From: a virus
Reading direction: 5' to 3' (one strand)
IMG/VR virus record: IMGVR_UViG_3300025151_000055
Location: 1 to 49,222 of that record
DNA length: 49,222 bases
This document shows, one piece after another, positions 1-49,222 of this stretch. Position numbers and translations under genes: made by a program. The notes below the pieces were generated by a model. The model was not told the DNA's origin. It searched no databases and saw nothing but the letters and a program-made list of their open reading frames with translations. Positions within the stretch are counted from its first letter, which is position 1, and every line of letters begins with the position of its first letter.

Positions 1-2157
1 GTAAAAGGTGAGCCAAGAATACGAGAAGTAATTAGAAGAAGAATACAACCTTTATTAAGAGACACAAATAAACGAGAATCATTACTAGAAGGAAAAATAG
101 ACAAATCAATAAGCAATGATAATTTATTTAAATTTTTAGAATTGTGGAAAAGAAGTGAGCAAGTAAGAGAGTATGATGGCAGAATTATACTTAATAGAGA
201 TTTAAAAAAGATTGATAGAGCTGAGTATGATAAATGGTTGGATAAACAAATAACTGAAATAGACGCAAAGTATGGGGTTGGTCAAATAATGGAAGGTTAT
301 TTTCCACATAGAAACATTCCTAAAAAAATTGTTGATGAATATATAGAATCAAAATCTGCAGATAAAGGTGGATTAGATGCTAATGCTAAACGTTATTTAA
401 ACGAAGAAGTAGTTCTTGGTACATTAGGCAGAGCTGATGGTGGAGCTATGCAACCATACAATAACATTATACTGCAGCAAGGAAGCAGAGATGCTAGTAG
501 ATTAAAAGTAAAAGATAAAACTGCACAAACTCTATCACCTAATCAACGTAGAAGATCAGCTAACTTACCTGAATACGAAAAAAGTATTAATGTATTGTCA
601 CAATATATGGGACAAATATTAAAAGCACGATATAATGCATTAATGGCTTTATCTAATGCAGAAACAATAAGAACATTTGAAGCATCTAAATACAAAGATG
701 GTACGCCTGTTATGGGTAGTAAAGAAAACAGAGAGCATTGGGGTAGGTTTATGAGAATAAACACTCTTAAGGACATAGGTGGACAACATATACTTCCAGA
801 GCAATGGCTAAATGATAAAGCTTTTCCAATGAGTAAACTATATACAGGGTTTACTGAAGGTCAGTTGTACAAACGATTAGAAGGTATGGGTAAGTTTTTT
901 GGTAAAGAAGACATGTTCTTGCCAAAGGATAGAAACGGAAAGACTAGTCCTGAAGCTTTGTCTGATAGAATAAATTGGTTAAGTAATCTTGAGGCTAGAG
1001 TTAGTACATCTACTTTGTTATTTAATACTAGAGGTTGGGTTTACAACATGTTTGGTGGTAATGCTAACACGCTGATTTCTGCTGGTTTAACGCCATTTAA
1101 AAAAGCTTATGATTATAAGTATTTAAGGTCAATTATACCTGACCCTGCGTTAAAAAAAGGAGATGTTGATAATAGAGGTAAAGATTGGTTTTTAAATTGG
1201 GCAAAAGAAAAAGGTGTTATTGAAACGTTTTGGACATCTGAGTTATCTGCTAATACTTCTTTTAGAGCAATAAAAGGAATGAAAGGTTATGATAGTTTTA
1301 TAAATGAGCTTAGAATGGCATCAGGTCTTAAAAAAGATGTAAGAACTGATAAAAGAAGTGTAATGGAAGTGCTTCAGAAATATAATATTGACCAAAAAGC
1401 TACTGATTTAGGTGGTTTTTTTATGAAACATGCAGAACAAGAACTAAGATTGCGTGCATTTTTAGCACATTATGTAAAAGCTAGAGAAGTGTTTGCTGCA
1501 AGAGGTGCAACGTTTACAGCAGATGATCCTGCTATATTAAAAATTGCGTTAGAAGGTACTGTTGGGAGCCAATATCTTTACAATAACGTTTCAAGACCAG
1601 TAGCAACTGCAAGCCCAGCAGGACGTATTATGAGTAGATTTCAATTATGGGCTGGTAACAGTTTGCGTAAACGTAAAGACATTGTAAAAATGGCAAAGGA
1701 TTCTGGATATACAGGTGAAGCATATAACAAGTTTGAAAGAATGATGGCTGCTGATATGTTTATGTTTGCTATGGCAAGCATGTTACCTTACAGTATGTTT
1801 GATGCAACATTGCCACCACCATATAGTTACTATACTGAAATGTCACAAATGTTATATGGAAGTCCACAAGAAAAAGAAAGAGCGTTCTTTGGTACATTAC
1901 CATATCCATTAAACATTACAGGTTTGATCACACCTCCTAGTGCTCGTTATATTACACAACCTGTAGGTAACTTAATGACTGGAGATTGGGAAAGGTTTTG
2001 GGACTATCAGATATACACATGGTTTCCATATGGCATGGTATTAAAAACGGGTAATGACATTATAAAATCGCCTATAAAAGCAGTAGATAAACTATCAGGC
2101 TTTCCATTATATAGGTTAAATTACATGTCTAAAGAAGATGATAAAGGGGAAGAATAA
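1..2157 (+). CDS. Giant virion protein, C-terminal part (5' end outside window)
   Basis: The frame is open from base 1 and runs 718 codons to a TAA. A TTG at 142 would give 671 residues, but the sense codons before it and the lack of a ribosome site there argue that this is the interior of a longer gene. The protein is rich in charged residues and helix-formers and has a block of aromatic and Gly residues (around GGNANTLISAG) and a moderately hydrophobic stretch around MMAADMFMFAMASMLPYSMF. It ends just before the integrase attachment region. I infer that it is the C-terminal end of the giant gene starting at 43089, because both are open in the same orientation and a late operon would end here. 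No enzymatic motif is recognised in this part. Confidence 0.75.
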   Translation, partial: VKGEPRIREVIRRRIQPLLRDTNKRESLLEGKIDKSISNDNLFKFLELWKRSEQVREYDGRIILNRDLKKIDRAEYDKWLDKQITEIDAKYGVGQIMEGYFPHRNIPKKIVDEYIESKSADKGGLDANAKRYLNEEVVLGTLGRADGGAMQPYNNIILQQGSRDASRLKVKDKTAQTLSPNQRRRSANLPEYEKSINVLSQYMGQILKARYNALMALSNAETIRTFEASKYKDGTPVMGSKENREHWGRFMRINTLKDIGGQHILPEQWLNDKAFPMSKLYTGFTEGQLYKRLEGMGKFFGKEDMFLPKDRNGKTSPEALSDRINWLSNLEARVSTSTLLFNTRGWVYNMFGGNANTLISAGLTPFKKAYDYKYLRSIIPDPALKKGDVDNRGKDWFLNWAKEKGVIETFWTSELSANTSFRAIKGMKGYDSFINELRMASGLKKDVRTDKRSVMEVLQKYNIDQKATDLGGFFMKHAEQELRLRAFLAHYVKAREVFAARGATFTADDPAILKIALEGTVGSQYLYNNVSRPVATASPAGRIMSRFQLWAGNSLRKRKDIVKMAKDSGYTGEAYNKFERMMAADMFMFAMASMLPYSMFDATLPPPYSYYTEMSQMLYGSPQEKERAFFGTLPYPLNITGLITPPSARYITQPVGNLMTGDWERFWDYQIYTWFPYGMVLKTGNDIIKSPIKAVDKLSGFPLYRLNYMSKEDDKGEE

Positions 2158-2164
2158 GATTTTT

Positions 2165-2182
2165 TGTAGCGTATATGTAGCG
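2165..2182 (+). repeat. Integrase arm-type site pair (left arm)
   Basis: TGTAGCG occurs at 2165-2171 and again at 2176-2182, an 11-base step. The same paired motif recurs on the other side of the tRNA-like core at 2339-2356 (TGTAGCG, then TGTAGCA, also an 11-base step). Paired direct repeats about one helical turn apart on both sides of an att core are what tyrosine integrases use as arm-type binding sites. Confidence 0.55.
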
Positions 2183-2207
2183 TATTGTACTACATTCATT
2201 GGCACAA

Positions 2208-2236
2208 TTGGTATTTCAAAATGGGGACTTTAGAGT
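2208..2236 (+). promoter_or_regulatory. Candidate promoter pointing into the tRNA-Leu half
   Basis: TTGGTA at 2208-2213 and TAGAGT at 2231-2236 are 17 bases apart, so transcription would start a few bases before the tRNA 5' end at 2247. After integration, the phage-carried 5' half would be joined to the host 3' half. A phage-supplied promoter could then keep the tRNA expressed. The match to consensus is moderate and the idea is inference. Confidence 0.3.
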
Positions 2237-2297
2237 ACAAACAATTGCCGAAGTGGTGGAACTGGTAGACACGCAGTCTTGAGGGGGCGTACTCTAA
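2230..2297 (+). repeat. Inverted repeat bracketing the att core
   Basis: TTAGAGTAC at 2230-2238 is mirrored exactly by GTACTCTAA at 2289-2297. With one bulged T, the match extends outward to an ACTT/AAGT pair. The arms enclose the tRNA-Leu-like segment, so they may be extra recombinase or excisionase sites, or may form a hairpin. Confidence 0.5.
2247..2287 (+). other. attP: attP core: 5' half of a tRNA-Leu(GAG)
   Basis: The segment starts GCCGAAGTGGTGGAAC and continues with TGGTAGACACGCAG and TCTTGAGGG. That is a bacterial tRNA-Leu acceptor 5' strand, D arm and anticodon loop with a GAG anticodon. Pairing then breaks down: the 3' half of the anticodon stem does not match, and no variable arm, T arm or closing acceptor strand follows. 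It is therefore a tRNA fragment, not a tRNA gene. It lies about 80 bases before the integrase gene and between paired arm-type repeats, as expected for a phage attachment site whose crossover falls in the anticodon loop. Confidence 0.8.
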
Positions 2298-2338
2298 GTT
2301 CTTGTTTTTAAATACCTTATTCAATAACTAAGTAACCG

Positions 2339-2356
2339 TGTAGCGGTTATGTAGCA
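2339..2356 (+). repeat. Integrase arm-type site pair (right arm)
   Basis: TGTAGCG at 2339-2345 and TGTAGCA at 2350-2356 repeat the left-arm motif with the same 11-base step. They sit about 50 bases from the core, just before the integrase start, so integrase binding could also repress its own gene. Confidence 0.5.
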
Positions 2357-2369
2357 GAATGAGGCTTAC

Positions 2370-3281
2370 ATGTACAAGAACAATGGTTCCTATTATACAA
2401 GCGTACAGCTTAATGGAATAAGACTACAGCGTAGTTTACATACCAAGAACAAAAAAACTGCAAAGGTTAGAGAGCCAAAGGTTCGTAACCTATTATATAA
2501 CCAAATACTAACAGGCAAAATTGACTCTAGGAAAAACAACCCTGGCTTAAAAGCTATGGTTGAGTTGTTCTTGAGAAAAAAAAGATTAGATAAAGTATCT
2601 CCTAATACTTACAATACATATAAGTATACCCTAAGACCTTGGGTAAAAAAACAAACTCTCCCTGAAAACAAGAACACTGCAATGAGCTGGATGAGAATGT
2701 TAAATGCATTTTACAATTGGGCTAATAAAGAATTTAAGGATACTGACTTTGAATTATATACTGACATCGGTCAAGCTATTAGGTCAAGAGTATTTACGGG
2801 GGGAGAAAAGGGGGGAATCTTAGGGGGATTAGTTGATTGTGGTGTTGTTGTTGAAGTTGGGAGTTTGTATGATTTTCAAGAGTTTGTTAGGTTGGCTTAT
2901 TATACAGGCTGCAGACGTGCAGAGTTAGCAGGACTTTCTTTTAAAGATATTTACAAAGATAAGATGTTAGTTAGAGGGAAAACAGGTGAGAGGTGGGTTA
3001 AGCTGAATGCTCAAGCTAGAGAAATACTTGATAATCGTTTAGACAAATTGTGGGATTATAATTTAGATTGGATATCTAAAACATTTAGCAGATGTATGTT
3101 TGCTATGGGAATTGAGGACGCAATATTCCACGATCTTAGAAGAACGTTTGGATATGACCTAATACGACAAGGAATGCCAATATACCAAGTCAGTAAGTTG
3201 TTAGGTCACAGGAGCGTAGTGACCACTGAAAGACACTACGCTCCGCTCTTAGCTACCGAAGTAGATGACTTTATATTATGA
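2370..3281 (+). CDS. int: Tyrosine recombinase / integrase
   Basis: Site-specific recombinase of 303 residues, expected to integrate and excise the phage at the adjacent tRNA-Leu-like attP. The N-terminal 30 residues (GSYYTSVQLNGIRLQRSLHT) resemble the small arm-binding domain, followed by a core-binding helical region. Catalytic residues are all visible: R182 (TGCRRAEL), K204, H254 and R257 (HDLRRTF), H280 (LLGHRS) and nucleophile Y290 (ERHYAP). The start follows a purine-rich GAATGAGG stretch. An odd feature is a Gly/Val-rich linker near residues 143-164, encoded by three G-tracts. Its 3' end overlaps by six bases the end of a convergent small gene on the other strand. Confidence 0.95.
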   Translation: MYKNNGSYYTSVQLNGIRLQRSLHTKNKKTAKVREPKVRNLLYNQILTGKIDSRKNNPGLKAMVELFLRKKRLDKVSPNTYNTYKYTLRPWVKKQTLPENKNTAMSWMRMLNAFYNWANKEFKDTDFELYTDIGQAIRSRVFTGGEKGGILGGLVDCGVVVEVGSLYDFQEFVRLAYYTGCRRAELAGLSFKDIYKDKMLVRGKTGERWVKLNAQAREILDNRLDKLWDYNLDWISKTFSRCMFAMGIEDAIFHDLRRTFGYDLIRQGMPIYQVSKLLGHRSVVTTERHYAPLLATEVDDFIL

Positions 3282-3392
3282 ACGTTTTTTAAATAAGTTT
3301 AATACAGTGTACTTATTACCGTTACCACTTTCCCATATCCAGCTATTTAACATAACTAAACACAGGATAAATACTAATGCTACTATGATCAT
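3276..3392 (-). CDS. Small single-pass membrane peptide (38 aa)
   Basis: ATG at 3392 follows a good ribosome site (GGAG, 5-base spacer). It overlaps the stop of the upstream gene as ATGA, the signature of a translationally coupled last cistron. The first 15 residues (MIIVALVFILCLVML) form one membrane helix, followed by a short basic tail ending KKRS. Function unknown. It is the last gene of the leftward operon and runs tail-to-tail into the integrase gene. Confidence 0.6.
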   Translation of the reverse strand: MIIVALVFILCLVMLNSWIWESGNGNKYTVLNLFKKRS

Positions 3393-3595
3393 CTGTACTC
3401 CTTAGTATATATGTTACCCCTGATAAGATGTATATCTCCAGGCATAACTCGTTTGATATTACCTTCTGCAGCACGTTTAGCCCAGCGTGTGACCATTCTT
3501 TCTATATCTTCTTCAAGAAGCTTGTATGCTGTCTCGCTTAACTGAACGTTTGCATTTTTAAATATTTTTTTAAATAGTGATTTTTTAATTATCAT
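3389..3595 (-). CDS. Histone-fold-like small protein (68 aa)
   Basis: The protein can be laid over an archaeal histone along its length. Helix 1 is about residues 5-15 (KSLFKKIFKNA), then a short VQLS strand where archaeal histones have RVS. The long central helix is about 21-45, followed by KRVMPGDIHL where histones have RKTIKAEDIEL. The size fits a single histone fold that would dimerise. The arginine of the usual R-D clamp is not exactly conserved (Ile47 at that position, Lys48 and Arg49 next to it), so the call needs structure prediction. If right, it would bind and compact DNA. It overlaps its upstream neighbour by four bases. The alternative is an unrelated three-helix DNA-binding protein. 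Confidence 0.5.
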   Translation of the reverse strand: MIIKKSLFKKIFKNANVQLSETAYKLLEEDIERMVTRWAKRAAEGNIKRVMPGDIHLIRGNIYTKEYR

Positions 3596-3981
3596 ATTGT
3601 TTTCCTATTTGGTGACAATTTATTTAAATACATAAAAAACATTCTTTCTAATTGAAATGGTGTTACTTCTATAGCACTTGATAATTCGTTTATAAGTTGT
3701 GACCATTCGAGTGCTAATGTTTCTTTATGTTCTTCATATAGGTGTTCATCTATATGTTCTTGTTCTGTTGTCATTAATTTTTCCTTTAAATTTTTTAACT
3801 TGATGAGTTCTCCTGCAAGATAGACACTCATGTCTAATGCTTCTTCTAAAGCTTCTTGCAGGAAATCTCTTTTATCATCAACGTAAATTGTTTGTCCATA
3901 TTTTTTAGCACCTAATTCTATTCTTGCTTTTATATAAGCTTCTATTTCATTGTTTATACCTAGTTGCTGCATATTGGACAC
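3592..3981 (-). CDS. MazG-like helical protein (candidate NTP pyrophosphohydrolase)
   Basis: 129 residues, all-helical in appearance. IKARIELGAKKYG followed by RDFLQEALEEALDMSVYLAG resembles phage MazG-type proteins, in which an EExxD-like helix binds Mg2+ and the substrate is a non-canonical or excess NTP. The C-terminal half, with clusters of Glu and His, is not recognised. The start lies inside the end of the preceding gene (22-base overlap). A second ATG three codons in is also possible. Confidence 0.45.
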   Translation of the reverse strand: MSNMQQLGINNEIEAYIKARIELGAKKYGQTIYVDDKRDFLQEALEEALDMSVYLAGELIKLKNLKEKLMTTEQEHIDEHLYEEHKETLALEWSQLINELSSAIEVTPFQLERMFFMYLNKLSPNRKTI

Positions 3982-4205
3982 ATCTCTTTCTCTTTTCCAT
4001 AAGTAGGAAAGTTTTCATAAACATGTATCTGTCCACCATAATGTTTTCTGTTGTATTCCCAGCATTTATTGCATGACTGACAATGTTTAATAAATTTATC
4101 TGCTCTAACAGAATCTTGGTCTTTATAAGGAGATCGTTTATACTGTTGTTTCTTTTTATCAGGATTGATATAATTTTTTATAAACTCATTCATTATATTG
4201 GACAT
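3960..4205 (-). CDS. Small zinc-ribbon-like protein (81 aa)
   Basis: A basic N-terminal half is followed by CQSCNKC and, at the C terminus, CPIC. Two CxxC knuckles about 30 residues apart suggest a single Zn site. Its start codon abuts the stop of the upstream gene and its end overlaps the next gene, so it belongs to the same operon. No specific function can be assigned; nucleic-acid binding is the usual role of such folds. Confidence 0.6.
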   Translation of the reverse strand: MSNIMNEFIKNYINPDKKKQQYKRSPYKDQDSVRADKFIKHCQSCNKCWEYNRKHYGGQIHVYENFPTYGKEKEMCPICSN

Positions 4206-4435
4206 TATGCTTCTGCTTTCTCTTCAAGATCAATATCATCAAGCCACAATGGTTGTTCTTGCTTAACCATATTGATCTTTACATTATCTACATTTATACC
4301 TAATGATTCTCCAATACTTGTTTTTGTATTTTCCAAGAACTCATTCATTTGTTCTGTGTTGTTTTCTAATAAGTAATCTTTAAACTTTATTGAAACTTCT
4401 ATCGTAATCCACGAATTCATATCTTTCTTACTCAT
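4205..4435 (-). CDS. Small acidic protein of unknown function
   Basis: I place the start at the ATG at 4435 (MSKKDMNSWITIEVSIKF) rather than 12 codons upstream, because the longer form would run through the 14-base inverted repeat and the end of the preceding small frame. The protein is about 76 residues, begins with a beta-like stretch (SWITIEVSIKF), has a helix near EQMNEFLENTKTSIGESL and ends in an acidic tail. No family recognised. It overlaps the next gene by one base. Confidence 0.6.
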   Translation of the reverse strand: MSKKDMNSWITIEVSIKFKDYLLENNTEQMNEFLENTKTSIGESLGINVDNVKINMVKQEQPLWLDDIDLEEKAEA

Positions 4436-4440
4436 AATTT

Positions 4441-4569
4441 TTAAGTGAGGTGTTTGTCGCCAAACACGCAATTTTTTATTTCATTTATCAGACCTTCATT
4501 AACCACAGACCATCTAGGTCCTTTCTTATTTTTAATAGTTAACTGAAAATCTTTATTAATTACTAACAC
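4441..4569 (-). CDS. Possible small protein (42 aa, GTG start)
   Basis: An open frame, VLVINKDFQLTIKNKKG then PRWSVVNEGLINEIKNC, fills the gap between two operon genes exactly, starting right after one stop codon and ending just before the next start. Its two ends are the arms of a perfect 14-base inverted repeat, so the segment may instead be a structural element. The ribosome site (AAGTGAGG) runs directly into the GTG with no spacer, which weakens the start. Confidence 0.4.
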   Translation of the reverse strand: MLVINKDFQLTIKNKKGPRWSVVNEGLINEIKNCVFGDKHLT

Positions 4570-4578
4570 CTCACTTAA
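4441..4578. repeat. 14-base perfect inverted repeat with 110-base interior
   Basis: TTAAGTGAGGTGTT at 4441-4454 is matched exactly by AACACCTCACTTAA at 4565-4578. The arms cover the end of the nuclease gene plus the start of the small frame on one side, and its stop codon on the other. It could be a long-range RNA stem in the leftward transcript, an invertible segment or a MITE-like insertion. There is no clear target duplication. Confidence 0.7.
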
Positions 4579-4918
4579 TGTTATATCTTTTTATTAATTC
4601 TATTAAATGTTCAAACGGTAAAGCCACGTATGTTGGTGTGTGGTTTCGTGTAAATACTAATGCTGGTATGCGGTCTTTACAGTTTTTACTATTTTGCTCT
4701 AAGGCACTCCATATATTTAGTTTTTCTACATTTTTACATTCAAAAGAATATGGAATTAATTTTTTGGCTGCAGGAGATAACACAATGTCTTCTCCTGTCA
4801 TACCCATTGTTTGTGATTTTATATCATCATCTTCAAGATTAGGAACTGCTTCTCTTAGTCTATCTCTTACTAAGTTTTGTAATCTTCTGCCTTTAGCTTT
4901 AGACTTACGTGCAGACAT
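4571..4918 (-). CDS. PD-(D/E)XK nuclease, Holliday-junction-resolvase-like
   Basis: 115 residues. A basic N-terminal helix (RKSKAKGRRLQNLVRDRLRE) is followed by a nuclease core: E43/D44 in TGEDIVLSP, then E60-x-K62 in SFECKN, the D...ExK metal-binding signature. C-terminal strands (RIPALVFTRNHTPTYVALP) complete the fold. The size and basic start fit phage resolvase-type or VRR-like DNA nucleases that process recombination or replication intermediates. Its placement in the replication-recombination operon supports this. It overlaps the upstream gene by one base. Confidence 0.65.
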   Translation of the reverse strand: MSARKSKAKGRRLQNLVRDRLREAVPNLEDDDIKSQTMGMTGEDIVLSPAAKKLIPYSFECKNVEKLNIWSALEQNSKNCKDRIPALVFTRNHTPTYVALPFEHLIELIKRYNIK

Positions 4919-5160
4919 TAATCACAAACCCCTGCTTCGCATTTATCAGGAGCATTGTAAGTTTCTGGACTTCCTATACTATTAGTTTCTTCATAGGATA
5001 TTGGAGGCTTACCTGGTTCTACCATGTTTGCTTTATATACTGCTAACATTAATGAACCAACATGAGATAGTTCTTTTCCACCTACTTTTTCTAATAATTT
5101 TGCAATCTGAAGATATACATCTATTGTAAAACAAGGTTTTAAATGAGTTATATTTTTCAT
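4918..5160 (-). CDS. Hypothetical protein (80 aa)
   Basis: No family recognised. The N-terminal two-thirds (YLQIAKLLEKVGGKELSHVGSL) looks helical. The C terminus is low in structure, with two Cys (KCEAGVCD). It overlaps its upstream neighbour by four bases (ATGA) and its downstream neighbour by one, so it is co-translated with the Gp157-like and nuclease genes. Confidence 0.65.
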   Translation of the reverse strand: MKNITHLKPCFTIDVYLQIAKLLEKVGGKELSHVGSLMLAVYKANMVEPGKPPISYEETNSIGSPETYNAPDKCEAGVCD

Positions 5161-5777
5161 GATATTTTAAGCCTCCTTTCTCTTTTGATGCTTGCGTACT
5201 CTACACCATCTGAGTTTATTTCACTATATTCTATAGATCCGTTTAAGTTGTTCATCATGTGTTTTCTAAGTTTTGTTTTATCAATAGATTTTGTAATCTT
5301 TACAAACTCTTCAGGAACATCATTTACATTACTAACTATTAACTTTCCTGCAGTTTCATAAGTTGTAAATTTTCCAAGGTCTGTTTTTATTGACATACCA
5401 CCTGTTTTAGTAGGTTCTCCTGCATGTTCAACAATATCAGCAATTAACTCTTTTACTCTCTCTTTAGCATTTTGAATTTGAGTTTCTTTTGCTTGTAAAT
5501 TATTTTTATACTGGGCAAGAACATCTTTTTCTGCTTTTATACTAGCTTCAGACATATCTAATGCTGTTAATACATGTTTTATATTGTTTGTTTTAGCAAG
5601 CATTTGCTCTTCAAGTAGTTCTTGTTCGTTTTGTAAAGTATTAAATTGGTCACTTGTATCATTATCATCACTAGTATTTGTTAATACTTCAAACTTTTCA
5701 TGTTCTATATCTAAATAGCTATTAACCAAACTCCTTACCGTTGGTAAAGAGTCTGGTTTGTTTTTTATTTCTTTCAT
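5157..5777 (-). CDS. Gp157-like protein
   Basis: I start at the ATG at 5777 (MKEIKNKPDS), which has GGAG six bases upstream and overlaps the previous stop as ATGA; this gives 206 residues. A long coiled coil (about residues 40-120) is followed by the features of the Siphovirus Gp157 family: GGMSIKTDLGKFTTYET, then VPEEFVK, DKTKLRKHM and a terminal RRLKI. Family members often sit beside single-strand annealing genes in phage recombination operons, as here with the Sak4-like gene. Exact function unknown. Confidence 0.65.
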   Translation of the reverse strand: MKEIKNKPDSLPTVRSLVNSYLDIEHEKFEVLTNTSDDNDTSDQFNTLQNEQELLEEQMLAKTNNIKHVLTALDMSEASIKAEKDVLAQYKNNLQAKETQIQNAKERVKELIADIVEHAGEPTKTGGMSIKTDLGKFTTYETAGKLIVSNVNDVPEEFVKITKSIDKTKLRKHMMNNLNGSIEYSEINSDGVEYASIKRERRLKIS

Positions 5778-6454
5778 TTTTTCTCCGTTATAAATGTTAT
5801 TTTTGTACAATCCATAAAAAAATATTCTTTTTCCAAAGAAACTTGTTTATGTGTTACTCTATAAGAACTAATTACTTTTAATGTTTTTACATTAGTTGTA
5901 TCAACTCCTAAATATTTTAAAAACAAATAAGTTAAATTTCTATTTGGGTCATGATTATGTTTAAATCGTATTTCTACTGGATCTATACTATTTTTTGCTT
6001 CATTAAACATTCCTCTGTCGTAATCTTTTTGTAATAGTTGTATTGTATATTTTTTTAATTCAGGCATCAGCTTATCATAAATTTTTAAATACCAATTATT
6101 GTTTGTTGCTTCGCTTATATCTATTTGTAGCTTGCCATTAACCACTGTTAACGCAAAAGGAGAGATTATTTTTTTTACTTTTGAATCTTTAGCTGTAAAA
6201 ATTTCTTCGTTTTCTTTAACAGATATTGTTTCAATTACTTGTTTGTTTGTGCTTCCACATTCTGTGCAAACACATACTCTATACGTAAACCCTTTTTTCT
6301 TTCTTTTTGTTGCTACGACTTTTAATTCCTTACTATTACAAACAAGACAATTACTACTATTAATAGGAGGTATTTCGTTAATTCGTTCTGTGTTTTTAAC
6401 AAGTATATCTATTTTATTACTTAATTGTGTGAGTATAGATTGTATTATAGCCAT
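5774..6454 (-). CDS. Zinc-ribbon protein of unknown function (226 aa)
   Basis: A short helical N terminus is followed by a Cys4 zinc ribbon (CLVCNS ... CTECGS) near residues 36-68. The remainder is alpha/beta with no recognised motif, and includes RFKHNHDPNRNLTYLFLKYLG. GAGG eight bases before the ATG supports the start. It lies between the primase-helicase and the Gp157-like gene, so a replication or recombination accessory role is likely but unproven. Confidence 0.65.
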   Translation of the reverse strand: MAIIQSILTQLSNKIDILVKNTERINEIPPINSSNCLVCNSKELKVVATKRKKKGFTYRVCVCTECGSTNKQVIETISVKENEEIFTAKDSKVKKIISPFALTVVNGKLQIDISEATNNNWYLKIYDKLMPELKKYTIQLLQKDYDRGMFNEAKNSIDPVEIRFKHNHDPNRNLTYLFLKYLGVDTTNVKTLKVISSYRVTHKQVSLEKEYFFMDCTKITFITEKK

Positions 6455-6472
6455 TTAATTCCTCTAACTTTC

Positions 6473-8317
6473 TTAATATTGTAACCTGGCTGGTTCGTTA
6501 ATTACTTGTGTAAAATTGAATGTATTAAAATCAAATTTTAAAGTTGTGTCAAATGGCTGATTGTCCCTGCTCTTTGTAGAGTAGAAGTGTCTAGTATTAG
6601 ACGTTTCTAAACCGTCTAAACTCCATACATGGTCTGCTTTTTGACCTATTGCTGCACTACCCATGCCGCTGTGTTTATGAAGTTTACCGTTTGTTTGTCG
6701 TACACGATCTGATTCTGATTTTGGTATATGTGATATAGCTATTACAATGAGGTTTTGTCTCTGTGCTATTTCACGTAAAGCTGCTATAGTAGTATCAAGT
6801 TTAGATTTTTGATCTCCACTATAGTGTTCTGTAGTTATACAATCTAATGTATCAATAACTAGAACTTGAGGCATTTCTTCTGACGCAATTCGTTTTAAAC
6901 CCATTACACTTGGTGCATAGTCAGTTACTTTTATATTTTTTAATATGTCTCCATATTTAGAACCATTTTTGTAACTATTATCTATTTCGTAAGAAGATTT
7001 TGATTCTGCAATCTGTCTAAAACGTCTCCATAATAAATCATATGAAAACTCTGGACTGATATACATTGTTTTTAATGGCAATTTACATACGAAGTTTTGA
7101 GTAAAAGCTGTTTTACCCATACCTGTATCTGCTAAAATAATAGCTAGTTCACGTGGACGCACCCAGTATTCATGACCAACATTTACAATTTGATTTAAAT
7201 CAATACCAGGATTATTTTTACGTTCTTCTATCATTTTTGAATACATTTCATGCATTTGATCAGAAGAGTAAACAGGTATTAACGGATCATTGCCACGTTT
7301 TTTGCTAGAATAGTATATACAACTATTTTTGCAATTAGCATCCATTAATTCATCTATACAAGTATATTTTCGGTCATTGTAGTAGATGTAGTTTGTTACT
7401 TCTACTGCTTCTGATTCATCAAAACCATCGCTCATTTTAGACCAGTCTTTAGCCATTGCTATTGCAGCGGAAAAAGGAATGCCATTGCGTCTATAATAAG
7501 ATATGATGCGTAATAAAGTATTACGCCTATTACCAGACGTAGGTCCATTACGATACATTTGTTGTACGCATGGAGCTATCTGATTGGGAGTTATATGATC
7601 ATCAGATAATTCTGTTGATCTTGAAACTACCCTCTTGTTTGGTTTAATATTATTGATAATGGGACTCAATATCCTAGTTTTTATTTCAATTGGTACAACA
7701 TTTACATCTCTTATTAATTGAGTAAGAGAATTTTTAGGTTGTGCTAATTGATGAATTTCTTTTGCTGAATAGTTAAATAACTCATCCATTGTTAGAGGTA
7801 TTTTGATAAGATTTGTTTTTTTATTAATAGTATATGGACTACGTATTAATCTTGTTTTATCATAAATGTTGTCTGCTTCAGGAAAATGTTTTAATAATGT
7901 GTTTTTAACTACTCTTGGTAAGTCTATGCTTGGTTCAAATTTGTAAACATCAGGTATATTAATATGATATCCACTACCACTAAACCAAGGTATTACATGT
8001 GATTCAGGTATATCCATACCATAGCACATGTCATTAACAAACTCTCTAGTTTTACTTAATACTTCTTCATCTGTACTGTCTCCTTTGTCAATATCTAAAG
8101 TAAGTTGATTAATATATGTTTTGCCGTCAAATCCTTTTAAAGTATTATATTTTTCTTTGTGTTTAATAATCTCATTATCAAAACGATAGTAACTAACATA
8201 TAGTTCTTGATTTTGTTCATTATTCGCTAACTCTATATACTTTGTAATTTCAGAAACGGGTATTATTTTTCCTCTGTTGCTCGGGGATCCTAATGCAACT
8301 TCTGTGTATAACATCAT
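6473..8317 (-). CDS. AEP primase fused to RecA-fold helicase
   Basis: Replication primase-helicase. The start at 8317 is preferred because AGGA precedes it and an intergenic hairpin lies upstream; this gives 615 residues. The N-terminal half is an archaeo-eukaryotic-type primase: LTLDIDKG (D75, D77), SGSGYHI (113-119) and TRLIRSP (155-161). The middle has four Cys (C250, C320, C329, C333) arranged like the iron-sulfur domain of the primase large subunit. The C-terminal half is a DnaB/RecA-like motor with Walker A ADTGMGKT (396-403) and Walker B VLVIDTLD (485-492), then AISHIPKSESDR. It would unwind and prime the phage origin. No phage DNA polymerase was found, so it probably hands over to the host replicase. 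Confidence 0.88.
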   Translation of the reverse strand: MMLYTEVALGSPSNRGKIIPVSEITKYIELANNEQNQELYVSYYRFDNEIIKHKEKYNTLKGFDGKTYINQLTLDIDKGDSTDEEVLSKTREFVNDMCYGMDIPESHVIPWFSGSGYHINIPDVYKFEPSIDLPRVVKNTLLKHFPEADNIYDKTRLIRSPYTINKKTNLIKIPLTMDELFNYSAKEIHQLAQPKNSLTQLIRDVNVVPIEIKTRILSPIINNIKPNKRVVSRSTELSDDHITPNQIAPCVQQMYRNGPTSGNRRNTLLRIISYYRRNGIPFSAAIAMAKDWSKMSDGFDESEAVEVTNYIYYNDRKYTCIDELMDANCKNSCIYYSSKKRGNDPLIPVYSSDQMHEMYSKMIEERKNNPGIDLNQIVNVGHEYWVRPRELAIILADTGMGKTAFTQNFVCKLPLKTMYISPEFSYDLLWRRFRQIAESKSSYEIDNSYKNGSKYGDILKNIKVTDYAPSVMGLKRIASEEMPQVLVIDTLDCITTEHYSGDQKSKLDTTIAALREIAQRQNLIVIAISHIPKSESDRVRQTNGKLHKHSGMGSAAIGQKADHVWSLDGLETSNTRHFYSTKSRDNQPFDTTLKFDFNTFNFTQVINEPARLQY

Positions 8318-8332
8318 AATTATTCCTATATA

Positions 8333-8387
8333 AATAAAGGGGTACTTAGGGTTGAATATGACTAAGTAGTCAATGTACCCCTTTATT
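8333..8387 (-). promoter_or_regulatory. Intergenic hairpin before primase-helicase
   Basis: AATAAAGGGGTAC (8333-8345) pairs perfectly with GTACCCCTTTATT (8375-8387), 13 base pairs with a 29-base loop that can itself pair (ACTTAG with CTAAGT). In the leftward transcript it lies just upstream of the primase-helicase ribosome site. There is no long U-run, so attenuation, RNA processing or translational control fit better than a simple terminator. Confidence 0.65.
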
Positions 8388-8399
8388 AGCGGGAGCCAA

Positions 8400-9035
8400 T
8401 TATCCCATGAACTTTGTTGAATTATCAAAGCTCAAGTTTCCTTGGGGTAAGTCATCACTCTGCATCCATGCTTCTTTAGTAGAACCATTACTTACTTGAT
8501 TAGGTAAAGAATCACCTGGATCATAATTGTTTGTCCAGCCACCTTTATCTATTCTAGCTCTATCTTTCAAGAAGTCTTTTTTAATAACTTCTTTAGGAGC
8601 ATTAGTTGGATAGAATCTATTCCAAGTTGCAAATTTACCGTCTTTCTTTTTGTAATTAATGAAAGAGACTTCTTTGCCTAAGAGACTATTCAGGATATCA
8701 GGAGTCAACCTATTGTTTACTAAGTTGCCAGTAATACCTGCAGCTTGAAATAGTTTCTGTATTTTAAATGCACCACCCCAGTCAACTACTTGACCAGTGT
8801 GGTCTTTTCTAAAATTACCACTTACAGTGACAGTTTTTGGGTACTGTAAACCTTCAATTGCAATTTCTAATTCACATGCAATATCAAAGGTTACATCTCC
8901 ACGACCAAAATTGACTGTTTTGTCTGTTGTATCAGTTGCACTTTTAATTGTGCCTTTGTTATACCAAACATTGTCGCCTAGATTGTTCTCACTGCCTGAA
9001 TCACTTCCGTTACTTGTAAAGGATAAATCAGCCAT
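8400..9035 (-). CDS. Putative ssDNA-binding protein (DUF669/SSB-like), Sak4 partner
   Basis: 211 residues. The start overlaps the end of the Sak4-like gene by eight bases, so the two are coupled. The N terminus is Ser/Gly/Asn-rich. The middle is beta-rich (VTFDIACELEIAI, KTVTVSGNF), followed by FKIQKLFQAAGITG and LLGKEVSFINYKKKDGK, which resembles phage DUF669-type proteins. The C-terminal 50 residues look disordered and acidic, as in many SSBs. Phage Sak4 recombinases commonly act with an SSB, so an ssDNA-binding role is a reasonable inference, not a proven one. Confidence 0.5.
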   Translation of the reverse strand: MADLSFTSNGSDSGSENNLGDNVWYNKGTIKSATDTTDKTVNFGRGDVTFDIACELEIAIEGLQYPKTVTVSGNFRKDHTGQVVDWGGAFKIQKLFQAAGITGNLVNNRLTPDILNSLLGKEVSFINYKKKDGKFATWNRFYPTNAPKEVIKKDFLKDRARIDKGGWTNNYDPGDSLPNQVSNGSTKEAWMQSDDLPQGNLSFDNSTKFMG

Positions 9036-9936
9036 TTAAGACCTCCATAGTTTGTTGTTTATTATTTGTTGCTCCGTTAGTAGAAGGTACTTTTGGAGCT
9101 TCTTTTTTATTTGATTTAACTTTATCATCAGAAGTTGCTGCTTCCATGATTGTATTGTAGTCAAAATCAAATACTTTATTATGTAGATTAGGAATACGTG
9201 AACCAATAGTACGCTCATCATACGCTTCAAATGATAGTATTGGTTTTTGTGTTTCTTTATCTACAGTTGAGTAACCAATCGCATCTGATATAGCTACTAA
9301 CTTTTTGCCTAGACCAGCAGGTAAGGCAGGAGAGAGTTGTACTTTATTGTCAGTTATCTGTGTTTCTTTACTATGACTAACAAGAACTAAACATTTGCCT
9401 GTTTTTTTTACATAATTTTGAAACTCCATAATAATATCTAATACCATGTCTCTAGCTTTACTCCAACCTGCACCGAAAGCTGCATCTCCTATCTCATCAA
9501 TTTTTAGTTCTGCTTTTACTTGTGCTTCAGCCCATTCATTTAGTTTATCTACTGTATCTATAACAATAGTATCAAATCCTAAACCTTGCTCACTATGCAT
9601 AGCTTGGATGATTTCTCCTATACTATATACAGTTATTGGATTACCTACTTCGGGACCATTTCTATAGACATAACCACGTTGGTCTGGTGGAATAACTTCT
9701 ATCTTATCTCCGTTTTGTCTTTTGGGTGGATAAATAGATGTAACAGGCACTACATTTGCGTCTTCTAAGAAATCTGTACCTAAGTCAGTATCTAGTACTA
9801 ATGTGCCTTCTGAGCCTATTTTAGACCACTTAGAAAGCTGTGTAGTTTTACCTGTTTTTGGTTGTCCTATGACATACCATGTAAGACCAGACATCATTGA
9901 TTTGAGGTCTAGTTTTTGTTTGATTATATTAATCAT
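9028..9936 (-). CDS. Sak4-like RecA-fold ATPase (phage recombinase)
   Basis: 302 residues. The Walker A motif is GQPKTGKTTQ near residues 25-34. Walker B is in FDTIVIDTVDKLNEW, and a sensor-like strand CLVLVSHSKE follows. This is the pattern of AAA_24/Sak4 phage proteins, compact RecA relatives that catalyse single-strand annealing. The C terminus is low-complexity and basic. GGGAG precedes the start. It lies between a structured intergenic RNA and its SSB-like partner. Confidence 0.8.
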   Translation of the reverse strand: MINIIKQKLDLKSMMSGLTWYVIGQPKTGKTTQLSKWSKIGSEGTLVLDTDLGTDFLEDANVVPVTSIYPPKRQNGDKIEVIPPDQRGYVYRNGPEVGNPITVYSIGEIIQAMHSEQGLGFDTIVIDTVDKLNEWAEAQVKAELKIDEIGDAAFGAGWSKARDMVLDIIMEFQNYVKKTGKCLVLVSHSKETQITDNKVQLSPALPAGLGKKLVAISDAIGYSTVDKETQKPILSFEAYDERTIGSRIPNLHNKVFDFDYNTIMEAATSDDKVKSNKKEAPKVPSTNGATNNKQQTMEVLNG

Positions 9937-9971
9937 ATTGTCTCCCTATGTTGTGGGTTATTGTATTATGT

Positions 9972-10055
9972 AGCACACCTATTTCCTAATTTTTGGCGTA
10001 TAAATCAGGAAATAGGCTATATACAAACTGTTTAGAGTTTGTATATTGTTGTGCT
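9972..10055. ncRNA. Three-way-junction structured element
   Basis: Three perfect stems nest exactly: outer AGCACA/TGTGCT (9972-9977 with 10050-10055), arm 1 CCTATTTCCT/AGGAAATAGG (9978-9987 with 10007-10016) and arm 2 ATATACAAACT/AGTTTGTATAT (10019-10029 with 10036-10046). Together they account for nearly all of the 84 bases. It occupies most of the 127-base gap between the E1-like and Sak4-like genes. The leftward operon transcript would carry it as an intercistronic RNA. On the other strand it ends in a T-run, so a rightward terminator is also possible. Confidence 0.7.
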
Positions 10056-10063
10056 TTTTGTAA

Positions 10064-10963
10064 TTATTGGGTTAAGTTATAATTAGTGTCGCATTTGACC
10101 ATCATTGATGGGAAATTGAACACTATATTGGTGTTGGATGGACTACTTGGATCTACTAGTTTACGTATTTGGTTATTAATAAATGAACCAGCCATACTAG
10201 CACAGTAATTTGTGCTTCTTGCATTACAAGGTTCACTGTCTCCGTCCTCATCATTGTACCATGTTTCTAAATATTCTAATTCAAATTGATGTAAGAGTCT
10301 TTGCATAAATTCTCTTAATCTACCATTACCTCTGTTAAACATATTATATGGAGATAATGTAAATCCATCATTGTCTCTTTTTAAACCTTCTTCAACTTGT
10401 TTTACTAATTTTAAAAGTTCTTTAGTCTGTTCATCGTTCATTATTTGCCATTGATACATTTGAAATGTTTCACTACCCATACGTGCATCAAGAAAATATG
10501 TATCAGATGAATAATAAACTCCTGCATTTATAAATTTATGTATAAAGTTTAACGCTATTTCTTTTCTAGCGTGCATACTGTCTACACCACAAATAACAAA
10601 AGTCTTTTGATTTCTATAACTATCCCATCTGCTATTTCCATATCCGTGATAATAAAAATTAGAACTCCAATAACAATTATCATATTTTGACCTTTTTATT
10701 GTTATTTCAGCTAAAGGATTTATATCTAACATTTGTTTGCGTAACATTTTTACTTTGCTGTTACCAATATGTGTAAGATCGTAATGCTGTACACCAATGT
10801 TTACTGCATCAACAACATCTGGGTCCCATAACATAAATTTAGTTGCACCAGCACGAACTAAGTTCATAGCAGTATAACTACCTATTGCACCACAACCAAT
10901 TATTTCAAAATAATGGTCCTGTAGACGGTATATGTTCTGAAATCGAGTTGTAATCGAGCTCAT
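10064..10963 (-). CDS. E1-like ubiquitin-activating enzyme (ThiF family)
   Basis: Predicted to adenylate the C-terminal Gly of the modifier encoded at 13849-14229 and carry it as a thioester. 299 residues. The Rossmann nucleotide loop is GCGAIGSY (23-30). The acidic pair and Asn of ThiF/E1 enzymes are in DPDVVDAVN (47-55), the Lys is in GNSKV (70), Asp128 is in CGVDS and Arg161 in DARMG. The likely catalytic Cys is C246 in EPCNARST. Although it overlaps the JAB gene by 59 bases, the start at 10963 is supported by a perfect AAGGAG eight bases upstream. It is the last gene of the conjugation cassette. Confidence 0.85.
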   Translation of the reverse strand: MSSITTRFQNIYRLQDHYFEIIGCGAIGSYTAMNLVRAGATKFMLWDPDVVDAVNIGVQHYDLTHIGNSKVKMLRKQMLDINPLAEITIKRSKYDNCYWSSNFYYHGYGNSRWDSYRNQKTFVICGVDSMHARKEIALNFIHKFINAGVYYSSDTYFLDARMGSETFQMYQWQIMNDEQTKELLKLVKQVEEGLKRDNDGFTLSPYNMFNRGNGRLREFMQRLLHQFELEYLETWYNDEDGDSEPCNARSTNYCASMAGSFINNQIRKLVDPSSPSNTNIVFNFPSMMVKCDTNYNLTQ

Positions 10964-11996
10964 TCGTTTCTCCTTCCTGGATAATTAAATCATCAATTGT
11001 TAGTATATCACGCATCATTGATGGTTGATGCATTTTTAACATTTGAGAATGTTGATTGTATTCTTCTATACACTTATTTACCTGTTCCAATGCATCTTTT
11101 TCTTCAACATTGCCAGCATGATAATGGTCTATTTGTGATTCTATCACACTTTCTAACATAGTTAAATAGTCTTCAGGTGTTTCAAAACCATCTTTTAATA
11201 GTTTTTTTGTAACTGACTCTATTTTTTTTACAGGTTTATTTTTTAAATCAGCTTGTCTTTGTAGTTTTGCTGCTTCTTCATTCATGTCTTCCATATCATA
11301 ACTTGAAAATGAATTATTAAATAAGTCTTCATCTTCAATCCCATATGGATCTCCGCTTTGCCACAATGGTAGTGATTCGTAATTATACCTACTGTAGTTT
11401 GGTTTTATTGTTTTAGTTTTTTTTACATTTACAAGTTCTTTTACTTCTTTAATTCGTTTGTCTTTTATATCATCATCTTCTCCATTAAGAACTATTTCAA
11501 CTTCGTACTCTTGTATACTAGTAATACCAAGTTTATTTGTTATTGGTTCTGCATACATAGCTTCATATTCTGCTTTATTATTAACTACAATAGCAAAAAT
11601 AGGTCCTTTTTCTGCAAACTCTTTTATAGTTGCTTTATCTGTAGTTGACCAAAATGCTTTCATAGTATGATGAGAATGCCACCAACAGTAAACTAACTTT
11701 CCTTGTTTTATAATGTCTAATTCATCTTCTTGGTCAAATTCTTTATATATTTTAGACATATAATCTGCAATTGCTTGCTTATCTAATGTTGTTGTAGCTG
11801 CAGTGCAATCTTGTTTAAGTATAGTAGGAGATTCCATAAGTGGATATTCTTCTTTTTTATAACCTCGTATTGTGTTTTCTAATAAAACTGGAGCATATCC
11901 AGATATTTCTGTACCATGTTCTTCCCATGCAGTTCTTGCATAATAAATCATGTCCCAGAAATTTTTATACCACATTTTTAGTTTAATTTTCTTCAT
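10905..11996 (-). CDS. JAB/JAMM metallopeptidase (deubiquitinase-like)
   Basis: 363 residues. The full zinc-binding JAMM signature is present: E30 (TEISG), H107 and H109 (WWHSHH), S117 and D120 (FWSTTD). In conjugation cassettes this enzyme removes or matures the modifier. Here the modifier already ends in Gly-Gly, so deconjugation is the more likely role. The C-terminal two-thirds (from about residue 175) is acidic and helical with no recognised fold, and could be a substrate or partner docking region. It overlaps the E2-like gene by 14 bases and the E1 gene by 59, which points to coordinated translation. Confidence 0.85.
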   Translation of the reverse strand: MKKIKLKMWYKNFWDMIYYARTAWEEHGTEISGYAPVLLENTIRGYKKEEYPLMESPTILKQDCTAATTTLDKQAIADYMSKIYKEFDQEDELDIIKQGKLVYCWWHSHHTMKAFWSTTDKATIKEFAEKGPIFAIVVNNKAEYEAMYAEPITNKLGITSIQEYEVEIVLNGEDDDIKDKRIKEVKELVNVKKTKTIKPNYSRYNYESLPLWQSGDPYGIEDEDLFNNSFSSYDMEDMNEEAAKLQRQADLKNKPVKKIESVTKKLLKDGFETPEDYLTMLESVIESQIDHYHAGNVEEKDALEQVNKCIEEYNQHSQMLKMHQPSMMRDILTIDDLIIQEGETNELDYNSISEHIPSTGPLF

Positions 11997-13356
11997 ATTC
12001 TATTCCTATATGTTCATATATTATTGGATTTATTTCAGTCCAAGGTATTTTATATCTATTGTAAATACCCATTATTTCTTCTTCAAAAGGTTGTAATGAT
12101 CTGTCAATTACATGTTGAGGTCCATTGTTGTGAATTGATGTGAGAAGTCCTTCTGCATTAAAATCAATATCAAAACTAAATGAATGATCTGTATGACACT
12201 TTTTAGCCATTATTTTTAATAGATTTATAAATATTGTTTTATTTTTTCCATCTAACTCTGTTTTGTCTGCTAGACCAGTTCCAAGTCTTGATTTACGACA
12301 TGTTGTATTCATAACACATGAAATACACATTGCTCTGTATTTATGGTCTTGTTGTTTATGATGTCTATATTTAAATTGATCTGGTGTTGGCACTACGCAT
12401 CTGTCTTCTATCAACATGTTTTCAGGAGTGTTTTCTGCGTAACCTCTTACACCATATCTTTCTACTAAACTACCTGGTTGTCTATGAGGATGTGTTGAAC
12501 CTGCAGTATATGTTGTAGACCATCCTGCAGTAAATGATACATATTTAATTAGATCTCCTTCTTTTATCATATCATTAAATTCTACAGTACGATCTCCAAG
12601 ACAACCTGCTGATGATTCTCCTCTACGGTCAGGGGTAAACATGCATGGTCCACTAAATTGAAATGCTTCCCTTAATACATTTTCAGTAAGTAAAGCTTTT
12701 AGTAATTCTGGATATTTTTTATCGTATATAATATTTAAATCAATATCTTTTATAGGAATTACTATTTCTTGAGTAATTTGATGTGCATTTTGATCATACC
12801 TATCTCCATTCGCTAAAAGTATTTGATACGGTTTATTTTTACTTAGGTCTTTAGGTATATAAGTAATATCTGCTTTATATCTAATTGTTATATAGAGTTT
12901 GTATTGATTTTTTGTATCAAGAACTGTGCTTCCTTCAAATGAAGAGTTTTCTCTGCAGCTTAACTTTACATCTAATACTTTAGGTATTTGTTTTAAGTCT
13001 TCAACATATTTTTGTAAATAATCAGTTATTTCTTCTAAAATAGGTTGTCCGTGTTTTTGCATTTCATATTTTTGTACATTATTTTCTATCCATATCATTG
13101 ACCTTACTTGATTACTATTCATTACATCTTTTACTGTTGATAACAATCCTGAACTACCTTTTTTAGGGTCTGCTTTTAAAGTCTTTACAATATTATAATA
13201 GTTCTGTTCTTTGCGATTAGAGTCTACGAACTGCTTTACTGAGTTAAATCCCATTGTGCGTAATACTGCAGTTACTTTTTTATCATATTTAAACCATGCT
13301 TTACTGAAAAGGTTAATTATTTGATTATGATAATTAGTTCTATCTATTTGACTCAT
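11983..13356 (-). CDS. E2-like ubiquitin-conjugating protein
   Basis: 457 residues. The central block (about 150-285) has E2-fold features: a beta-rich region (YKLYITIRYKADITYIP), then GPCMFTPDRRGESSAGCLGD with candidate catalytic C252 in the CLG motif typical of prokaryotic E2s, and a following helix up to FTAGWSTTY. The HPN tripeptide before the Cys is degenerate (Gly-Pro); an HPH sits 37 residues after it. A helical N-terminal domain (1-120) and a Cys/His-rich C-terminal part (CISCVMNTTC) are extra. The start has GAGG upstream. Its place between modifier and JAB/E1 genes makes the E2 call stronger than the motif alone. Confidence 0.65.
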   Translation of the reverse strand: MSQIDRTNYHNQIINLFSKAWFKYDKKVTAVLRTMGFNSVKQFVDSNRKEQNYYNIVKTLKADPKKGSSGLLSTVKDVMNSNQVRSMIWIENNVQKYEMQKHGQPILEEITDYLQKYVEDLKQIPKVLDVKLSCRENSSFEGSTVLDTKNQYKLYITIRYKADITYIPKDLSKNKPYQILLANGDRYDQNAHQITQEIVIPIKDIDLNIIYDKKYPELLKALLTENVLREAFQFSGPCMFTPDRRGESSAGCLGDRTVEFNDMIKEGDLIKYVSFTAGWSTTYTAGSTHPHRQPGSLVERYGVRGYAENTPENMLIEDRCVVPTPDQFKYRHHKQQDHKYRAMCISCVMNTTCRKSRLGTGLADKTELDGKNKTIFINLLKIMAKKCHTDHSFSFDIDFNAEGLLTSIHNNGPQHVIDRSLQPFEEEIMGIYNRYKIPWTEINPIIYEHIGIEYEEN

Positions 13357-13522
13357 ATTCTTTCCTCGCTTTTTCTGCTATTTTATAAAGTCTTTCTGAC
13401 TCTTTTTTACTTTTTCCTGGTCTTTTACGAGTTAGTTCCCATTTCTGGTCCCATGTAAGAGCATCATATTTAGCTTGACGTTCTTCTGCTTCTTGACGTT
13501 TTTGTTCTTTTGATTTAGCCAT
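13340..13522 (-). CDS. Small charged helical protein (60 aa)
   Basis: The start at 13522 (MAKSKEQKRQEAEE) has GGGAGG eight bases upstream, so I prefer it over the ATG ten codons earlier. The sequence is almost entirely Lys/Arg/Glu-rich helix with WDQKWELTRKRPGKSKK in the middle. It is coupled to the E2-like gene (17-base overlap) and starts inside the end of the membrane-peptide gene. It could be a linker or adaptor of the conjugation system; function unknown. Confidence 0.6.
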   Translation of the reverse strand: MAKSKEQKRQEAEERQAKYDALTWDQKWELTRKRPGKSKKESERLYKIAEKARKEYESNR

Positions 13523-13664
13523 CTGTTTTACCTCCCGTAATCCAGAATACAAACATTATTAATGTTATTGATGAGAATATTATCATGAACATACCTGCTC
13601 CTAAAAAGAATAGGTTCAGGATCCATTCTGATAAATCGATTACTATATTGTCTAGTATTATCAT
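13515..13664 (-). CDS. Small membrane protein (49 aa)
   Basis: ATG at 13664 follows AAGGAAATGAAATA. The peptide has an amphipathic start (IVIDLSEWILNL) and one long hydrophobic span (FFLGAGMFMIIFSSITLIMFVFW), then ITGGKTDG. Its end overlaps the next start. It lies between the ubiquitin-like modifier and E2 genes, so it may place part of the pathway at the membrane. This is inference from position. Confidence 0.6.
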   Translation of the reverse strand: MIILDNIVIDLSEWILNLFFLGAGMFMIIFSSITLIMFVFWITGGKTDG

Positions 13665-13688
13665 TATTTCATTTCCTTTCTTGTTAAT

Positions 13689-13737
13689 GTAAGGCAGCCA
13701 CGTTGGGATGCGGGTCCAATATGTGTGACTGCCTTAC
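13689..13737 (-). promoter_or_regulatory. Long RNA stem-loop upstream of membrane-peptide/E2 cistrons
   Basis: The arms are 13689-13701 and 13725-13737. In the leftward RNA, GUAAGGCAGUCAC pairs with GUGGCUGCCUUAC over 13 positions, with one U-G wobble. The opposite strand would have a C-A mismatch there, which suggests that the leftward RNA is the functional form. It lies 25 bases upstream of the next start codon. Confidence 0.6.
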
Positions 13738-13749
13738 TTGTAAGTTTAA

Positions 13750-13838
13750 TTGAGGAGCCTCCTACTATCTGCAATGTGGTGAGTACCCCATTCTTATAAG
13801 ACTCGTTACAAAGCGTCATATTTCGGTCAGCTCCTCAA
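13750..13838 (-). promoter_or_regulatory. Second structured segment after the modifier gene
   Basis: TTGAGGAGC (13750-13758) is closed by GCTCCTCAA (13830-13838). Inside are AATG...CATT and GAC...GTC pairings, and a competing local hairpin AGGAG/CTCCT that shares the closing arm. The mutually exclusive pairings resemble an attenuator or switch. With the stem at 13689-13737 it fills the 184-base gap after the ubiquitin-like gene. Confidence 0.5.
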
Positions 13839-13848
13839 TATATTTTAA

Positions 13849-14229
13849 TTAACCGCCAGTTTTATTTCTGGCGATAGCGTGATACACTTCATCTGTATGA
13901 ATAGGAGAGTCCAAGTCACTTACAAAGTTTCCATCTCCTGTTTGTACTATTGACTGACTTGGATTGATATTTCTTTCAATCAAGAACTCTCTAATAGTAT
14001 TTGCAGTAGTAGTATATGTATCATAAGAAGCACCATCTAAAAGAGCCATAACTTGTTTTTCTTCAAGCTCAACTGGTTCTTCATTACTGTCAACTTCATT
14101 TTGCAATACATTAACTGCATGATCTACTTCAGATGCTGATGTTTCTTCCTCTACTGTATCACTATTTGGAACTGGATTTAGTTCTTCTTCTAACTCTACA
14201 CTATTATTTTCTGTGTTATATTCGCTCAT
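13849..14229 (-). CDS. Ubiquitin-like modifier with C-terminal Gly-Gly
   Basis: 126 residues. The first 57 are acidic and look disordered. Residues 58-126 fit a beta-grasp fold of the ThiS/MoaD/ubiquitin type: a strand KQVMALLDG, helix TIREFLIERNI, strand SIVQTGDGNFV, then DLDSPIHTDEVYHAIA, ending RNKTGG at the stop codon. The exposed terminal Gly-Gly is the substrate form for E1 adenylation, so no processing is needed. AAGGAAATAAATA precedes the ATG. It follows a strong terminator, so it probably has its own promoter and heads the transcript carrying E2, JAB and E1. Confidence 0.78.
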   Translation of the reverse strand: MSEYNTENNSVELEEELNPVPNSDTVEEETSASEVDHAVNVLQNEVDSNEEPVELEEKQVMALLDGASYDTYTTTANTIREFLIERNINPSQSIVQTGDGNFVSDLDSPIHTDEVYHAIARNKTGG

Positions 14230-14330
14230 TATTTATTTCCTTTTCTATTGTTCCACCATTTAAGGCAGATGTTATTATGGGGTTAGTTATGCTTTTTTCT
14301 AGTAAAAGCGACTTATTTTTACCATTCTTT

Positions 14331-14368
14331 AAAAAAGACACCACTGAATATGACTTCAGTAGTGTCTT
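14331..14368 (-). terminator. Rho-independent terminator (leftward)
   Basis: The arms 14355-14368 and 14335-14348 form a 14-base-pair stem (one G-T pair) with a 6-base loop. In the leftward transcript it is followed by six U. It separates the promoter-proximal early genes from the modifier-E2-JAB-E1 cassette. Confidence 0.85.
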
Positions 14369-14385
14369 CTTGAGAGATTTATGAC

Positions 14386-14541
14386 TCATTGCTGAGCCCA
14401 AGGTTTGTTTATCTTGGTGTACTCTTTGGTAAGACCAACTTTAATTTGTCTATCTGTTGCGTCTTTGTTAAAGATTTGATGTACTACACTGCCTTTTTCA
14501 TCAATGAAGTACTGGGTTATTGTCTTTACATTCTCTGGCAT
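14386..14541 (-). CDS. Hypothetical small protein (51 aa)
   Basis: The start at 14541 (MPENVKTITQYF) has a perfect AGGAGG four bases upstream, so I reject the longer frame. The first half looks like a beta hairpin (ITQYFIDEKGSVVHQIF), followed by a short helix (DATDRQIKVGLTKEY). No family recognised. It is the last gene before the terminator. Confidence 0.65.
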   Translation of the reverse strand: MPENVKTITQYFIDEKGSVVHQIFNKDATDRQIKVGLTKEYTKINKPWAQQ

Positions 14542-14554
14542 ATTGCCTCCTGTA

Positions 14555-14872
14555 TTATTGTTTATTAATGCAACATCTCTTGTATTTTTTTCCTGAACCA
14601 CAGGGACAAGACGAGTTTCTTGGTATCTTGTTACTTCTGATAGGATTATTTCTTAGCCACCTATAATATTCTTTATATCCGCCTAGGTGTCTAATAAATG
14701 GTCCTACTGATTTGAATCCTTTAGGAAATCGTCTTGCATCTTTAACTTTAACCTGTTGCATTATTGGTTTTCTTTGGTTGGTAGTTATGCCAAAACCAAC
14801 GTATTTGGTTGATTGACATCTTTCTGATTTGAGCTTTGGTTTTATCTGTGTACTTAAATATCCATTGCTCAA
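14555..14872 (-). CDS. SEC-C motif protein (105 aa)
   Basis: The C terminus is SSCPCGSGKKYKRCC, the SEC-C zinc-binding signature (CxC...CC) found at the end of SecA and in many phage and bacterial proteins. The N-terminal 80 residues are basic, with FIRHLGGYKEYYRWLRNNP, and not recognised. No clear ribosome site was seen at the ATG at 14872. SEC-C modules often mediate protein contacts; the role here is unknown. Confidence 0.7.
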   Translation of the reverse strand: MSNGYLSTQIKPKLKSERCQSTKYVGFGITTNQRKPIMQQVKVKDARRFPKGFKSVGPFIRHLGGYKEYYRWLRNNPIRSNKIPRNSSCPCGSGKKYKRCCINKQ

Positions 14873-14902
14873 TGAATGGACGATTAGGAGTGAAACTCAT
14901 GA

Positions 14903-15145
14903 CTAATATCTAGCCATATCACATTCTGGACATCCATCATGGTGATTGTGAAATGGTTCTGTACAATGCAGTTCTTGGTGACGTAAATCCTCAAGAATGT
15001 TTGCATCGTTACGACTGATGACTTTATCACGCCAATCAGGCTTACGGATAAAATCTTTGATACCAAGGTAACACTCACGTGCAAACATTGCATAAATAGC
15101 AATGGCTATACTTATAATTATTGAATGACATATGAATTGAATCAT
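14903..15145 (-). CDS. Membrane-anchored Cys/His protein (80 aa)
   Basis: A strong ribosome site (GGAGG) precedes the ATG at 15145. The first 24 residues (MIQFICHSIIISIAIAIYAMFA) form one membrane helix. The C terminus has a Cys/His cluster (HCTEPFHNHHDGCPEC) that could bind Zn. The start overlaps the stop of the upstream gene (ATGA). Function unknown. Confidence 0.65.
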   Translation of the reverse strand: MIQFICHSIIISIAIAIYAMFARECYLGIKDFIRKPDWRDKVISRNDANILEDLRHQELHCTEPFHNHHDGCPECDMARY

Positions 15146-15318
15146 GACTTACCTCCTTGAGTTTCTAGTTGTGTGAAATAATCTTTGACTAGTTTATTGG
15201 CTTTGCGTTTACGCCATTCACGATACTCAAGTCTGATTATGGCGATTTGAATACCGATAGAACCAATAATACCAATTGCTAAGATTGTTAAAGCTCCGTA
15301 AAGCATGAATGTGTCCAT
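15142..15318 (-). CDS. Small membrane protein (58 aa)
   Basis: ATG at 15318 follows AGGAG. Residues 4-30 (FMLYGALTILAIGIIGSIGIQIAIIRL) form one membrane helix, followed by a basic amphipathic tail (EYREWRKRKANKLVK) that would stay in the cytoplasm. The stop overlaps the next start (ATGA). It belongs to the promoter-proximal early group of short proteins, which often target host functions; that role is only inferred. Confidence 0.65.
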   Translation of the reverse strand: MDTFMLYGALTILAIGIIGSIGIQIAIIRLEYREWRKRKANKLVKDYFTQLETQGGKS

Positions 15319-15340
15319 GATATACTCCTAATGTTTAGTT

Positions 15341-15368
15341 GTAGGGAGCCTAGAGAATGACTCCCTAC
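15341..15368. promoter_or_regulatory. Short intergenic hairpin
   Basis: GTAGGGAG (15341-15348) pairs with CTCCCTAC (15361-15368), eight base pairs with a 12-base loop, between two early genes. A second smaller pairing, GTGACT/AGTCAC (15381-15399), overlaps the end of the upstream gene. No U-run follows on the leftward strand, so RNA processing or partial termination is likelier than full termination. Confidence 0.5.
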
Positions 15369-15387
15369 GTTGATGATTACGTGACTA

Positions 15388-15861
15388 TTATAGAGTCACT
15401 GCATGAGGATTAGATGGTGAACCCTCTGACTTGGCTACCCAACCCATCCAAGAACCATTGCTGGATATCTTGGTCTTGATTGGTCTACCTAACTGCTGAC
15501 TTAGTGCATAGTTAGCTGTAGCACCCTTAGCTGGAGCTATACGAAGACCCTCTGGTAGCATGTTGTTGAGCTTATCGAGCTTAGCCACTGCCATTGCTGG
15601 GTTAATCATGGCTAAGTGTGCCCAGTTTGTGATGACTACAGTATCATGTAGCTTGGCTTTAGAAGGAGAGACAGGCTTTTGAACGACCCTACCATCATCA
15701 TCTAACTTCCATTCTGGAACTTCTCTGCCTCCATCTATAACGACTTTCTGGTCTGTCTCGACATTGCGATAGAGCAAGCCTTGAGTATCTATGGTTGGCA
15801 TTGATTGACCTACTACTGGTGCTCCGTTAGCTGGAGCTGGTTGATTGTTTGCTGTGTACAT
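15388..15861 (-). CDS. First early gene, hypothetical protein (157 aa)
   Basis: AGGAGG precedes the ATG at 15861. The first 25 residues are Pro/Ala/Asn-rich and probably flexible; the rest is alpha/beta (VVITNWAHLAMINPAMAVAKLDKL) and unrecognised. Base composition looks less AT-rich than its neighbours. As the first gene of the leftward transcript it should be strongly expressed early. Confidence 0.6.
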   Translation of the reverse strand: MYTANNQPAPANGAPVVGQSMPTIDTQGLLYRNVETDQKVVIDGGREVPEWKLDDDGRVVQKPVSPSKAKLHDTVVITNWAHLAMINPAMAVAKLDKLNNMLPEGLRIAPAKGATANYALSQQLGRPIKTKISSNGSWMGWVAKSEGSPSNPHAVTL

Positions 15862-16040
15862 GGTGTACCTCCTATGATTATTAGTTATAGCATCCCTGTT
15901 GGGCGTCCAACTGCGTGAACGTGGTAAATCTCAACTGAATGACTTACCTGTATGCCATAATTGTTGGGGGTAGTAACTACTTAATTCACCCGCACGCATT
16001 CCTAATAAATTTTTTGTAATTTTTGATCACTTTGCCTTAG

Positions 16041-16060
16041 TTATCCACACATTATACACA
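16041..16060 (+). other. Tandem DnaA boxes
   Basis: TTATCCACA at 16041-16049 is the perfect bacterial DnaA consensus, and TTATACACA at 16052-16060 also fits TTATNCACA. Same orientation and 11-base spacing put both on one face of the helix, as in origin clusters. Confidence 0.65.
16051..16056 (-). promoter_or_regulatory. Candidate leftward early promoter (-10)
   Basis: On the minus strand this reads TATAAT, a perfect -10. The -35 at 17-base spacing is weak (TTAAAG). It overlaps the second DnaA box, so DnaA binding could repress early transcription. It would leave a leader of about 180 bases before the first early gene. Confidence 0.4.
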
Positions 16061-16152
16061 GCTTACACCAGTTCTTTAAGAGATTGGTTTAATAAACAAA
16101 CTCTAAATAGTCTGCATATAGACCATTTAAGAGAAAAATAAACCAAGCAGTC

Positions 16153-16158
16153 TATAAT
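16153..16158 (+). promoter_or_regulatory. Candidate rightward promoter (-10)
   Basis: A perfect TATAAT lies about 28 bases before the start of the first rightward gene. No good -35 is present at 16-18 bases, so an activator or a phage polymerase may be needed. Confidence 0.35.
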
Positions 16159-16185
16159 CAGTAAAAACCAGCATTATCTTCCAAT

Positions 16186-16449
16186 ATGGATTATGATTAC
16201 GACAATGAAATAAACGAAGACGAGCTATATAGCAGCGAACAAGGACCTTTATCCCCAGATACGGGTGATCCAATGTTAAATATCACAGAAAACTTTGGAG
16301 ATATACCTGAAGGAATAGAGGTTTGGGAGTGTTTAGAAACAAGAAGTATCTATATCCGTACACATGCCACAGGTAATTATGGAAAAATAGACTTTACAGC
16401 AGAGGAATTACATGAAATCAGAGAAATCGCAAGAACGATCGTTAATTGA
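16186..16449 (+). CDS. Acidic hypothetical protein (87 aa)
   Basis: First rightward gene. Very acidic N terminus (DYDYDNEINEDELY), then a beta-like region (GIEVWECLETRSIYIRTHATG) and a C-terminal helix. No ribosome site is visible before the ATG; with a start site near 16165 the leader would be short. Function unknown; small acidic early phage proteins are often DNA mimics, which is only a possibility here. Confidence 0.55.
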   Translation: MDYDYDNEINEDELYSSEQGPLSPDTGDPMLNITENFGDIPEGIEVWECLETRSIYIRTHATGNYGKIDFTAEELHEIREIARTIVN

Positions 16450-16588
16450 CCTTTTACAATGGAACTCTGTTCAACGCATGTCAGAGTCTGTAAACAAGCT
16501 ATCTAGAGCAATGTACGTAATAAGCATAGTTCTTGGTCTAAATTTATTATTTGAAATTTTTTATCTGCTAATAAGATATACTGTTTAG
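16412..16588 (+). CDS. Small membrane protein (58 aa)
   Basis: ATG at 16412 lies inside the end of the previous gene with GAGGA five bases upstream, so it is coupled to it. A soluble half (EKSQERSLIDLLQWNSVQRM) is followed by one membrane helix (MYVISIVLGLNLLFEIFYLL). Function unknown. Its stop lies within the direct repeats at 16577-16598. Confidence 0.55.
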   Translation: MKSEKSQERSLIDLLQWNSVQRMSESVNKLSRAMYVISIVLGLNLLFEIFYLLIRYTV

Positions 16589-16712
16589 CTATACTGTTAT
16601 GATAACGTTGTATAGTGTTAGTATAGTATTAATCTTACTAACTATAGTTTGTTTAGAATACCGTAGAGTAACTAATAAGCTTAACAAGTTTAAACAGTAT
16701 AGTAACAGTATA
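16577..16712. repeat. Four-copy 9-mer operator-like array
   Basis: TATACTGTT occurs at 16577 and 16590, and its reverse complement AACAGTATA at 16693 and 16704. The two pairs face each other across the start of the gene at 16599. Paired sites 13 and 11 bases apart, in opposite orientation, suit a dimeric regulator that loops DNA. Confidence 0.5.
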
Positions 16713-16877
16713 GATAACTATATAGTCTATACTAATAAAAAGCAGAAAAAAAGTGAGAAAGTCAAGAACTTTGTGCAAAAACCTTCAGATAAAGCGTTTT
16801 ATGAAGCAATTGACATTGTAGCTGACCTCGAAAACGATATCCCAGATAACTATGTAGAGTTAGATAGACATGGCTAG
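16599..16877 (+). CDS. Membrane-anchored small protein (92 aa)
   Basis: One N-terminal membrane helix (LYSVSIVLILLTIVCL) is followed by a basic coiled region and an acidic C terminus. The start lies right after the second operator-like repeat, and the inverted copies fall inside the coding sequence. No ribosome site or family is recognised. It overlaps the next gene by eight bases. Confidence 0.5.
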   Translation: MITLYSVSIVLILLTIVCLEYRRVTNKLNKFKQYSNSIDNYIVYTNKKQKKSEKVKNFVQKPSDKAFYEAIDIVADLENDIPDNYVELDRHG

Positions 16878-17295
16878 GTGGGAAAAATACGATAGTAGAC
16901 CTTCTCACTACAGCAAATGGCATAGATATCAGCCAGATCGCTTTGCTTATGTAGATATAGACGCTTTAGAGTTTTGTAAGGATTGTAAATCCCCACTAGC
17001 TGTAATGGAATTAGCTCAGGATGTAGGGCAAAAACGTAAAAGTTTTCTACAAACCCTGTATGTAGCACGTGGACTACAGGTCCCAGGCTACGTTGTGCTT
17101 TATACAGTAGCCCAAAATCCTCAAAACGATGGTGAAGCCATATCAGCATTCAGGATGATGAAAATATATCCTGAAATAAGCGAATTTCACGATGTGTCAG
17201 TTGAGCAGTACCTAAACTGGCTACGTTATTTGCATAATAACTGTTATTGTAAGAAAAAAGATGGACAGGATAGTACGGAAACACCTAAAACATAA
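16870..17295 (+). CDS. Hypothetical protein with CxxC knuckle (141 aa)
   Basis: AYVDIDALEFCKDCKSPLAVMELAQD then RKSFLQTLYVARGLQVPGYVVLYTV has the alternating strand-helix pattern of small phage nucleases (Asp-x-Asp, Glu, Lys), but the catalytic set is not certain. A second Cys pair lies near the C terminus (CYCKKK). It sits directly upstream of the terminase genes and overlaps the first by 35 bases. Confidence 0.55.
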   Translation: MARWEKYDSRPSHYSKWHRYQPDRFAYVDIDALEFCKDCKSPLAVMELAQDVGQKRKSFLQTLYVARGLQVPGYVVLYTVAQNPQNDGEAISAFRMMKIYPEISEFHDVSVEQYLNWLRYLHNNCYCKKKDGQDSTETPKT

Positions 17296-18043
17296 GTTAG
17301 TTAAAGGAGCTAAGGCACGTTATGTGGAAAAAGCCTATAACATCTATACAAAACAAGAAGCAGATGAAAAAGGTATTACATACGAATACTGGCAAGACTG
17401 TGAACCGTGGGAATACGGGGTAACTGATGATGGCTATGTTGCTCAATGCCTTAAAAGACGTATTTACAACGGTAGGGTCAATCTTGTTTTTCCTTTTGGA
17501 GAAATGTTTATTAATACTACTGGTAATAGCAAGTTATTGTATGAGCCTCATAAAAGAAATAATTCCTTCTCAATGGTTTCAGCAAAGCCAGCTTGGAAAA
17601 CAAAAAAAGGAAAAACAGTATATAAAAACTTTGCAAAGATATACGCTATTATGTCTTTACAGGGTGGCGTCAATTTTAGGAAATTGGCTGACGTACTTGG
17701 TAAAACAGATTCAAACCCTATTGCTAAAGCAAAAGCATTAGTTAAAAAAGATTGGATGAGAGAAATGATAGATGATCAAATAAAAAAATATTTAAAAGAT
17801 AAAGACATAGATGAAGGAACTGTTCTTGAAATGATAGAAGAGTCCTACGGTGTAGCTAAAGATAAAAAGGATGCTGGTAACATGCTACGGTCTGCAGAAA
17901 ACTTAATCAATATACTTGGTATGAAAGCAGACTCTAAAAAAGAAATACCAGACCATTTGCAAATAGAAGGTGTATCATTGGAATCTATTGCAAACGCTTT
18001 AGATCCAGCACAAGAAGTAAAAGCTATCTCTGAAGAAGAATGA
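17261..18043 (+). CDS. Putative terminase small subunit
   Basis: 260 residues. The call rests mainly on position: it ends four bases into the large-subunit gene. The N-terminal 100 residues are beta-rich and basic. The middle has a helix-turn-helix-like segment (GGVNFRKLADVLGKTDSN) followed by KAKALVKKDWMREMIDDQIKKYL. The C-terminal part is helical with an acidic tail. Its job would be to recognise phage DNA and load the packaging motor. Confidence 0.6.
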   Translation: MDRIVRKHLKHKLVKGAKARYVEKAYNIYTKQEADEKGITYEYWQDCEPWEYGVTDDGYVAQCLKRRIYNGRVNLVFPFGEMFINTTGNSKLLYEPHKRNNSFSMVSAKPAWKTKKGKTVYKNFAKIYAIMSLQGGVNFRKLADVLGKTDSNPIAKAKALVKKDWMREMIDDQIKKYLKDKDIDEGTVLEMIEESYGVAKDKKDAGNMLRSAENLINILGMKADSKKEIPDHLQIEGVSLESIANALDPAQEVKAISEEE

Positions 18044-19533
18044 GCGAAAGCTTAAACAAAAAACAAAAAGATAAAATTATCTCGGCTGTCTCTAAAGACA
18101 TGCTAAAGTTTGGGAAGATATGTCTTCCAAACATGTTTAGTCAGGATTCTCCTGAGTTTCATAAAGAAATGGTAAGCATCTTCCATGACAAGACTATAAA
18201 AAAAATAAACATCATTGCTCCACGTGGGCATGCAAAATCATCTATTGGAGCTGGGGTGTTTCCTCTGCATCATATACTATGTGACCCTGGTCAAAAGGTT
18301 GTGGTACTTTCTTCTAAGACACAGGGTCATTCTATTGACCAGCTCCAAACAATTAAAGACGCACTTGAGTACTCAATGCCCCTACGTGCGATATTCGGTT
18401 ACTGGGGACAACATTCAGCAAAAGTATGGACAAAAGACAGAGTAGTATTAAAGGACAATAGTGCTATTCTGTGTAAAGGTACTGGGCAGCAGGTACGTGG
18501 TTTAAAGTTTGGCAACCAAAGACCTACATTATTCGTTCTTGATGACCCAGAAGACGAGAACAATACAAAAACATCTGAAGCTATGGAATGGAATCTACGT
18601 TGGCTTTTACAAGGTGTAGAGCCTGGGCTAGACCCACACATAGGAAGAGTTCTTGTTATTGGGACTCCACAACATCAAAGTTGTTTAGTAGAAACACTTG
18701 CTGTAATGGAAGGGTACACAACAAAAAGATATAAAGCAATTCTAGATGACGGTAATGCCTTATGGCAAGAACAAGTTAGTATAGAAAGTTTGCAAACAAA
18801 AAAATCAGAGTTAGAAAGTATTGGACGACTTTCTGTGTTTTATCGTGAGTATCAATGTGAAGTTGTTGGAGATGAAGACCAGTTCTTTGTTGAAGATAAT
18901 ATTCAATATTGGGACGGTACATACGAAAAAGGAGAAGGACGTACTGGATATATAAACTTTACTCAGATAGGTAAAGATAAGTTTGATGAACCTGTAAGAA
19001 AACATGTTCATGTATTCATGGGTATAGACCCTGCATCTAGTATAAAGAAAACTGCAGATTATTCTGTTATAATGCCCATTGCTGTTGATTCAGATGACAA
19101 TAGATATGTTTTGCCATATTTTAGAAAAAGAGTAAAGCCAATGGACTTAGCTGCAAATATTCTACAATATGATACAATGTATGCTCCTGCAAAAGCACAT
19201 ATTGAGTCAGTTGCGTATCAAGAGATGTTAAGAGACTATATTACAACTAAACGTTTTATTCCTGGGTTTGGTAAGAAAATAAACCCAAGAGGAAGTAAAT
19301 CTTCTAGATTAGAAAGTTTACAACCTTGGTTTTTTCAGAATAAAGTATTTATAAAAAAAGACATGGAGCCATTAGTTGATGAGCTTCTTATGTACCCCAG
19401 AGGAAGGCATGATGATTTGCTGGATGGATTATATTATGCATTTATGGGTTCATATACTCCACCAGACGAAGAGTTTGAATCTACAGATAACAACACTTCA
19501 AAAGGGGGCTTTCTTGACTGGTCGGTACTCTAA
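18040..19533 (+). CDS. terL: Terminase large subunit
   Basis: DNA-packaging motor, 497 residues. The ATPase domain has a Walker A variant APRGHAKSS (60-68), the QQVRGLKFG loop and Walker B LFVLDDPED (164-172). The C-terminal RNase H-like nuclease starts at FMGIDPASS (Asp330), with further acidic residues in HIESVAYQ and RHDDLLDG. Length and domain order are normal for the family. It overlaps the small-subunit gene by four bases and contains the start of a small downstream gene. Confidence 0.93.
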   Translation: MSESLNKKQKDKIISAVSKDMLKFGKICLPNMFSQDSPEFHKEMVSIFHDKTIKKINIIAPRGHAKSSIGAGVFPLHHILCDPGQKVVVLSSKTQGHSIDQLQTIKDALEYSMPLRAIFGYWGQHSAKVWTKDRVVLKDNSAILCKGTGQQVRGLKFGNQRPTLFVLDDPEDENNTKTSEAMEWNLRWLLQGVEPGLDPHIGRVLVIGTPQHQSCLVETLAVMEGYTTKRYKAILDDGNALWQEQVSIESLQTKKSELESIGRLSVFYREYQCEVVGDEDQFFVEDNIQYWDGTYEKGEGRTGYINFTQIGKDKFDEPVRKHVHVFMGIDPASSIKKTADYSVIMPIAVDSDDNRYVLPYFRKRVKPMDLAANILQYDTMYAPAKAHIESVAYQEMLRDYITTKRFIPGFGKKINPRGSKSSRLESLQPWFFQNKVFIKKDMEPLVDELLMYPRGRHDDLLDGLYYAFMGSYTPPDEEFESTDNNTSKGGFLDWSVL

Positions 19534-19660
19534 ATATGAGAAACTATTTAAGTTTTTAGATGAGCTCTCTGAAAAAAGTTTTACAGGAGAAATAAAAATA
19601 AATTATCATAAAGGGAACTTTTCCAAGCGTTTATGCGTTAAAGTGACCAAAGAGATATGA
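19514..19660 (+). CDS. Small protein, DUF2292-like (48 aa)
   Basis: I start at the TTG at 19514, which has AAGGGGG five bases upstream. The sequence LFKFLDELSEKSFTGEIKINYHKGNF has the helix plus beta-hairpin pattern of the short phage and bacterial proteins of the DUF2292 type. It overlaps the terL 3' end by 20 bases. Function unknown. Confidence 0.5.
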   Translation: MTGRYSKYEKLFKFLDELSEKSFTGEIKINYHKGNFSKRLCVKVTKEI

Positions 19661-19703
19661 TTCTCTATTAAGATATTTGCGATCAGGGACCACCGTAATA
19701 ACG

Positions 19704-19739
19704 AAGCCCACTTAACAATAATGTTTAGGGGCTTTTTTT
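19704..19739 (+). terminator. Terminator overlapping the portal ribosome site
   Basis: AAGCCC (19704-19709) pairs with GGGCTT (19729-19734), with an inner AACA/TGTT pairing and a run of seven T ending right at the portal ATG. The only Shine-Dalgarno-like sequence for the portal, AGGGG (19727-19731), is in the 3' arm, so the same hairpin could both end transcripts and hide the portal ribosome site. Confidence 0.6.
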
Positions 19740-22031
19740 ATGTCGGCACAAACTGGTAGGAATACACTAGATAAAAAAATGAAGGTGGGTACATCTTCCT
19801 ATCTAGGTTATGAGCGTGGTGATTCCAGTGCCAACTCAAAAGAACCCGATGTTCTTTACACAGAAGAAACTCTTGAAAAATACGATCAAGAACGTGAGTT
19901 ATGGTCGCAAAAGTTTATTGAATCAAATGATTTCCGCAATGGAAAACAATGGACTAATGAGCAAAGAAAAGCCTTAGAAGAAAGAGGTCAAGCTCCAATA
20001 GTCATTAATCGTATGCATCCGATGATAGAAACAGCAAAAGCGATGCTTACATCTAAAAGACCACAATTCAGAGCTACTGGTAGAGATGACTCTGATAGAA
20101 AAGTAGCAAAGATATTCTCTGATCTATTTCAATGGGTTTGGGAAAAGTCATCTTCTGATATGGAGTTAAAACAATGTATAGATGACTATTACGTTGGTGG
20201 TCTTGGATACATGTATGTTTATCAAGACCCACATGCAGATATGGGTAAAGGTGAAATATGCATGAAGGCAATACACCCACTAGATGTGTATGTGGACCCA
20301 AACTCCAGAGATAGATACTTTAAAGACGCTCAGCATATAATGATATGCAAACTCATACCAGACTCTGAAGCATTAAAAATATATCCAGAGTTTGAAGATA
20401 TTATACTTAACTCTGAAGAAAAAAGCTCTGATAGATACCCATCTAGTAATCTATCTAACACTCTAGACCAAGTTATGATGGAAGATTTTGATAGAGCAAA
20501 CGATGAGCAAGTATACAGAGAATATATAGAGCGTTATACAAAATTTAAAACTGAAATGTATCATATCTTTGATACAACAAATAAATACGAGTGTACGCTT
20601 ACAGCAAAAGAATTTGATGATTATTTAGAAGAACCATATTTCGTACTTAATGGGGTAAATGAAGAAACAATAGTTACTGATTATAATGAAGTACAGAGAT
20701 TAATGAAAACATATGAAGAGACTGATGGTGTTTATCATATGATGGTTAATCCAGAAACAGGTCAGCCACAATTAATGCCTGGAGAAGAACACGAAGGCTC
20801 TATTCCAAACACAACTGTGTTAATGGAATTAAACATAAAAGAAAAACTATACCAAGAAGAAAAGATTTTAGCAAACAAGATATTATGTGATCGTATTGAG
20901 TTAATGGTTTGCGTGGGTGGTAAGATGCTCTATAGAAGAATCCTTCCAATATCGGAATATCCAATTGTGCCAATGGCGAACATTCATAATAGGAACCCCT
21001 ATCCTGAAAGTGATGTACGCTTATATAGACCTCTTCAAGAGTATATAAATAAGATACGCTCTCTTATTATTGCTCACGCATCCACCTCGACAAATACTAA
21101 ACTTTTGCTACCTCGTGGGTCTGTTAATAAAAAACAGCTAGAGATGGAATGGGGTCGTGCAGGAACTGCTGTTATTGAATTTGATGCTGAGCTTGGTCAA
21201 CCTATTGTTGCAGGACCCGTTCCACTTCCCAATGAGTTATACAAAAATGAAGCTGAAGCTAAACATGATTTAGAATATGGCTTTGGTATTTATGAAATTA
21301 TGCAGGGTGGTAACGATGGTGCTCCTTCTACATATAGAGGAACTGTTGCTATAGATGAGTACGGTCAAAGAAGGATGAAATCTAGACAAGATGATCTAGA
21401 AAGCATGTTAAATGAGTTAGCTAAGCGTGCAGTTCCATTAATTCAACAATTATATACACAAGAAAAAATTATAAGAATACTTGAACCTTCTGGTACACAA
21501 AAAGAATATGTTATAAATCAAGAAGTGTATGACAGTTATGGGAGGTTAGTAGAAAAAGTAAATGATGTCACTGTTGGAACTTATGACATAAAAGTTGTTG
21601 CTGGTTCTACACTTCCAAGCAACAGGTTTGCACAGTTTGATTATTATATGGAATTATATAAAGCAGGGTTAATTGACCAAATAGAATTACTTAAAAAGAC
21701 TGAAGTTGTTGATGTTGAAGGTGTATTGTCTAGACATGGACAGATGGTACAAATGCAACAACAAGTTCAGTCACTAACAGAACAAGTTAAAAAATTAAAA
21801 GGCGATTTACAAACTGCAGACCGTGAAGCACAACATGCAAGAAAACGTGTTGAAATAGAAAAATTTAAGACTCAGCTAAAGAACGTACAGAATAGGTCAG
21901 AAAAAGCAGGAGAGCTATACGAGGCAAGGTTAGGAGATAGGTTAAAAGAGATGGAAAAACAAGCTGAGCAAGAAATGAATCAAGGTGATTCAGAACAACA
22001 ACCAGTTGGCGATTTAATTAGCCAACTATAG
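19740..22031 (+). CDS. Portal protein (P22-like)
   Basis: 763 residues; forms the dodecameric DNA entry ring. N-terminal features fit P22-type portals: DFRNGKQWTNEQRKALEERGQ, PIVINRMHPMIETAKAML, then KSSSDMELKQCIDDYYVGG and IHPLDVYVDPNSRDRY. The middle has IPISEYPIVPM-like text (RILPISEYPIVPMAN) and RGTVAIDEYGQRRM. The C-terminal 100 residues are a coiled coil (QQVQSLTEQVKKLKGDL), a barrel-like extension. It lies between terL and scaffold, as expected. Confidence 0.88.
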   Translation: MSAQTGRNTLDKKMKVGTSSYLGYERGDSSANSKEPDVLYTEETLEKYDQERELWSQKFIESNDFRNGKQWTNEQRKALEERGQAPIVINRMHPMIETAKAMLTSKRPQFRATGRDDSDRKVAKIFSDLFQWVWEKSSSDMELKQCIDDYYVGGLGYMYVYQDPHADMGKGEICMKAIHPLDVYVDPNSRDRYFKDAQHIMICKLIPDSEALKIYPEFEDIILNSEEKSSDRYPSSNLSNTLDQVMMEDFDRANDEQVYREYIERYTKFKTEMYHIFDTTNKYECTLTAKEFDDYLEEPYFVLNGVNEETIVTDYNEVQRLMKTYEETDGVYHMMVNPETGQPQLMPGEEHEGSIPNTTVLMELNIKEKLYQEEKILANKILCDRIELMVCVGGKMLYRRILPISEYPIVPMANIHNRNPYPESDVRLYRPLQEYINKIRSLIIAHASTSTNTKLLLPRGSVNKKQLEMEWGRAGTAVIEFDAELGQPIVAGPVPLPNELYKNEAEAKHDLEYGFGIYEIMQGGNDGAPSTYRGTVAIDEYGQRRMKSRQDDLESMLNELAKRAVPLIQQLYTQEKIIRILEPSGTQKEYVINQEVYDSYGRLVEKVNDVTVGTYDIKVVAGSTLPSNRFAQFDYYMELYKAGLIDQIELLKKTEVVDVEGVLSRHGQMVQMQQQVQSLTEQVKKLKGDLQTADREAQHARKRVEIEKFKTQLKNVQNRSEKAGELYEARLGDRLKEMEKQAEQEMNQGDSEQQPVGDLISQL

Positions 22032-22044
22032 ATAGGATAATACA

Positions 22045-23046
22045 ATGACAGAAGAAAACGTACTAGACGGTGAAACCCAAGATGCATTTGCAGAAGGGAC
22101 ATCAGAATCTAGCAGCGAAACATCTGTTTTTGATGAGATCTTTGGTGAAGAAAGCAGTGCTTTTGAAGAACCACAAGTAGGAGATGCTCCTCAGAGCGTT
22201 GAACCTCAGCAAGAACAATATGTTCCTGAAGAACAATCTAATCCTAATTCTGATAGCTATAAATATTGGCAATCAGAAGCGGACAAACGTGCTTATGAAA
22301 GGGATGAGGCGTTTAGGACATTAGGAGTTAATAATGTAGAAGAGCTAAAAGCTATTTCACAAGAAATGCAAGATGTTCTTCCCATTGCTAAATATATCAA
22401 GGGTAACCCTGAAGTTCTTAATGTAGTAGACAAATCATTGCGAGGTGAACACCTTGGTAATCAGCAGGAGCCTGAAAATCAAGCAGCACCAGTACAAAAA
22501 CCTGTAAAGCCAGTTCGACCAAATGGGTATGATGAAATTGATGCATATCAAGATGTTGAAAGTTCTTCATTTAAGTATCGTCAGGAAATGGAAAAATACA
22601 GAGACGATATGATTGAGTACACTCAATTAGAAAATGAAAATCTTAAAAACAACATAACACAAGCAGAGCAACAACAAGCAAGAACGCAACAAATAGGACA
22701 ATTGCAAAACGACCTAATTAATCGTGGATACACGCAAGATCAAGCAGATGATTTTATTAATTGGGCTAATCAAGATGAAAGTTTTACGATAGAAAACTTG
22801 ATACAATTGCATGGTCAAATTCGTGGCATTAATCCTGCTCAACCTGCTCAGCAAACTCAACAACAGTTTGTAGAACCTCAAGTGCAAAACAAGGTTCAGC
22901 AAATGATAAGCGAAAGACAAAGATTGTCTCAACCAGGAGCTGTAGCTGCAGCATCTGGAACAGATACAGTTAGTAATCGTAATGTTGAAGATAGAGTTAT
23001 GGATGACTTGGTAGGCTCATTTAACAGATCAAACCCTTTTACGTAA
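22045..23046 (+). CDS. Scaffolding protein
   Basis: 333 residues, low-complexity and acidic at the N terminus (DEIFGEESSAFEEP), then Gln-rich with helical and coiled segments (QLENENLKNNITQAEQQQ), ending in a short basic/polar tail. Composition and location between portal and major capsid are typical of scaffolds that guide capsid assembly and then leave. No sequence motif is diagnostic. Confidence 0.75.
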   Translation: MTEENVLDGETQDAFAEGTSESSSETSVFDEIFGEESSAFEEPQVGDAPQSVEPQQEQYVPEEQSNPNSDSYKYWQSEADKRAYERDEAFRTLGVNNVEELKAISQEMQDVLPIAKYIKGNPEVLNVVDKSLRGEHLGNQQEPENQAAPVQKPVKPVRPNGYDEIDAYQDVESSSFKYRQEMEKYRDDMIEYTQLENENLKNNITQAEQQQARTQQIGQLQNDLINRGYTQDQADDFINWANQDESFTIENLIQLHGQIRGINPAQPAQQTQQQFVEPQVQNKVQQMISERQRLSQPGAVAAASGTDTVSNRNVEDRVMDDLVGSFNRSNPFT

Positions 23047-23071
23047 ACAAAATAGATAAAAGGAAATAAGA

Positions 23072-24484
23072 ATGGCTATTTCAAGTAAATACTCAAACAA
23101 TACAGGAGTTGCTCCCCAAGGTGTATCTATTAATGATAATAGACGAATATATAATTTTGGTGAAAGGATTGCTGAGTTAAATCCTGTTGCTTCTCCGTTT
23201 TTTACATACCTATCAAAGGTATCAAGAAAACCAACCGATGATCCAGTCTTTAAGTTCTTAGAGCAAAGACATCAATGGCAAAGACGTAACTTTGAAGTTG
23301 AATCTGCAGTTAGTGCATTTAACCCTTCAGGTGGTGCTGCGTCAGTTTCTAATATGAAAATTATGGCTAAGTATGATGTGTACGGCAGAACTACTACTGT
23401 TGGACAGCCTTGTGGTTTTATACTAGAAGAAGGTGATTCAGTTGGTCAGGTAATAATGATAGAAGGTTCTTTTGATGTTGATGGTTCTGGAGGTGGTGCT
23501 GCAATTACATGTCCTATTGGTATTAGGATTACGAATAATGATGGTGATACTGCAGCAAGTGGTTCTACTGATGGTTATACTCAGTTTGACGGTACTATTA
23601 TAAGTATCAATGGTAAACCTATCAATGCAACTGACCATCCAAATGCAAGTACAATTGCCTTTGCAGATGGTGCAAAAGGTGTTGTGATTGGTTCAGCTCA
23701 CCCTGAAGGTGGTAAAGCACCAGACGGATGGGAAGATGCTCTTTATGACAGAGAAGGATATTGTCAGATTTTTAAAACTGCAATGAAATTATTCTCTGGC
23801 ACAGCTATGGCTACTCGTTACAGAGGCGAAGCTGATGAATTTAAGCGTATCTGGAGAGATAAGCTTATGGAGCATAAAATGGACCTAGAGCACGCTATGC
23901 TTTTTGGTGTAGGTGGTTCTGATGAATCTGGATCTGGACCCGTACGTAAGACATGGGGAATATTACCTTATGCTCAGCAGTATGGAACTAGTATGGCTTT
24001 TGATTACAGTAGCAGTACATATGATTCTTTTCTTGATGAACTTGAATCATATTTTGCTCCTGAGTCTGGAAACAGTGGAGACAAGTTAGTTCTTGCTTCA
24101 AGAAAAGTAATTGCTTGGTTTAATAAACTAGGTGATAACACTTTCTTAAATAATACTGTTGGCTCTTCTCAGTATAAAATGGATGTTCAAAACATACAAG
24201 GTGCGTTTGGACACATGGTTACAAAAGTAAATACTATTTTTGGAAACTTACATTTTGTTCAAGAACCTTTATTAAGGGGTTTATATGAAGATTACGCTAT
24301 TGCTGTAGACTTAAAGAACGTTTCATATCGTCCTTTAGTTGGTAACAGTCAAAATCGTGACACTCATATTACTACAAACATACAAGGTAATGATGAAGAC
24401 GGACGTAGAGATCAGGTTCTAACCGAAGCTGGTTTAGAAATACAACTACCAGAAACTCACGCTGTAATGAAGTGGGTTGACTAA
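23072..24484 (+). CDS. Major capsid protein
   Basis: 470 residues, preceded by AAGGAAATAAGA. The N-terminal text SPFFTYLSKVSRKPTDDPVFKFLEQ and the C-terminal KNVSYRPLVGNSQNRDTHI are like SU10-type/HK97-fold coat proteins. A Gly/Ser/Asp-rich insertion (about residues 115-200, with GSFDVDGSGGGAAIT and DGTIISINGKPIN) probably forms an extra surface domain. Its location after the scaffold supports the call. Confidence 0.85.
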   Translation: MAISSKYSNNTGVAPQGVSINDNRRIYNFGERIAELNPVASPFFTYLSKVSRKPTDDPVFKFLEQRHQWQRRNFEVESAVSAFNPSGGAASVSNMKIMAKYDVYGRTTTVGQPCGFILEEGDSVGQVIMIEGSFDVDGSGGGAAITCPIGIRITNNDGDTAASGSTDGYTQFDGTIISINGKPINATDHPNASTIAFADGAKGVVIGSAHPEGGKAPDGWEDALYDREGYCQIFKTAMKLFSGTAMATRYRGEADEFKRIWRDKLMEHKMDLEHAMLFGVGGSDESGSGPVRKTWGILPYAQQYGTSMAFDYSSSTYDSFLDELESYFAPESGNSGDKLVLASRKVIAWFNKLGDNTFLNNTVGSSQYKMDVQNIQGAFGHMVTKVNTIFGNLHFVQEPLLRGLYEDYAIAVDLKNVSYRPLVGNSQNRDTHITTNIQGNDEDGRRDQVLTEAGLEIQLPETHAVMKWVD

Positions 24485-24503
24485 TAGTTAGTTAAATACA
24501 TGG

Positions 24504-24528
24504 TGTGGGGAGTGATTTTCTCCCCACA
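24504..24528 (+). promoter_or_regulatory. Hairpin after the capsid gene
   Basis: TGTGGGGAG and CTCCCCACA form nine base pairs with a seven-base loop, 19 bases after the capsid stop. No U-run follows, so it may protect the capsid mRNA 3' end or give partial termination, helping capsid protein exceed connector protein. Confidence 0.6.
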
Positions 24529-24565
24529 TCGTAACAATATGAATAATAAAAATTTTATAAAAAAT

Positions 24566-24621
24566 GGGGTCCTACAGAGAAGTAAAAGGTCCGTGAAACC
24601 AAAATGTATCAACTGGACCCC
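24566..24621 (+). promoter_or_regulatory. Competing stem before the connector gene
   Basis: GGGGTCC (24566-24572) can pair with GGACCCC (24615-24621). A second GGTCC at 24588-24592 can pair with the same arm, so two alternative folds are possible just upstream of the next start codon at 24638. Confidence 0.4.
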
Positions 24622-24637
24622 TAAGCTTTAATTAAAT

Positions 24638-25987
24638 ATGACTCAAACATTTGCAACAAGAATACAAGTTTTAGTAGGATCAACAGTTAGTGATAATAAT
24701 GCATTGACCGAATGGCTTTCTGAAGAAGCTATGAATGCTATTAACATTATGAGTCCTCAAATGCTTATATCGGCATCTTCTACACATAGAATGAAAGAAT
24801 CTGAACACTTTAATGATTCTGCTAGGAATGTAGGTGGAAGCACAAATCATTCTGCTACTTTAACTACATTGCCTACTACAAGCGGTGGTATTTTAAAAGT
24901 AGGTGATATTATAGCAAGTAAAAGTGGCAATATTATATATCCAGAAAGAATGAAAGTATTGGCTGTAAATACTAATGATATTGAAATAGAACGAGCAGTG
25001 AATAATACTACTGCTGATACTATTGCTGGTGGCAGAGATATAATGATAGTATTAGAAAAATCATTTAATACTAGAAAGTTTAAATTATTAGAAGTTAATA
25101 GAGATGGATATAGTGCTAAGCTTATTCCTAGTGGATTTGTAAAAAAAGCTAACGACCCTAACTCTATACATTTTGCATCTAAAAGAAGTCCAGCTTATTA
25201 CATAAAAAGTGGGAATATACATATTAGACCTCTTGTAAATGGATATGAGCAAGGAGAAATAATTGGATTAACATATCCAACTCTTAAGCATGATATGAAA
25301 TCTACAACTGATCTTCCAGTGCAAGCTGAAGAATTTATTGTTATAGGTGCTGCTAGAAAATATCTTATTAGATTAATGACAGAAGAGTATGCTCAAATAC
25401 CTGCTGCTGTTACCTTACCTACACTACCAACTGCTCCAGCAGTTGCTGATAATCAGATAGGTAATTTAGGCACAGCACCTGCATATACTGCACCAATTAT
25501 TAGTGGTGATGCATCTGACCTAACAAATTTAGAAGATTTAGATACAGATAATACAATTGATGTTCATGCTAATCAAATTGAATATGATCAGTGGTTTTCT
25601 ACAGTAGGTCATTTTATTGAAGACGAAGAAGATGTTGAATTAGCTTCTGCACAATTGCAAAAGATTGCAACATATTTAAATGCATATAGTCAACAAATGC
25701 AAAATCAATTAAATATATTTAATGATGCTAATGTAGAGTACCAAGCAGAACTTCAAAAAGCTATCGAAAATGCAAGACTGTCATCACAAGATGATGCACA
25801 AAAACTTCAATTATATCAAGCAGAACTACAGGAATACGGTAATGAACTGAATGCTAAAGTTCAAGTGTTTACAAGCAGTCTACAAAAAACTACAACAAAA
25901 TATAATTGGTACAACAATAAATATGAAAAACTAACTCTTATGTACAATGAAAAAGCTCAAATACTTAGAGGAGCACAACCAGAATAA
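24638..25987 (+). CDS. Head-tail connector / neck-region structural protein
   Basis: 449 residues. The N-terminal half is beta-rich, with YYIKSGNIHIRPL and EEFIVIGAARKYLIRLM. A Pro/Ala-rich hinge (TLPTLPTAPAV) leads to a long helical, Gln-rich coiled C terminus (SQQMQNQLNIFNDANVEYQAEL). Position directly after capsid suggests an adaptor or neck role. It ends in TAATG-type overlap with the next gene. Confidence 0.6.
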   Translation: MTQTFATRIQVLVGSTVSDNNALTEWLSEEAMNAINIMSPQMLISASSTHRMKESEHFNDSARNVGGSTNHSATLTTLPTTSGGILKVGDIIASKSGNIIYPERMKVLAVNTNDIEIERAVNNTTADTIAGGRDIMIVLEKSFNTRKFKLLEVNRDGYSAKLIPSGFVKKANDPNSIHFASKRSPAYYIKSGNIHIRPLVNGYEQGEIIGLTYPTLKHDMKSTTDLPVQAEEFIVIGAARKYLIRLMTEEYAQIPAAVTLPTLPTAPAVADNQIGNLGTAPAYTAPIISGDASDLTNLEDLDTDNTIDVHANQIEYDQWFSTVGHFIEDEEDVELASAQLQKIATYLNAYSQQMQNQLNIFNDANVEYQAELQKAIENARLSSQDDAQKLQLYQAELQEYGNELNAKVQVFTSSLQKTTTKYNWYNNKYEKLTLMYNEKAQILRGAQPE

Positions 25988-26250
25988 TGACACAAGCACA
26001 ATTAATAGAATTAGTTCAAGAACATCATCCTCAAATGGGTGAGGCAGAAATAAGAATTTATTTAAACAAAGCATTAATTGATTTTTGTAAGCAAACTAAA
26101 ATTCTATCAGGAACCTCTACTATAAACACTGTTGCAGATAAAAGATATTATGATTTAGCAAATACAGTTCTTGAAGTAACAAGAGTAGACTGTGATAATT
26201 ATCAAATAAACAGACTAATAGGAAGACCAGAGAAAACAGATGTCAGTTAA
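25987..26250 (+). CDS. Connector-type protein, N-terminal half-like (87 aa)
   Basis: EAEIRIYLNKALIDFCKQTKIL then TVADKRYYDLANTVLEVTRVDCD resembles the N-terminal half of longer phage head-tail adaptor proteins. The frame stops at 26250 while the next gene supplies what looks like the C-terminal half in the +1 frame. An 11-base overlap couples the two. They may be a natural two-gene split or the product of a frameshift. Confidence 0.55.
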   Translation: MTQAQLIELVQEHHPQMGEAEIRIYLNKALIDFCKQTKILSGTSTINTVADKRYYDLANTVLEVTRVDCDNYQINRLIGRPEKTDVS

Positions 26251-26638
26251 AGTAGAAGCACAAAAACATGTTTGGTGGTTAGAGAATAGCAAATTAGGTA
26301 TTGCTAAAAACTCAGATACAGATAGTGAGTTAAAGTATTTATCTACTGATGCTGTTCATTCTATTACTGTTCATTCAGTAAATAAAGATGAATCATTTAT
26401 TAGTGCAGACACAGGAGATCCAGGAATAGGAATGAATGAATCTCCAAATATACCAGAAGAATTTCACGAGGCTTTAGCTTATATGGCTATAGCAAAAGGA
26501 TATGAAAAAAATCCTCAATTAATAAATAACGCAATATACTTTAGAAACTTATTTAAAGAAGAAGTAGCTAGAGGAAAGCAACATGCAAATAAAGATAAAG
26601 ATGGTACTGCTTATTTTATTAAAGGATATGATTATTAA
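26240..26638 (+). CDS. Connector-type protein, C-terminal half-like (132 aa)
   Basis: Begins VKVEAQKHVWWLENSKLGI and continues with NIPEEFHEALAYMAIAKGYEKNPQ, the usual C-terminal signature (PxEfHeaLayyA) of phage adaptor proteins whose N-terminal half is the preceding gene. There is no clear ribosome site, so translation probably depends on reinitiation from the overlapping gene. Confidence 0.55.
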   Translation: MSVKVEAQKHVWWLENSKLGIAKNSDTDSELKYLSTDAVHSITVHSVNKDESFISADTGDPGIGMNESPNIPEEFHEALAYMAIAKGYEKNPQLINNAIYFRNLFKEEVARGKQHANKDKDGTAYFIKGYDY

Positions 26639-26693
26639 CCAATATGACCATGAGACTGTCACGCTCGGTAAGTCATAAGCAAGGAGAAACAAG

Positions 26694-27002
26694 ATGGCAA
26701 TAAATACATACTCAGTAAATGAAGCAAACAATGTAGGGTTAGGACAAGTAGGATCTGCTGTTTTAGCTAGTGGAGAATCAGTTGCAAACATTGGCACTAA
26801 AAAAGTAATCGCAATAACAATGTTTGAAGATTGTACATTTTCAACACTAACTCAATCTGATGCTGCAAAAACAGGTACAGGTACATCTACACATGGTAAT
26901 TCATTAACTAGCTCTGATACAATACCTCAAGGGGTTACAATTTTTGGTAGTTGGACTGCTGTTACGTTAAATAGCGGTCTTTGTATTTGTTACTTAGGTT
27001 AG
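26694..27002 (+). CDS. Small virion-type protein (102 aa)
   Basis: AAGGAG seven bases before the ATG. Composition is Ser/Thr/Gly-rich and beta-like (KKVIAITMFEDCTFSTLTQ), ending TLNSGLCICYLG. This pattern is common in small capsid-decoration or tail-associated proteins, but no family is recognised. The next gene starts four bases after it. Confidence 0.55.
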   Translation: MAINTYSVNEANNVGLGQVGSAVLASGESVANIGTKKVIAITMFEDCTFSTLTQSDAAKTGTGTSTHGNSLTSSDTIPQGVTIFGSWTAVTLNSGLCICYLG

Positions 27003-27006
27003 ATAT

Positions 27007-29616
27007 ATGCTTGGATTAGGCAGCAGTCTAGCTAAAGGTGGTGCATCCCTTTTAACCTTTGTTAAGGACAACCTTAAACTATACCTCGACTTCAAATCTA
27101 ATAAGTCAAACACACTAAAGTTTCCATCAGAAGGTTCAACTTCGTTTAATGGAAGTTCTGATAAAATTACATTTACAAGGCAAGTATTTAGTGGTGCATT
27201 TACTATTTCTTGGTGGTTTAATGGAGATACACAAACTTTTTATCAAAGAATGTTTAATGATAGTTCAGCAAATAATAATATTTTAACAAAAGATGCTAAT
27301 GGATTAGTTGCTATCAGAATTAATGGAACTTATAGAGCAAATATATCTGGTGTTCCTCATAATGAATGGTCTTATCTTACATTTACAAGAGATGGAAGTG
27401 GTAATATAAAATCATATTTAAATGGAGTTGCAAGTGGTACTTCATCAACTACAGATGAATTTGCTTTGGATTTTATTGGAGAGCAAGTTGTTTGTAGTAT
27501 GTGTAATGTAGCTATGTGGACACGAGAACTATCCTTTGAAGAAGTCCAATCCGTTATGAACAAGTCTTACAGTCAGTTAGGTTCTGTAGAAAAAACAAGT
27601 TTAGTTATGTGGCAGTCTCTTGATAGTCAAAGTAATGGATTAGTACAACCTGCAACAGGAGAAACATTAGGTAGTTCTCCACTTTCTAATACAGATTTTA
27701 GTTCAAATAGTGATTGGGCATTAGCAACAGGGGTTACAATAAATACAACATTAAATAAATTAGAATTTGATACAACAGGAACTACCTATACAAATCAAGC
27801 GGGTTTAGAAAATAGTAAACTATATAAAATAACTCTTGATGCAGTTATTACTTCTGGGCAAGTAAGGCTTTTAATAGGAAGTAGTGGAATGACAAGTTTT
27901 ATTACTAATGGAAGTAACACTTTTTATTCGTTTCGTAATGGTAACTCAAGTTTTTATTTTCAAGGATTAAGTGGCTTTATAGGTAATATAAGCAATTTAT
28001 CAGTTTTAGAGGTTTCATCACTCACAGGACTTGTTACAGGAACAACAACTACCACATCAGTATATGGTGGCAATGCACCAATCTTACCTCGTGCAGTTGA
28101 TGTAGCTAAAGAGGGACAAGCAGATGCGATTGGAAATGGTAGTGCTTTGTTCAACGGAAGTACAGACCATGTGGTATTAGGTGGCAGTTCTCCAGATAGT
28201 GCATTTTCTATTAGTGCTTGGGTTTTTGACACTCACGCAAGTGGTTCAGATTTTAGTGCTATATATGCCTCAAATCAAACTGCAATATGGTTTGGAGTAA
28301 AAAATAATTCAAGTGGTTTTGTAAGGTTACATATTAATGGAGATGGTAATTACGCTGATACTCCATCTGGTTCTTTTTCAAGTCCATCAAATGAATGGAT
28401 ACATTTAGCGTGTACTTGGGATGGTACTAATGCAAAGATATATATTAATGGAGTGTCACAAGTATTATCTGTTACAGGTACTTTAGCAAATCCAACTGCG
28501 AATGCTAATCCAGAAATAGGAATCAATGATAATAACCATAGTTATAATCAATGGACAGGAAATATTAGCCAAGTAGGAATTTGGCGAGGTGCGTTAACCC
28601 AAGCACAAATCCAATCTGTTTTTGAATCTACTTCCTATGCTAAGATACCAGCAAATGTAAAAAGTACATTAAGTGAAAATTATGTTACTAATAGCACATT
28701 TGATTCTGATATAAGTGGTTGGAGTCAAAATCAATCTGATTCAGATAGAACAATAGCACACGCTACAGTTGATGGTAGAACTTGTATTGATATAAATGAT
28801 GCAAATACATTAGGTCGTTTTAATGCACAGTTTGACCTCGGTACTAATGCTGTAGATGGAGAACTTTATAAAGTAAGTTATTTTGCAAGAAAAGCTCAAA
28901 CAGGCAGTACAAGTAAAGATTTTATTGTTGGTATTGGTTTTTCAAATGTAGGAGCAGATGCAGGTAATGTTGATAAAACAGTTGCAGAATATGATACATG
29001 GGAGTTTCAAGAAGTATATATTATATGTGGTTCTGCAAATAATCACTTACAATTTTTACCAACTGCTTATGATAATTCACATATAGGTAGATTATATCTT
29101 GATGAAGTAAAAGTGCAAAAAGTTACTAACGACCTCGTAGCGTACTATCCTCTTGATGAAAGTAATTCTGGAAGCGTAGGAATTGCAACTGATTCTGTAG
29201 GTGGGGAAACACTTGGTAGTGAATTAGTTACTTCCCTTATTAATAATAACGATTCTTGGGAAACTTATTCTCATAGTGGCACTACAGTTTTATCTGCTAC
29301 AAACGCTGTTGGAACTGGTGCTGAAATATATTCAAATGTAATGAATTTAAATGCAGGGGATTTAATTAAAGTAGTATTTACAATTACTCAAAATTCTGGA
29401 ACTACAAGATTACAAATGAGTGACCAATATGGTAATTATACAACTGGTGATTTAAATGAAGTAATAAGTTCAAGTGGTACATACACTTTTTATACTGTTA
29501 TTAGTCATGCCAACATGGATGTTTTAAAGTTAAAAGTAGAAACAAATCCAAATGATATTGCTAATGTAACATTTTCAGCAAAAAAAGTAACCTCAAATAC
29601 AGGAGTGCTTAAATAA
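27007..29616 (+). CDS. LamG-repeat adhesin / tail fibre-like protein 1
   Basis: 869 residues. After a short hydrophobic N terminus, two concanavalin-like LamG domains are visible: about 42-182 (STSFNGSSDKITF...NEWSYLTFTRD...AMWTRELSFEEVQ) and about 376-548 (FNGSTDHVVLGG...EWIHLACTWDGTNAKIYING...IGIWRGALTQAQIQ). A carbohydrate-binding-module-like region (VTNSTFDSDISGWSQ) lies near 560-700, and another beta-sandwich follows. Likely a virion surface protein that binds host glycans. It abuts a second protein of the same type. Confidence 0.8.
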   Translation: MLGLGSSLAKGGASLLTFVKDNLKLYLDFKSNKSNTLKFPSEGSTSFNGSSDKITFTRQVFSGAFTISWWFNGDTQTFYQRMFNDSSANNNILTKDANGLVAIRINGTYRANISGVPHNEWSYLTFTRDGSGNIKSYLNGVASGTSSTTDEFALDFIGEQVVCSMCNVAMWTRELSFEEVQSVMNKSYSQLGSVEKTSLVMWQSLDSQSNGLVQPATGETLGSSPLSNTDFSSNSDWALATGVTINTTLNKLEFDTTGTTYTNQAGLENSKLYKITLDAVITSGQVRLLIGSSGMTSFITNGSNTFYSFRNGNSSFYFQGLSGFIGNISNLSVLEVSSLTGLVTGTTTTTSVYGGNAPILPRAVDVAKEGQADAIGNGSALFNGSTDHVVLGGSSPDSAFSISAWVFDTHASGSDFSAIYASNQTAIWFGVKNNSSGFVRLHINGDGNYADTPSGSFSSPSNEWIHLACTWDGTNAKIYINGVSQVLSVTGTLANPTANANPEIGINDNNHSYNQWTGNISQVGIWRGALTQAQIQSVFESTSYAKIPANVKSTLSENYVTNSTFDSDISGWSQNQSDSDRTIAHATVDGRTCIDINDANTLGRFNAQFDLGTNAVDGELYKVSYFARKAQTGSTSKDFIVGIGFSNVGADAGNVDKTVAEYDTWEFQEVYIICGSANNHLQFLPTAYDNSHIGRLYLDEVKVQKVTNDLVAYYPLDESNSGSVGIATDSVGGETLGSELVTSLINNNDSWETYSHSGTTVLSATNAVGTGAEIYSNVMNLNAGDLIKVVFTITQNSGTTRLQMSDQYGNYTTGDLNEVISSSGTYTFYTVISHANMDVLKLKVETNPNDIANVTFSAKKVTSNTGVLK

Positions 29617-32600
29617 TGGCTACGACAATTTCAACAGACTCCCCTAAACTTACTGCTAACATTGCTGATCACGCAGATGTCTATGGTGGCAGAGCATTAG
29701 TATTTGATGGGGTTACTGATGCGTTAAGTATTGAAAGAGACTTTGCAGGAGCATTTTCTATATCTTTTTGGATAAAACCACATGATGTTACAGATAGTGG
29801 TGTTGGTATTTTAGGAACTACTACAGGAGATTCAAATTATATAAGGCAGTTTTCTCAAAATGTAGCTATAAGAATTAATAGTGCAGGTGCAACTTATGGA
29901 ACGGGAAATGTTTTAGCTAACGATGTATGGACATTTTTAGTAATTACAAGAGATGATAGTAATGTTTTAAAATGGTATGTTGATAGCGAATATATAGGTA
30001 GTTCTGCTACACAATCTGGCACATTTCAAACAGACCATATTGGTAGGTCAATAAATGCATATTTTAATGGTGCTATGTGTGATGTTAAATATTATAATGT
30101 CGCATTAAGTGAAAGTGAAGTGCAGAGTCAGTATTTGAAGCCAGAGTCTATACCAAATCAAAATTCTCTTTTAGCTTGGTATCCTATGTGTGAAGGTAAT
30201 CCAGAAAGTCCACAAAGCATTGTGTATGACCATAGTGAGAAGGGGTTGAGTAGTGAGTTAGCATCTGGTGGTTCTTGGTATATAGGTGGAGTATCGGGAG
30301 TTACAACATCAAAAGATGGAATTACAAGTACTGTAAGCTACGATGATACAAGTGCATCAGATGGAGCACCATATAGACCTAATTTAAATTTTAATACTAA
30401 AAGTGGAAGTGTGTACAAAATTGTATATACACCGATTAGCATAACAGGCACATTTAATCCATATTTTTATTTAGGTGGTTCTGGGGTAAGTGCTGGTAAT
30501 TTACCCACTTTTGATGCCTCATCTACAGTAACTATGTATTTTATTGGTAGTGGTAGTCAAATTGCTCTTAATACAAGAAGTAATAGTAGTTCTTATACTG
30601 CAACATTTACTTATTCACTCAAAGAAGTCCTCATGGGCAATCATGCTACTACAAAATTCTTTAGCACCGTAGATGAAATAGAAGATGGTGCATTTGCTAC
30701 TAATACAAACGCAAGTACAACAGGAGCATATTGGACAACAGACGATGCTTGGAGCATAGGAAGTGGTGTTGCAACTTGTAATTTTAGTGGTTCAGCTAAC
30801 AAAAGTATGAGTCAAGGTAGTGGTAATGGAAGCGTATCTGCTCATCCATTAACTGCTGGAAAAACATATAGAGTAACAGGAACTGTTGTAGTTACAGAAT
30901 TAAACGGATATTTAAGTATTGGTTCTTATGGTTCTAATTTTACAACTGTACTTCCAAGCGATACTGCTGATGGTGCTACAGTTAATTTTGATGAAGAAAT
31001 TGTTGCAGATACAGGACAAATTCAAATTAGAACAGTTGGTTCTGGCGGTGCTAATAATTTTACATTAGATAATTTTACTGCTAAAGAAGTAGGAGTATCC
31101 TCTGCTGGCTTTGCTATTGCTCAAGAAGAACCTGTAATACCACAAATACCATTGATGAGATATAATCAGAAGATGGTGTTTGATGGGTATGATGATAAAG
31201 TGGTTCTAAACTCTACTATAAATATATCATCAGCAAGTGGTCAAGGTAGTGTATCTGCGGTAGTAAATATTAGTGAACTAGATACTACATATAGAATGAT
31301 TATTGGGGGTACGCATCCAAACTTGTTTGCTTATTTTGGTTATTATAGTAACAAATTTAAATGGTTAGTTGATGGGGCTTGGAACACTTCAAGTACAGAT
31401 ATTGTAGAAGGTAAAACTTATCATATTGTAGGTACTTGGAATAATACTTCTGTTAAATTTTATGTAAATGGAGTATTAGATTGGTCAATAACTGATACTG
31501 TTGTATTAGCTGATATAAACTCTATTGGAGATAGTACAAACTATGAAGAGATTCAAGGCATTGTAGATGAAGTATCTGTTTGGAATGTCGAGTTAACATC
31601 TGCTCAAGTTCAAGAACTATTCAACGATGGTGTTGCATTAGATGCTACTACACATAGTAAAGCACCTGCATTAAAAGCATATTATCGCAACGATGGTGTA
31701 ACTACATGGAAAAATCGTGGATATAATTTTGCAAGTTTTGATGGTGTTAATGATTTAATAACAAGAGATGCAATTAATGTTGATTATAAATCAGTATCAT
31801 TTTGGGTAAGACCAAATACAACATTTACTACATCATCGACTTACAAACCTGTAATATTTTTTGGTAGTTGGGGTTATGGTTCTGCGGGATTTGGAAATGC
31901 TACATCGGGTTTTACAGGAGAATTAATAACTCTTAATGATTATGTTGGGGACCATAAAAAAACTGCTTGGATTCCAACTAGTGGCGAAACAATACCAAGC
32001 GATTCTTGGACACATATAGCTTTTGTTTGGGATGGTTCAAAATATATTATTTATTATAATGGACAACCTCAAACTGTTACAGCATTAGACACAGGACATC
32101 AACCATTAAATACAAATAAAAATATAAGAATTGCTACAGGGGGAACAAGTACTACAAATTTTTTTGATGGAGATATAGCCAATGTAGCTTTTTGGAGTGA
32201 ATCACTTACAGATGCTCAAGTATTGTCAATTTACAATACAGGACATAATGGCAACATAGCATCAATACAATCTTCTGATTTAGAATTGTATTACACTTTT
32301 AATCCACACGCACTCACAGATGCAGATACTAATACAAGTGTACAAGATAGAAGTGGTAATGATAATGACTCTACTTCTGTAAGTGGAGCAGTAATTGATA
32401 GAGATGGCGATGTACAAGGCTCACCAGATTCTATAACGATCAGAGAAGGACTTAACTCAAACAGAGATGGACTTGGGTTTTACTTTACTAATCCAAGTAG
32501 CAATGTAGTTCGTTTTGATGGTGTTAGTGAGTATTTAGACCTCGGAGTATTTGATAAAAATACTTGGAAAGGTTCATTTACAATTTCATTTTGGATGAAA

Positions 32601-33071
32601 CCCACTAATGGACAACCAAGTGACCAAAATTGTATAATCGGAGTAAAAGATGGAACAGGTACAGATTCAAAACTTGCTTTACATTTAAGAGTAGATGGTA
32701 AAATAAGATTGATTATGAATTATGAAGGTACTACAAAACAACCTCAAACAAATTCAGCAGTTTATGCTGATAAAGAAAGCACTTGGAAATTTATTAGCGT
32801 TGTTCAAGATGCAGATAATGAAGATATATTGTTCTATGTAGATAATAGCCTTGTAGCATCAAGCGGTACAGATGTATTAAATGGAGTTGATGTAGGCTCT
32901 ATAGAAATTAACAGAGCATTGTACGTAGGTGCAGAGAATAAAGGCACTACTGACATTGAAAGATATTATAACGGACTGCTTGATGAAGTAAGAATTTACA
33001 ATCGTGCATTATCATTAGCAGAGCATCAAAAAAACTATAAACACCAAAAAGGTAAACACAAAAATGACTAA
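29616..33071 (+). CDS. LamG-repeat adhesin / tail fibre-like protein 2
   Basis: 1151 residues with four LamG-type domains, at about 25-170, 511-690, 705-885 and 961-1135. Each shows the same order: FDGVxD, (A/S)ISFWIKP, WTFLVITRD or WTHIAFVWDG, and ALSESEVQ-like closing helices. Two CBM-like beta-sandwich regions lie between. It begins at the stop of the first LamG gene. The pair probably arose by repeated internal duplication and forms the main receptor-binding surface. Confidence 0.8.
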   Translation: MATTISTDSPKLTANIADHADVYGGRALVFDGVTDALSIERDFAGAFSISFWIKPHDVTDSGVGILGTTTGDSNYIRQFSQNVAIRINSAGATYGTGNVLANDVWTFLVITRDDSNVLKWYVDSEYIGSSATQSGTFQTDHIGRSINAYFNGAMCDVKYYNVALSESEVQSQYLKPESIPNQNSLLAWYPMCEGNPESPQSIVYDHSEKGLSSELASGGSWYIGGVSGVTTSKDGITSTVSYDDTSASDGAPYRPNLNFNTKSGSVYKIVYTPISITGTFNPYFYLGGSGVSAGNLPTFDASSTVTMYFIGSGSQIALNTRSNSSSYTATFTYSLKEVLMGNHATTKFFSTVDEIEDGAFATNTNASTTGAYWTTDDAWSIGSGVATCNFSGSANKSMSQGSGNGSVSAHPLTAGKTYRVTGTVVVTELNGYLSIGSYGSNFTTVLPSDTADGATVNFDEEIVADTGQIQIRTVGSGGANNFTLDNFTAKEVGVSSAGFAIAQEEPVIPQIPLMRYNQKMVFDGYDDKVVLNSTINISSASGQGSVSAVVNISELDTTYRMIIGGTHPNLFAYFGYYSNKFKWLVDGAWNTSSTDIVEGKTYHIVGTWNNTSVKFYVNGVLDWSITDTVVLADINSIGDSTNYEEIQGIVDEVSVWNVELTSAQVQELFNDGVALDATTHSKAPALKAYYRNDGVTTWKNRGYNFASFDGVNDLITRDAINVDYKSVSFWVRPNTTFTTSSTYKPVIFFGSWGYGSAGFGNATSGFTGELITLNDYVGDHKKTAWIPTSGETIPSDSWTHIAFVWDGSKYIIYYNGQPQTVTALDTGHQPLNTNKNIRIATGGTSTTNFFDGDIANVAFWSESLTDAQVLSIYNTGHNGNIASIQSSDLELYYTFNPHALTDADTNTSVQDRSGNDNDSTSVSGAVIDRDGDVQGSPDSITIREGLNSNRDGLGFYFTNPSSNVVRFDGVSEYLDLGVFDKNTWKGSFTISFWMKPTNGQPSDQNCIIGVKDGTGTDSKLALHLRVDGKIRLIMNYEGTTKQPQTNSAVYADKESTWKFISVVQDADNEDILFYVDNSLVASSGTDVLNGVDVGSIEINRALYVGAENKGTTDIERYYNGLLDEVRIYNRALSLAEHQKNYKHQKGKHKND

Positions 33072-33606
33072 TACATATTTGATATTAACAAAAGCAAAGT
33101 GGGAATCAGCATTACCTGCTAAACTTAAAACTGCTGATAGATTATCTTGGAATGAGTACACTTATAAAGATGTAGAAAAGACTGCAACAAGAATGGTAAA
33201 CAAATATGATTACTACCCATCAAATGATAACACAAAAGCTGAAATAAAGGCTTATATGGACGATTGTAGCGTAGATTATTTATCAAGCGATACCAAAGCT
33301 GAATTATTAGAAAAACTCAATGCACAGCCTGTATCTGTGCCACAAGTTGAAGAAGAGTATAAATACACAGCTCAAGAAGTAGATACTACTACATTACAAT
33401 CTCCAACTTGGGAAGAATCAGCATTTAAGTTAGGTAAGCTTGGTAGTCCAAGATGGAATAACGATGGTAGTAAAGTATTAGTTAAATATGAACTTGCTAT
33501 AGCAGATGGCACATTAGATGCAGTAAAAGGTACAAGTGGCATTACTGCGTTATCTCATAGTGAAGCTATAGCTGAAATGAAAAAGGATGAGTGGAGTGCA
33601 GAATAG
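33064..33606 (+). CDS. Hypothetical tail-associated protein (180 aa)
   Basis: Not recognised. Helical N-terminal two-thirds (TADRLSWNEYTYKDVEKTATRM, KAELLEKLNAQP), then WEESAFKLGKLGSPRWNNDGSKVLVKYEL. It directly follows the two LamG genes with an eight-base overlap, a position often held by tail-fibre assembly chaperones or host-range accessory proteins; that is inference only. Confidence 0.5.
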   Translation: MTNTYLILTKAKWESALPAKLKTADRLSWNEYTYKDVEKTATRMVNKYDYYPSNDNTKAEIKAYMDDCSVDYLSSDTKAELLEKLNAQPVSVPQVEEEYKYTAQEVDTTTLQSPTWEESAFKLGKLGSPRWNNDGSKVLVKYELAIADGTLDAVKGTSGITALSHSEAIAEMKKDEWSAE

Positions 33607-34087
33607 AGGTAACTCATTGGCAGAATTTGCTGTTACAATGGCTATCATGGCTACTTTGGCTACTACCGCAGCTCCTGCTTTTAGTCGTATCGGTGAAGGA
33701 GCTAAAGCAAAACAAACAAGAGCCAATCTTGAAAAAATTACAAAAGCATCTTCAATGTGGTACAACCAACAAGTTGAAATAAATGGTATGGGTAGGTTTC
33801 CAAGCCAAGCACATAGAACAAGTAGTATAGGTGTATTAGTAGATGATAATAACAATAGAAGAATTGAAATAGAGGAATTAGCAGATGCAGAATTTGTACC
33901 AGTATTTGATGACACGAGTTTTTTACATTTATTTGACAACGATACTATTAAATCTCCCTACCAAGATGGTAGTTATCAATATGCCATTATTGGTGGTTCT
34001 GGTACAGGTAATAGTATCGTATCTCCAATCTTTGTTGTCGTAGATACAGAAAACCCTGAAGATTTTTACAAGTATTACAAGCCATGA
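33596..34087 (+). CDS. Type IV pilin-like protein
   Basis: I prefer the GTG at 33596 (AAGG nine bases upstream) over the ATG three codons earlier. The N terminus RGNSLAEFAVTMAIMATLA is a class III prepilin signal: Gly before the cut, Glu at +5 of the mature protein, then a hydrophobic helix of about 18 residues ending TTAAPAF. The following AKAKQTRANLEKITKASSMWY matches the pilin spine. The globular part is acidic (DDNNNRRIEIEELADAEF). Pilin-like genes are unusual in phage; it may be processed by host PilD and interact with host pili. Confidence 0.6.
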   Translation: MQNRGNSLAEFAVTMAIMATLATTAAPAFSRIGEGAKAKQTRANLEKITKASSMWYNQQVEINGMGRFPSQAHRTSSIGVLVDDNNNRRIEIEELADAEFVPVFDDTSFLHLFDNDTIKSPYQDGSYQYAIIGGSGTGNSIVSPIFVVVDTENPEDFYKYYKP

Positions 34088-34356
34088 ACGATGATTTAAA
34101 AGATTATTTATCAATTTTAATATTTTTATTTATAGTTCTTGGTGGATTAGTTCTTTTAGGAAGTTGCAATGGTGGGTGGGCAATTGCTGGAGTAGACATA
34201 TCTCCTTCAGATAGTGTTAGTGCTAATTTTATGATTATTTCAGACCAAGACAGTGTAGATCATTGGTACGTCAGGACTACAAAAGAAGGTGGAATATTAG
34301 TTGGAGATAATTGGTGTCATAAACATAGTAGATGGGAATACGTAGAGAAAAAGTGA
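34084..34356 (+). CDS. Membrane protein with lipobox-like motif (90 aa)
   Basis: One hydrophobic helix (LSILIFLFIVLGGLVLLGSC) ends in LLGSC, a plausible lipoprotein signal, so the rest could be a periplasmic lipoprotein. The globular part contains DHWYVRTTKEGG and two more Cys/His residues. It overlaps its neighbours by 4 bases on each side. It lies near lysis genes, so a spanin-like role is possible but not shown. Confidence 0.5.
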   Translation: MNDDLKDYLSILIFLFIVLGGLVLLGSCNGGWAIAGVDISPSDSVSANFMIISDQDSVDHWYVRTTKEGGILVGDNWCHKHSRWEYVEKK

Positions 34357-34670
34357 GTGAAAAACCAAAGACATACAGATCATACGGTATGGCAAAGATT
34401 GATGATAATTTTTCTATTAGTCTTAACATTAAGTGGCTTGGGCAATTGTGTCTGGGTGTTGTTGGAATTGTGTATGGATACGTACAGATTACGAACAGAC
34501 TTGGAGAACTTGAACGAAGAATGGAAGTTGCTGATAGTCAAATACTAGAACTTGTAAAACAAAATCAAATAGAAGAACAAAAAACAAGAGAGGAAATGGA
34601 AGAACGCATATCGTTCTTTGAAAAAGAATTAAACCTAAATCCATTTAGTTGGAGAAAGAAAAAAAAATAA
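34353..34670 (+). CDS. Membrane-anchored coiled-coil protein (i-spanin/holin-like)
   Basis: I use the GTG at 34353, which overlaps the upstream stop as GTGA, giving 105 residues. One membrane helix (LGQLCLGVVGIVYGYV) is followed by a charged coiled coil (LGELERRMEVADSQILELVK) and a basic tail. This layout matches inner-membrane spanins and some small holins. It sits in a run of lysis-type genes. Confidence 0.5.
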   Translation: MSEKPKTYRSYGMAKIDDNFSISLNIKWLGQLCLGVVGIVYGYVQITNRLGELERRMEVADSQILELVKQNQIEEQKTREEMEERISFFEKELNLNPFSWRKKKK

Positions 34671-34765
34671 TGCCAATGCCAAATTATTGTAGTGAATGTG
34701 ATAAACCAATGAATAACACAGATAGCTGGGTTTGTAGTAAATGTAGTACCCATGAGGAAGAATAA
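34670..34765 (+). CDS. Tiny zinc-ribbon peptide (31 aa)
   Basis: A complete frame, MPMPNYCSECDKPMNN then TDSWVCSKCSTHEEE, with two CxxC pairs, enough for one Zn site. It overlaps the preceding stop and the following start by one base each (TAATG), a tight cassette that argues it is translated. Confidence 0.6.
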   Translation: MPMPNYCSECDKPMNNTDSWVCSKCSTHEEE

Positions 34766-35082
34766 TGGATTTTTTAGCAATTTATTCAGAAGCTGGTATG
34801 ATAGGTATTGTAGGAGCTTTACTAGTATATATGGTGTTTTCAATGAACAAGAGAGGCTCAGCTCAAGCAGAAAGCTTACAAGATTTAAAAACAGAAAACA
34901 GGGGTCAAAGTGAAACACTTGAAAACATGGAAGGTATGGTTATTAAGCTTATTAACCGCTGGAATCAAAGTGACGACAAGCTTGACAGAAAGTTTGATTC
35001 ACTTACGAAGGAAATTAATGATTTGGACAATCAAGTTTCGGAAATAAAAGGAATTATAAGCAGACTAAATGGAAAACATTAG
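34765..35082 (+). CDS. Holin-like protein (BhlA type)
   Basis: 105 residues. Short N terminus, one membrane helix (GMIGIVGALLVYMVF), then a polar coiled coil with regular Leu/Ile spacing (FDSLTKEINDLDNQVSEIKGIISRL). This is the layout of BhlA/UviB-type holins, which open the membrane for the endolysin. It overlaps the zinc peptide gene by one base. Confidence 0.55.
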   Translation: MDFLAIYSEAGMIGIVGALLVYMVFSMNKRGSAQAESLQDLKTENRGQSETLENMEGMVIKLINRWNQSDDKLDRKFDSLTKEINDLDNQVSEIKGIISRLNGKH

Positions 35083-35090
35083 GAGTCAGT

Positions 35091-35396
35091 ATGGCAAGAA
35101 AAAAACGTAAAAAAGAAAATCCAATACCAAGAACTACTGGTAAAGGTGGTAATTATAGAAAAACTAAATCTGGAGCTGGAATGACACGTAAAGGTGTTAA
35201 AGCTTATCGTAGAGCAAATCCAGGTTCTAAGTTAAAAACTGCAGTTACGGGAAAAGTAAAGAAAGGAAGCAAAGCTGCAAAAAGACGTAAATCATATTGT
35301 GCAAGATCACTTGGTCAATTAAAACGTAGTTCAGCAAAAACAAGAAACAATCCTAACTCTAGAATAAGACAAGCTAGAAGAAGATGGAAATGCTAA
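35091..35396 (+). CDS. Highly basic protein (DUF6321-like, 101 aa)
   Basis: Nearly one-third Lys/Arg with conserved-looking KGGNYRKTKSGAGMTRKG and NPGSKLKTAVTGKVKKGSKA. This matches a small basic family common in marine phages. The charge suggests that it binds DNA or RNA, or neutralises packaged DNA. It heads a run of three basic small proteins. Confidence 0.6.
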   Translation: MARKKRKKENPIPRTTGKGGNYRKTKSGAGMTRKGVKAYRRANPGSKLKTAVTGKVKKGSKAAKRRKSYCARSLGQLKRSSAKTRNNPNSRIRQARRRWKC

Positions 35397-35397
35397 C

Positions 35398-35556
35398 ATG
35401 GCTGCAAAAAAGAAAAAATTAAAAGGCAAAAAAGTAAGTTGGATGTGGGGAGGTAAGCGTTACTCTGGTACATTAATTAGAGAAACTAAATCACATAAAT
35501 TTGCAAGAACTCATAATGGTAAAGTCAAAAAAATTGTAAAGAAAAAGAAAGGCTGA
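35398..35556 (+). CDS. Basic peptide (52 aa)
   Basis: MAAKKKKLKGKKVSWMWGGK then YSGTLIRETKSHKFARTHNG, ending KKIVKKKKG. A beta-hairpin-like centre is flanked by Lys runs. It starts one base after the previous stop. Function unknown; probably nucleic-acid binding. Confidence 0.55.
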   Translation: MAAKKKKLKGKKVSWMWGGKRYSGTLIRETKSHKFARTHNGKVKKIVKKKKG

Positions 35557-35571
35557 AAAAAGAAATAGACT

Positions 35572-35715
35572 ATGGATAGTTTAAAAGTAACAACAGCAAG
35601 TTTGTTTAATTACGGTTTATCACTGACTGATATAAGTACAATACTTCAATGTATAGTAGCAATAATGACTATTATTTATTTAGGATATAAAATAATAAAA
35701 ATAAGAAAGGTATAA
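35572..35715 (+). CDS. Small membrane protein (47 aa)
   Basis: A polar start followed by one membrane helix (ISTILQCIVAIMTIIYLGYKII) and a basic end (KIRKV). It lies in the lysis-region cluster, so it is a candidate small holin or antiholin. The next gene begins one base after its stop. Confidence 0.5.
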   Translation: MDSLKVTTASLFNYGLSLTDISTILQCIVAIMTIIYLGYKIIKIRKV

Positions 35716-35716
35716 C

Positions 35717-35950
35717 ATGGAATGGTTATCATTAAGTAACGCTGCATATTTAGTAGCAATTATACTAGGAGCTATGGCAACTATGGTAGCAACTAAGTAT
35801 AGATTAGTTTTAAAAGAACTAAAAGAAGTAGCTGAAGAATATAATAAAGCTATGAAAGATGGAAAACTGTCTAAAGAAGAACAACAAGCTATTGCAAAAC
35901 AATGTATGGACGTTTTATCTGCAACAATTAAACTAGTGTGGAAATTCTAA
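35717..35950 (+). CDS. Membrane-anchored helical protein (77 aa)
   Basis: N-terminal membrane helix (AAYLVAIILGAMATMVAT) then a charged amphipathic helix (LVLKELKEVAEEYNKAMKDG) and a second short helix. AGAAAGG precedes the ATG. Such proteins are frequent near phage lysis genes; the exact role is unknown. Confidence 0.55.
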   Translation: MEWLSLSNAAYLVAIILGAMATMVATKYRLVLKELKEVAEEYNKAMKDGKLSKEEQQAIAKQCMDVLSATIKLVWKF

Positions 35951-36048
35951 TGCCGTACGGGAAGGGGACCTATGGGTCTAAAGTTGGAAGACCACCTAAG
36001 AAGAAAAAAAAGAAAACAACTAAAAAATCTAAAAGAAAGAAAAAGTAA
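35950..36048 (+). CDS. Lys-rich micropeptide (32 aa)
   Basis: MPYGKGTYGSKVGRPPKKKK and a further run of Lys/Arg/Ser residues. GRPPKK resembles an AT-hook (GRP core flanked by basic residues), a minor-groove binder suited to this AT-rich genome. It overlaps the genes before and after by one base each, which supports translation. Confidence 0.5.
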   Translation: MPYGKGTYGSKVGRPPKKKKKKTTKKSKRKKK

Positions 36049-36449
36049 TGCCAAAACTAGGTAAACGATCAAAAGAAAGACTAAAAGGTGTTGACTCTAG
36101 ACTAGTTGTAGTTCTTGAGCGTGTGTGTAAATACTTTGATATTACAGTTATAGAAGGTTTACGAAGTCAAGAAAGACAAAATGAGTTAGTTGAGCAGGGA
36201 AAATCAAAAACAAAATTTGGTAAACATGTTCAAGGAAAAGCTGTTGATATTGCACCTTATCCTATTGATTGGAATGCTAGAGATGATTTTCATTACTTGG
36301 GTGGGTTTGTTTTAGGTGTAGCAGCATCTATGGGTGTTAATATTCGTTGGGGAGGAGACTGGTCGTCATCTTCTCTTAAACAAGAACAACGCACTACTAA
36401 AGATAACAGCTTTGACGATTTAGTACATTTTGAAATAATAGACAAATAA
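36048..36449 (+). CDS. M15-type endolysin (L-alanyl-D-glutamate peptidase-like)
   Basis: 133 residues. The zinc-binding set of the VanY/M15 family is present: H60 in FGKHVQGKAVDIAP, D67 in the same motif, and H127 in DLVHFEI, with catalytic Asp124. EGLRSQERQNELVEQGKSK is the conserved substrate-side region. It would cut peptidoglycan stem peptides during lysis. There is no signal peptide, so it needs a holin; several candidates lie upstream. Confidence 0.85.
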   Translation: MPKLGKRSKERLKGVDSRLVVVLERVCKYFDITVIEGLRSQERQNELVEQGKSKTKFGKHVQGKAVDIAPYPIDWNARDDFHYLGGFVLGVAASMGVNIRWGGDWSSSSLKQEQRTTKDNSFDDLVHFEIIDK

Positions 36450-36459
36450 AGGAGATAAA

Positions 36460-36876
36460 ATGGCTCTATTAGATAAAATCCTAAGTGCAATGACTGATGA
36501 TAAAGGCTTATTTCGTGGAGGTAAGTATGGTCGTGTATTAGGTGGAACAAAAGATATGCTTGGGCTAAAGCCTGGACAACGTGCTTTAGAAAGAGATTAT
36601 ATGGTTTCAACAGTAAGAAGAGACAATCCTAATGTTGGCGAATCAGGTCCAATGAAACCTGATGAAGACGAAAGGTTTTCTCAAGTTGGTAATAGGTTAA
36701 ACTATTTAGTTGAAAACTTTGACCCAACTGATAATGACTCTGTATTAGACTTGCAAAAAGCATTAAATGCTAATGGATATAATTTAAAAGAAGATGGAAT
36801 GTTTGGTAAAAAAACATTAGCTGCAGTAAGAAGTATACAGTCTGGTAGAAATAGAATAAACGAGAGTTACAAATAA
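36460..36876 (+). CDS. Peptidoglycan-binding-domain protein
   Basis: 138 residues with AAGGAG before the ATG. The last 50 residues (SVLDLQKALNANGYNLKEDG then FGKKTLAAVRSIQ) match the PG_binding_1 three-helix fold. The N-terminal part is basic and unstructured-looking. It probably helps target the adjacent endolysin or is a virion cell-wall-contact protein. Confidence 0.7.
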   Translation: MALLDKILSAMTDDKGLFRGGKYGRVLGGTKDMLGLKPGQRALERDYMVSTVRRDNPNVGESGPMKPDEDERFSQVGNRLNYLVENFDPTDNDSVLDLQKALNANGYNLKEDGMFGKKTLAAVRSIQSGRNRINESYK

Positions 36877-36878
36877 AG

Positions 36879-37640
36879 ATAAAAGAACGGGTTGTCGTAT
36901 TTCCAGATATACATTTTCCAAATCATGATAAGAAAGCTTTTTCATGTGCGTTAAATGTATTAAAAGAAGCAAAGCCTTCAGCTTTTTTGTTATTGGGAGA
37001 CACTATTGATGGAGAATCTGTTTCACATTGGCAATGGTCTAAAAAGAAAAGACCGCCAGTTGAATATCAGTTACCAGCAATAGATAAAGAAGTTGAAGCG
37101 GGAAACAAAGGACTTGATGAAATTGATGAAGTTTTACAATTGGTACAATGCAAGAAAAAGATCTTTGCACAAGGTAACCACGAACTCTGGTTTGATAACT
37201 TTGTCGAAGAAAACCCATACTTAACACAATATGCATCAAAAAAGGCATTTAAATTTGATGAAAGAGGATACGAGTGGCACAAATACGGAGAAGTATTTAA
37301 AGTTCTTGGAAGCAAACTCTACGCATATCACGGGGGTCATTTTATGGGAGTATCACATGCAAGAACCCACGCCTTACAATTGGGATGTAACGTTATCTAC
37401 GGGCACACTCATGACTGTCAAAAAGCAACCATCCAACACATTAATGGAGCACACATGGCACATTCAATGGGGTGTTTAACTGATATGACTAAAAGTTATT
37501 TAAAAGGAAGACCTACTAACTGGAGTCATAATGTTGGGGTCGTTGATATTTTGTCTAATGGCAATTTTAATCTTATGGTTCATACAATAAGTAATGGCTA
37601 TACAACATACAATGGAAAAGTAATAAAGCATAATGGCTAA
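36879..37640 (+). CDS. Calcineurin-like metallophosphatase (non-canonical start)
   Basis: About 253 residues. All metallophosphatase motifs are present: PDIHF (D-x-H), LLGDTIDG (GD), GNHELW (GNHE) and YGHTHD (GHxH). The first motif lies upstream of the first TTG at 36987, so translation must begin before it, yet no ATG, GTG or TTG exists between the in-frame stop at 36852-36854 and that motif. The most likely starts are ATA at 36879 or 36873, or entry by frameshift from the previous gene; the boundary is uncertain. Phage enzymes of this type act on nucleic acid or nucleotides. Confidence 0.8.
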   Translation: MKERVVVFPDIHFPNHDKKAFSCALNVLKEAKPSAFLLLGDTIDGESVSHWQWSKKKRPPVEYQLPAIDKEVEAGNKGLDEIDEVLQLVQCKKKIFAQGNHELWFDNFVEENPYLTQYASKKAFKFDERGYEWHKYGEVFKVLGSKLYAYHGGHFMGVSHARTHALQLGCNVIYGHTHDCQKATIQHINGAHMAHSMGCLTDMTKSYLKGRPTNWSHNVGVVDILSNGNFNLMVHTISNGYTTYNGKVIKHNG

Positions 37641-40600
37641 AAAACTAGCAGAAATCACTAAATTTATGACAGGTACTATACTGACTCCATCTGAAAGAGA
37701 TATCTCTGTAGATGCAGCGTCAGATAGCTTAAACGTAGACCCTATAGCACAAGACGGTGTATTACAAGGTATTAATGCAGATAAAATTGCAAAAGATAAA
37801 TTTAGTGCAGATCTTAATGTAAATGCTTCAAAGTTTGCAGTTTATAATAACTCTGGATATAAACAAATATTATTTTATGACCCCAGTGCAAACAAACTTA
37901 GAAATGTAAATGATATTACTACTAGCAATCCTTCTGTTACTGATGTTTCTTCAACCGCTGAAACTGTTACAGGTGTACCAGATTTTGAAGTAAACAATCA
38001 AGAAGTACATATAGGAACTGGAAATGCAGAAGCAAATGCACCTTTGTGGGCTGGTAAAGTAACTAATAAACAATGGGGTTCAGAGATAACTGGAGTTCAA
38101 AGAGAGTTAGCTAAGTTAAAAAAGCCAGGTAATCTTCCTCCGTTTGATAAAGTTATAAAGATTGGTAGTTATTTATATGGTGCTCAAGATAATGACACTA
38201 GAGTATATGCAATAACTACTGCAGGTGATTTTTATAATTCTAGTTTTGATATATTTCAAGATATTGTAACAATTGCATACCATAACGAAACTTCATTATG
38301 GGTTCTTGATAAAATATCAGATACATCTTGCGAACTTAAACTTATAGATTCAGGAAGCTTTGAGGTATTACAAACTAGTACAATTACTGGAATATATGCT
38401 CGTGGTAATGAAGACTACGATCCAAAATTACAAGATCATATAAATACTCATTCGTTTGCTAGTTATTTTAATAGTAGTTCTTTAGGCGGTGGTGCTGATT
38501 TTATTACTGATATGATTGAAACAAATGGGTTTTTATATTTTTTAAGAGGTTCTGGTATTCAAACAGATAAAGCTAAAATGATAAAATGGAGATTTTTCTT
38601 TAAATCTACTATACCTACATCAACAGGAACACTTACTGTTTATGATATATCATTTAGAACAGTTCATGAAAAAGCTGATGGTTCATCAGATTTACCAGCT
38701 ACAACCGATGGTGGTTTTTATAATAGCACATCTGCTGGTAACACTGATGATATTTCTGTATTACTTATAATTCCTTACAAAGGTTTAGTAAATGGAGGTG
38801 TTTCATGTGGTGTAGCAATGGCAATTAAACCTGCTCATGAAAATACAAATCAAAGAGTTTGTTTGTATAATAATTTTGTAGCTAATCTTATGAATAACGG
38901 TAATGAGTACGAAACTAAAGCAATTTTAATGGGATCAGATGCAAATGCTTCTGTTGCATATCTTCATATTTTTTATTTTGCAGATAATTATTACATGCCA
39001 AGTAGCAGTGCAAACCCTGGTAATTTTCCAGTTGAATTTGACAATTCTGCTGATTTTACATTTAGACCATTGGATTCATTTACAGGTACTTCTACAAATG
39101 CTTATTCTATAGTAAAACCTTGCATTTCTATTAGTTCAGGTAATATGCAAAGTCCATATAATATTGGAGTATCAGATATAGCTTCAATATCATTTCAAAA
39201 TGCTTCAGATAATAATTTAGCTATGTCATTAGTTAAATATAGTAATTTAGCTGATGTAACAGCTCTATTATATTATGTTCCTTTAAGTACTACCTATAGT
39301 GAGGTTTATGATGCTAATGATAGTGCGTTTCAAGCTTCATTTGGAGCACGTCCACTAAAACTAGATGATGTTACTACATTTGAAATTCAAGGAGCATACC
39401 CTATAGCATTAAAAGAATCTAATGTTGCTCAGTTATACTTAGTAAGAACAAGTAATGAATTAGTAACTAAAAAGTTTCAAATAATTAAAACATCAACTTC
39501 TGGAACAATATCATATTTTAAAGAAACGGATATATCAGTAAAATTTACAGAAGTGGGGTCAGATGGTTCTTGGAACTCTTCAAACGATGCTAAAAAGATT
39601 TTTTATAAATTTTCACACATATATGATGGATATCAAGAATCTCCTCTTGGAAATACATTTATACATGTTATGTCTAGTGATACACAATCTAGGTTGCGTT
39701 TAAATATTAATTTGCACAATATTGCACAACTAAGTAAAAGAGCTACTCATTTAAATATATATTGTGCAGTTTCATCTAACACTAGTTCAACAGGTCCTGA
39801 TGGTTTTTATAGATTAGTTGAATCTGTTAATTTGGATAGTGGCTGGACCAATAACACCAATGATGATGATGGATCCGTTGCTCCAGCTTGGACTGAAGTT
39901 AAATCAAAAGAAATACTTCATAATGGTAAAGTATTTTCATCTTACGAAGCTAGAGTTGGTATTAATGAAGTTATAGATGATACATTACCTAACTACAGTA
40001 TATCAACATCGTTGAATAATCAATTGTTTATAGCTAATTGTCATCACCCAAAAATTGATGATGCGTCAAATTATTTATTTAAATCAAAACCATATAACTA
40101 TAGTCAGTTTGATTGGAGTAAAGATTTTTTAATACTTCCTATAAGACCTACTGCAATTAAATCATTTATGGGTAGAATATATGTTTTTAATGAAGATAAC
40201 ATGTATAGAGTTGAGCCAAATAATTTATTTATAGAAGATGATTTAGTTGGGACTGGTTGTCTTAATCAAGAAACAATTGCTGTATCAGATTATGGAATGT
40301 GTTTTTGTGACGATGATAATATTTATTTACATGATGGTAGAAAAGCTAATCCAATAGGTGATAAAATTTTAAGAAATAATGTAAATGCTTGGGAGTTAAA
40401 AACAGCAGTAAAAGCAGTAGTTTTTGATACATTTAGAAAAGCGTTTATTATATTTTTTGTAAACGCAAATAGTGAGAATAGAGCTTGGGTATATAGTGTA
40501 TTAAGAAATAGATGGGATTTATGGGAATCAAGTGCTGTTACCGCTGCAGTGTCTAAACCACATAATACTGTATCTTTTTTAAGTGATCATTCGTCTGCAT

Positions 40601-41421
40601 CTTGTTTATATAGTAATGGAAGTAAGTTAATTACTTACTTAGGTGATTCATCTTCTAATCGTTCTTGGAATTTTACAACTAAAAAACTTACTATGAGTCA
40701 AGATACAAATAATAAAAAGTTTTATAAAATTAAATTAATAGGAACACCTAGTGGAAATTTAAATGAAACTGGCGTAGCAACAGTTGATAGTTTAACACCA
40801 ACTATTTCAGGAGCTAATTCTTTTACTCATCAAGCTAGTTGGGATTCAGCAGCTTCATCATTTAGTCATGGTGGCAATAGTAATATAACTGAGGGTAAAA
40901 GAATTACTGGTACTAATATCCCAGCTAACTCTAAAGTTGATACAGTAGACTCCACTAATAATTTTAGTATAAATAATTCAATGCCAGGAGTTTCAAATTT
41001 TACTGCTGTGTTTACATTTTTTGATTCATGGCAAATTAATCAATCTTATACAAACATTACTCAAACTAGTACATCAGGTTCAGGTTCTGGAATTAAATGT
41101 TCAATTACTACAAATACTATTGGAAATCCAACATTTACAATTACAGATTCAGGAACAGGGTATGTAGTAAATGAACAGATAACATTTACTGATCCTGGTA
41201 ATACAACTGGAACAGCTATTTTAGTTGTTGCTAGTTTAGCAGGAGGAAGTGGTGTTTATGCTAAAATAGATAATAATAGTTTTATTCAAACAGGCACTAT
41301 GCTTGAATCAAAGATTCCAGGTTCAAGTGGTAAAGGTAAATCTTTACAAGTATATCTTGCTAATCAAACAGGTACTGTTGATTCTATTGGAATTATATAT
41401 AGACATTTAAAAGTTAAATAA
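37633..41421 (+). CDS. Large tail tube / nozzle-like protein
   Basis: 1262 residues, beta-rich. The N terminus (ERDISVDAASDSLNVDPIAQDG) and the repeats IKSFMGRIYVFNEDNMYRVEP, GTGCLNQETIAVSDYGMCFCD and NIYLHDGRKANPIGDKI match the beta-propeller core of podovirus tail proteins such as P22 gp10 and T7 gp12-like nozzles. The C-terminal 300 residues are Ser/Thr/Gly-rich. It lies just before the internal virion proteins, as in podoviruses. Confidence 0.7.
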   Translation: MAKKLAEITKFMTGTILTPSERDISVDAASDSLNVDPIAQDGVLQGINADKIAKDKFSADLNVNASKFAVYNNSGYKQILFYDPSANKLRNVNDITTSNPSVTDVSSTAETVTGVPDFEVNNQEVHIGTGNAEANAPLWAGKVTNKQWGSEITGVQRELAKLKKPGNLPPFDKVIKIGSYLYGAQDNDTRVYAITTAGDFYNSSFDIFQDIVTIAYHNETSLWVLDKISDTSCELKLIDSGSFEVLQTSTITGIYARGNEDYDPKLQDHINTHSFASYFNSSSLGGGADFITDMIETNGFLYFLRGSGIQTDKAKMIKWRFFFKSTIPTSTGTLTVYDISFRTVHEKADGSSDLPATTDGGFYNSTSAGNTDDISVLLIIPYKGLVNGGVSCGVAMAIKPAHENTNQRVCLYNNFVANLMNNGNEYETKAILMGSDANASVAYLHIFYFADNYYMPSSSANPGNFPVEFDNSADFTFRPLDSFTGTSTNAYSIVKPCISISSGNMQSPYNIGVSDIASISFQNASDNNLAMSLVKYSNLADVTALLYYVPLSTTYSEVYDANDSAFQASFGARPLKLDDVTTFEIQGAYPIALKESNVAQLYLVRTSNELVTKKFQIIKTSTSGTISYFKETDISVKFTEVGSDGSWNSSNDAKKIFYKFSHIYDGYQESPLGNTFIHVMSSDTQSRLRLNINLHNIAQLSKRATHLNIYCAVSSNTSSTGPDGFYRLVESVNLDSGWTNNTNDDDGSVAPAWTEVKSKEILHNGKVFSSYEARVGINEVIDDTLPNYSISTSLNNQLFIANCHHPKIDDASNYLFKSKPYNYSQFDWSKDFLILPIRPTAIKSFMGRIYVFNEDNMYRVEPNNLFIEDDLVGTGCLNQETIAVSDYGMCFCDDDNIYLHDGRKANPIGDKILRNNVNAWELKTAVKAVVFDTFRKAFIIFFVNANSENRAWVYSVLRNRWDLWESSAVTAAVSKPHNTVSFLSDHSSASCLYSNGSKLITYLGDSSSNRSWNFTTKKLTMSQDTNNKKFYKIKLIGTPSGNLNETGVATVDSLTPTISGANSFTHQASWDSAASSFSHGGNSNITEGKRITGTNIPANSKVDTVDSTNNFSINNSMPGVSNFTAVFTFFDSWQINQSYTNITQTSTSGSGSGIKCSITTNTIGNPTFTITDSGTGYVVNEQITFTDPGNTTGTAILVVASLAGGSGVYAKIDNNSFIQTGTMLESKIPGSSGKGKSLQVYLANQTGTVDSIGIIYRHLKVK

Positions 41422-41672
41422 TGGCAATATCAAAAAAAAGAGCACCCAAAGGAGACAGTATAGAAAGATTGATGAACCAAGTATATACTGACATTAATGA
41501 AATAATTAACTCTGTTAATCAGAGTGAATCAAGTAAAGAACGTGAGTCTTACTCAGGTAAATCTGGAGATTTACGATTAGCAAAATTAAGTAATGGAACT
41601 TATGAAATACAGGGTAAAACAGATGAAGGTTGGGTTTCAGCAACAATGACATTTAAAGAAAAGGAGAATTAA
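41421..41672 (+). CDS. Small tail-associated protein (83 aa)
   Basis: A helical half (SIERLMNQVYTDINEIINSVN) is followed by a beta hairpin domain (SGDLRLAKLSNGTYEIQGKTDEGW). Similar short proteins sit after the nozzle gene in several podovirus genomes. It overlaps the nozzle stop by one base. No specific function is known. Confidence 0.55.
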   Translation: MAISKKRAPKGDSIERLMNQVYTDINEIINSVNQSESSKERESYSGKSGDLRLAKLSNGTYEIQGKTDEGWVSATMTFKEKEN

Positions 41673-41673
41673 T

Positions 41674-42408
41674 ATGTCTGGATTTTTAGGTTTAGGACCA
41701 GATCCTATTAAACATGATTTTAATTACGATGTAAATCAGACTCAATACAATACTGACCCAAGGTTAAATAGGTCTTATAATTTTCTTAACAGACAAGGCG
41801 GTCGTTTAAATACAATGGCTGCTAAGTTTGAAAGAAGAGCTGATGAATTTCTAGACCCAAATAGTTCTTGGATGAGAGGGAATAGAGCTAATATGGCTAA
41901 AGATATTTATGACACATCTAGTCAGCAAGGTAATGTGTTAAATCAAATGTTAGCACAACGAGGTGCAGGAGGTATGTCTAGCTTAATAAGTGCTATGTCT
42001 ACAAATAGAGCAAGTGAGACTGCAAGAAAAGGATATGAAAATTTATTAAATCAAGGTGTTGGTTATGCACAAAACTATAGCAACATGGGTTTAAACGCTT
42101 TAGGACAAGCAACTAGTGCATATGGGCAATCTGGACAACTAGCTCAAGGTATAGATGCTAGAGCAACACAAGTTGCATTAGCTAACTCTCAAGCAATTAA
42201 TCAACGAAATCAATATGCAAATCAAGGACTATATGAAATGAAAGCTGGTAATGCTGCAAGACAAGATGCATTTAATAATGCATTACTTGGCGGACTTACA
42301 AGTGTAGGTATGAGTGCATTTGGTTTAGGTGGCTTGTTTGGACAAGCTACAGGAGATGTATATAATCAAAATTTTGGACCACATAACGTTTCAGGGAGTA
42401 CAATTTAA
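41674..42408 (+). CDS. Internal virion / ejection protein (P22 gp7-like)
   Basis: 244 residues, Gln/Asn/Ala/Gly-rich with long amphipathic helices (NVLNQMLAQRGAGGMSS, SQAINQRNQYANQG) and a hydrophobic Gly-rich end (GGLTSVGMSAFGLGGLFG). This composition is typical of podovirus ejection proteins that leave the capsid ahead of DNA. AAGGAG precedes the ATG. Confidence 0.6.
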   Translation: MSGFLGLGPDPIKHDFNYDVNQTQYNTDPRLNRSYNFLNRQGGRLNTMAAKFERRADEFLDPNSSWMRGNRANMAKDIYDTSSQQGNVLNQMLAQRGAGGMSSLISAMSTNRASETARKGYENLLNQGVGYAQNYSNMGLNALGQATSAYGQSGQLAQGIDARATQVALANSQAINQRNQYANQGLYEMKAGNAARQDAFNNALLGGLTSVGMSAFGLGGLFGQATGDVYNQNFGPHNVSGSTI

Positions 42409-43088
42409 TGGCAACATATTTTACAGGTTGGGACTTTAATAGAAGTCTTGAAAGAGCTTTAGATAGACAAGACAAACTCAAAGCTAATGAAGAAAATAAT
42501 AAATTTCGTGCTAAAGAGTTAGGTGAAAAAATACGAGCACAAAAAGCATTAGAATCTCTTAGAGAAAGAGAACTTGCTGATAAAATTCAATCTAGAGAAG
42601 AAGCAAAACAAGCAACTGAAGATGCAAGACTATACGACTGGACAAAAACAGAAAGAGGATATGAGCGTGATGATGAATTGCTAGACAAGGGTAAAACAAA
42701 AGAAGAAAGAGCAGCAAAAAAATTAAATAAAGCTAATCTAGCAACTATTCCAAACTTTGAAGAATACGATCAGAATGAAGCAGTTACTGAAGCAAAAGAT
42801 TTTTTATTTTTTGATGAAGGCGAATTTAGAAGAGCATCTGATGATTATATTACAAGTATAGAAAAAAATCTCCCTACTATAATAAGCATAGCAGAAAAAG
42901 ACCCTGAAAACAGTCAATTAAATAAACATTTAAATGACTTAGAAGAGATATACGAAGTTCTTGATAGTGGAGAATATAGCGGTCCATTAGACTCAACTAT
43001 ATTTGATTGGTTTGATGGTGAAGCGTCAGGAGCAAAAAAATCAAAGTCAAGAATAGCTAGAATATTATCAGCAGCAGGAAGATTATAA
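42408..43088 (+). CDS. Internal virion protein, coiled coil
   Basis: 226 residues. The first 130 are a highly charged coiled coil (RALDRQDKLKANEENNKFRA...). The rest is acidic and helical, with a basic end (KKSKSRIARILSAAGRL). It is coupled to its neighbours on both sides (one-base overlap, then an immediate TTG start). Probably an ejection protein partner of the giant protein. Confidence 0.55.
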   Translation: MATYFTGWDFNRSLERALDRQDKLKANEENNKFRAKELGEKIRAQKALESLRERELADKIQSREEAKQATEDARLYDWTKTERGYERDDELLDKGKTKEERAAKKLNKANLATIPNFEEYDQNEAVTEAKDFLFFDEGEFRRASDDYITSIEKNLPTIISIAEKDPENSQLNKHLNDLEEIYEVLDSGEYSGPLDSTIFDWFDGEASGAKKSKSRIARILSAAGRL

Positions 43089-46000
43089 TTGGACCCACAA
43101 TTACAGTTTAAATTAAACTTATACCAAAACTCTCCAGACGTATTTAATGATGACGAACTAGACCTGCTTAAAGGTCAGTTAGAGTCTGCTGGGGTTGATA
43201 AATCTGTTATAGATGGTGTACAACATGCTGGACCTAAAAGAAACAGTGGGTTTTCACTAGCAAGAACTATTGGTAACTTTTTAGAAGGTACTATAGAGGG
43301 TGCTACAACGCTATCTGCTGGGGTTACAAAGCCACAAAATACTACAGAGACTATTGCTAGAAGCTTAGGTTCTTTAGCAGGTTTTGTTGGAACATTTCCT
43401 ATTGGTGGGGGTGTTTTATCAACTGGATTAAAAGCAGGGTCAAAAGCACTTCGTGGTGCAAAAATATTAGAAAAGTCTAAAAGAGCTAAACGATTAGCTG
43501 ACTTTGGTGATCGTGCTGCAGAGAGTGTTTCTAAAGCTACAGGTGATAGAAACTTTGTACCTATTTTTAGTATACCTAAGTGGACTGCTACTAAAACTAT
43601 AGGATGGGTTGGTAAACAAGCTAAAACTCAGGACTTAATTAATAGTTACAAATGGCTTCAAAAAGGAACTAAATCAGAAGCTATTATACATGAAGCTATA
43701 AACCTTGGTTTAATGAGTGGTATGTCTACACTAACTATAAACCCTGCTAACTGGAAAGAAACATACGATGAAGCATTTGCATCAATATTATCTGGTGGAG
43801 CTATGGGTGCTACATTTGGTGGTATTGGTAATTATGTAAAATTAAAAAACGCATTTAAATCATCTGATCCTGCAGTAAGGCAAAGAGCTGAAACTGTTGT
43901 TAAAGGTATGGTTGGAGCTGTGGCACAGGGTATGTTTATGCATGCACACACTCCTGATGATGTAAAAATACCACCAGCAGAACAAGTATACGAATATGTT
44001 CTTGGTGCGTATTTTGGTGCAAAAGCACAAACTGGATTACAAAGAGCAGTACAAAGCAATAGAGATTTAATTACAAAGTCTAGAGAAAAAAATGTACCAA
44101 TATCAGAGTTAGCTAAAGATAGGAATTTAAATAAAGAAACTGTTGAAATATTAGAAGGCATGCGTACAAAAAAAGACGCACCATTAAATTTATTTTATTC
44201 TCAGTTACAAAAAAGAGGTGCATTTTTAGATTATAATCCTCAAGATTTTTATGATGTAAATGTTATTGGAGGAACGCACAAAGGTAAAGCTGGCAAAATG
44301 CTTGCAGTTAATGAAGAAACAGGGCGGGCAACTCTTGACTTAGGTGATGGTAGAAATACTACTATAAAAGTAAACAATTTAGAATACAGAGAGGCTGGAT
44401 CTAATTGGACTCAAACTGAAAAAGTAAGTAAAAGTGGTAAAACAAAACTTATAATAAAAGAAATAGAAGGTGTAGAGCCAAGTACAGGTCAAAAAGCTAC
44501 TTTACGATTAGTATTTCAAGATGGTGAAATACTAAGAAAAAAAATAATATTTGAAGATGGTGCGGTAACAGAACCAGGTATTGGGAGATTTGGTAATGAA
44601 TCTAAAGGCTTTAGAAAATTAAGAGAATCTGACAATCCAGATGTTGTTTTTGAAAGATTAGATGGTTTATTTGAACCAATTAAAAATGAATATAAACCTG
44701 GAGAATCTTTTATAGAAGACCATACAACAGCAGTTTCTGATGTAATGGAACTTATAGAAGTAAATAGACCTACTAACACTTACATAAACAAGAACCTTGA
44801 AAATGCATCTTATGAAATACAAAATCAATTAAGAGATGCTGGTGTCCCACTTGATAGAGTTAGTATACAATCTAAAATTAAAAAAGCAGTAACTGGTAAA
44901 TCTGATTACAATTGGAATAGTATTGTTGAGTCATTAAATAAAGAGTTTGCTGACGCTGGACAGTTAAATATTAGTCAAGGTAACTCGTTAAATAACTTAG
45001 GAAGATATTTAAGAAGATTTTCTAAAAGCGAACAGAATAAACAAGTTGTTGATATGGTGCACTTGAATTTAAATAATACAGGTGTAGCACTAGAACCATT
45101 TGGACATTTAAATGCTAAGGGTCAGGTAGTAGCAAACAAAAGAAGACATGTTGCTAAATGGGTTGGAAAAAAATATACAAACCCTGAACCGTTTACATAC
45201 AATGAAATATCTACTAGAGAAGGAATTATTGAGACTAACCAAGGTTTAAAACCTATAGTTACTAAAGTATTTAGAGAAAAAGACTTAGCTAACCCTAAGT
45301 GGTTGAAATCTAAATTAAATAATACTGAAAAAAATGCTAGATATAAGCACGTAAGAAAGACAAAAGATTTATACGAAGACAAGAAGTTTGTTCTTGGGGG
45401 TAGTGGTGAAAAAGATACTATTATTTTTACAGACTTACAATTTCCAACAACACCTAGACCAAATAATGTTAATGCACCTAGAGACTACATAAGAGCTGCA
45501 ACAAAAGGTCATCCTGAAATAACAAAAACATTAAACAGTCAGTTAAAAGATTTTAAAAAAATATATGAACTTACGCAAAAGTCACAAGAACAAGGTGTAC
45601 GTGAGTTAGGTAAAAAATATGCAAACATAAACTATGCTTATCAAAATATGGTAGCTAGTAAAATGATGTGGATTGAAAACCTTAATCAAAAATCATTTAA
45701 AGAAATATTAGATGCTAATAAAAAAGCAATTAAAGAAGGCAGACCTAAACCATATATTGATAATGCAATTGATTTAAATAAAAGATTTCCAGTATTGCAT
45801 GCTAGTGAACCAGCTTGGGACAGAGCGGTATATGAAGGCTTAAAAGATGTAGAAAACGGCAACTTAAAAATAATGCTGGTAAACGCATTAAATAAAAATC
45901 CTAAAGCAAAGTATGAAAAGATTATTAGTAAAGCATTAGGTAAGGAATTAGACGCTCATAGAGACGGCATATACGTCCTTAGACGAGATATTTTTGATGC

Positions 46001-49000
46001 AGCTATAGATGATGCTGGTTTACCAAGAAACGTTGCTAGTGCTAAAGGAACACTGCTTACTACAAATGGCAATAAAGGGTTGTTATTAGGTAAGTATGCA
46101 TACGTTAGAGCTACAGAAGCACTAGATGCATCATTTAAAAAAGATGGGATACATGGAGAGTTGTATGATACCAGTGCTAAACAGATCGGTGAGAGAGAGT
46201 TATATGATGTTAGTTTAAAAAAGGGTCAAAGTGTATACACAGATAGAAAAGGAAAAGAAGTTGCTCCATCTGTTGTTGCTGAAGAAATACCGATTATAGA
46301 CCACAGAATGAACCTTGGTGTATATGAAAATCCTAAAAAGAATTTAGAAAATGCTGTTAGTGCATTACAAAGATGGGAATGGTCTTATAGTCCATACATG
46401 AAAAAAGCTGGAGTTAGTCAAAAAGAAATAAAAGATTTTTTTAGAGAACTAACACAAGAGAATTTTGAAGGTAAAGAGTCTATAAATAAACTTTTACGTA
46501 AAGAAAGTAAGATAACAGAAGAAGAATTAGCTAAAGTAAGAGAAGCAGAGATTGATGATATGAATGTTGATTTAGTAATGAAGATTGCTAGTTCACACAA
46601 GGACTCTGCTTTATATAGAACAATATGGGACAAACTGCATAGAAGGTTAAATGAGGTACAAGAGTTTGCATCGGGTAATGATTTTGTTGATACTGAAGCA
46701 ATAGACTATATGAATGAAATGTTAAACGCTAGAAGTATGTCTGATAACATTTTAAAGATGGCTCCTGATATAACACCATTGATTAATAATCATAAATGGG
46801 TAAACAAATATTCATCTATGGTGTTAAAAAATTACTTACTTAATAGGATTAACAAGCCAAAAGAAAAGTATAGTAGTAAACATATATTTTTACCATACGA
46901 TAGATATATGCAAACAAATAAGCTTACATCTGGACTTAAACCAGGTGAAATAATAATGTACAAAGATGCAGCACAAGCTAAAGTAAATGTTAATGGTAAA
47001 GAAATGACCATTGAAAAAGCATTACAAGTGGACCCAAATCAAGAATACGTATTGCTTCGTGTACCTGCTGATAATATTAGTGGACAAAGAGTAGTTAAAG
47101 TAAAACTTGTACTAAATGAAAAAGGTACTGGTATTGTTGTGCATCCAGAAGACATGCACTTTATGGGTGGTGCAGATTTAGACATAGATAGTGGTTTTAT
47201 GTATAGAAGCACACCTAAGAAATTTAGAGAAGCTATTAAAAACTCTAAATACACAATGAAGGATGTAGATCCTACAGGTCCTGAAGCTGTTGAACAATTT
47301 TCTACAAAAAATATTGCTGGTATTTCTACAGATAAAATATTAAAAGACCCAGCTTATATGCTTGACCCAATGATTGCTGAACAGATTAGTAACAATGCAA
47401 GAACAAACAATGTCAATCTTGGTATTGCTGTAAGTACGGGTCAAGGTTATGGTAGGATGTTAGACTACGTATTAAGTAATCCAGGTAAAGAATACAAAGC
47501 ATTTGGACTGCCAAAAGAAGTTTTAGAAGTAACAAAAAACTTTAAAGAACCTGTGTTAGAAATAAAATCTACAGGTAATGTTGAATCATACATGAAAGAA
47601 GTACAAAAAGCTGTAAACATGTATGCTGACGCTGGAAAGTTTGGTGCGTTATTACCAAGTGGTGAACTTAAACAAAAGATGTTTAGAGACACTGGAGTTG
47701 TTGTTTCTGTTAAAGATAAACAGACTGGTGTTAGTATTGAATTAAAACAATCTGATGCACAAAAAGTAATTGATAATCATAGTGTTTTTGGTAAATCACA
47801 AGCGTTCAAAAGTTCATTAAATGGTGTGTATTACGAAGATGGTATTCGTAAGCAAATGACTATTGACCAGATAAGAGAAAATGCTAAAGAGTATTTAGAT
47901 GCATTAGATGTAAACAATATTAAGTATGATGATATGCCAGGTGTTCTTACGGTTAAAGCTGAAAAGTTACTAAACTTTGAAAGTAACGATAACTTTATTG
48001 GAAACATAAATACAGAAAAATTAAACAAACTCTATGCTGAAACAGTTGCACGTGCAGAAAAAGACAAGATAATAACTTCATACAACAGAAGGGATCTGCA
48101 GGGTAACAAAGCAAAAAACATTGATACTTTTAAAGACTTTGTTAGTAGTGATATAGATTTTATAACTACAGTTAGAAAACTTGAGAAGACATATGAAAAA
48201 GCTATAAGAGAGATGTCTGATGAGCAATTTAAAAAGATGCAGAATGATGTTCTTGATGCTGCAACAGAGCTTAGAGTTGAGTGGCAATTAGAAAAATATT
48301 GGAACACTAAAAGAAAGGTTCTTGCAAGTCAAGGACCTGTTAAACTTGCAGATGCAATTAACAAATCTATTGAATTGCAAGCAGCAAACTTTAGAACAGA
48401 AAGTCCAATTAAAGAGCAGTTATTTTATGACATGCTTACTAGTAATGTTGTAACAGGTGTTAATCAAAAGTCTGATATACTTAGAAAGAAAATGCTAGAC
48501 AGACTCATGGCAAGTAAAAATCTTAGAGGTCAAAACGTACGTCCTGAGTTAGAATCTTTTATGGATGCTTTTACTAAAGATAAACTTGAAGCATTGACAA
48601 AAGACCCCCTTAGCAAGAACAAGTCTATTAATCTTGACCTTATGTACAGTATGAATGCTATACCTGTAAAGTATTTAAAAGACCATTTTAAAATAAGACA
48701 ACAAATAGAAGAAAGCATACAGGGATATACTGCACCAGTATTAGAAGTGCAAAAACAACGTAAGCAACAAATACGAGAAAAAATTAGAGGATATCAGGAG
48801 GGTAAAGCTAGACAAGAACTAATTGATAAAGTAAATGAACAAGTTGCTGACAGTGCTGAACTACGTGAAATGCGTAGTGATATAGAAGCTATACTAGATA
48901 GAGAACCTGAGCTTCTTGCTAAAATAGAACAAGTTTTTCCTAGTATGTCTGTTAGACCGTATGCAACTAGTCTTATAGATAATGTGTATGGTAGAAGTTT

Positions 49001-49222
49001 AAAAGATGCTACTGCTGGAGATGTGCAGAATTTTATTAATTTTTTTAAAACAAGAATGACTGCTGAAGAGTGGATAAAGTATAAATCTGGTGATCCTAAG
49101 TTTAAAGAACTTTATAATCAAGCTTGGTATCAATTTCCTGAAACAGTTGTAAATAAGATTGGACCATTTGATTTAACATTTGTACCTGTTGATGGACCTA
49201 GAAAAGTTTTAGAAAATGGTAA
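43089..49222 (+). CDS. Giant virion protein with two-barrel RNA polymerase core (3' end outside window)
   Basis: Starts at TTG 43089 (AGGAAG upstream), and the frame stays open for 2044 codons to the edge. Residues 1-260 are amphipathic and Gly/Ala-rich, like membrane-active ejection proteins. Two RNA polymerase signatures follow. At 975-1005, HRDGIYVLRRDIFD leads to KGTLLTTNGNKGLLLGK (N993-K1002), matching the beta-subunit HGNKG loop with its two catalytic-site Lys. At 1320-1370, LLRVPADNISGQ (R1324), VVHP (H1352) and ADLDIDSG (D1363, D1365, D1367) reproduce the beta' RxP...HP...ADFDGD barrel; DLDID is close to the DFDID of crAss-like phage polymerases. The rest is helical. Likely a packaged, injected polymerase. 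Confidence 0.78.
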   Translation, partial: MDPQLQFKLNLYQNSPDVFNDDELDLLKGQLESAGVDKSVIDGVQHAGPKRNSGFSLARTIGNFLEGTIEGATTLSAGVTKPQNTTETIARSLGSLAGFVGTFPIGGGVLSTGLKAGSKALRGAKILEKSKRAKRLADFGDRAAESVSKATGDRNFVPIFSIPKWTATKTIGWVGKQAKTQDLINSYKWLQKGTKSEAIIHEAINLGLMSGMSTLTINPANWKETYDEAFASILSGGAMGATFGGIGNYVKLKNAFKSSDPAVRQRAETVVKGMVGAVAQGMFMHAHTPDDVKIPPAEQVYEYVLGAYFGAKAQTGLQRAVQSNRDLITKSREKNVPISELAKDRNLNKETVEILEGMRTKKDAPLNLFYSQLQKRGAFLDYNPQDFYDVNVIGGTHKGKAGKMLAVNEETGRATLDLGDGRNTTIKVNNLEYREAGSNWTQTEKVSKSGKTKLIIKEIEGVEPSTGQKATLRLVFQDGEILRKKIIFEDGAVTEPGIGRFGNESKGFRKLRESDNPDVVFERLDGLFEPIKNEYKPGESFIEDHTTAVSDVMELIEVNRPTNTYINKNLENASYEIQNQLRDAGVPLDRVSIQSKIKKAVTGKSDYNWNSIVESLNKEFADAGQLNISQGNSLNNLGRYLRRFSKSEQNKQVVDMVHLNLNNTGVALEPFGHLNAKGQVVANKRRHVAKWVGKKYTNPEPFTYNEISTREGIIETNQGLKPIVTKVFREKDLANPKWLKSKLNNTEKNARYKHVRKTKDLYEDKKFVLGGSGEKDTIIFTDLQFPTTPRPNNVNAPRDYIRAATKGHPEITKTLNSQLKDFKKIYELTQKSQEQGVRELGKKYANINYAYQNMVASKMMWIENLNQKSFKEILDANKKAIKEGRPKPYIDNAIDLNKRFPVLHASEPAWDRAVYEGLKDVENGNLKIMLVNALNKNPKAKYEKIISKALGKELDAHRDGIYVLRRDIFDAAIDDAGLPRNVASAKGTLLTTNGNKGLLLGKYAYVRATEALDASFKKDGIHGELYDTSAKQIGERELYDVSLKKGQSVYTDRKGKEVAPSVVAEEIPIIDHRMNLGVYENPKKNLENAVSALQRWEWSYSPYMKKAGVSQKEIKDFFRELTQENFEGKESINKLLRKESKITEEELAKVREAEIDDMNVDLVMKIASSHKDSALYRTIWDKLHRRLNEVQEFASGNDFVDTEAIDYMNEMLNARSMSDNILKMAPDITPLINNHKWVNKYSSMVLKNYLLNRINKPKEKYSSKHIFLPYDRYMQTNKLTSGLKPGEIIMYKDAAQAKVNVNGKEMTIEKALQVDPNQEYVLLRVPADNISGQRVVKVKLVLNEKGTGIVVHPEDMHFMGGADLDIDSGFMYRSTPKKFREAIKNSKYTMKDVDPTGPEAVEQFSTKNIAGISTDKILKDPAYMLDPMIAEQISNNARTNNVNLGIAVSTGQGYGRMLDYVLSNPGKEYKAFGLPKEVLEVTKNFKEPVLEIKSTGNVESYMKEVQKAVNMYADAGKFGALLPSGELKQKMFRDTGVVVSVKDKQTGVSIELKQSDAQKVIDNHSVFGKSQAFKSSLNGVYYEDGIRKQMTIDQIRENAKEYLDALDVNNIKYDDMPGVLTVKAEKLLNFESNDNFIGNINTEKLNKLYAETVARAEKDKIITSYNRRDLQGNKAKNIDTFKDFVSSDIDFITTVRKLEKTYEKAIREMSDEQFKKMQNDVLDAATELRVEWQLEKYWNTKRKVLASQGPVKLADAINKSIELQAANFRTESPIKEQLFYDMLTSNVVTGVNQKSDILRKKMLDRLMASKNLRGQNVRPELESFMDAFTKDKLEALTKDPLSKNKSINLDLMYSMNAIPVKYLKDHFKIRQQIEESIQGYTAPVLEVQKQRKQQIREKIRGYQEGKARQELIDKVNEQVADSAELREMRSDIEAILDREPELLAKIEQVFPSMSVRPYATSLIDNVYGRSLKDATAGDVQNFINFFKTRMTAEEWIKYKSGDPKFKELYNQAWYQFPETVVNKIGPFDLTFVPVDGPRKVLENG

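Follow-up and report, generated by a model that had tools for sequence, protein, structure and literature searches.

What the region at positions 10064-14229 of this virus DNA raises is whether a phage carries a complete pathway for conjugating a ubiquitin-like (Ubl) protein and, if it does, what that pathway would act on. We analyzed positions 1-49,222 of record IMGVR_UViG_3300025151_000055 (the whole 49,222-nt stretch, hereafter the window), and we hold with considerable confidence that four of its genes constitute a self-contained, reversible phage Ubl conjugation pathway whose targets would most likely be replication and recombination proteins. The components of this cassette, their key residues, their co-occurrence and their co-inheritance are supported by sequence comparison; what we infer is the fold of the E2-like protein, the catalysis, the covalent conjugation and both the targets and the purpose of the pathway.

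The cassette runs along the minus strand in the order Ubl modifier (126 amino acids [aa], 13849..14229), a small charged ORF of 70 aa (13340..13552) between the Ubl and E2-like genes, an E2-like protein predicted to be Ubl conjugating (457 aa, 11983..13356), a JAMM/MPN+ metalloprotease (363 aa, 10905..11996) and an E1-like ThiF-family adenylating enzyme (299 aa, 10064..10963). The locus had been described as overlapping genes on one strand, which is accurate for the strand and for three overlaps (17 nt between the 70-aa ORF and the E2-like gene, 14 nt between the E2-like and JAMM genes and 59 nt between the JAMM and E1 genes) but not for the Ubl gene, which overlaps nothing and stands 296 nt upstream, the small ORF coming between it and the E2-like gene. 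The 70-aa ORF, which probably starts at an internal MAKSK, had no match in protein family libraries, and its position is kept in three marine contigs (L001, L002 and L007).

The identities of the E1 and the JAMM protease, as judged from profiles, are secure. The E1 has one ThiF domain (Pfam ThiF, 3.1e-18, residues 13-275) with GxGxxG at 23-28 (G23, G25, G28), D47, K70 and D128, and its predicted catalytic residue is C246 (codon 10226-10228). Among the matches listed, G23, G25, K70, D128 and R133 are invariant in the E1 family and C246 is present in 104/105, and the family profile matches UBA6, UBA5, ThiF, MoeB, Cap2 and BubCD in the PDB. The protease carries E30, H107, H109, S117 and D120, the full set of metal-binding and catalytic residues (E and HxHx7SxxD) of a JAMM/MPN+ enzyme, and E30, which lies outside the JAMM motif pattern searched, is kept in 101/105 among the matches listed. 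While its Pfam Prok-JAB match (7.9e-5) is just short of the cut-off, the family profile against the PDB matches CsRpn11 (9.1e-8) as well as Rpn11 and CSN5; CsRpn11 and Rpn11, the best matches of solved structure, are deubiquitinases, and we predict that the window JAMM is a Ubl-processing and deconjugating enzyme. The original prediction of a full JAMM peptidase and a ThiF/E1 enzyme with GxGxxG and a candidate Cys246 is borne out, and all the residues it named, including the Gly-Gly of the Ubl and C252 of the E2-like protein, were found in place.

The Ubl has an acidic, poorly conserved N-terminal extension followed by a beta-grasp domain (approximately residues 57-126), and it ends in ARNKTGG and a stop, leaving Gly125-Gly126 (13852-13857) free; this GG tail is invariant across L001, L002 and L007. 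Searched directly, the window Ubl matched nothing in the family libraries. When the Ubls of other phages were made into a profile, however, it was the top match among 132 window ORFs (E 0.0017), and profile-profile comparison with the phage Ubl family gave P 7.6e-6 and a probability of 84%. That family profile in turn matches SAMP2, PF1061, MoaD, ThiS and TtuB in the PDB, and 9/36 family members match Pfam ThiS. Judged through these relatives, the window protein is a beta-grasp modifier with an exposed C-terminal glycine, as had been proposed from its Gly-Gly ending. Well over half of the phage Ubls among the relatives listed bear a short tail after GG or SG, which is consistent with a JAMM that matures Ubls.

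The product of 11983-13356 is likely an E2, an assignment reached indirectly through relatives. Its predicted catalytic residue, C252 (codon 12601-12603), lies within AGCLGDR, and the protein also bears a C-terminal CxxCx5C motif. In a 30-protein alignment C252 (30/30) and P290 are the sole invariant columns, and profile comparison places the protein with a 39-member phage family that occupies the same slot (class c0; probability 96.4%, P 1.3e-9), with C252 aligned to the invariant cysteine of that family. Each of the large E2-slot classes has one fully invariant cysteine (39/39, 27/27 and 18/18). Class c2 retains HPHxSxGxPCLG, and its domain profile placed ubiquitin E2s in 4 of the top 5 positions in the PDB at E 0.17-1.6, matches that are suggestive by their identity only. 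When four classical human E2s (approximate sequences) were compared with each class, c2 alone matched, weakly and in register (P 0.0017), the HPx...CLG of c2 falling in line with that of classical E2s; the PDB scan, which is independent of these sequences, agrees. The window protein itself had no match to Pfam E2 or in other family libraries, does not have the HP[YH] motif that its relatives carry and found nothing by tblastn against cultured phages, and the c0 domain profile alone had no PDB match. For the claim of a protein with an E2-type CLG active site, the invariant C252, the homologous slot families and the link from c2 to ubiquitin E2s make an E2 likely, the window protein having no match or usable model of its own. 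Of the structural checks originally proposed, profiles placed the E1, JAMM and Ubl, while the AlphaFold models of the E2-like protein (30-sequence alignment, pLDDT 50.0) and the Ubl (4-sequence alignment, pLDDT 49.7) were too poor for use. Foldseek found no E2 with the former, a meaningless list, and mostly ubiquitin-like folds with the latter at probabilities below 0.1, which we do not count as evidence.

The cassette was originally regarded as this phage's own version of such a system, yet it proved to be widespread: a DNA scan with the JAMM motif alone recovered at least 120 phage stretches, and the cassette lies beside DNA replication genes in over a hundred further virus contigs, laboratory-cultivable crAss-like phages of the gut among them. 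Among the matches listed, the E1 gene is directly downstream of the JAMM gene in 96/97 loci with room, an E2-slot protein is upstream in 70/76, and 53/55 have upstream a beta-grasp protein that terminates in GG or SG, in many cases followed by a short tail. All four genes and their key residues are kept in L001, L002 and L007 at 40-62% amino acid identity to the window, and this conservation together with the recurrence in the JAMM-motif contigs puts the cassette beyond chance. In the E1 tree the E2 classes separate with 3 changes, as few as there can be, and the window E1 groups with c0 E1s at 100/100. Cultured phages crAss001, DAC15 and Flavobacterium phage FpV4 carry the cassette, with the same gene order as the window in crAss001 (gp79-gp78-gp77-gp76) and FpV4 (gp53-gp50). 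Profiles of the crAss family match the window JAMM (probability 97.4%) and E1 (99.7%), which are homologous, whereas the window E2 and Ubl have no detectable sequence match to their crAss counterparts, and the Ubls of crAss and FpV4 have long C-terminal domains after KSG/KSGG. Public annotation calls the cassette genes hypothetical, metalloprotease or thiamine biosynthesis; the last role was rejected, no other thi gene occurring among the annotated neighbors or the window proteins scanned.

We propose that the E1 would use ATP to adenylate the C-terminal glycine of the Ubl and take the modifier onto Cys246 as a thioester, that the Ubl would then pass to Cys252 of the E2-like protein and on to target lysines, and that the JAMM would strip the tag off again; where residues follow GG/SG, as they do in many relatives, the protease would also trim the precursor. 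An E3 gene was not seen, and the long E2-like protein therefore probably selects its own targets through extra domains.

As to what those targets might be, three genes follow the cassette on the same strand: a Sak4-like single-stranded DNA (ssDNA)-annealing/recombinase gene (9028..9936; PHROG 124, 1.2e-28; AAA_24, 1.9e-25), which is context rather than part of the enzyme set, a 211-aa protein (8400..9035) and a DnaB-like primase-helicase (6473..8428; DnaB_C, 8.2e-8, plus PHROG helicase/primase matches). Among the matches listed, Sak4 is directly downstream of the E1 in 44/60 non-crAss loci with room, a homologue of the primase-helicase is downstream in 53 loci and one of the 211-aa protein, which matched nothing in family searches and is possibly ssDNA binding, is found at the equivalent position in L001 and in some 10 further loci. 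In both crAss001 and FpV4, genes for primase, UDG, Sak4 and exonuclease surround the cassette. Given its place among Sak4 and primase-helicase genes, the earlier label of an early operon is plausible. Replication genes cluster in many phages anyway, and context is for that reason weak evidence for targets. By analogy with PCNA and Rad51, which are controlled by ubiquitin and SUMO, the targets would most likely be DNA replication and recombination proteins of the phage or host, with Sak4, the 211-aa protein and the primase-helicase, or their host counterparts, as candidates.

The strongest competing account, which we nonetheless consider rather unlikely, is counter-defense, in which the phage would tag or sequester host immune proteins (CBASS, Bil, Bub) or use the JAMM to remove host tags. 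Between the window and L001, identity is 41-62% in the cassette and 84-88% in the neighboring replication genes, and dN/dS is 0.37-0.52 versus 0.12-0.19; host-facing genes often diverge fast. However, dS is raised too, and the divergence could have arisen by recombination that replaced the cassette. The bacterial Ubl systems known so far act against phages (PMC10097602, PMC11354881, PMC13373217), which fits such a role, but the cassette holds a fixed replication-module place and a conserved order across very different phages, and a protease or decoy would not need its own Ubl, E2 and E1. Location within a replication/recombination module favors regulation of phage DNA metabolism by reversible tagging over antidefense, and in view of this neighborhood the suggestion that the phage blocks a host Bil or CBASS system by competition is the less probable one.

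We give little credence to a sulfur carrier pathway, in which the E1 would make a Ubl thiocarboxylate (compare ThiF-ThiS, MoeB-MoaD and TtuB) for thiolation of a nucleobase, tRNA or metabolite and the E2-slot protein would use the sulfur. The ThiF family membership of the E1, its public thiamine biosynthesis label and the presence of ThiS, MoaD and TtuB among the solved Ubl relatives suit this account, and some Ubls do both conjugation and sulfur transfer; against it, the near-invariant E1 cysteine is in an E1-like place, a JAMM with deubiquitinase-type relatives adjoins the E1 in nearly every locus among the matches listed, the E2-slot motifs are E2-like rather than those of a thiolase, and homologues of rhodanese, cysteine desulfurase and ThiI were not seen beside the cassette. 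Similarly improbable is conjugation directly from the E1, with the CLG protein as substrate or adaptor, for which the precedent is the archaeal SAMPs, which conjugate without a known E2. The fold of the window protein draws no support from Pfam, AlphaFold, Foldseek or the c0 PDB profile, as this account would have it, yet the cysteine is invariant in all three E2-slot classes, the c2 motif register fits classical E2s and the E2-slot class is co-inherited with the E1. That the pathway tags the phage's own virion or packaging proteins, along the lines of lambda-like tail assembly with its paired Ubl and JAB domains in phage tail modules (PMC1779556), is very improbable, as the cassette lies among replication genes on the strand opposite to the virion genes, lambda-type modules are without E1 or E2 and the JAMM here is free-standing and Rpn11-like.

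A broader claim, which we rate about as likely as not, is that several lineages of tailed phages, crAss-like ones among them, use a dedicated Ubl pathway within their replication-recombination machinery, encoded by a previously unclassified Ubl-E2-JAMM-E1 family. If true, it would amount to a viral equivalent of the control that ubiquitin and SUMO exert over DNA replication: a common, replication-linked full pathway borne by phages would reverse the mainly antiphage picture of bacterial Ubl conjugation and add a second, viral setting for reversible tagging of DNA machinery. Archaeal and eukaryotic Rpn11 and UBA enzymes are among the closest relatives of solved structure for the protease and E1, a point of relevance to the origin of the eukaryotic system. 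The cultured carriers make the cassette directly testable, and public records that now read "thiamine biosynthesis protein" or "hypothetical protein" could be corrected. In openly accessible journal papers we found no description of a phage Ubl cassette, a crAss-ubiquitin link or a Sak4-ubiquitin link.

Compared with known systems, the cassette has the same four kinds of parts as Bil in the same naming order of Ubl, E2, JAB/JAMM and E1 (PMC11354881), as the original prediction noted. On the features tested it is not, however, a phage version of Bil, in which BilA has two tandem Ubl domains, BilD is an E1 with inactive and active adenylation domains and BilB has a CEHH motif (Cys138, Glu144, His146, His151, that is, Cys, +6, +8, +13) (PMC11354881): the window has a single beta-grasp domain, an E1 with one adenylation domain and V258, F260 and K265 after C252, and its setting is phage replication rather than an antiphage operon. 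Type II CBASS (Cap2/Cap3) and 6A-MBL provide the top defense-library matches of the window E1 (fused E1-E2, Cap2-like, 3.2e-16), and a JAB partner is common to both, but their E1-E2 fusion contrasts with the separate E1 and E2 genes and dedicated Ubl of the window; no CD-NTase (cyclase) was matched among the flanking ORFs scanned and no metallo-beta-lactamase was found adjoining the cassette. Bub, compared by the E1 alone, is represented by a match of the E1 family profile to Citrobacter BubCD in the PDB (2.9e-10). PRTRC/operon type 6d combines a stand-alone Ubl with C-terminal Gly, a JAB, an E1 and a separate E2 (PMC1779556, Iyer et al. 2006), and PRTRC_ThiF matches the window E1 at 5.3e-5 and 7/12 family E1s (best, 4.5e-11), yet the window E1 reaches just 22.7 bits where the curated cut-off is 144.75, ParB-related and PRTRC B/C/D/E/F proteins were absent from the cassette and upstream proteins scanned (NCBIfam), and 6d E2s have a downstream and no upstream His whereas phage classes c0 and c2 mostly keep HP[YH] upstream. 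Membership in Bil, CBASS or PRTRC is rejected on the features tested. In lambda and T1, tail assembly also pairs a phage-encoded Ubl, TAPI, with TAPK, a JAB-NlpC peptidase (PMC1779556), but those modules lie in tail genes without E1 or E2, whereas the window cassette has its own E1 and is surrounded by replication genes.

The cassette region holds five co-oriented ORFs on the minus strand of the window: a 126-aa ubiquitin-like protein (Ubl) with the C-terminus ARNKTGG (13849-14229), a 70-aa protein (13340-13552), a 457-aa E2-like protein (11983-13356), a 363-aa JAMM protein (10905-11996) and a 299-aa ThiF/E1 (10064-10963). From the 70-aa ORF onward each gene overlaps the next (17, 14 and 59 nt), and the Ubl gene is set apart by 296 nt. 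Every residue named in the original prediction was found in these proteins, namely the Ubl Gly-Gly, E2-like Cys252, E1 GxGxxG and Cys246, and JAMM E30, H107, H109, S117 and D120. The 49-kb record resembles a podovirus-type phage: it encodes a P22-like portal, a tyrosine integrase (2370-3281, plus strand) and a capsid protein of SU10 type. The integrase, with a similar-looking ORF in the marine relative L001 (11453-12361, minus), suggests a temperate phage. Elsewhere in the window, a Mu Gam-like DNA end-protection protein downstream of the helicase (5157-5810, minus; PHROG 253, 4.4e-11) is likely an anti-RecBCD gene, and a 1,151-aa virion protein with four lectin-like Laminin_G_3 stretches (29616-33071, plus; 5.4e-66) probably binds the receptor. 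Upstream of the Ubl lies a small protein whose C-terminus carries a SEC-C zinc motif (14555-14872, minus; Pfam 1e-8); it has a homologue in the marine contig L002.

The phage cassette is real and widespread. All four genes recur in three marine IMG/VR contigs, 40-62% identical to those of the window; all three contigs keep the GG tail and CLGDR, and C246 is kept in both contigs whose E1 extends that far. A scan for the JAMM DNA motif HSHxxMxxF[FW]SxTD, which made no use of neighbouring genes, found at least 120 phage stretches. Among the matches listed, counting only loci with enough sequence, E1 lies directly downstream of JAMM in 96 of 97, with an E2-slot protein (70/76) and a Ubl-family protein (53/55) upstream. 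Cultured carriers include crAss001 (gp79-gp76) and DAC15, further Steigviridae, and Flavobacterium phage FpV4; their annotations label the E1 thiamine biosynthesis and the JAMM a metalloprotease or hypothetical protein. Profiles link the window E1 (99.7%) and JAMM (97.4%) to those of crAss phages; the Ubl and E2 gave no such match. The motif also occurs in fourteen bacterial or archaeal genome contigs, several with Ubl, E1 and an E2 of sequence class c2. Six bacterial contigs (L143, L145, L146, L147, L153 and L155; Myxococcales, proteobacteria, KSB1, Calditrichaeota and others; some of them 100 kb to 1.7 Mb long) have JAMM, E1 and c2-type E2, several also with Ubl, as either prophages or chromosomal operons.

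The assignments of the JAMM and E1 from their sequences are secure. The E1 matches ThiF/E1 in Pfam (3.1e-18), and its family profile matches UBA6, UBA5, ThiF, MoeB, Cap2 and BubCD in the PDB; G23, G25, K70, D128 and R133 are invariant across 105 family members, of which 104 also have C246 and the remaining one is gapped at that column. The JAMM scores below threshold in Pfam as a single sequence (23.0 bits, cut-off 25), and its family profile matches archaeal CsRpn11 (9.1e-8), Rpn11 and CSN5.

Neither the window Ubl nor the E2-like protein matched anything in Pfam, PHROGs, NCBIfam or PADLOC. Stand-alone phage Ubls measure roughly 66-138 aa, show a beta-grasp-like pattern and terminate in GG or SG exactly or plus a short tail. 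Their profile ranks the window Ubl first among 132 window ORFs (E 0.0017; profile-profile P 7.6e-6), and the family alignment including it matches SAMP2 (5.3e-5), PF1061, MoaD and ThiS in the PDB, with 9 of 36 members matching Pfam ThiS. The crAss and FpV4 Ubls have a longer extension after the Ubl domain: FpV4 gp53 (L142, 3613-4482; profile match 1.4e-7) continues for roughly 190 residues after KSGG, and the domain after KSG in crAss gp79-like proteins resembles this extension. In crAss cr106_1 (L015, 2699-3902), the Ubl gene is cut short after KKIKSGKF, and an HNH endonuclease gene follows where its C-terminal half would lie, as though a homing element had split it. The Ubl of another cassette (L106, 8677-9093, minus) has two tandem beta-grasp domains (junction ...SNVKGG|S, end VEGGQ), a double-Ubl likeness to BilA, and could be cleavable by JAMM.

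E2-slot proteins sort into three large classes; in every one of them a single Cys, set in a CLG-like motif, is conserved without exception (39/39, 27/27 and 18/18). In c2 the motif reads HPHxSxGxPCLG, where the H, P, H, C and G never vary, and ubiquitin E2s fill four of the top five places when its domain profile is compared with the whole PDB (UBE2W, LOC55284 and Ubc4 twice; E 0.17-1.6). Class c0 is linked to c2 by profile (probability 89.8%), and the window protein to c0 (96.4%, P 1.3e-9), aligning C252 with the invariant Cys. In a 30-protein alignment only C252 and P290 are invariant, and the HP[YH] histidine is lost in the window lineage. On a tree of 74 E1s, E2 class labels require 3 changes, the minimum, versus 34.5 for shuffled labels; E1 and E2 therefore travel together, and this sorting independently supports the window link to c0, whose E1s cluster with the window E1 at 100/100. 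Tests made directly on the window protein by itself gave either a negative or no usable result, so we grade its identity as an E2 as likely.

Sak4 (9028-9936, minus) follows the window E1, then a 211-aa protein and the primase-helicase. Among the matches listed, Sak4 follows E1 in 44 of 60 non-crAss loci with room, with a helicase next, and the crAss and FpV4 cassettes lie among primase, UDG, Sak4 and exonuclease genes. Given this neighbourhood we favor a function in phage DNA metabolism, although replication genes tend to lie together anyway. Anti-defence, proposed in the original prediction as competition with host systems, remains a rival. The window and L001 are 41-62% identical in their cassette genes and 84-88% in Sak4, the 211-aa protein and the helicase; since dS is raised in the cassette as well (0.85-1.46 against 0.53-0.70), recombinational replacement explains the divergence as well as arms-race evolution does. 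Virion tagging, also proposed there, and sulfur transfer likewise remain rivals to a role in DNA metabolism.

The cassette is predicted to work like a Ubl conjugation pathway. By the features tested, the earlier likening to Bil operons does not extend to membership, as the cassette has a single Ubl domain, a single-domain E1 and an E2-like protein lacking CEHH. On such features we also rejected CBASS (E1 and E2 are unfused and the flanking ORFs scanned gave no cyclase) and PRTRC (the window E1 scores 22.7 bits against a cut-off of 144.75). A literature search, with subscription papers and preprints outside its scope, returned no description of the phage cassette. Bil apart, the nearest described gene content is that of the PRTRC/type 6d operons of Iyer et al. 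2006 (PMC1779556).
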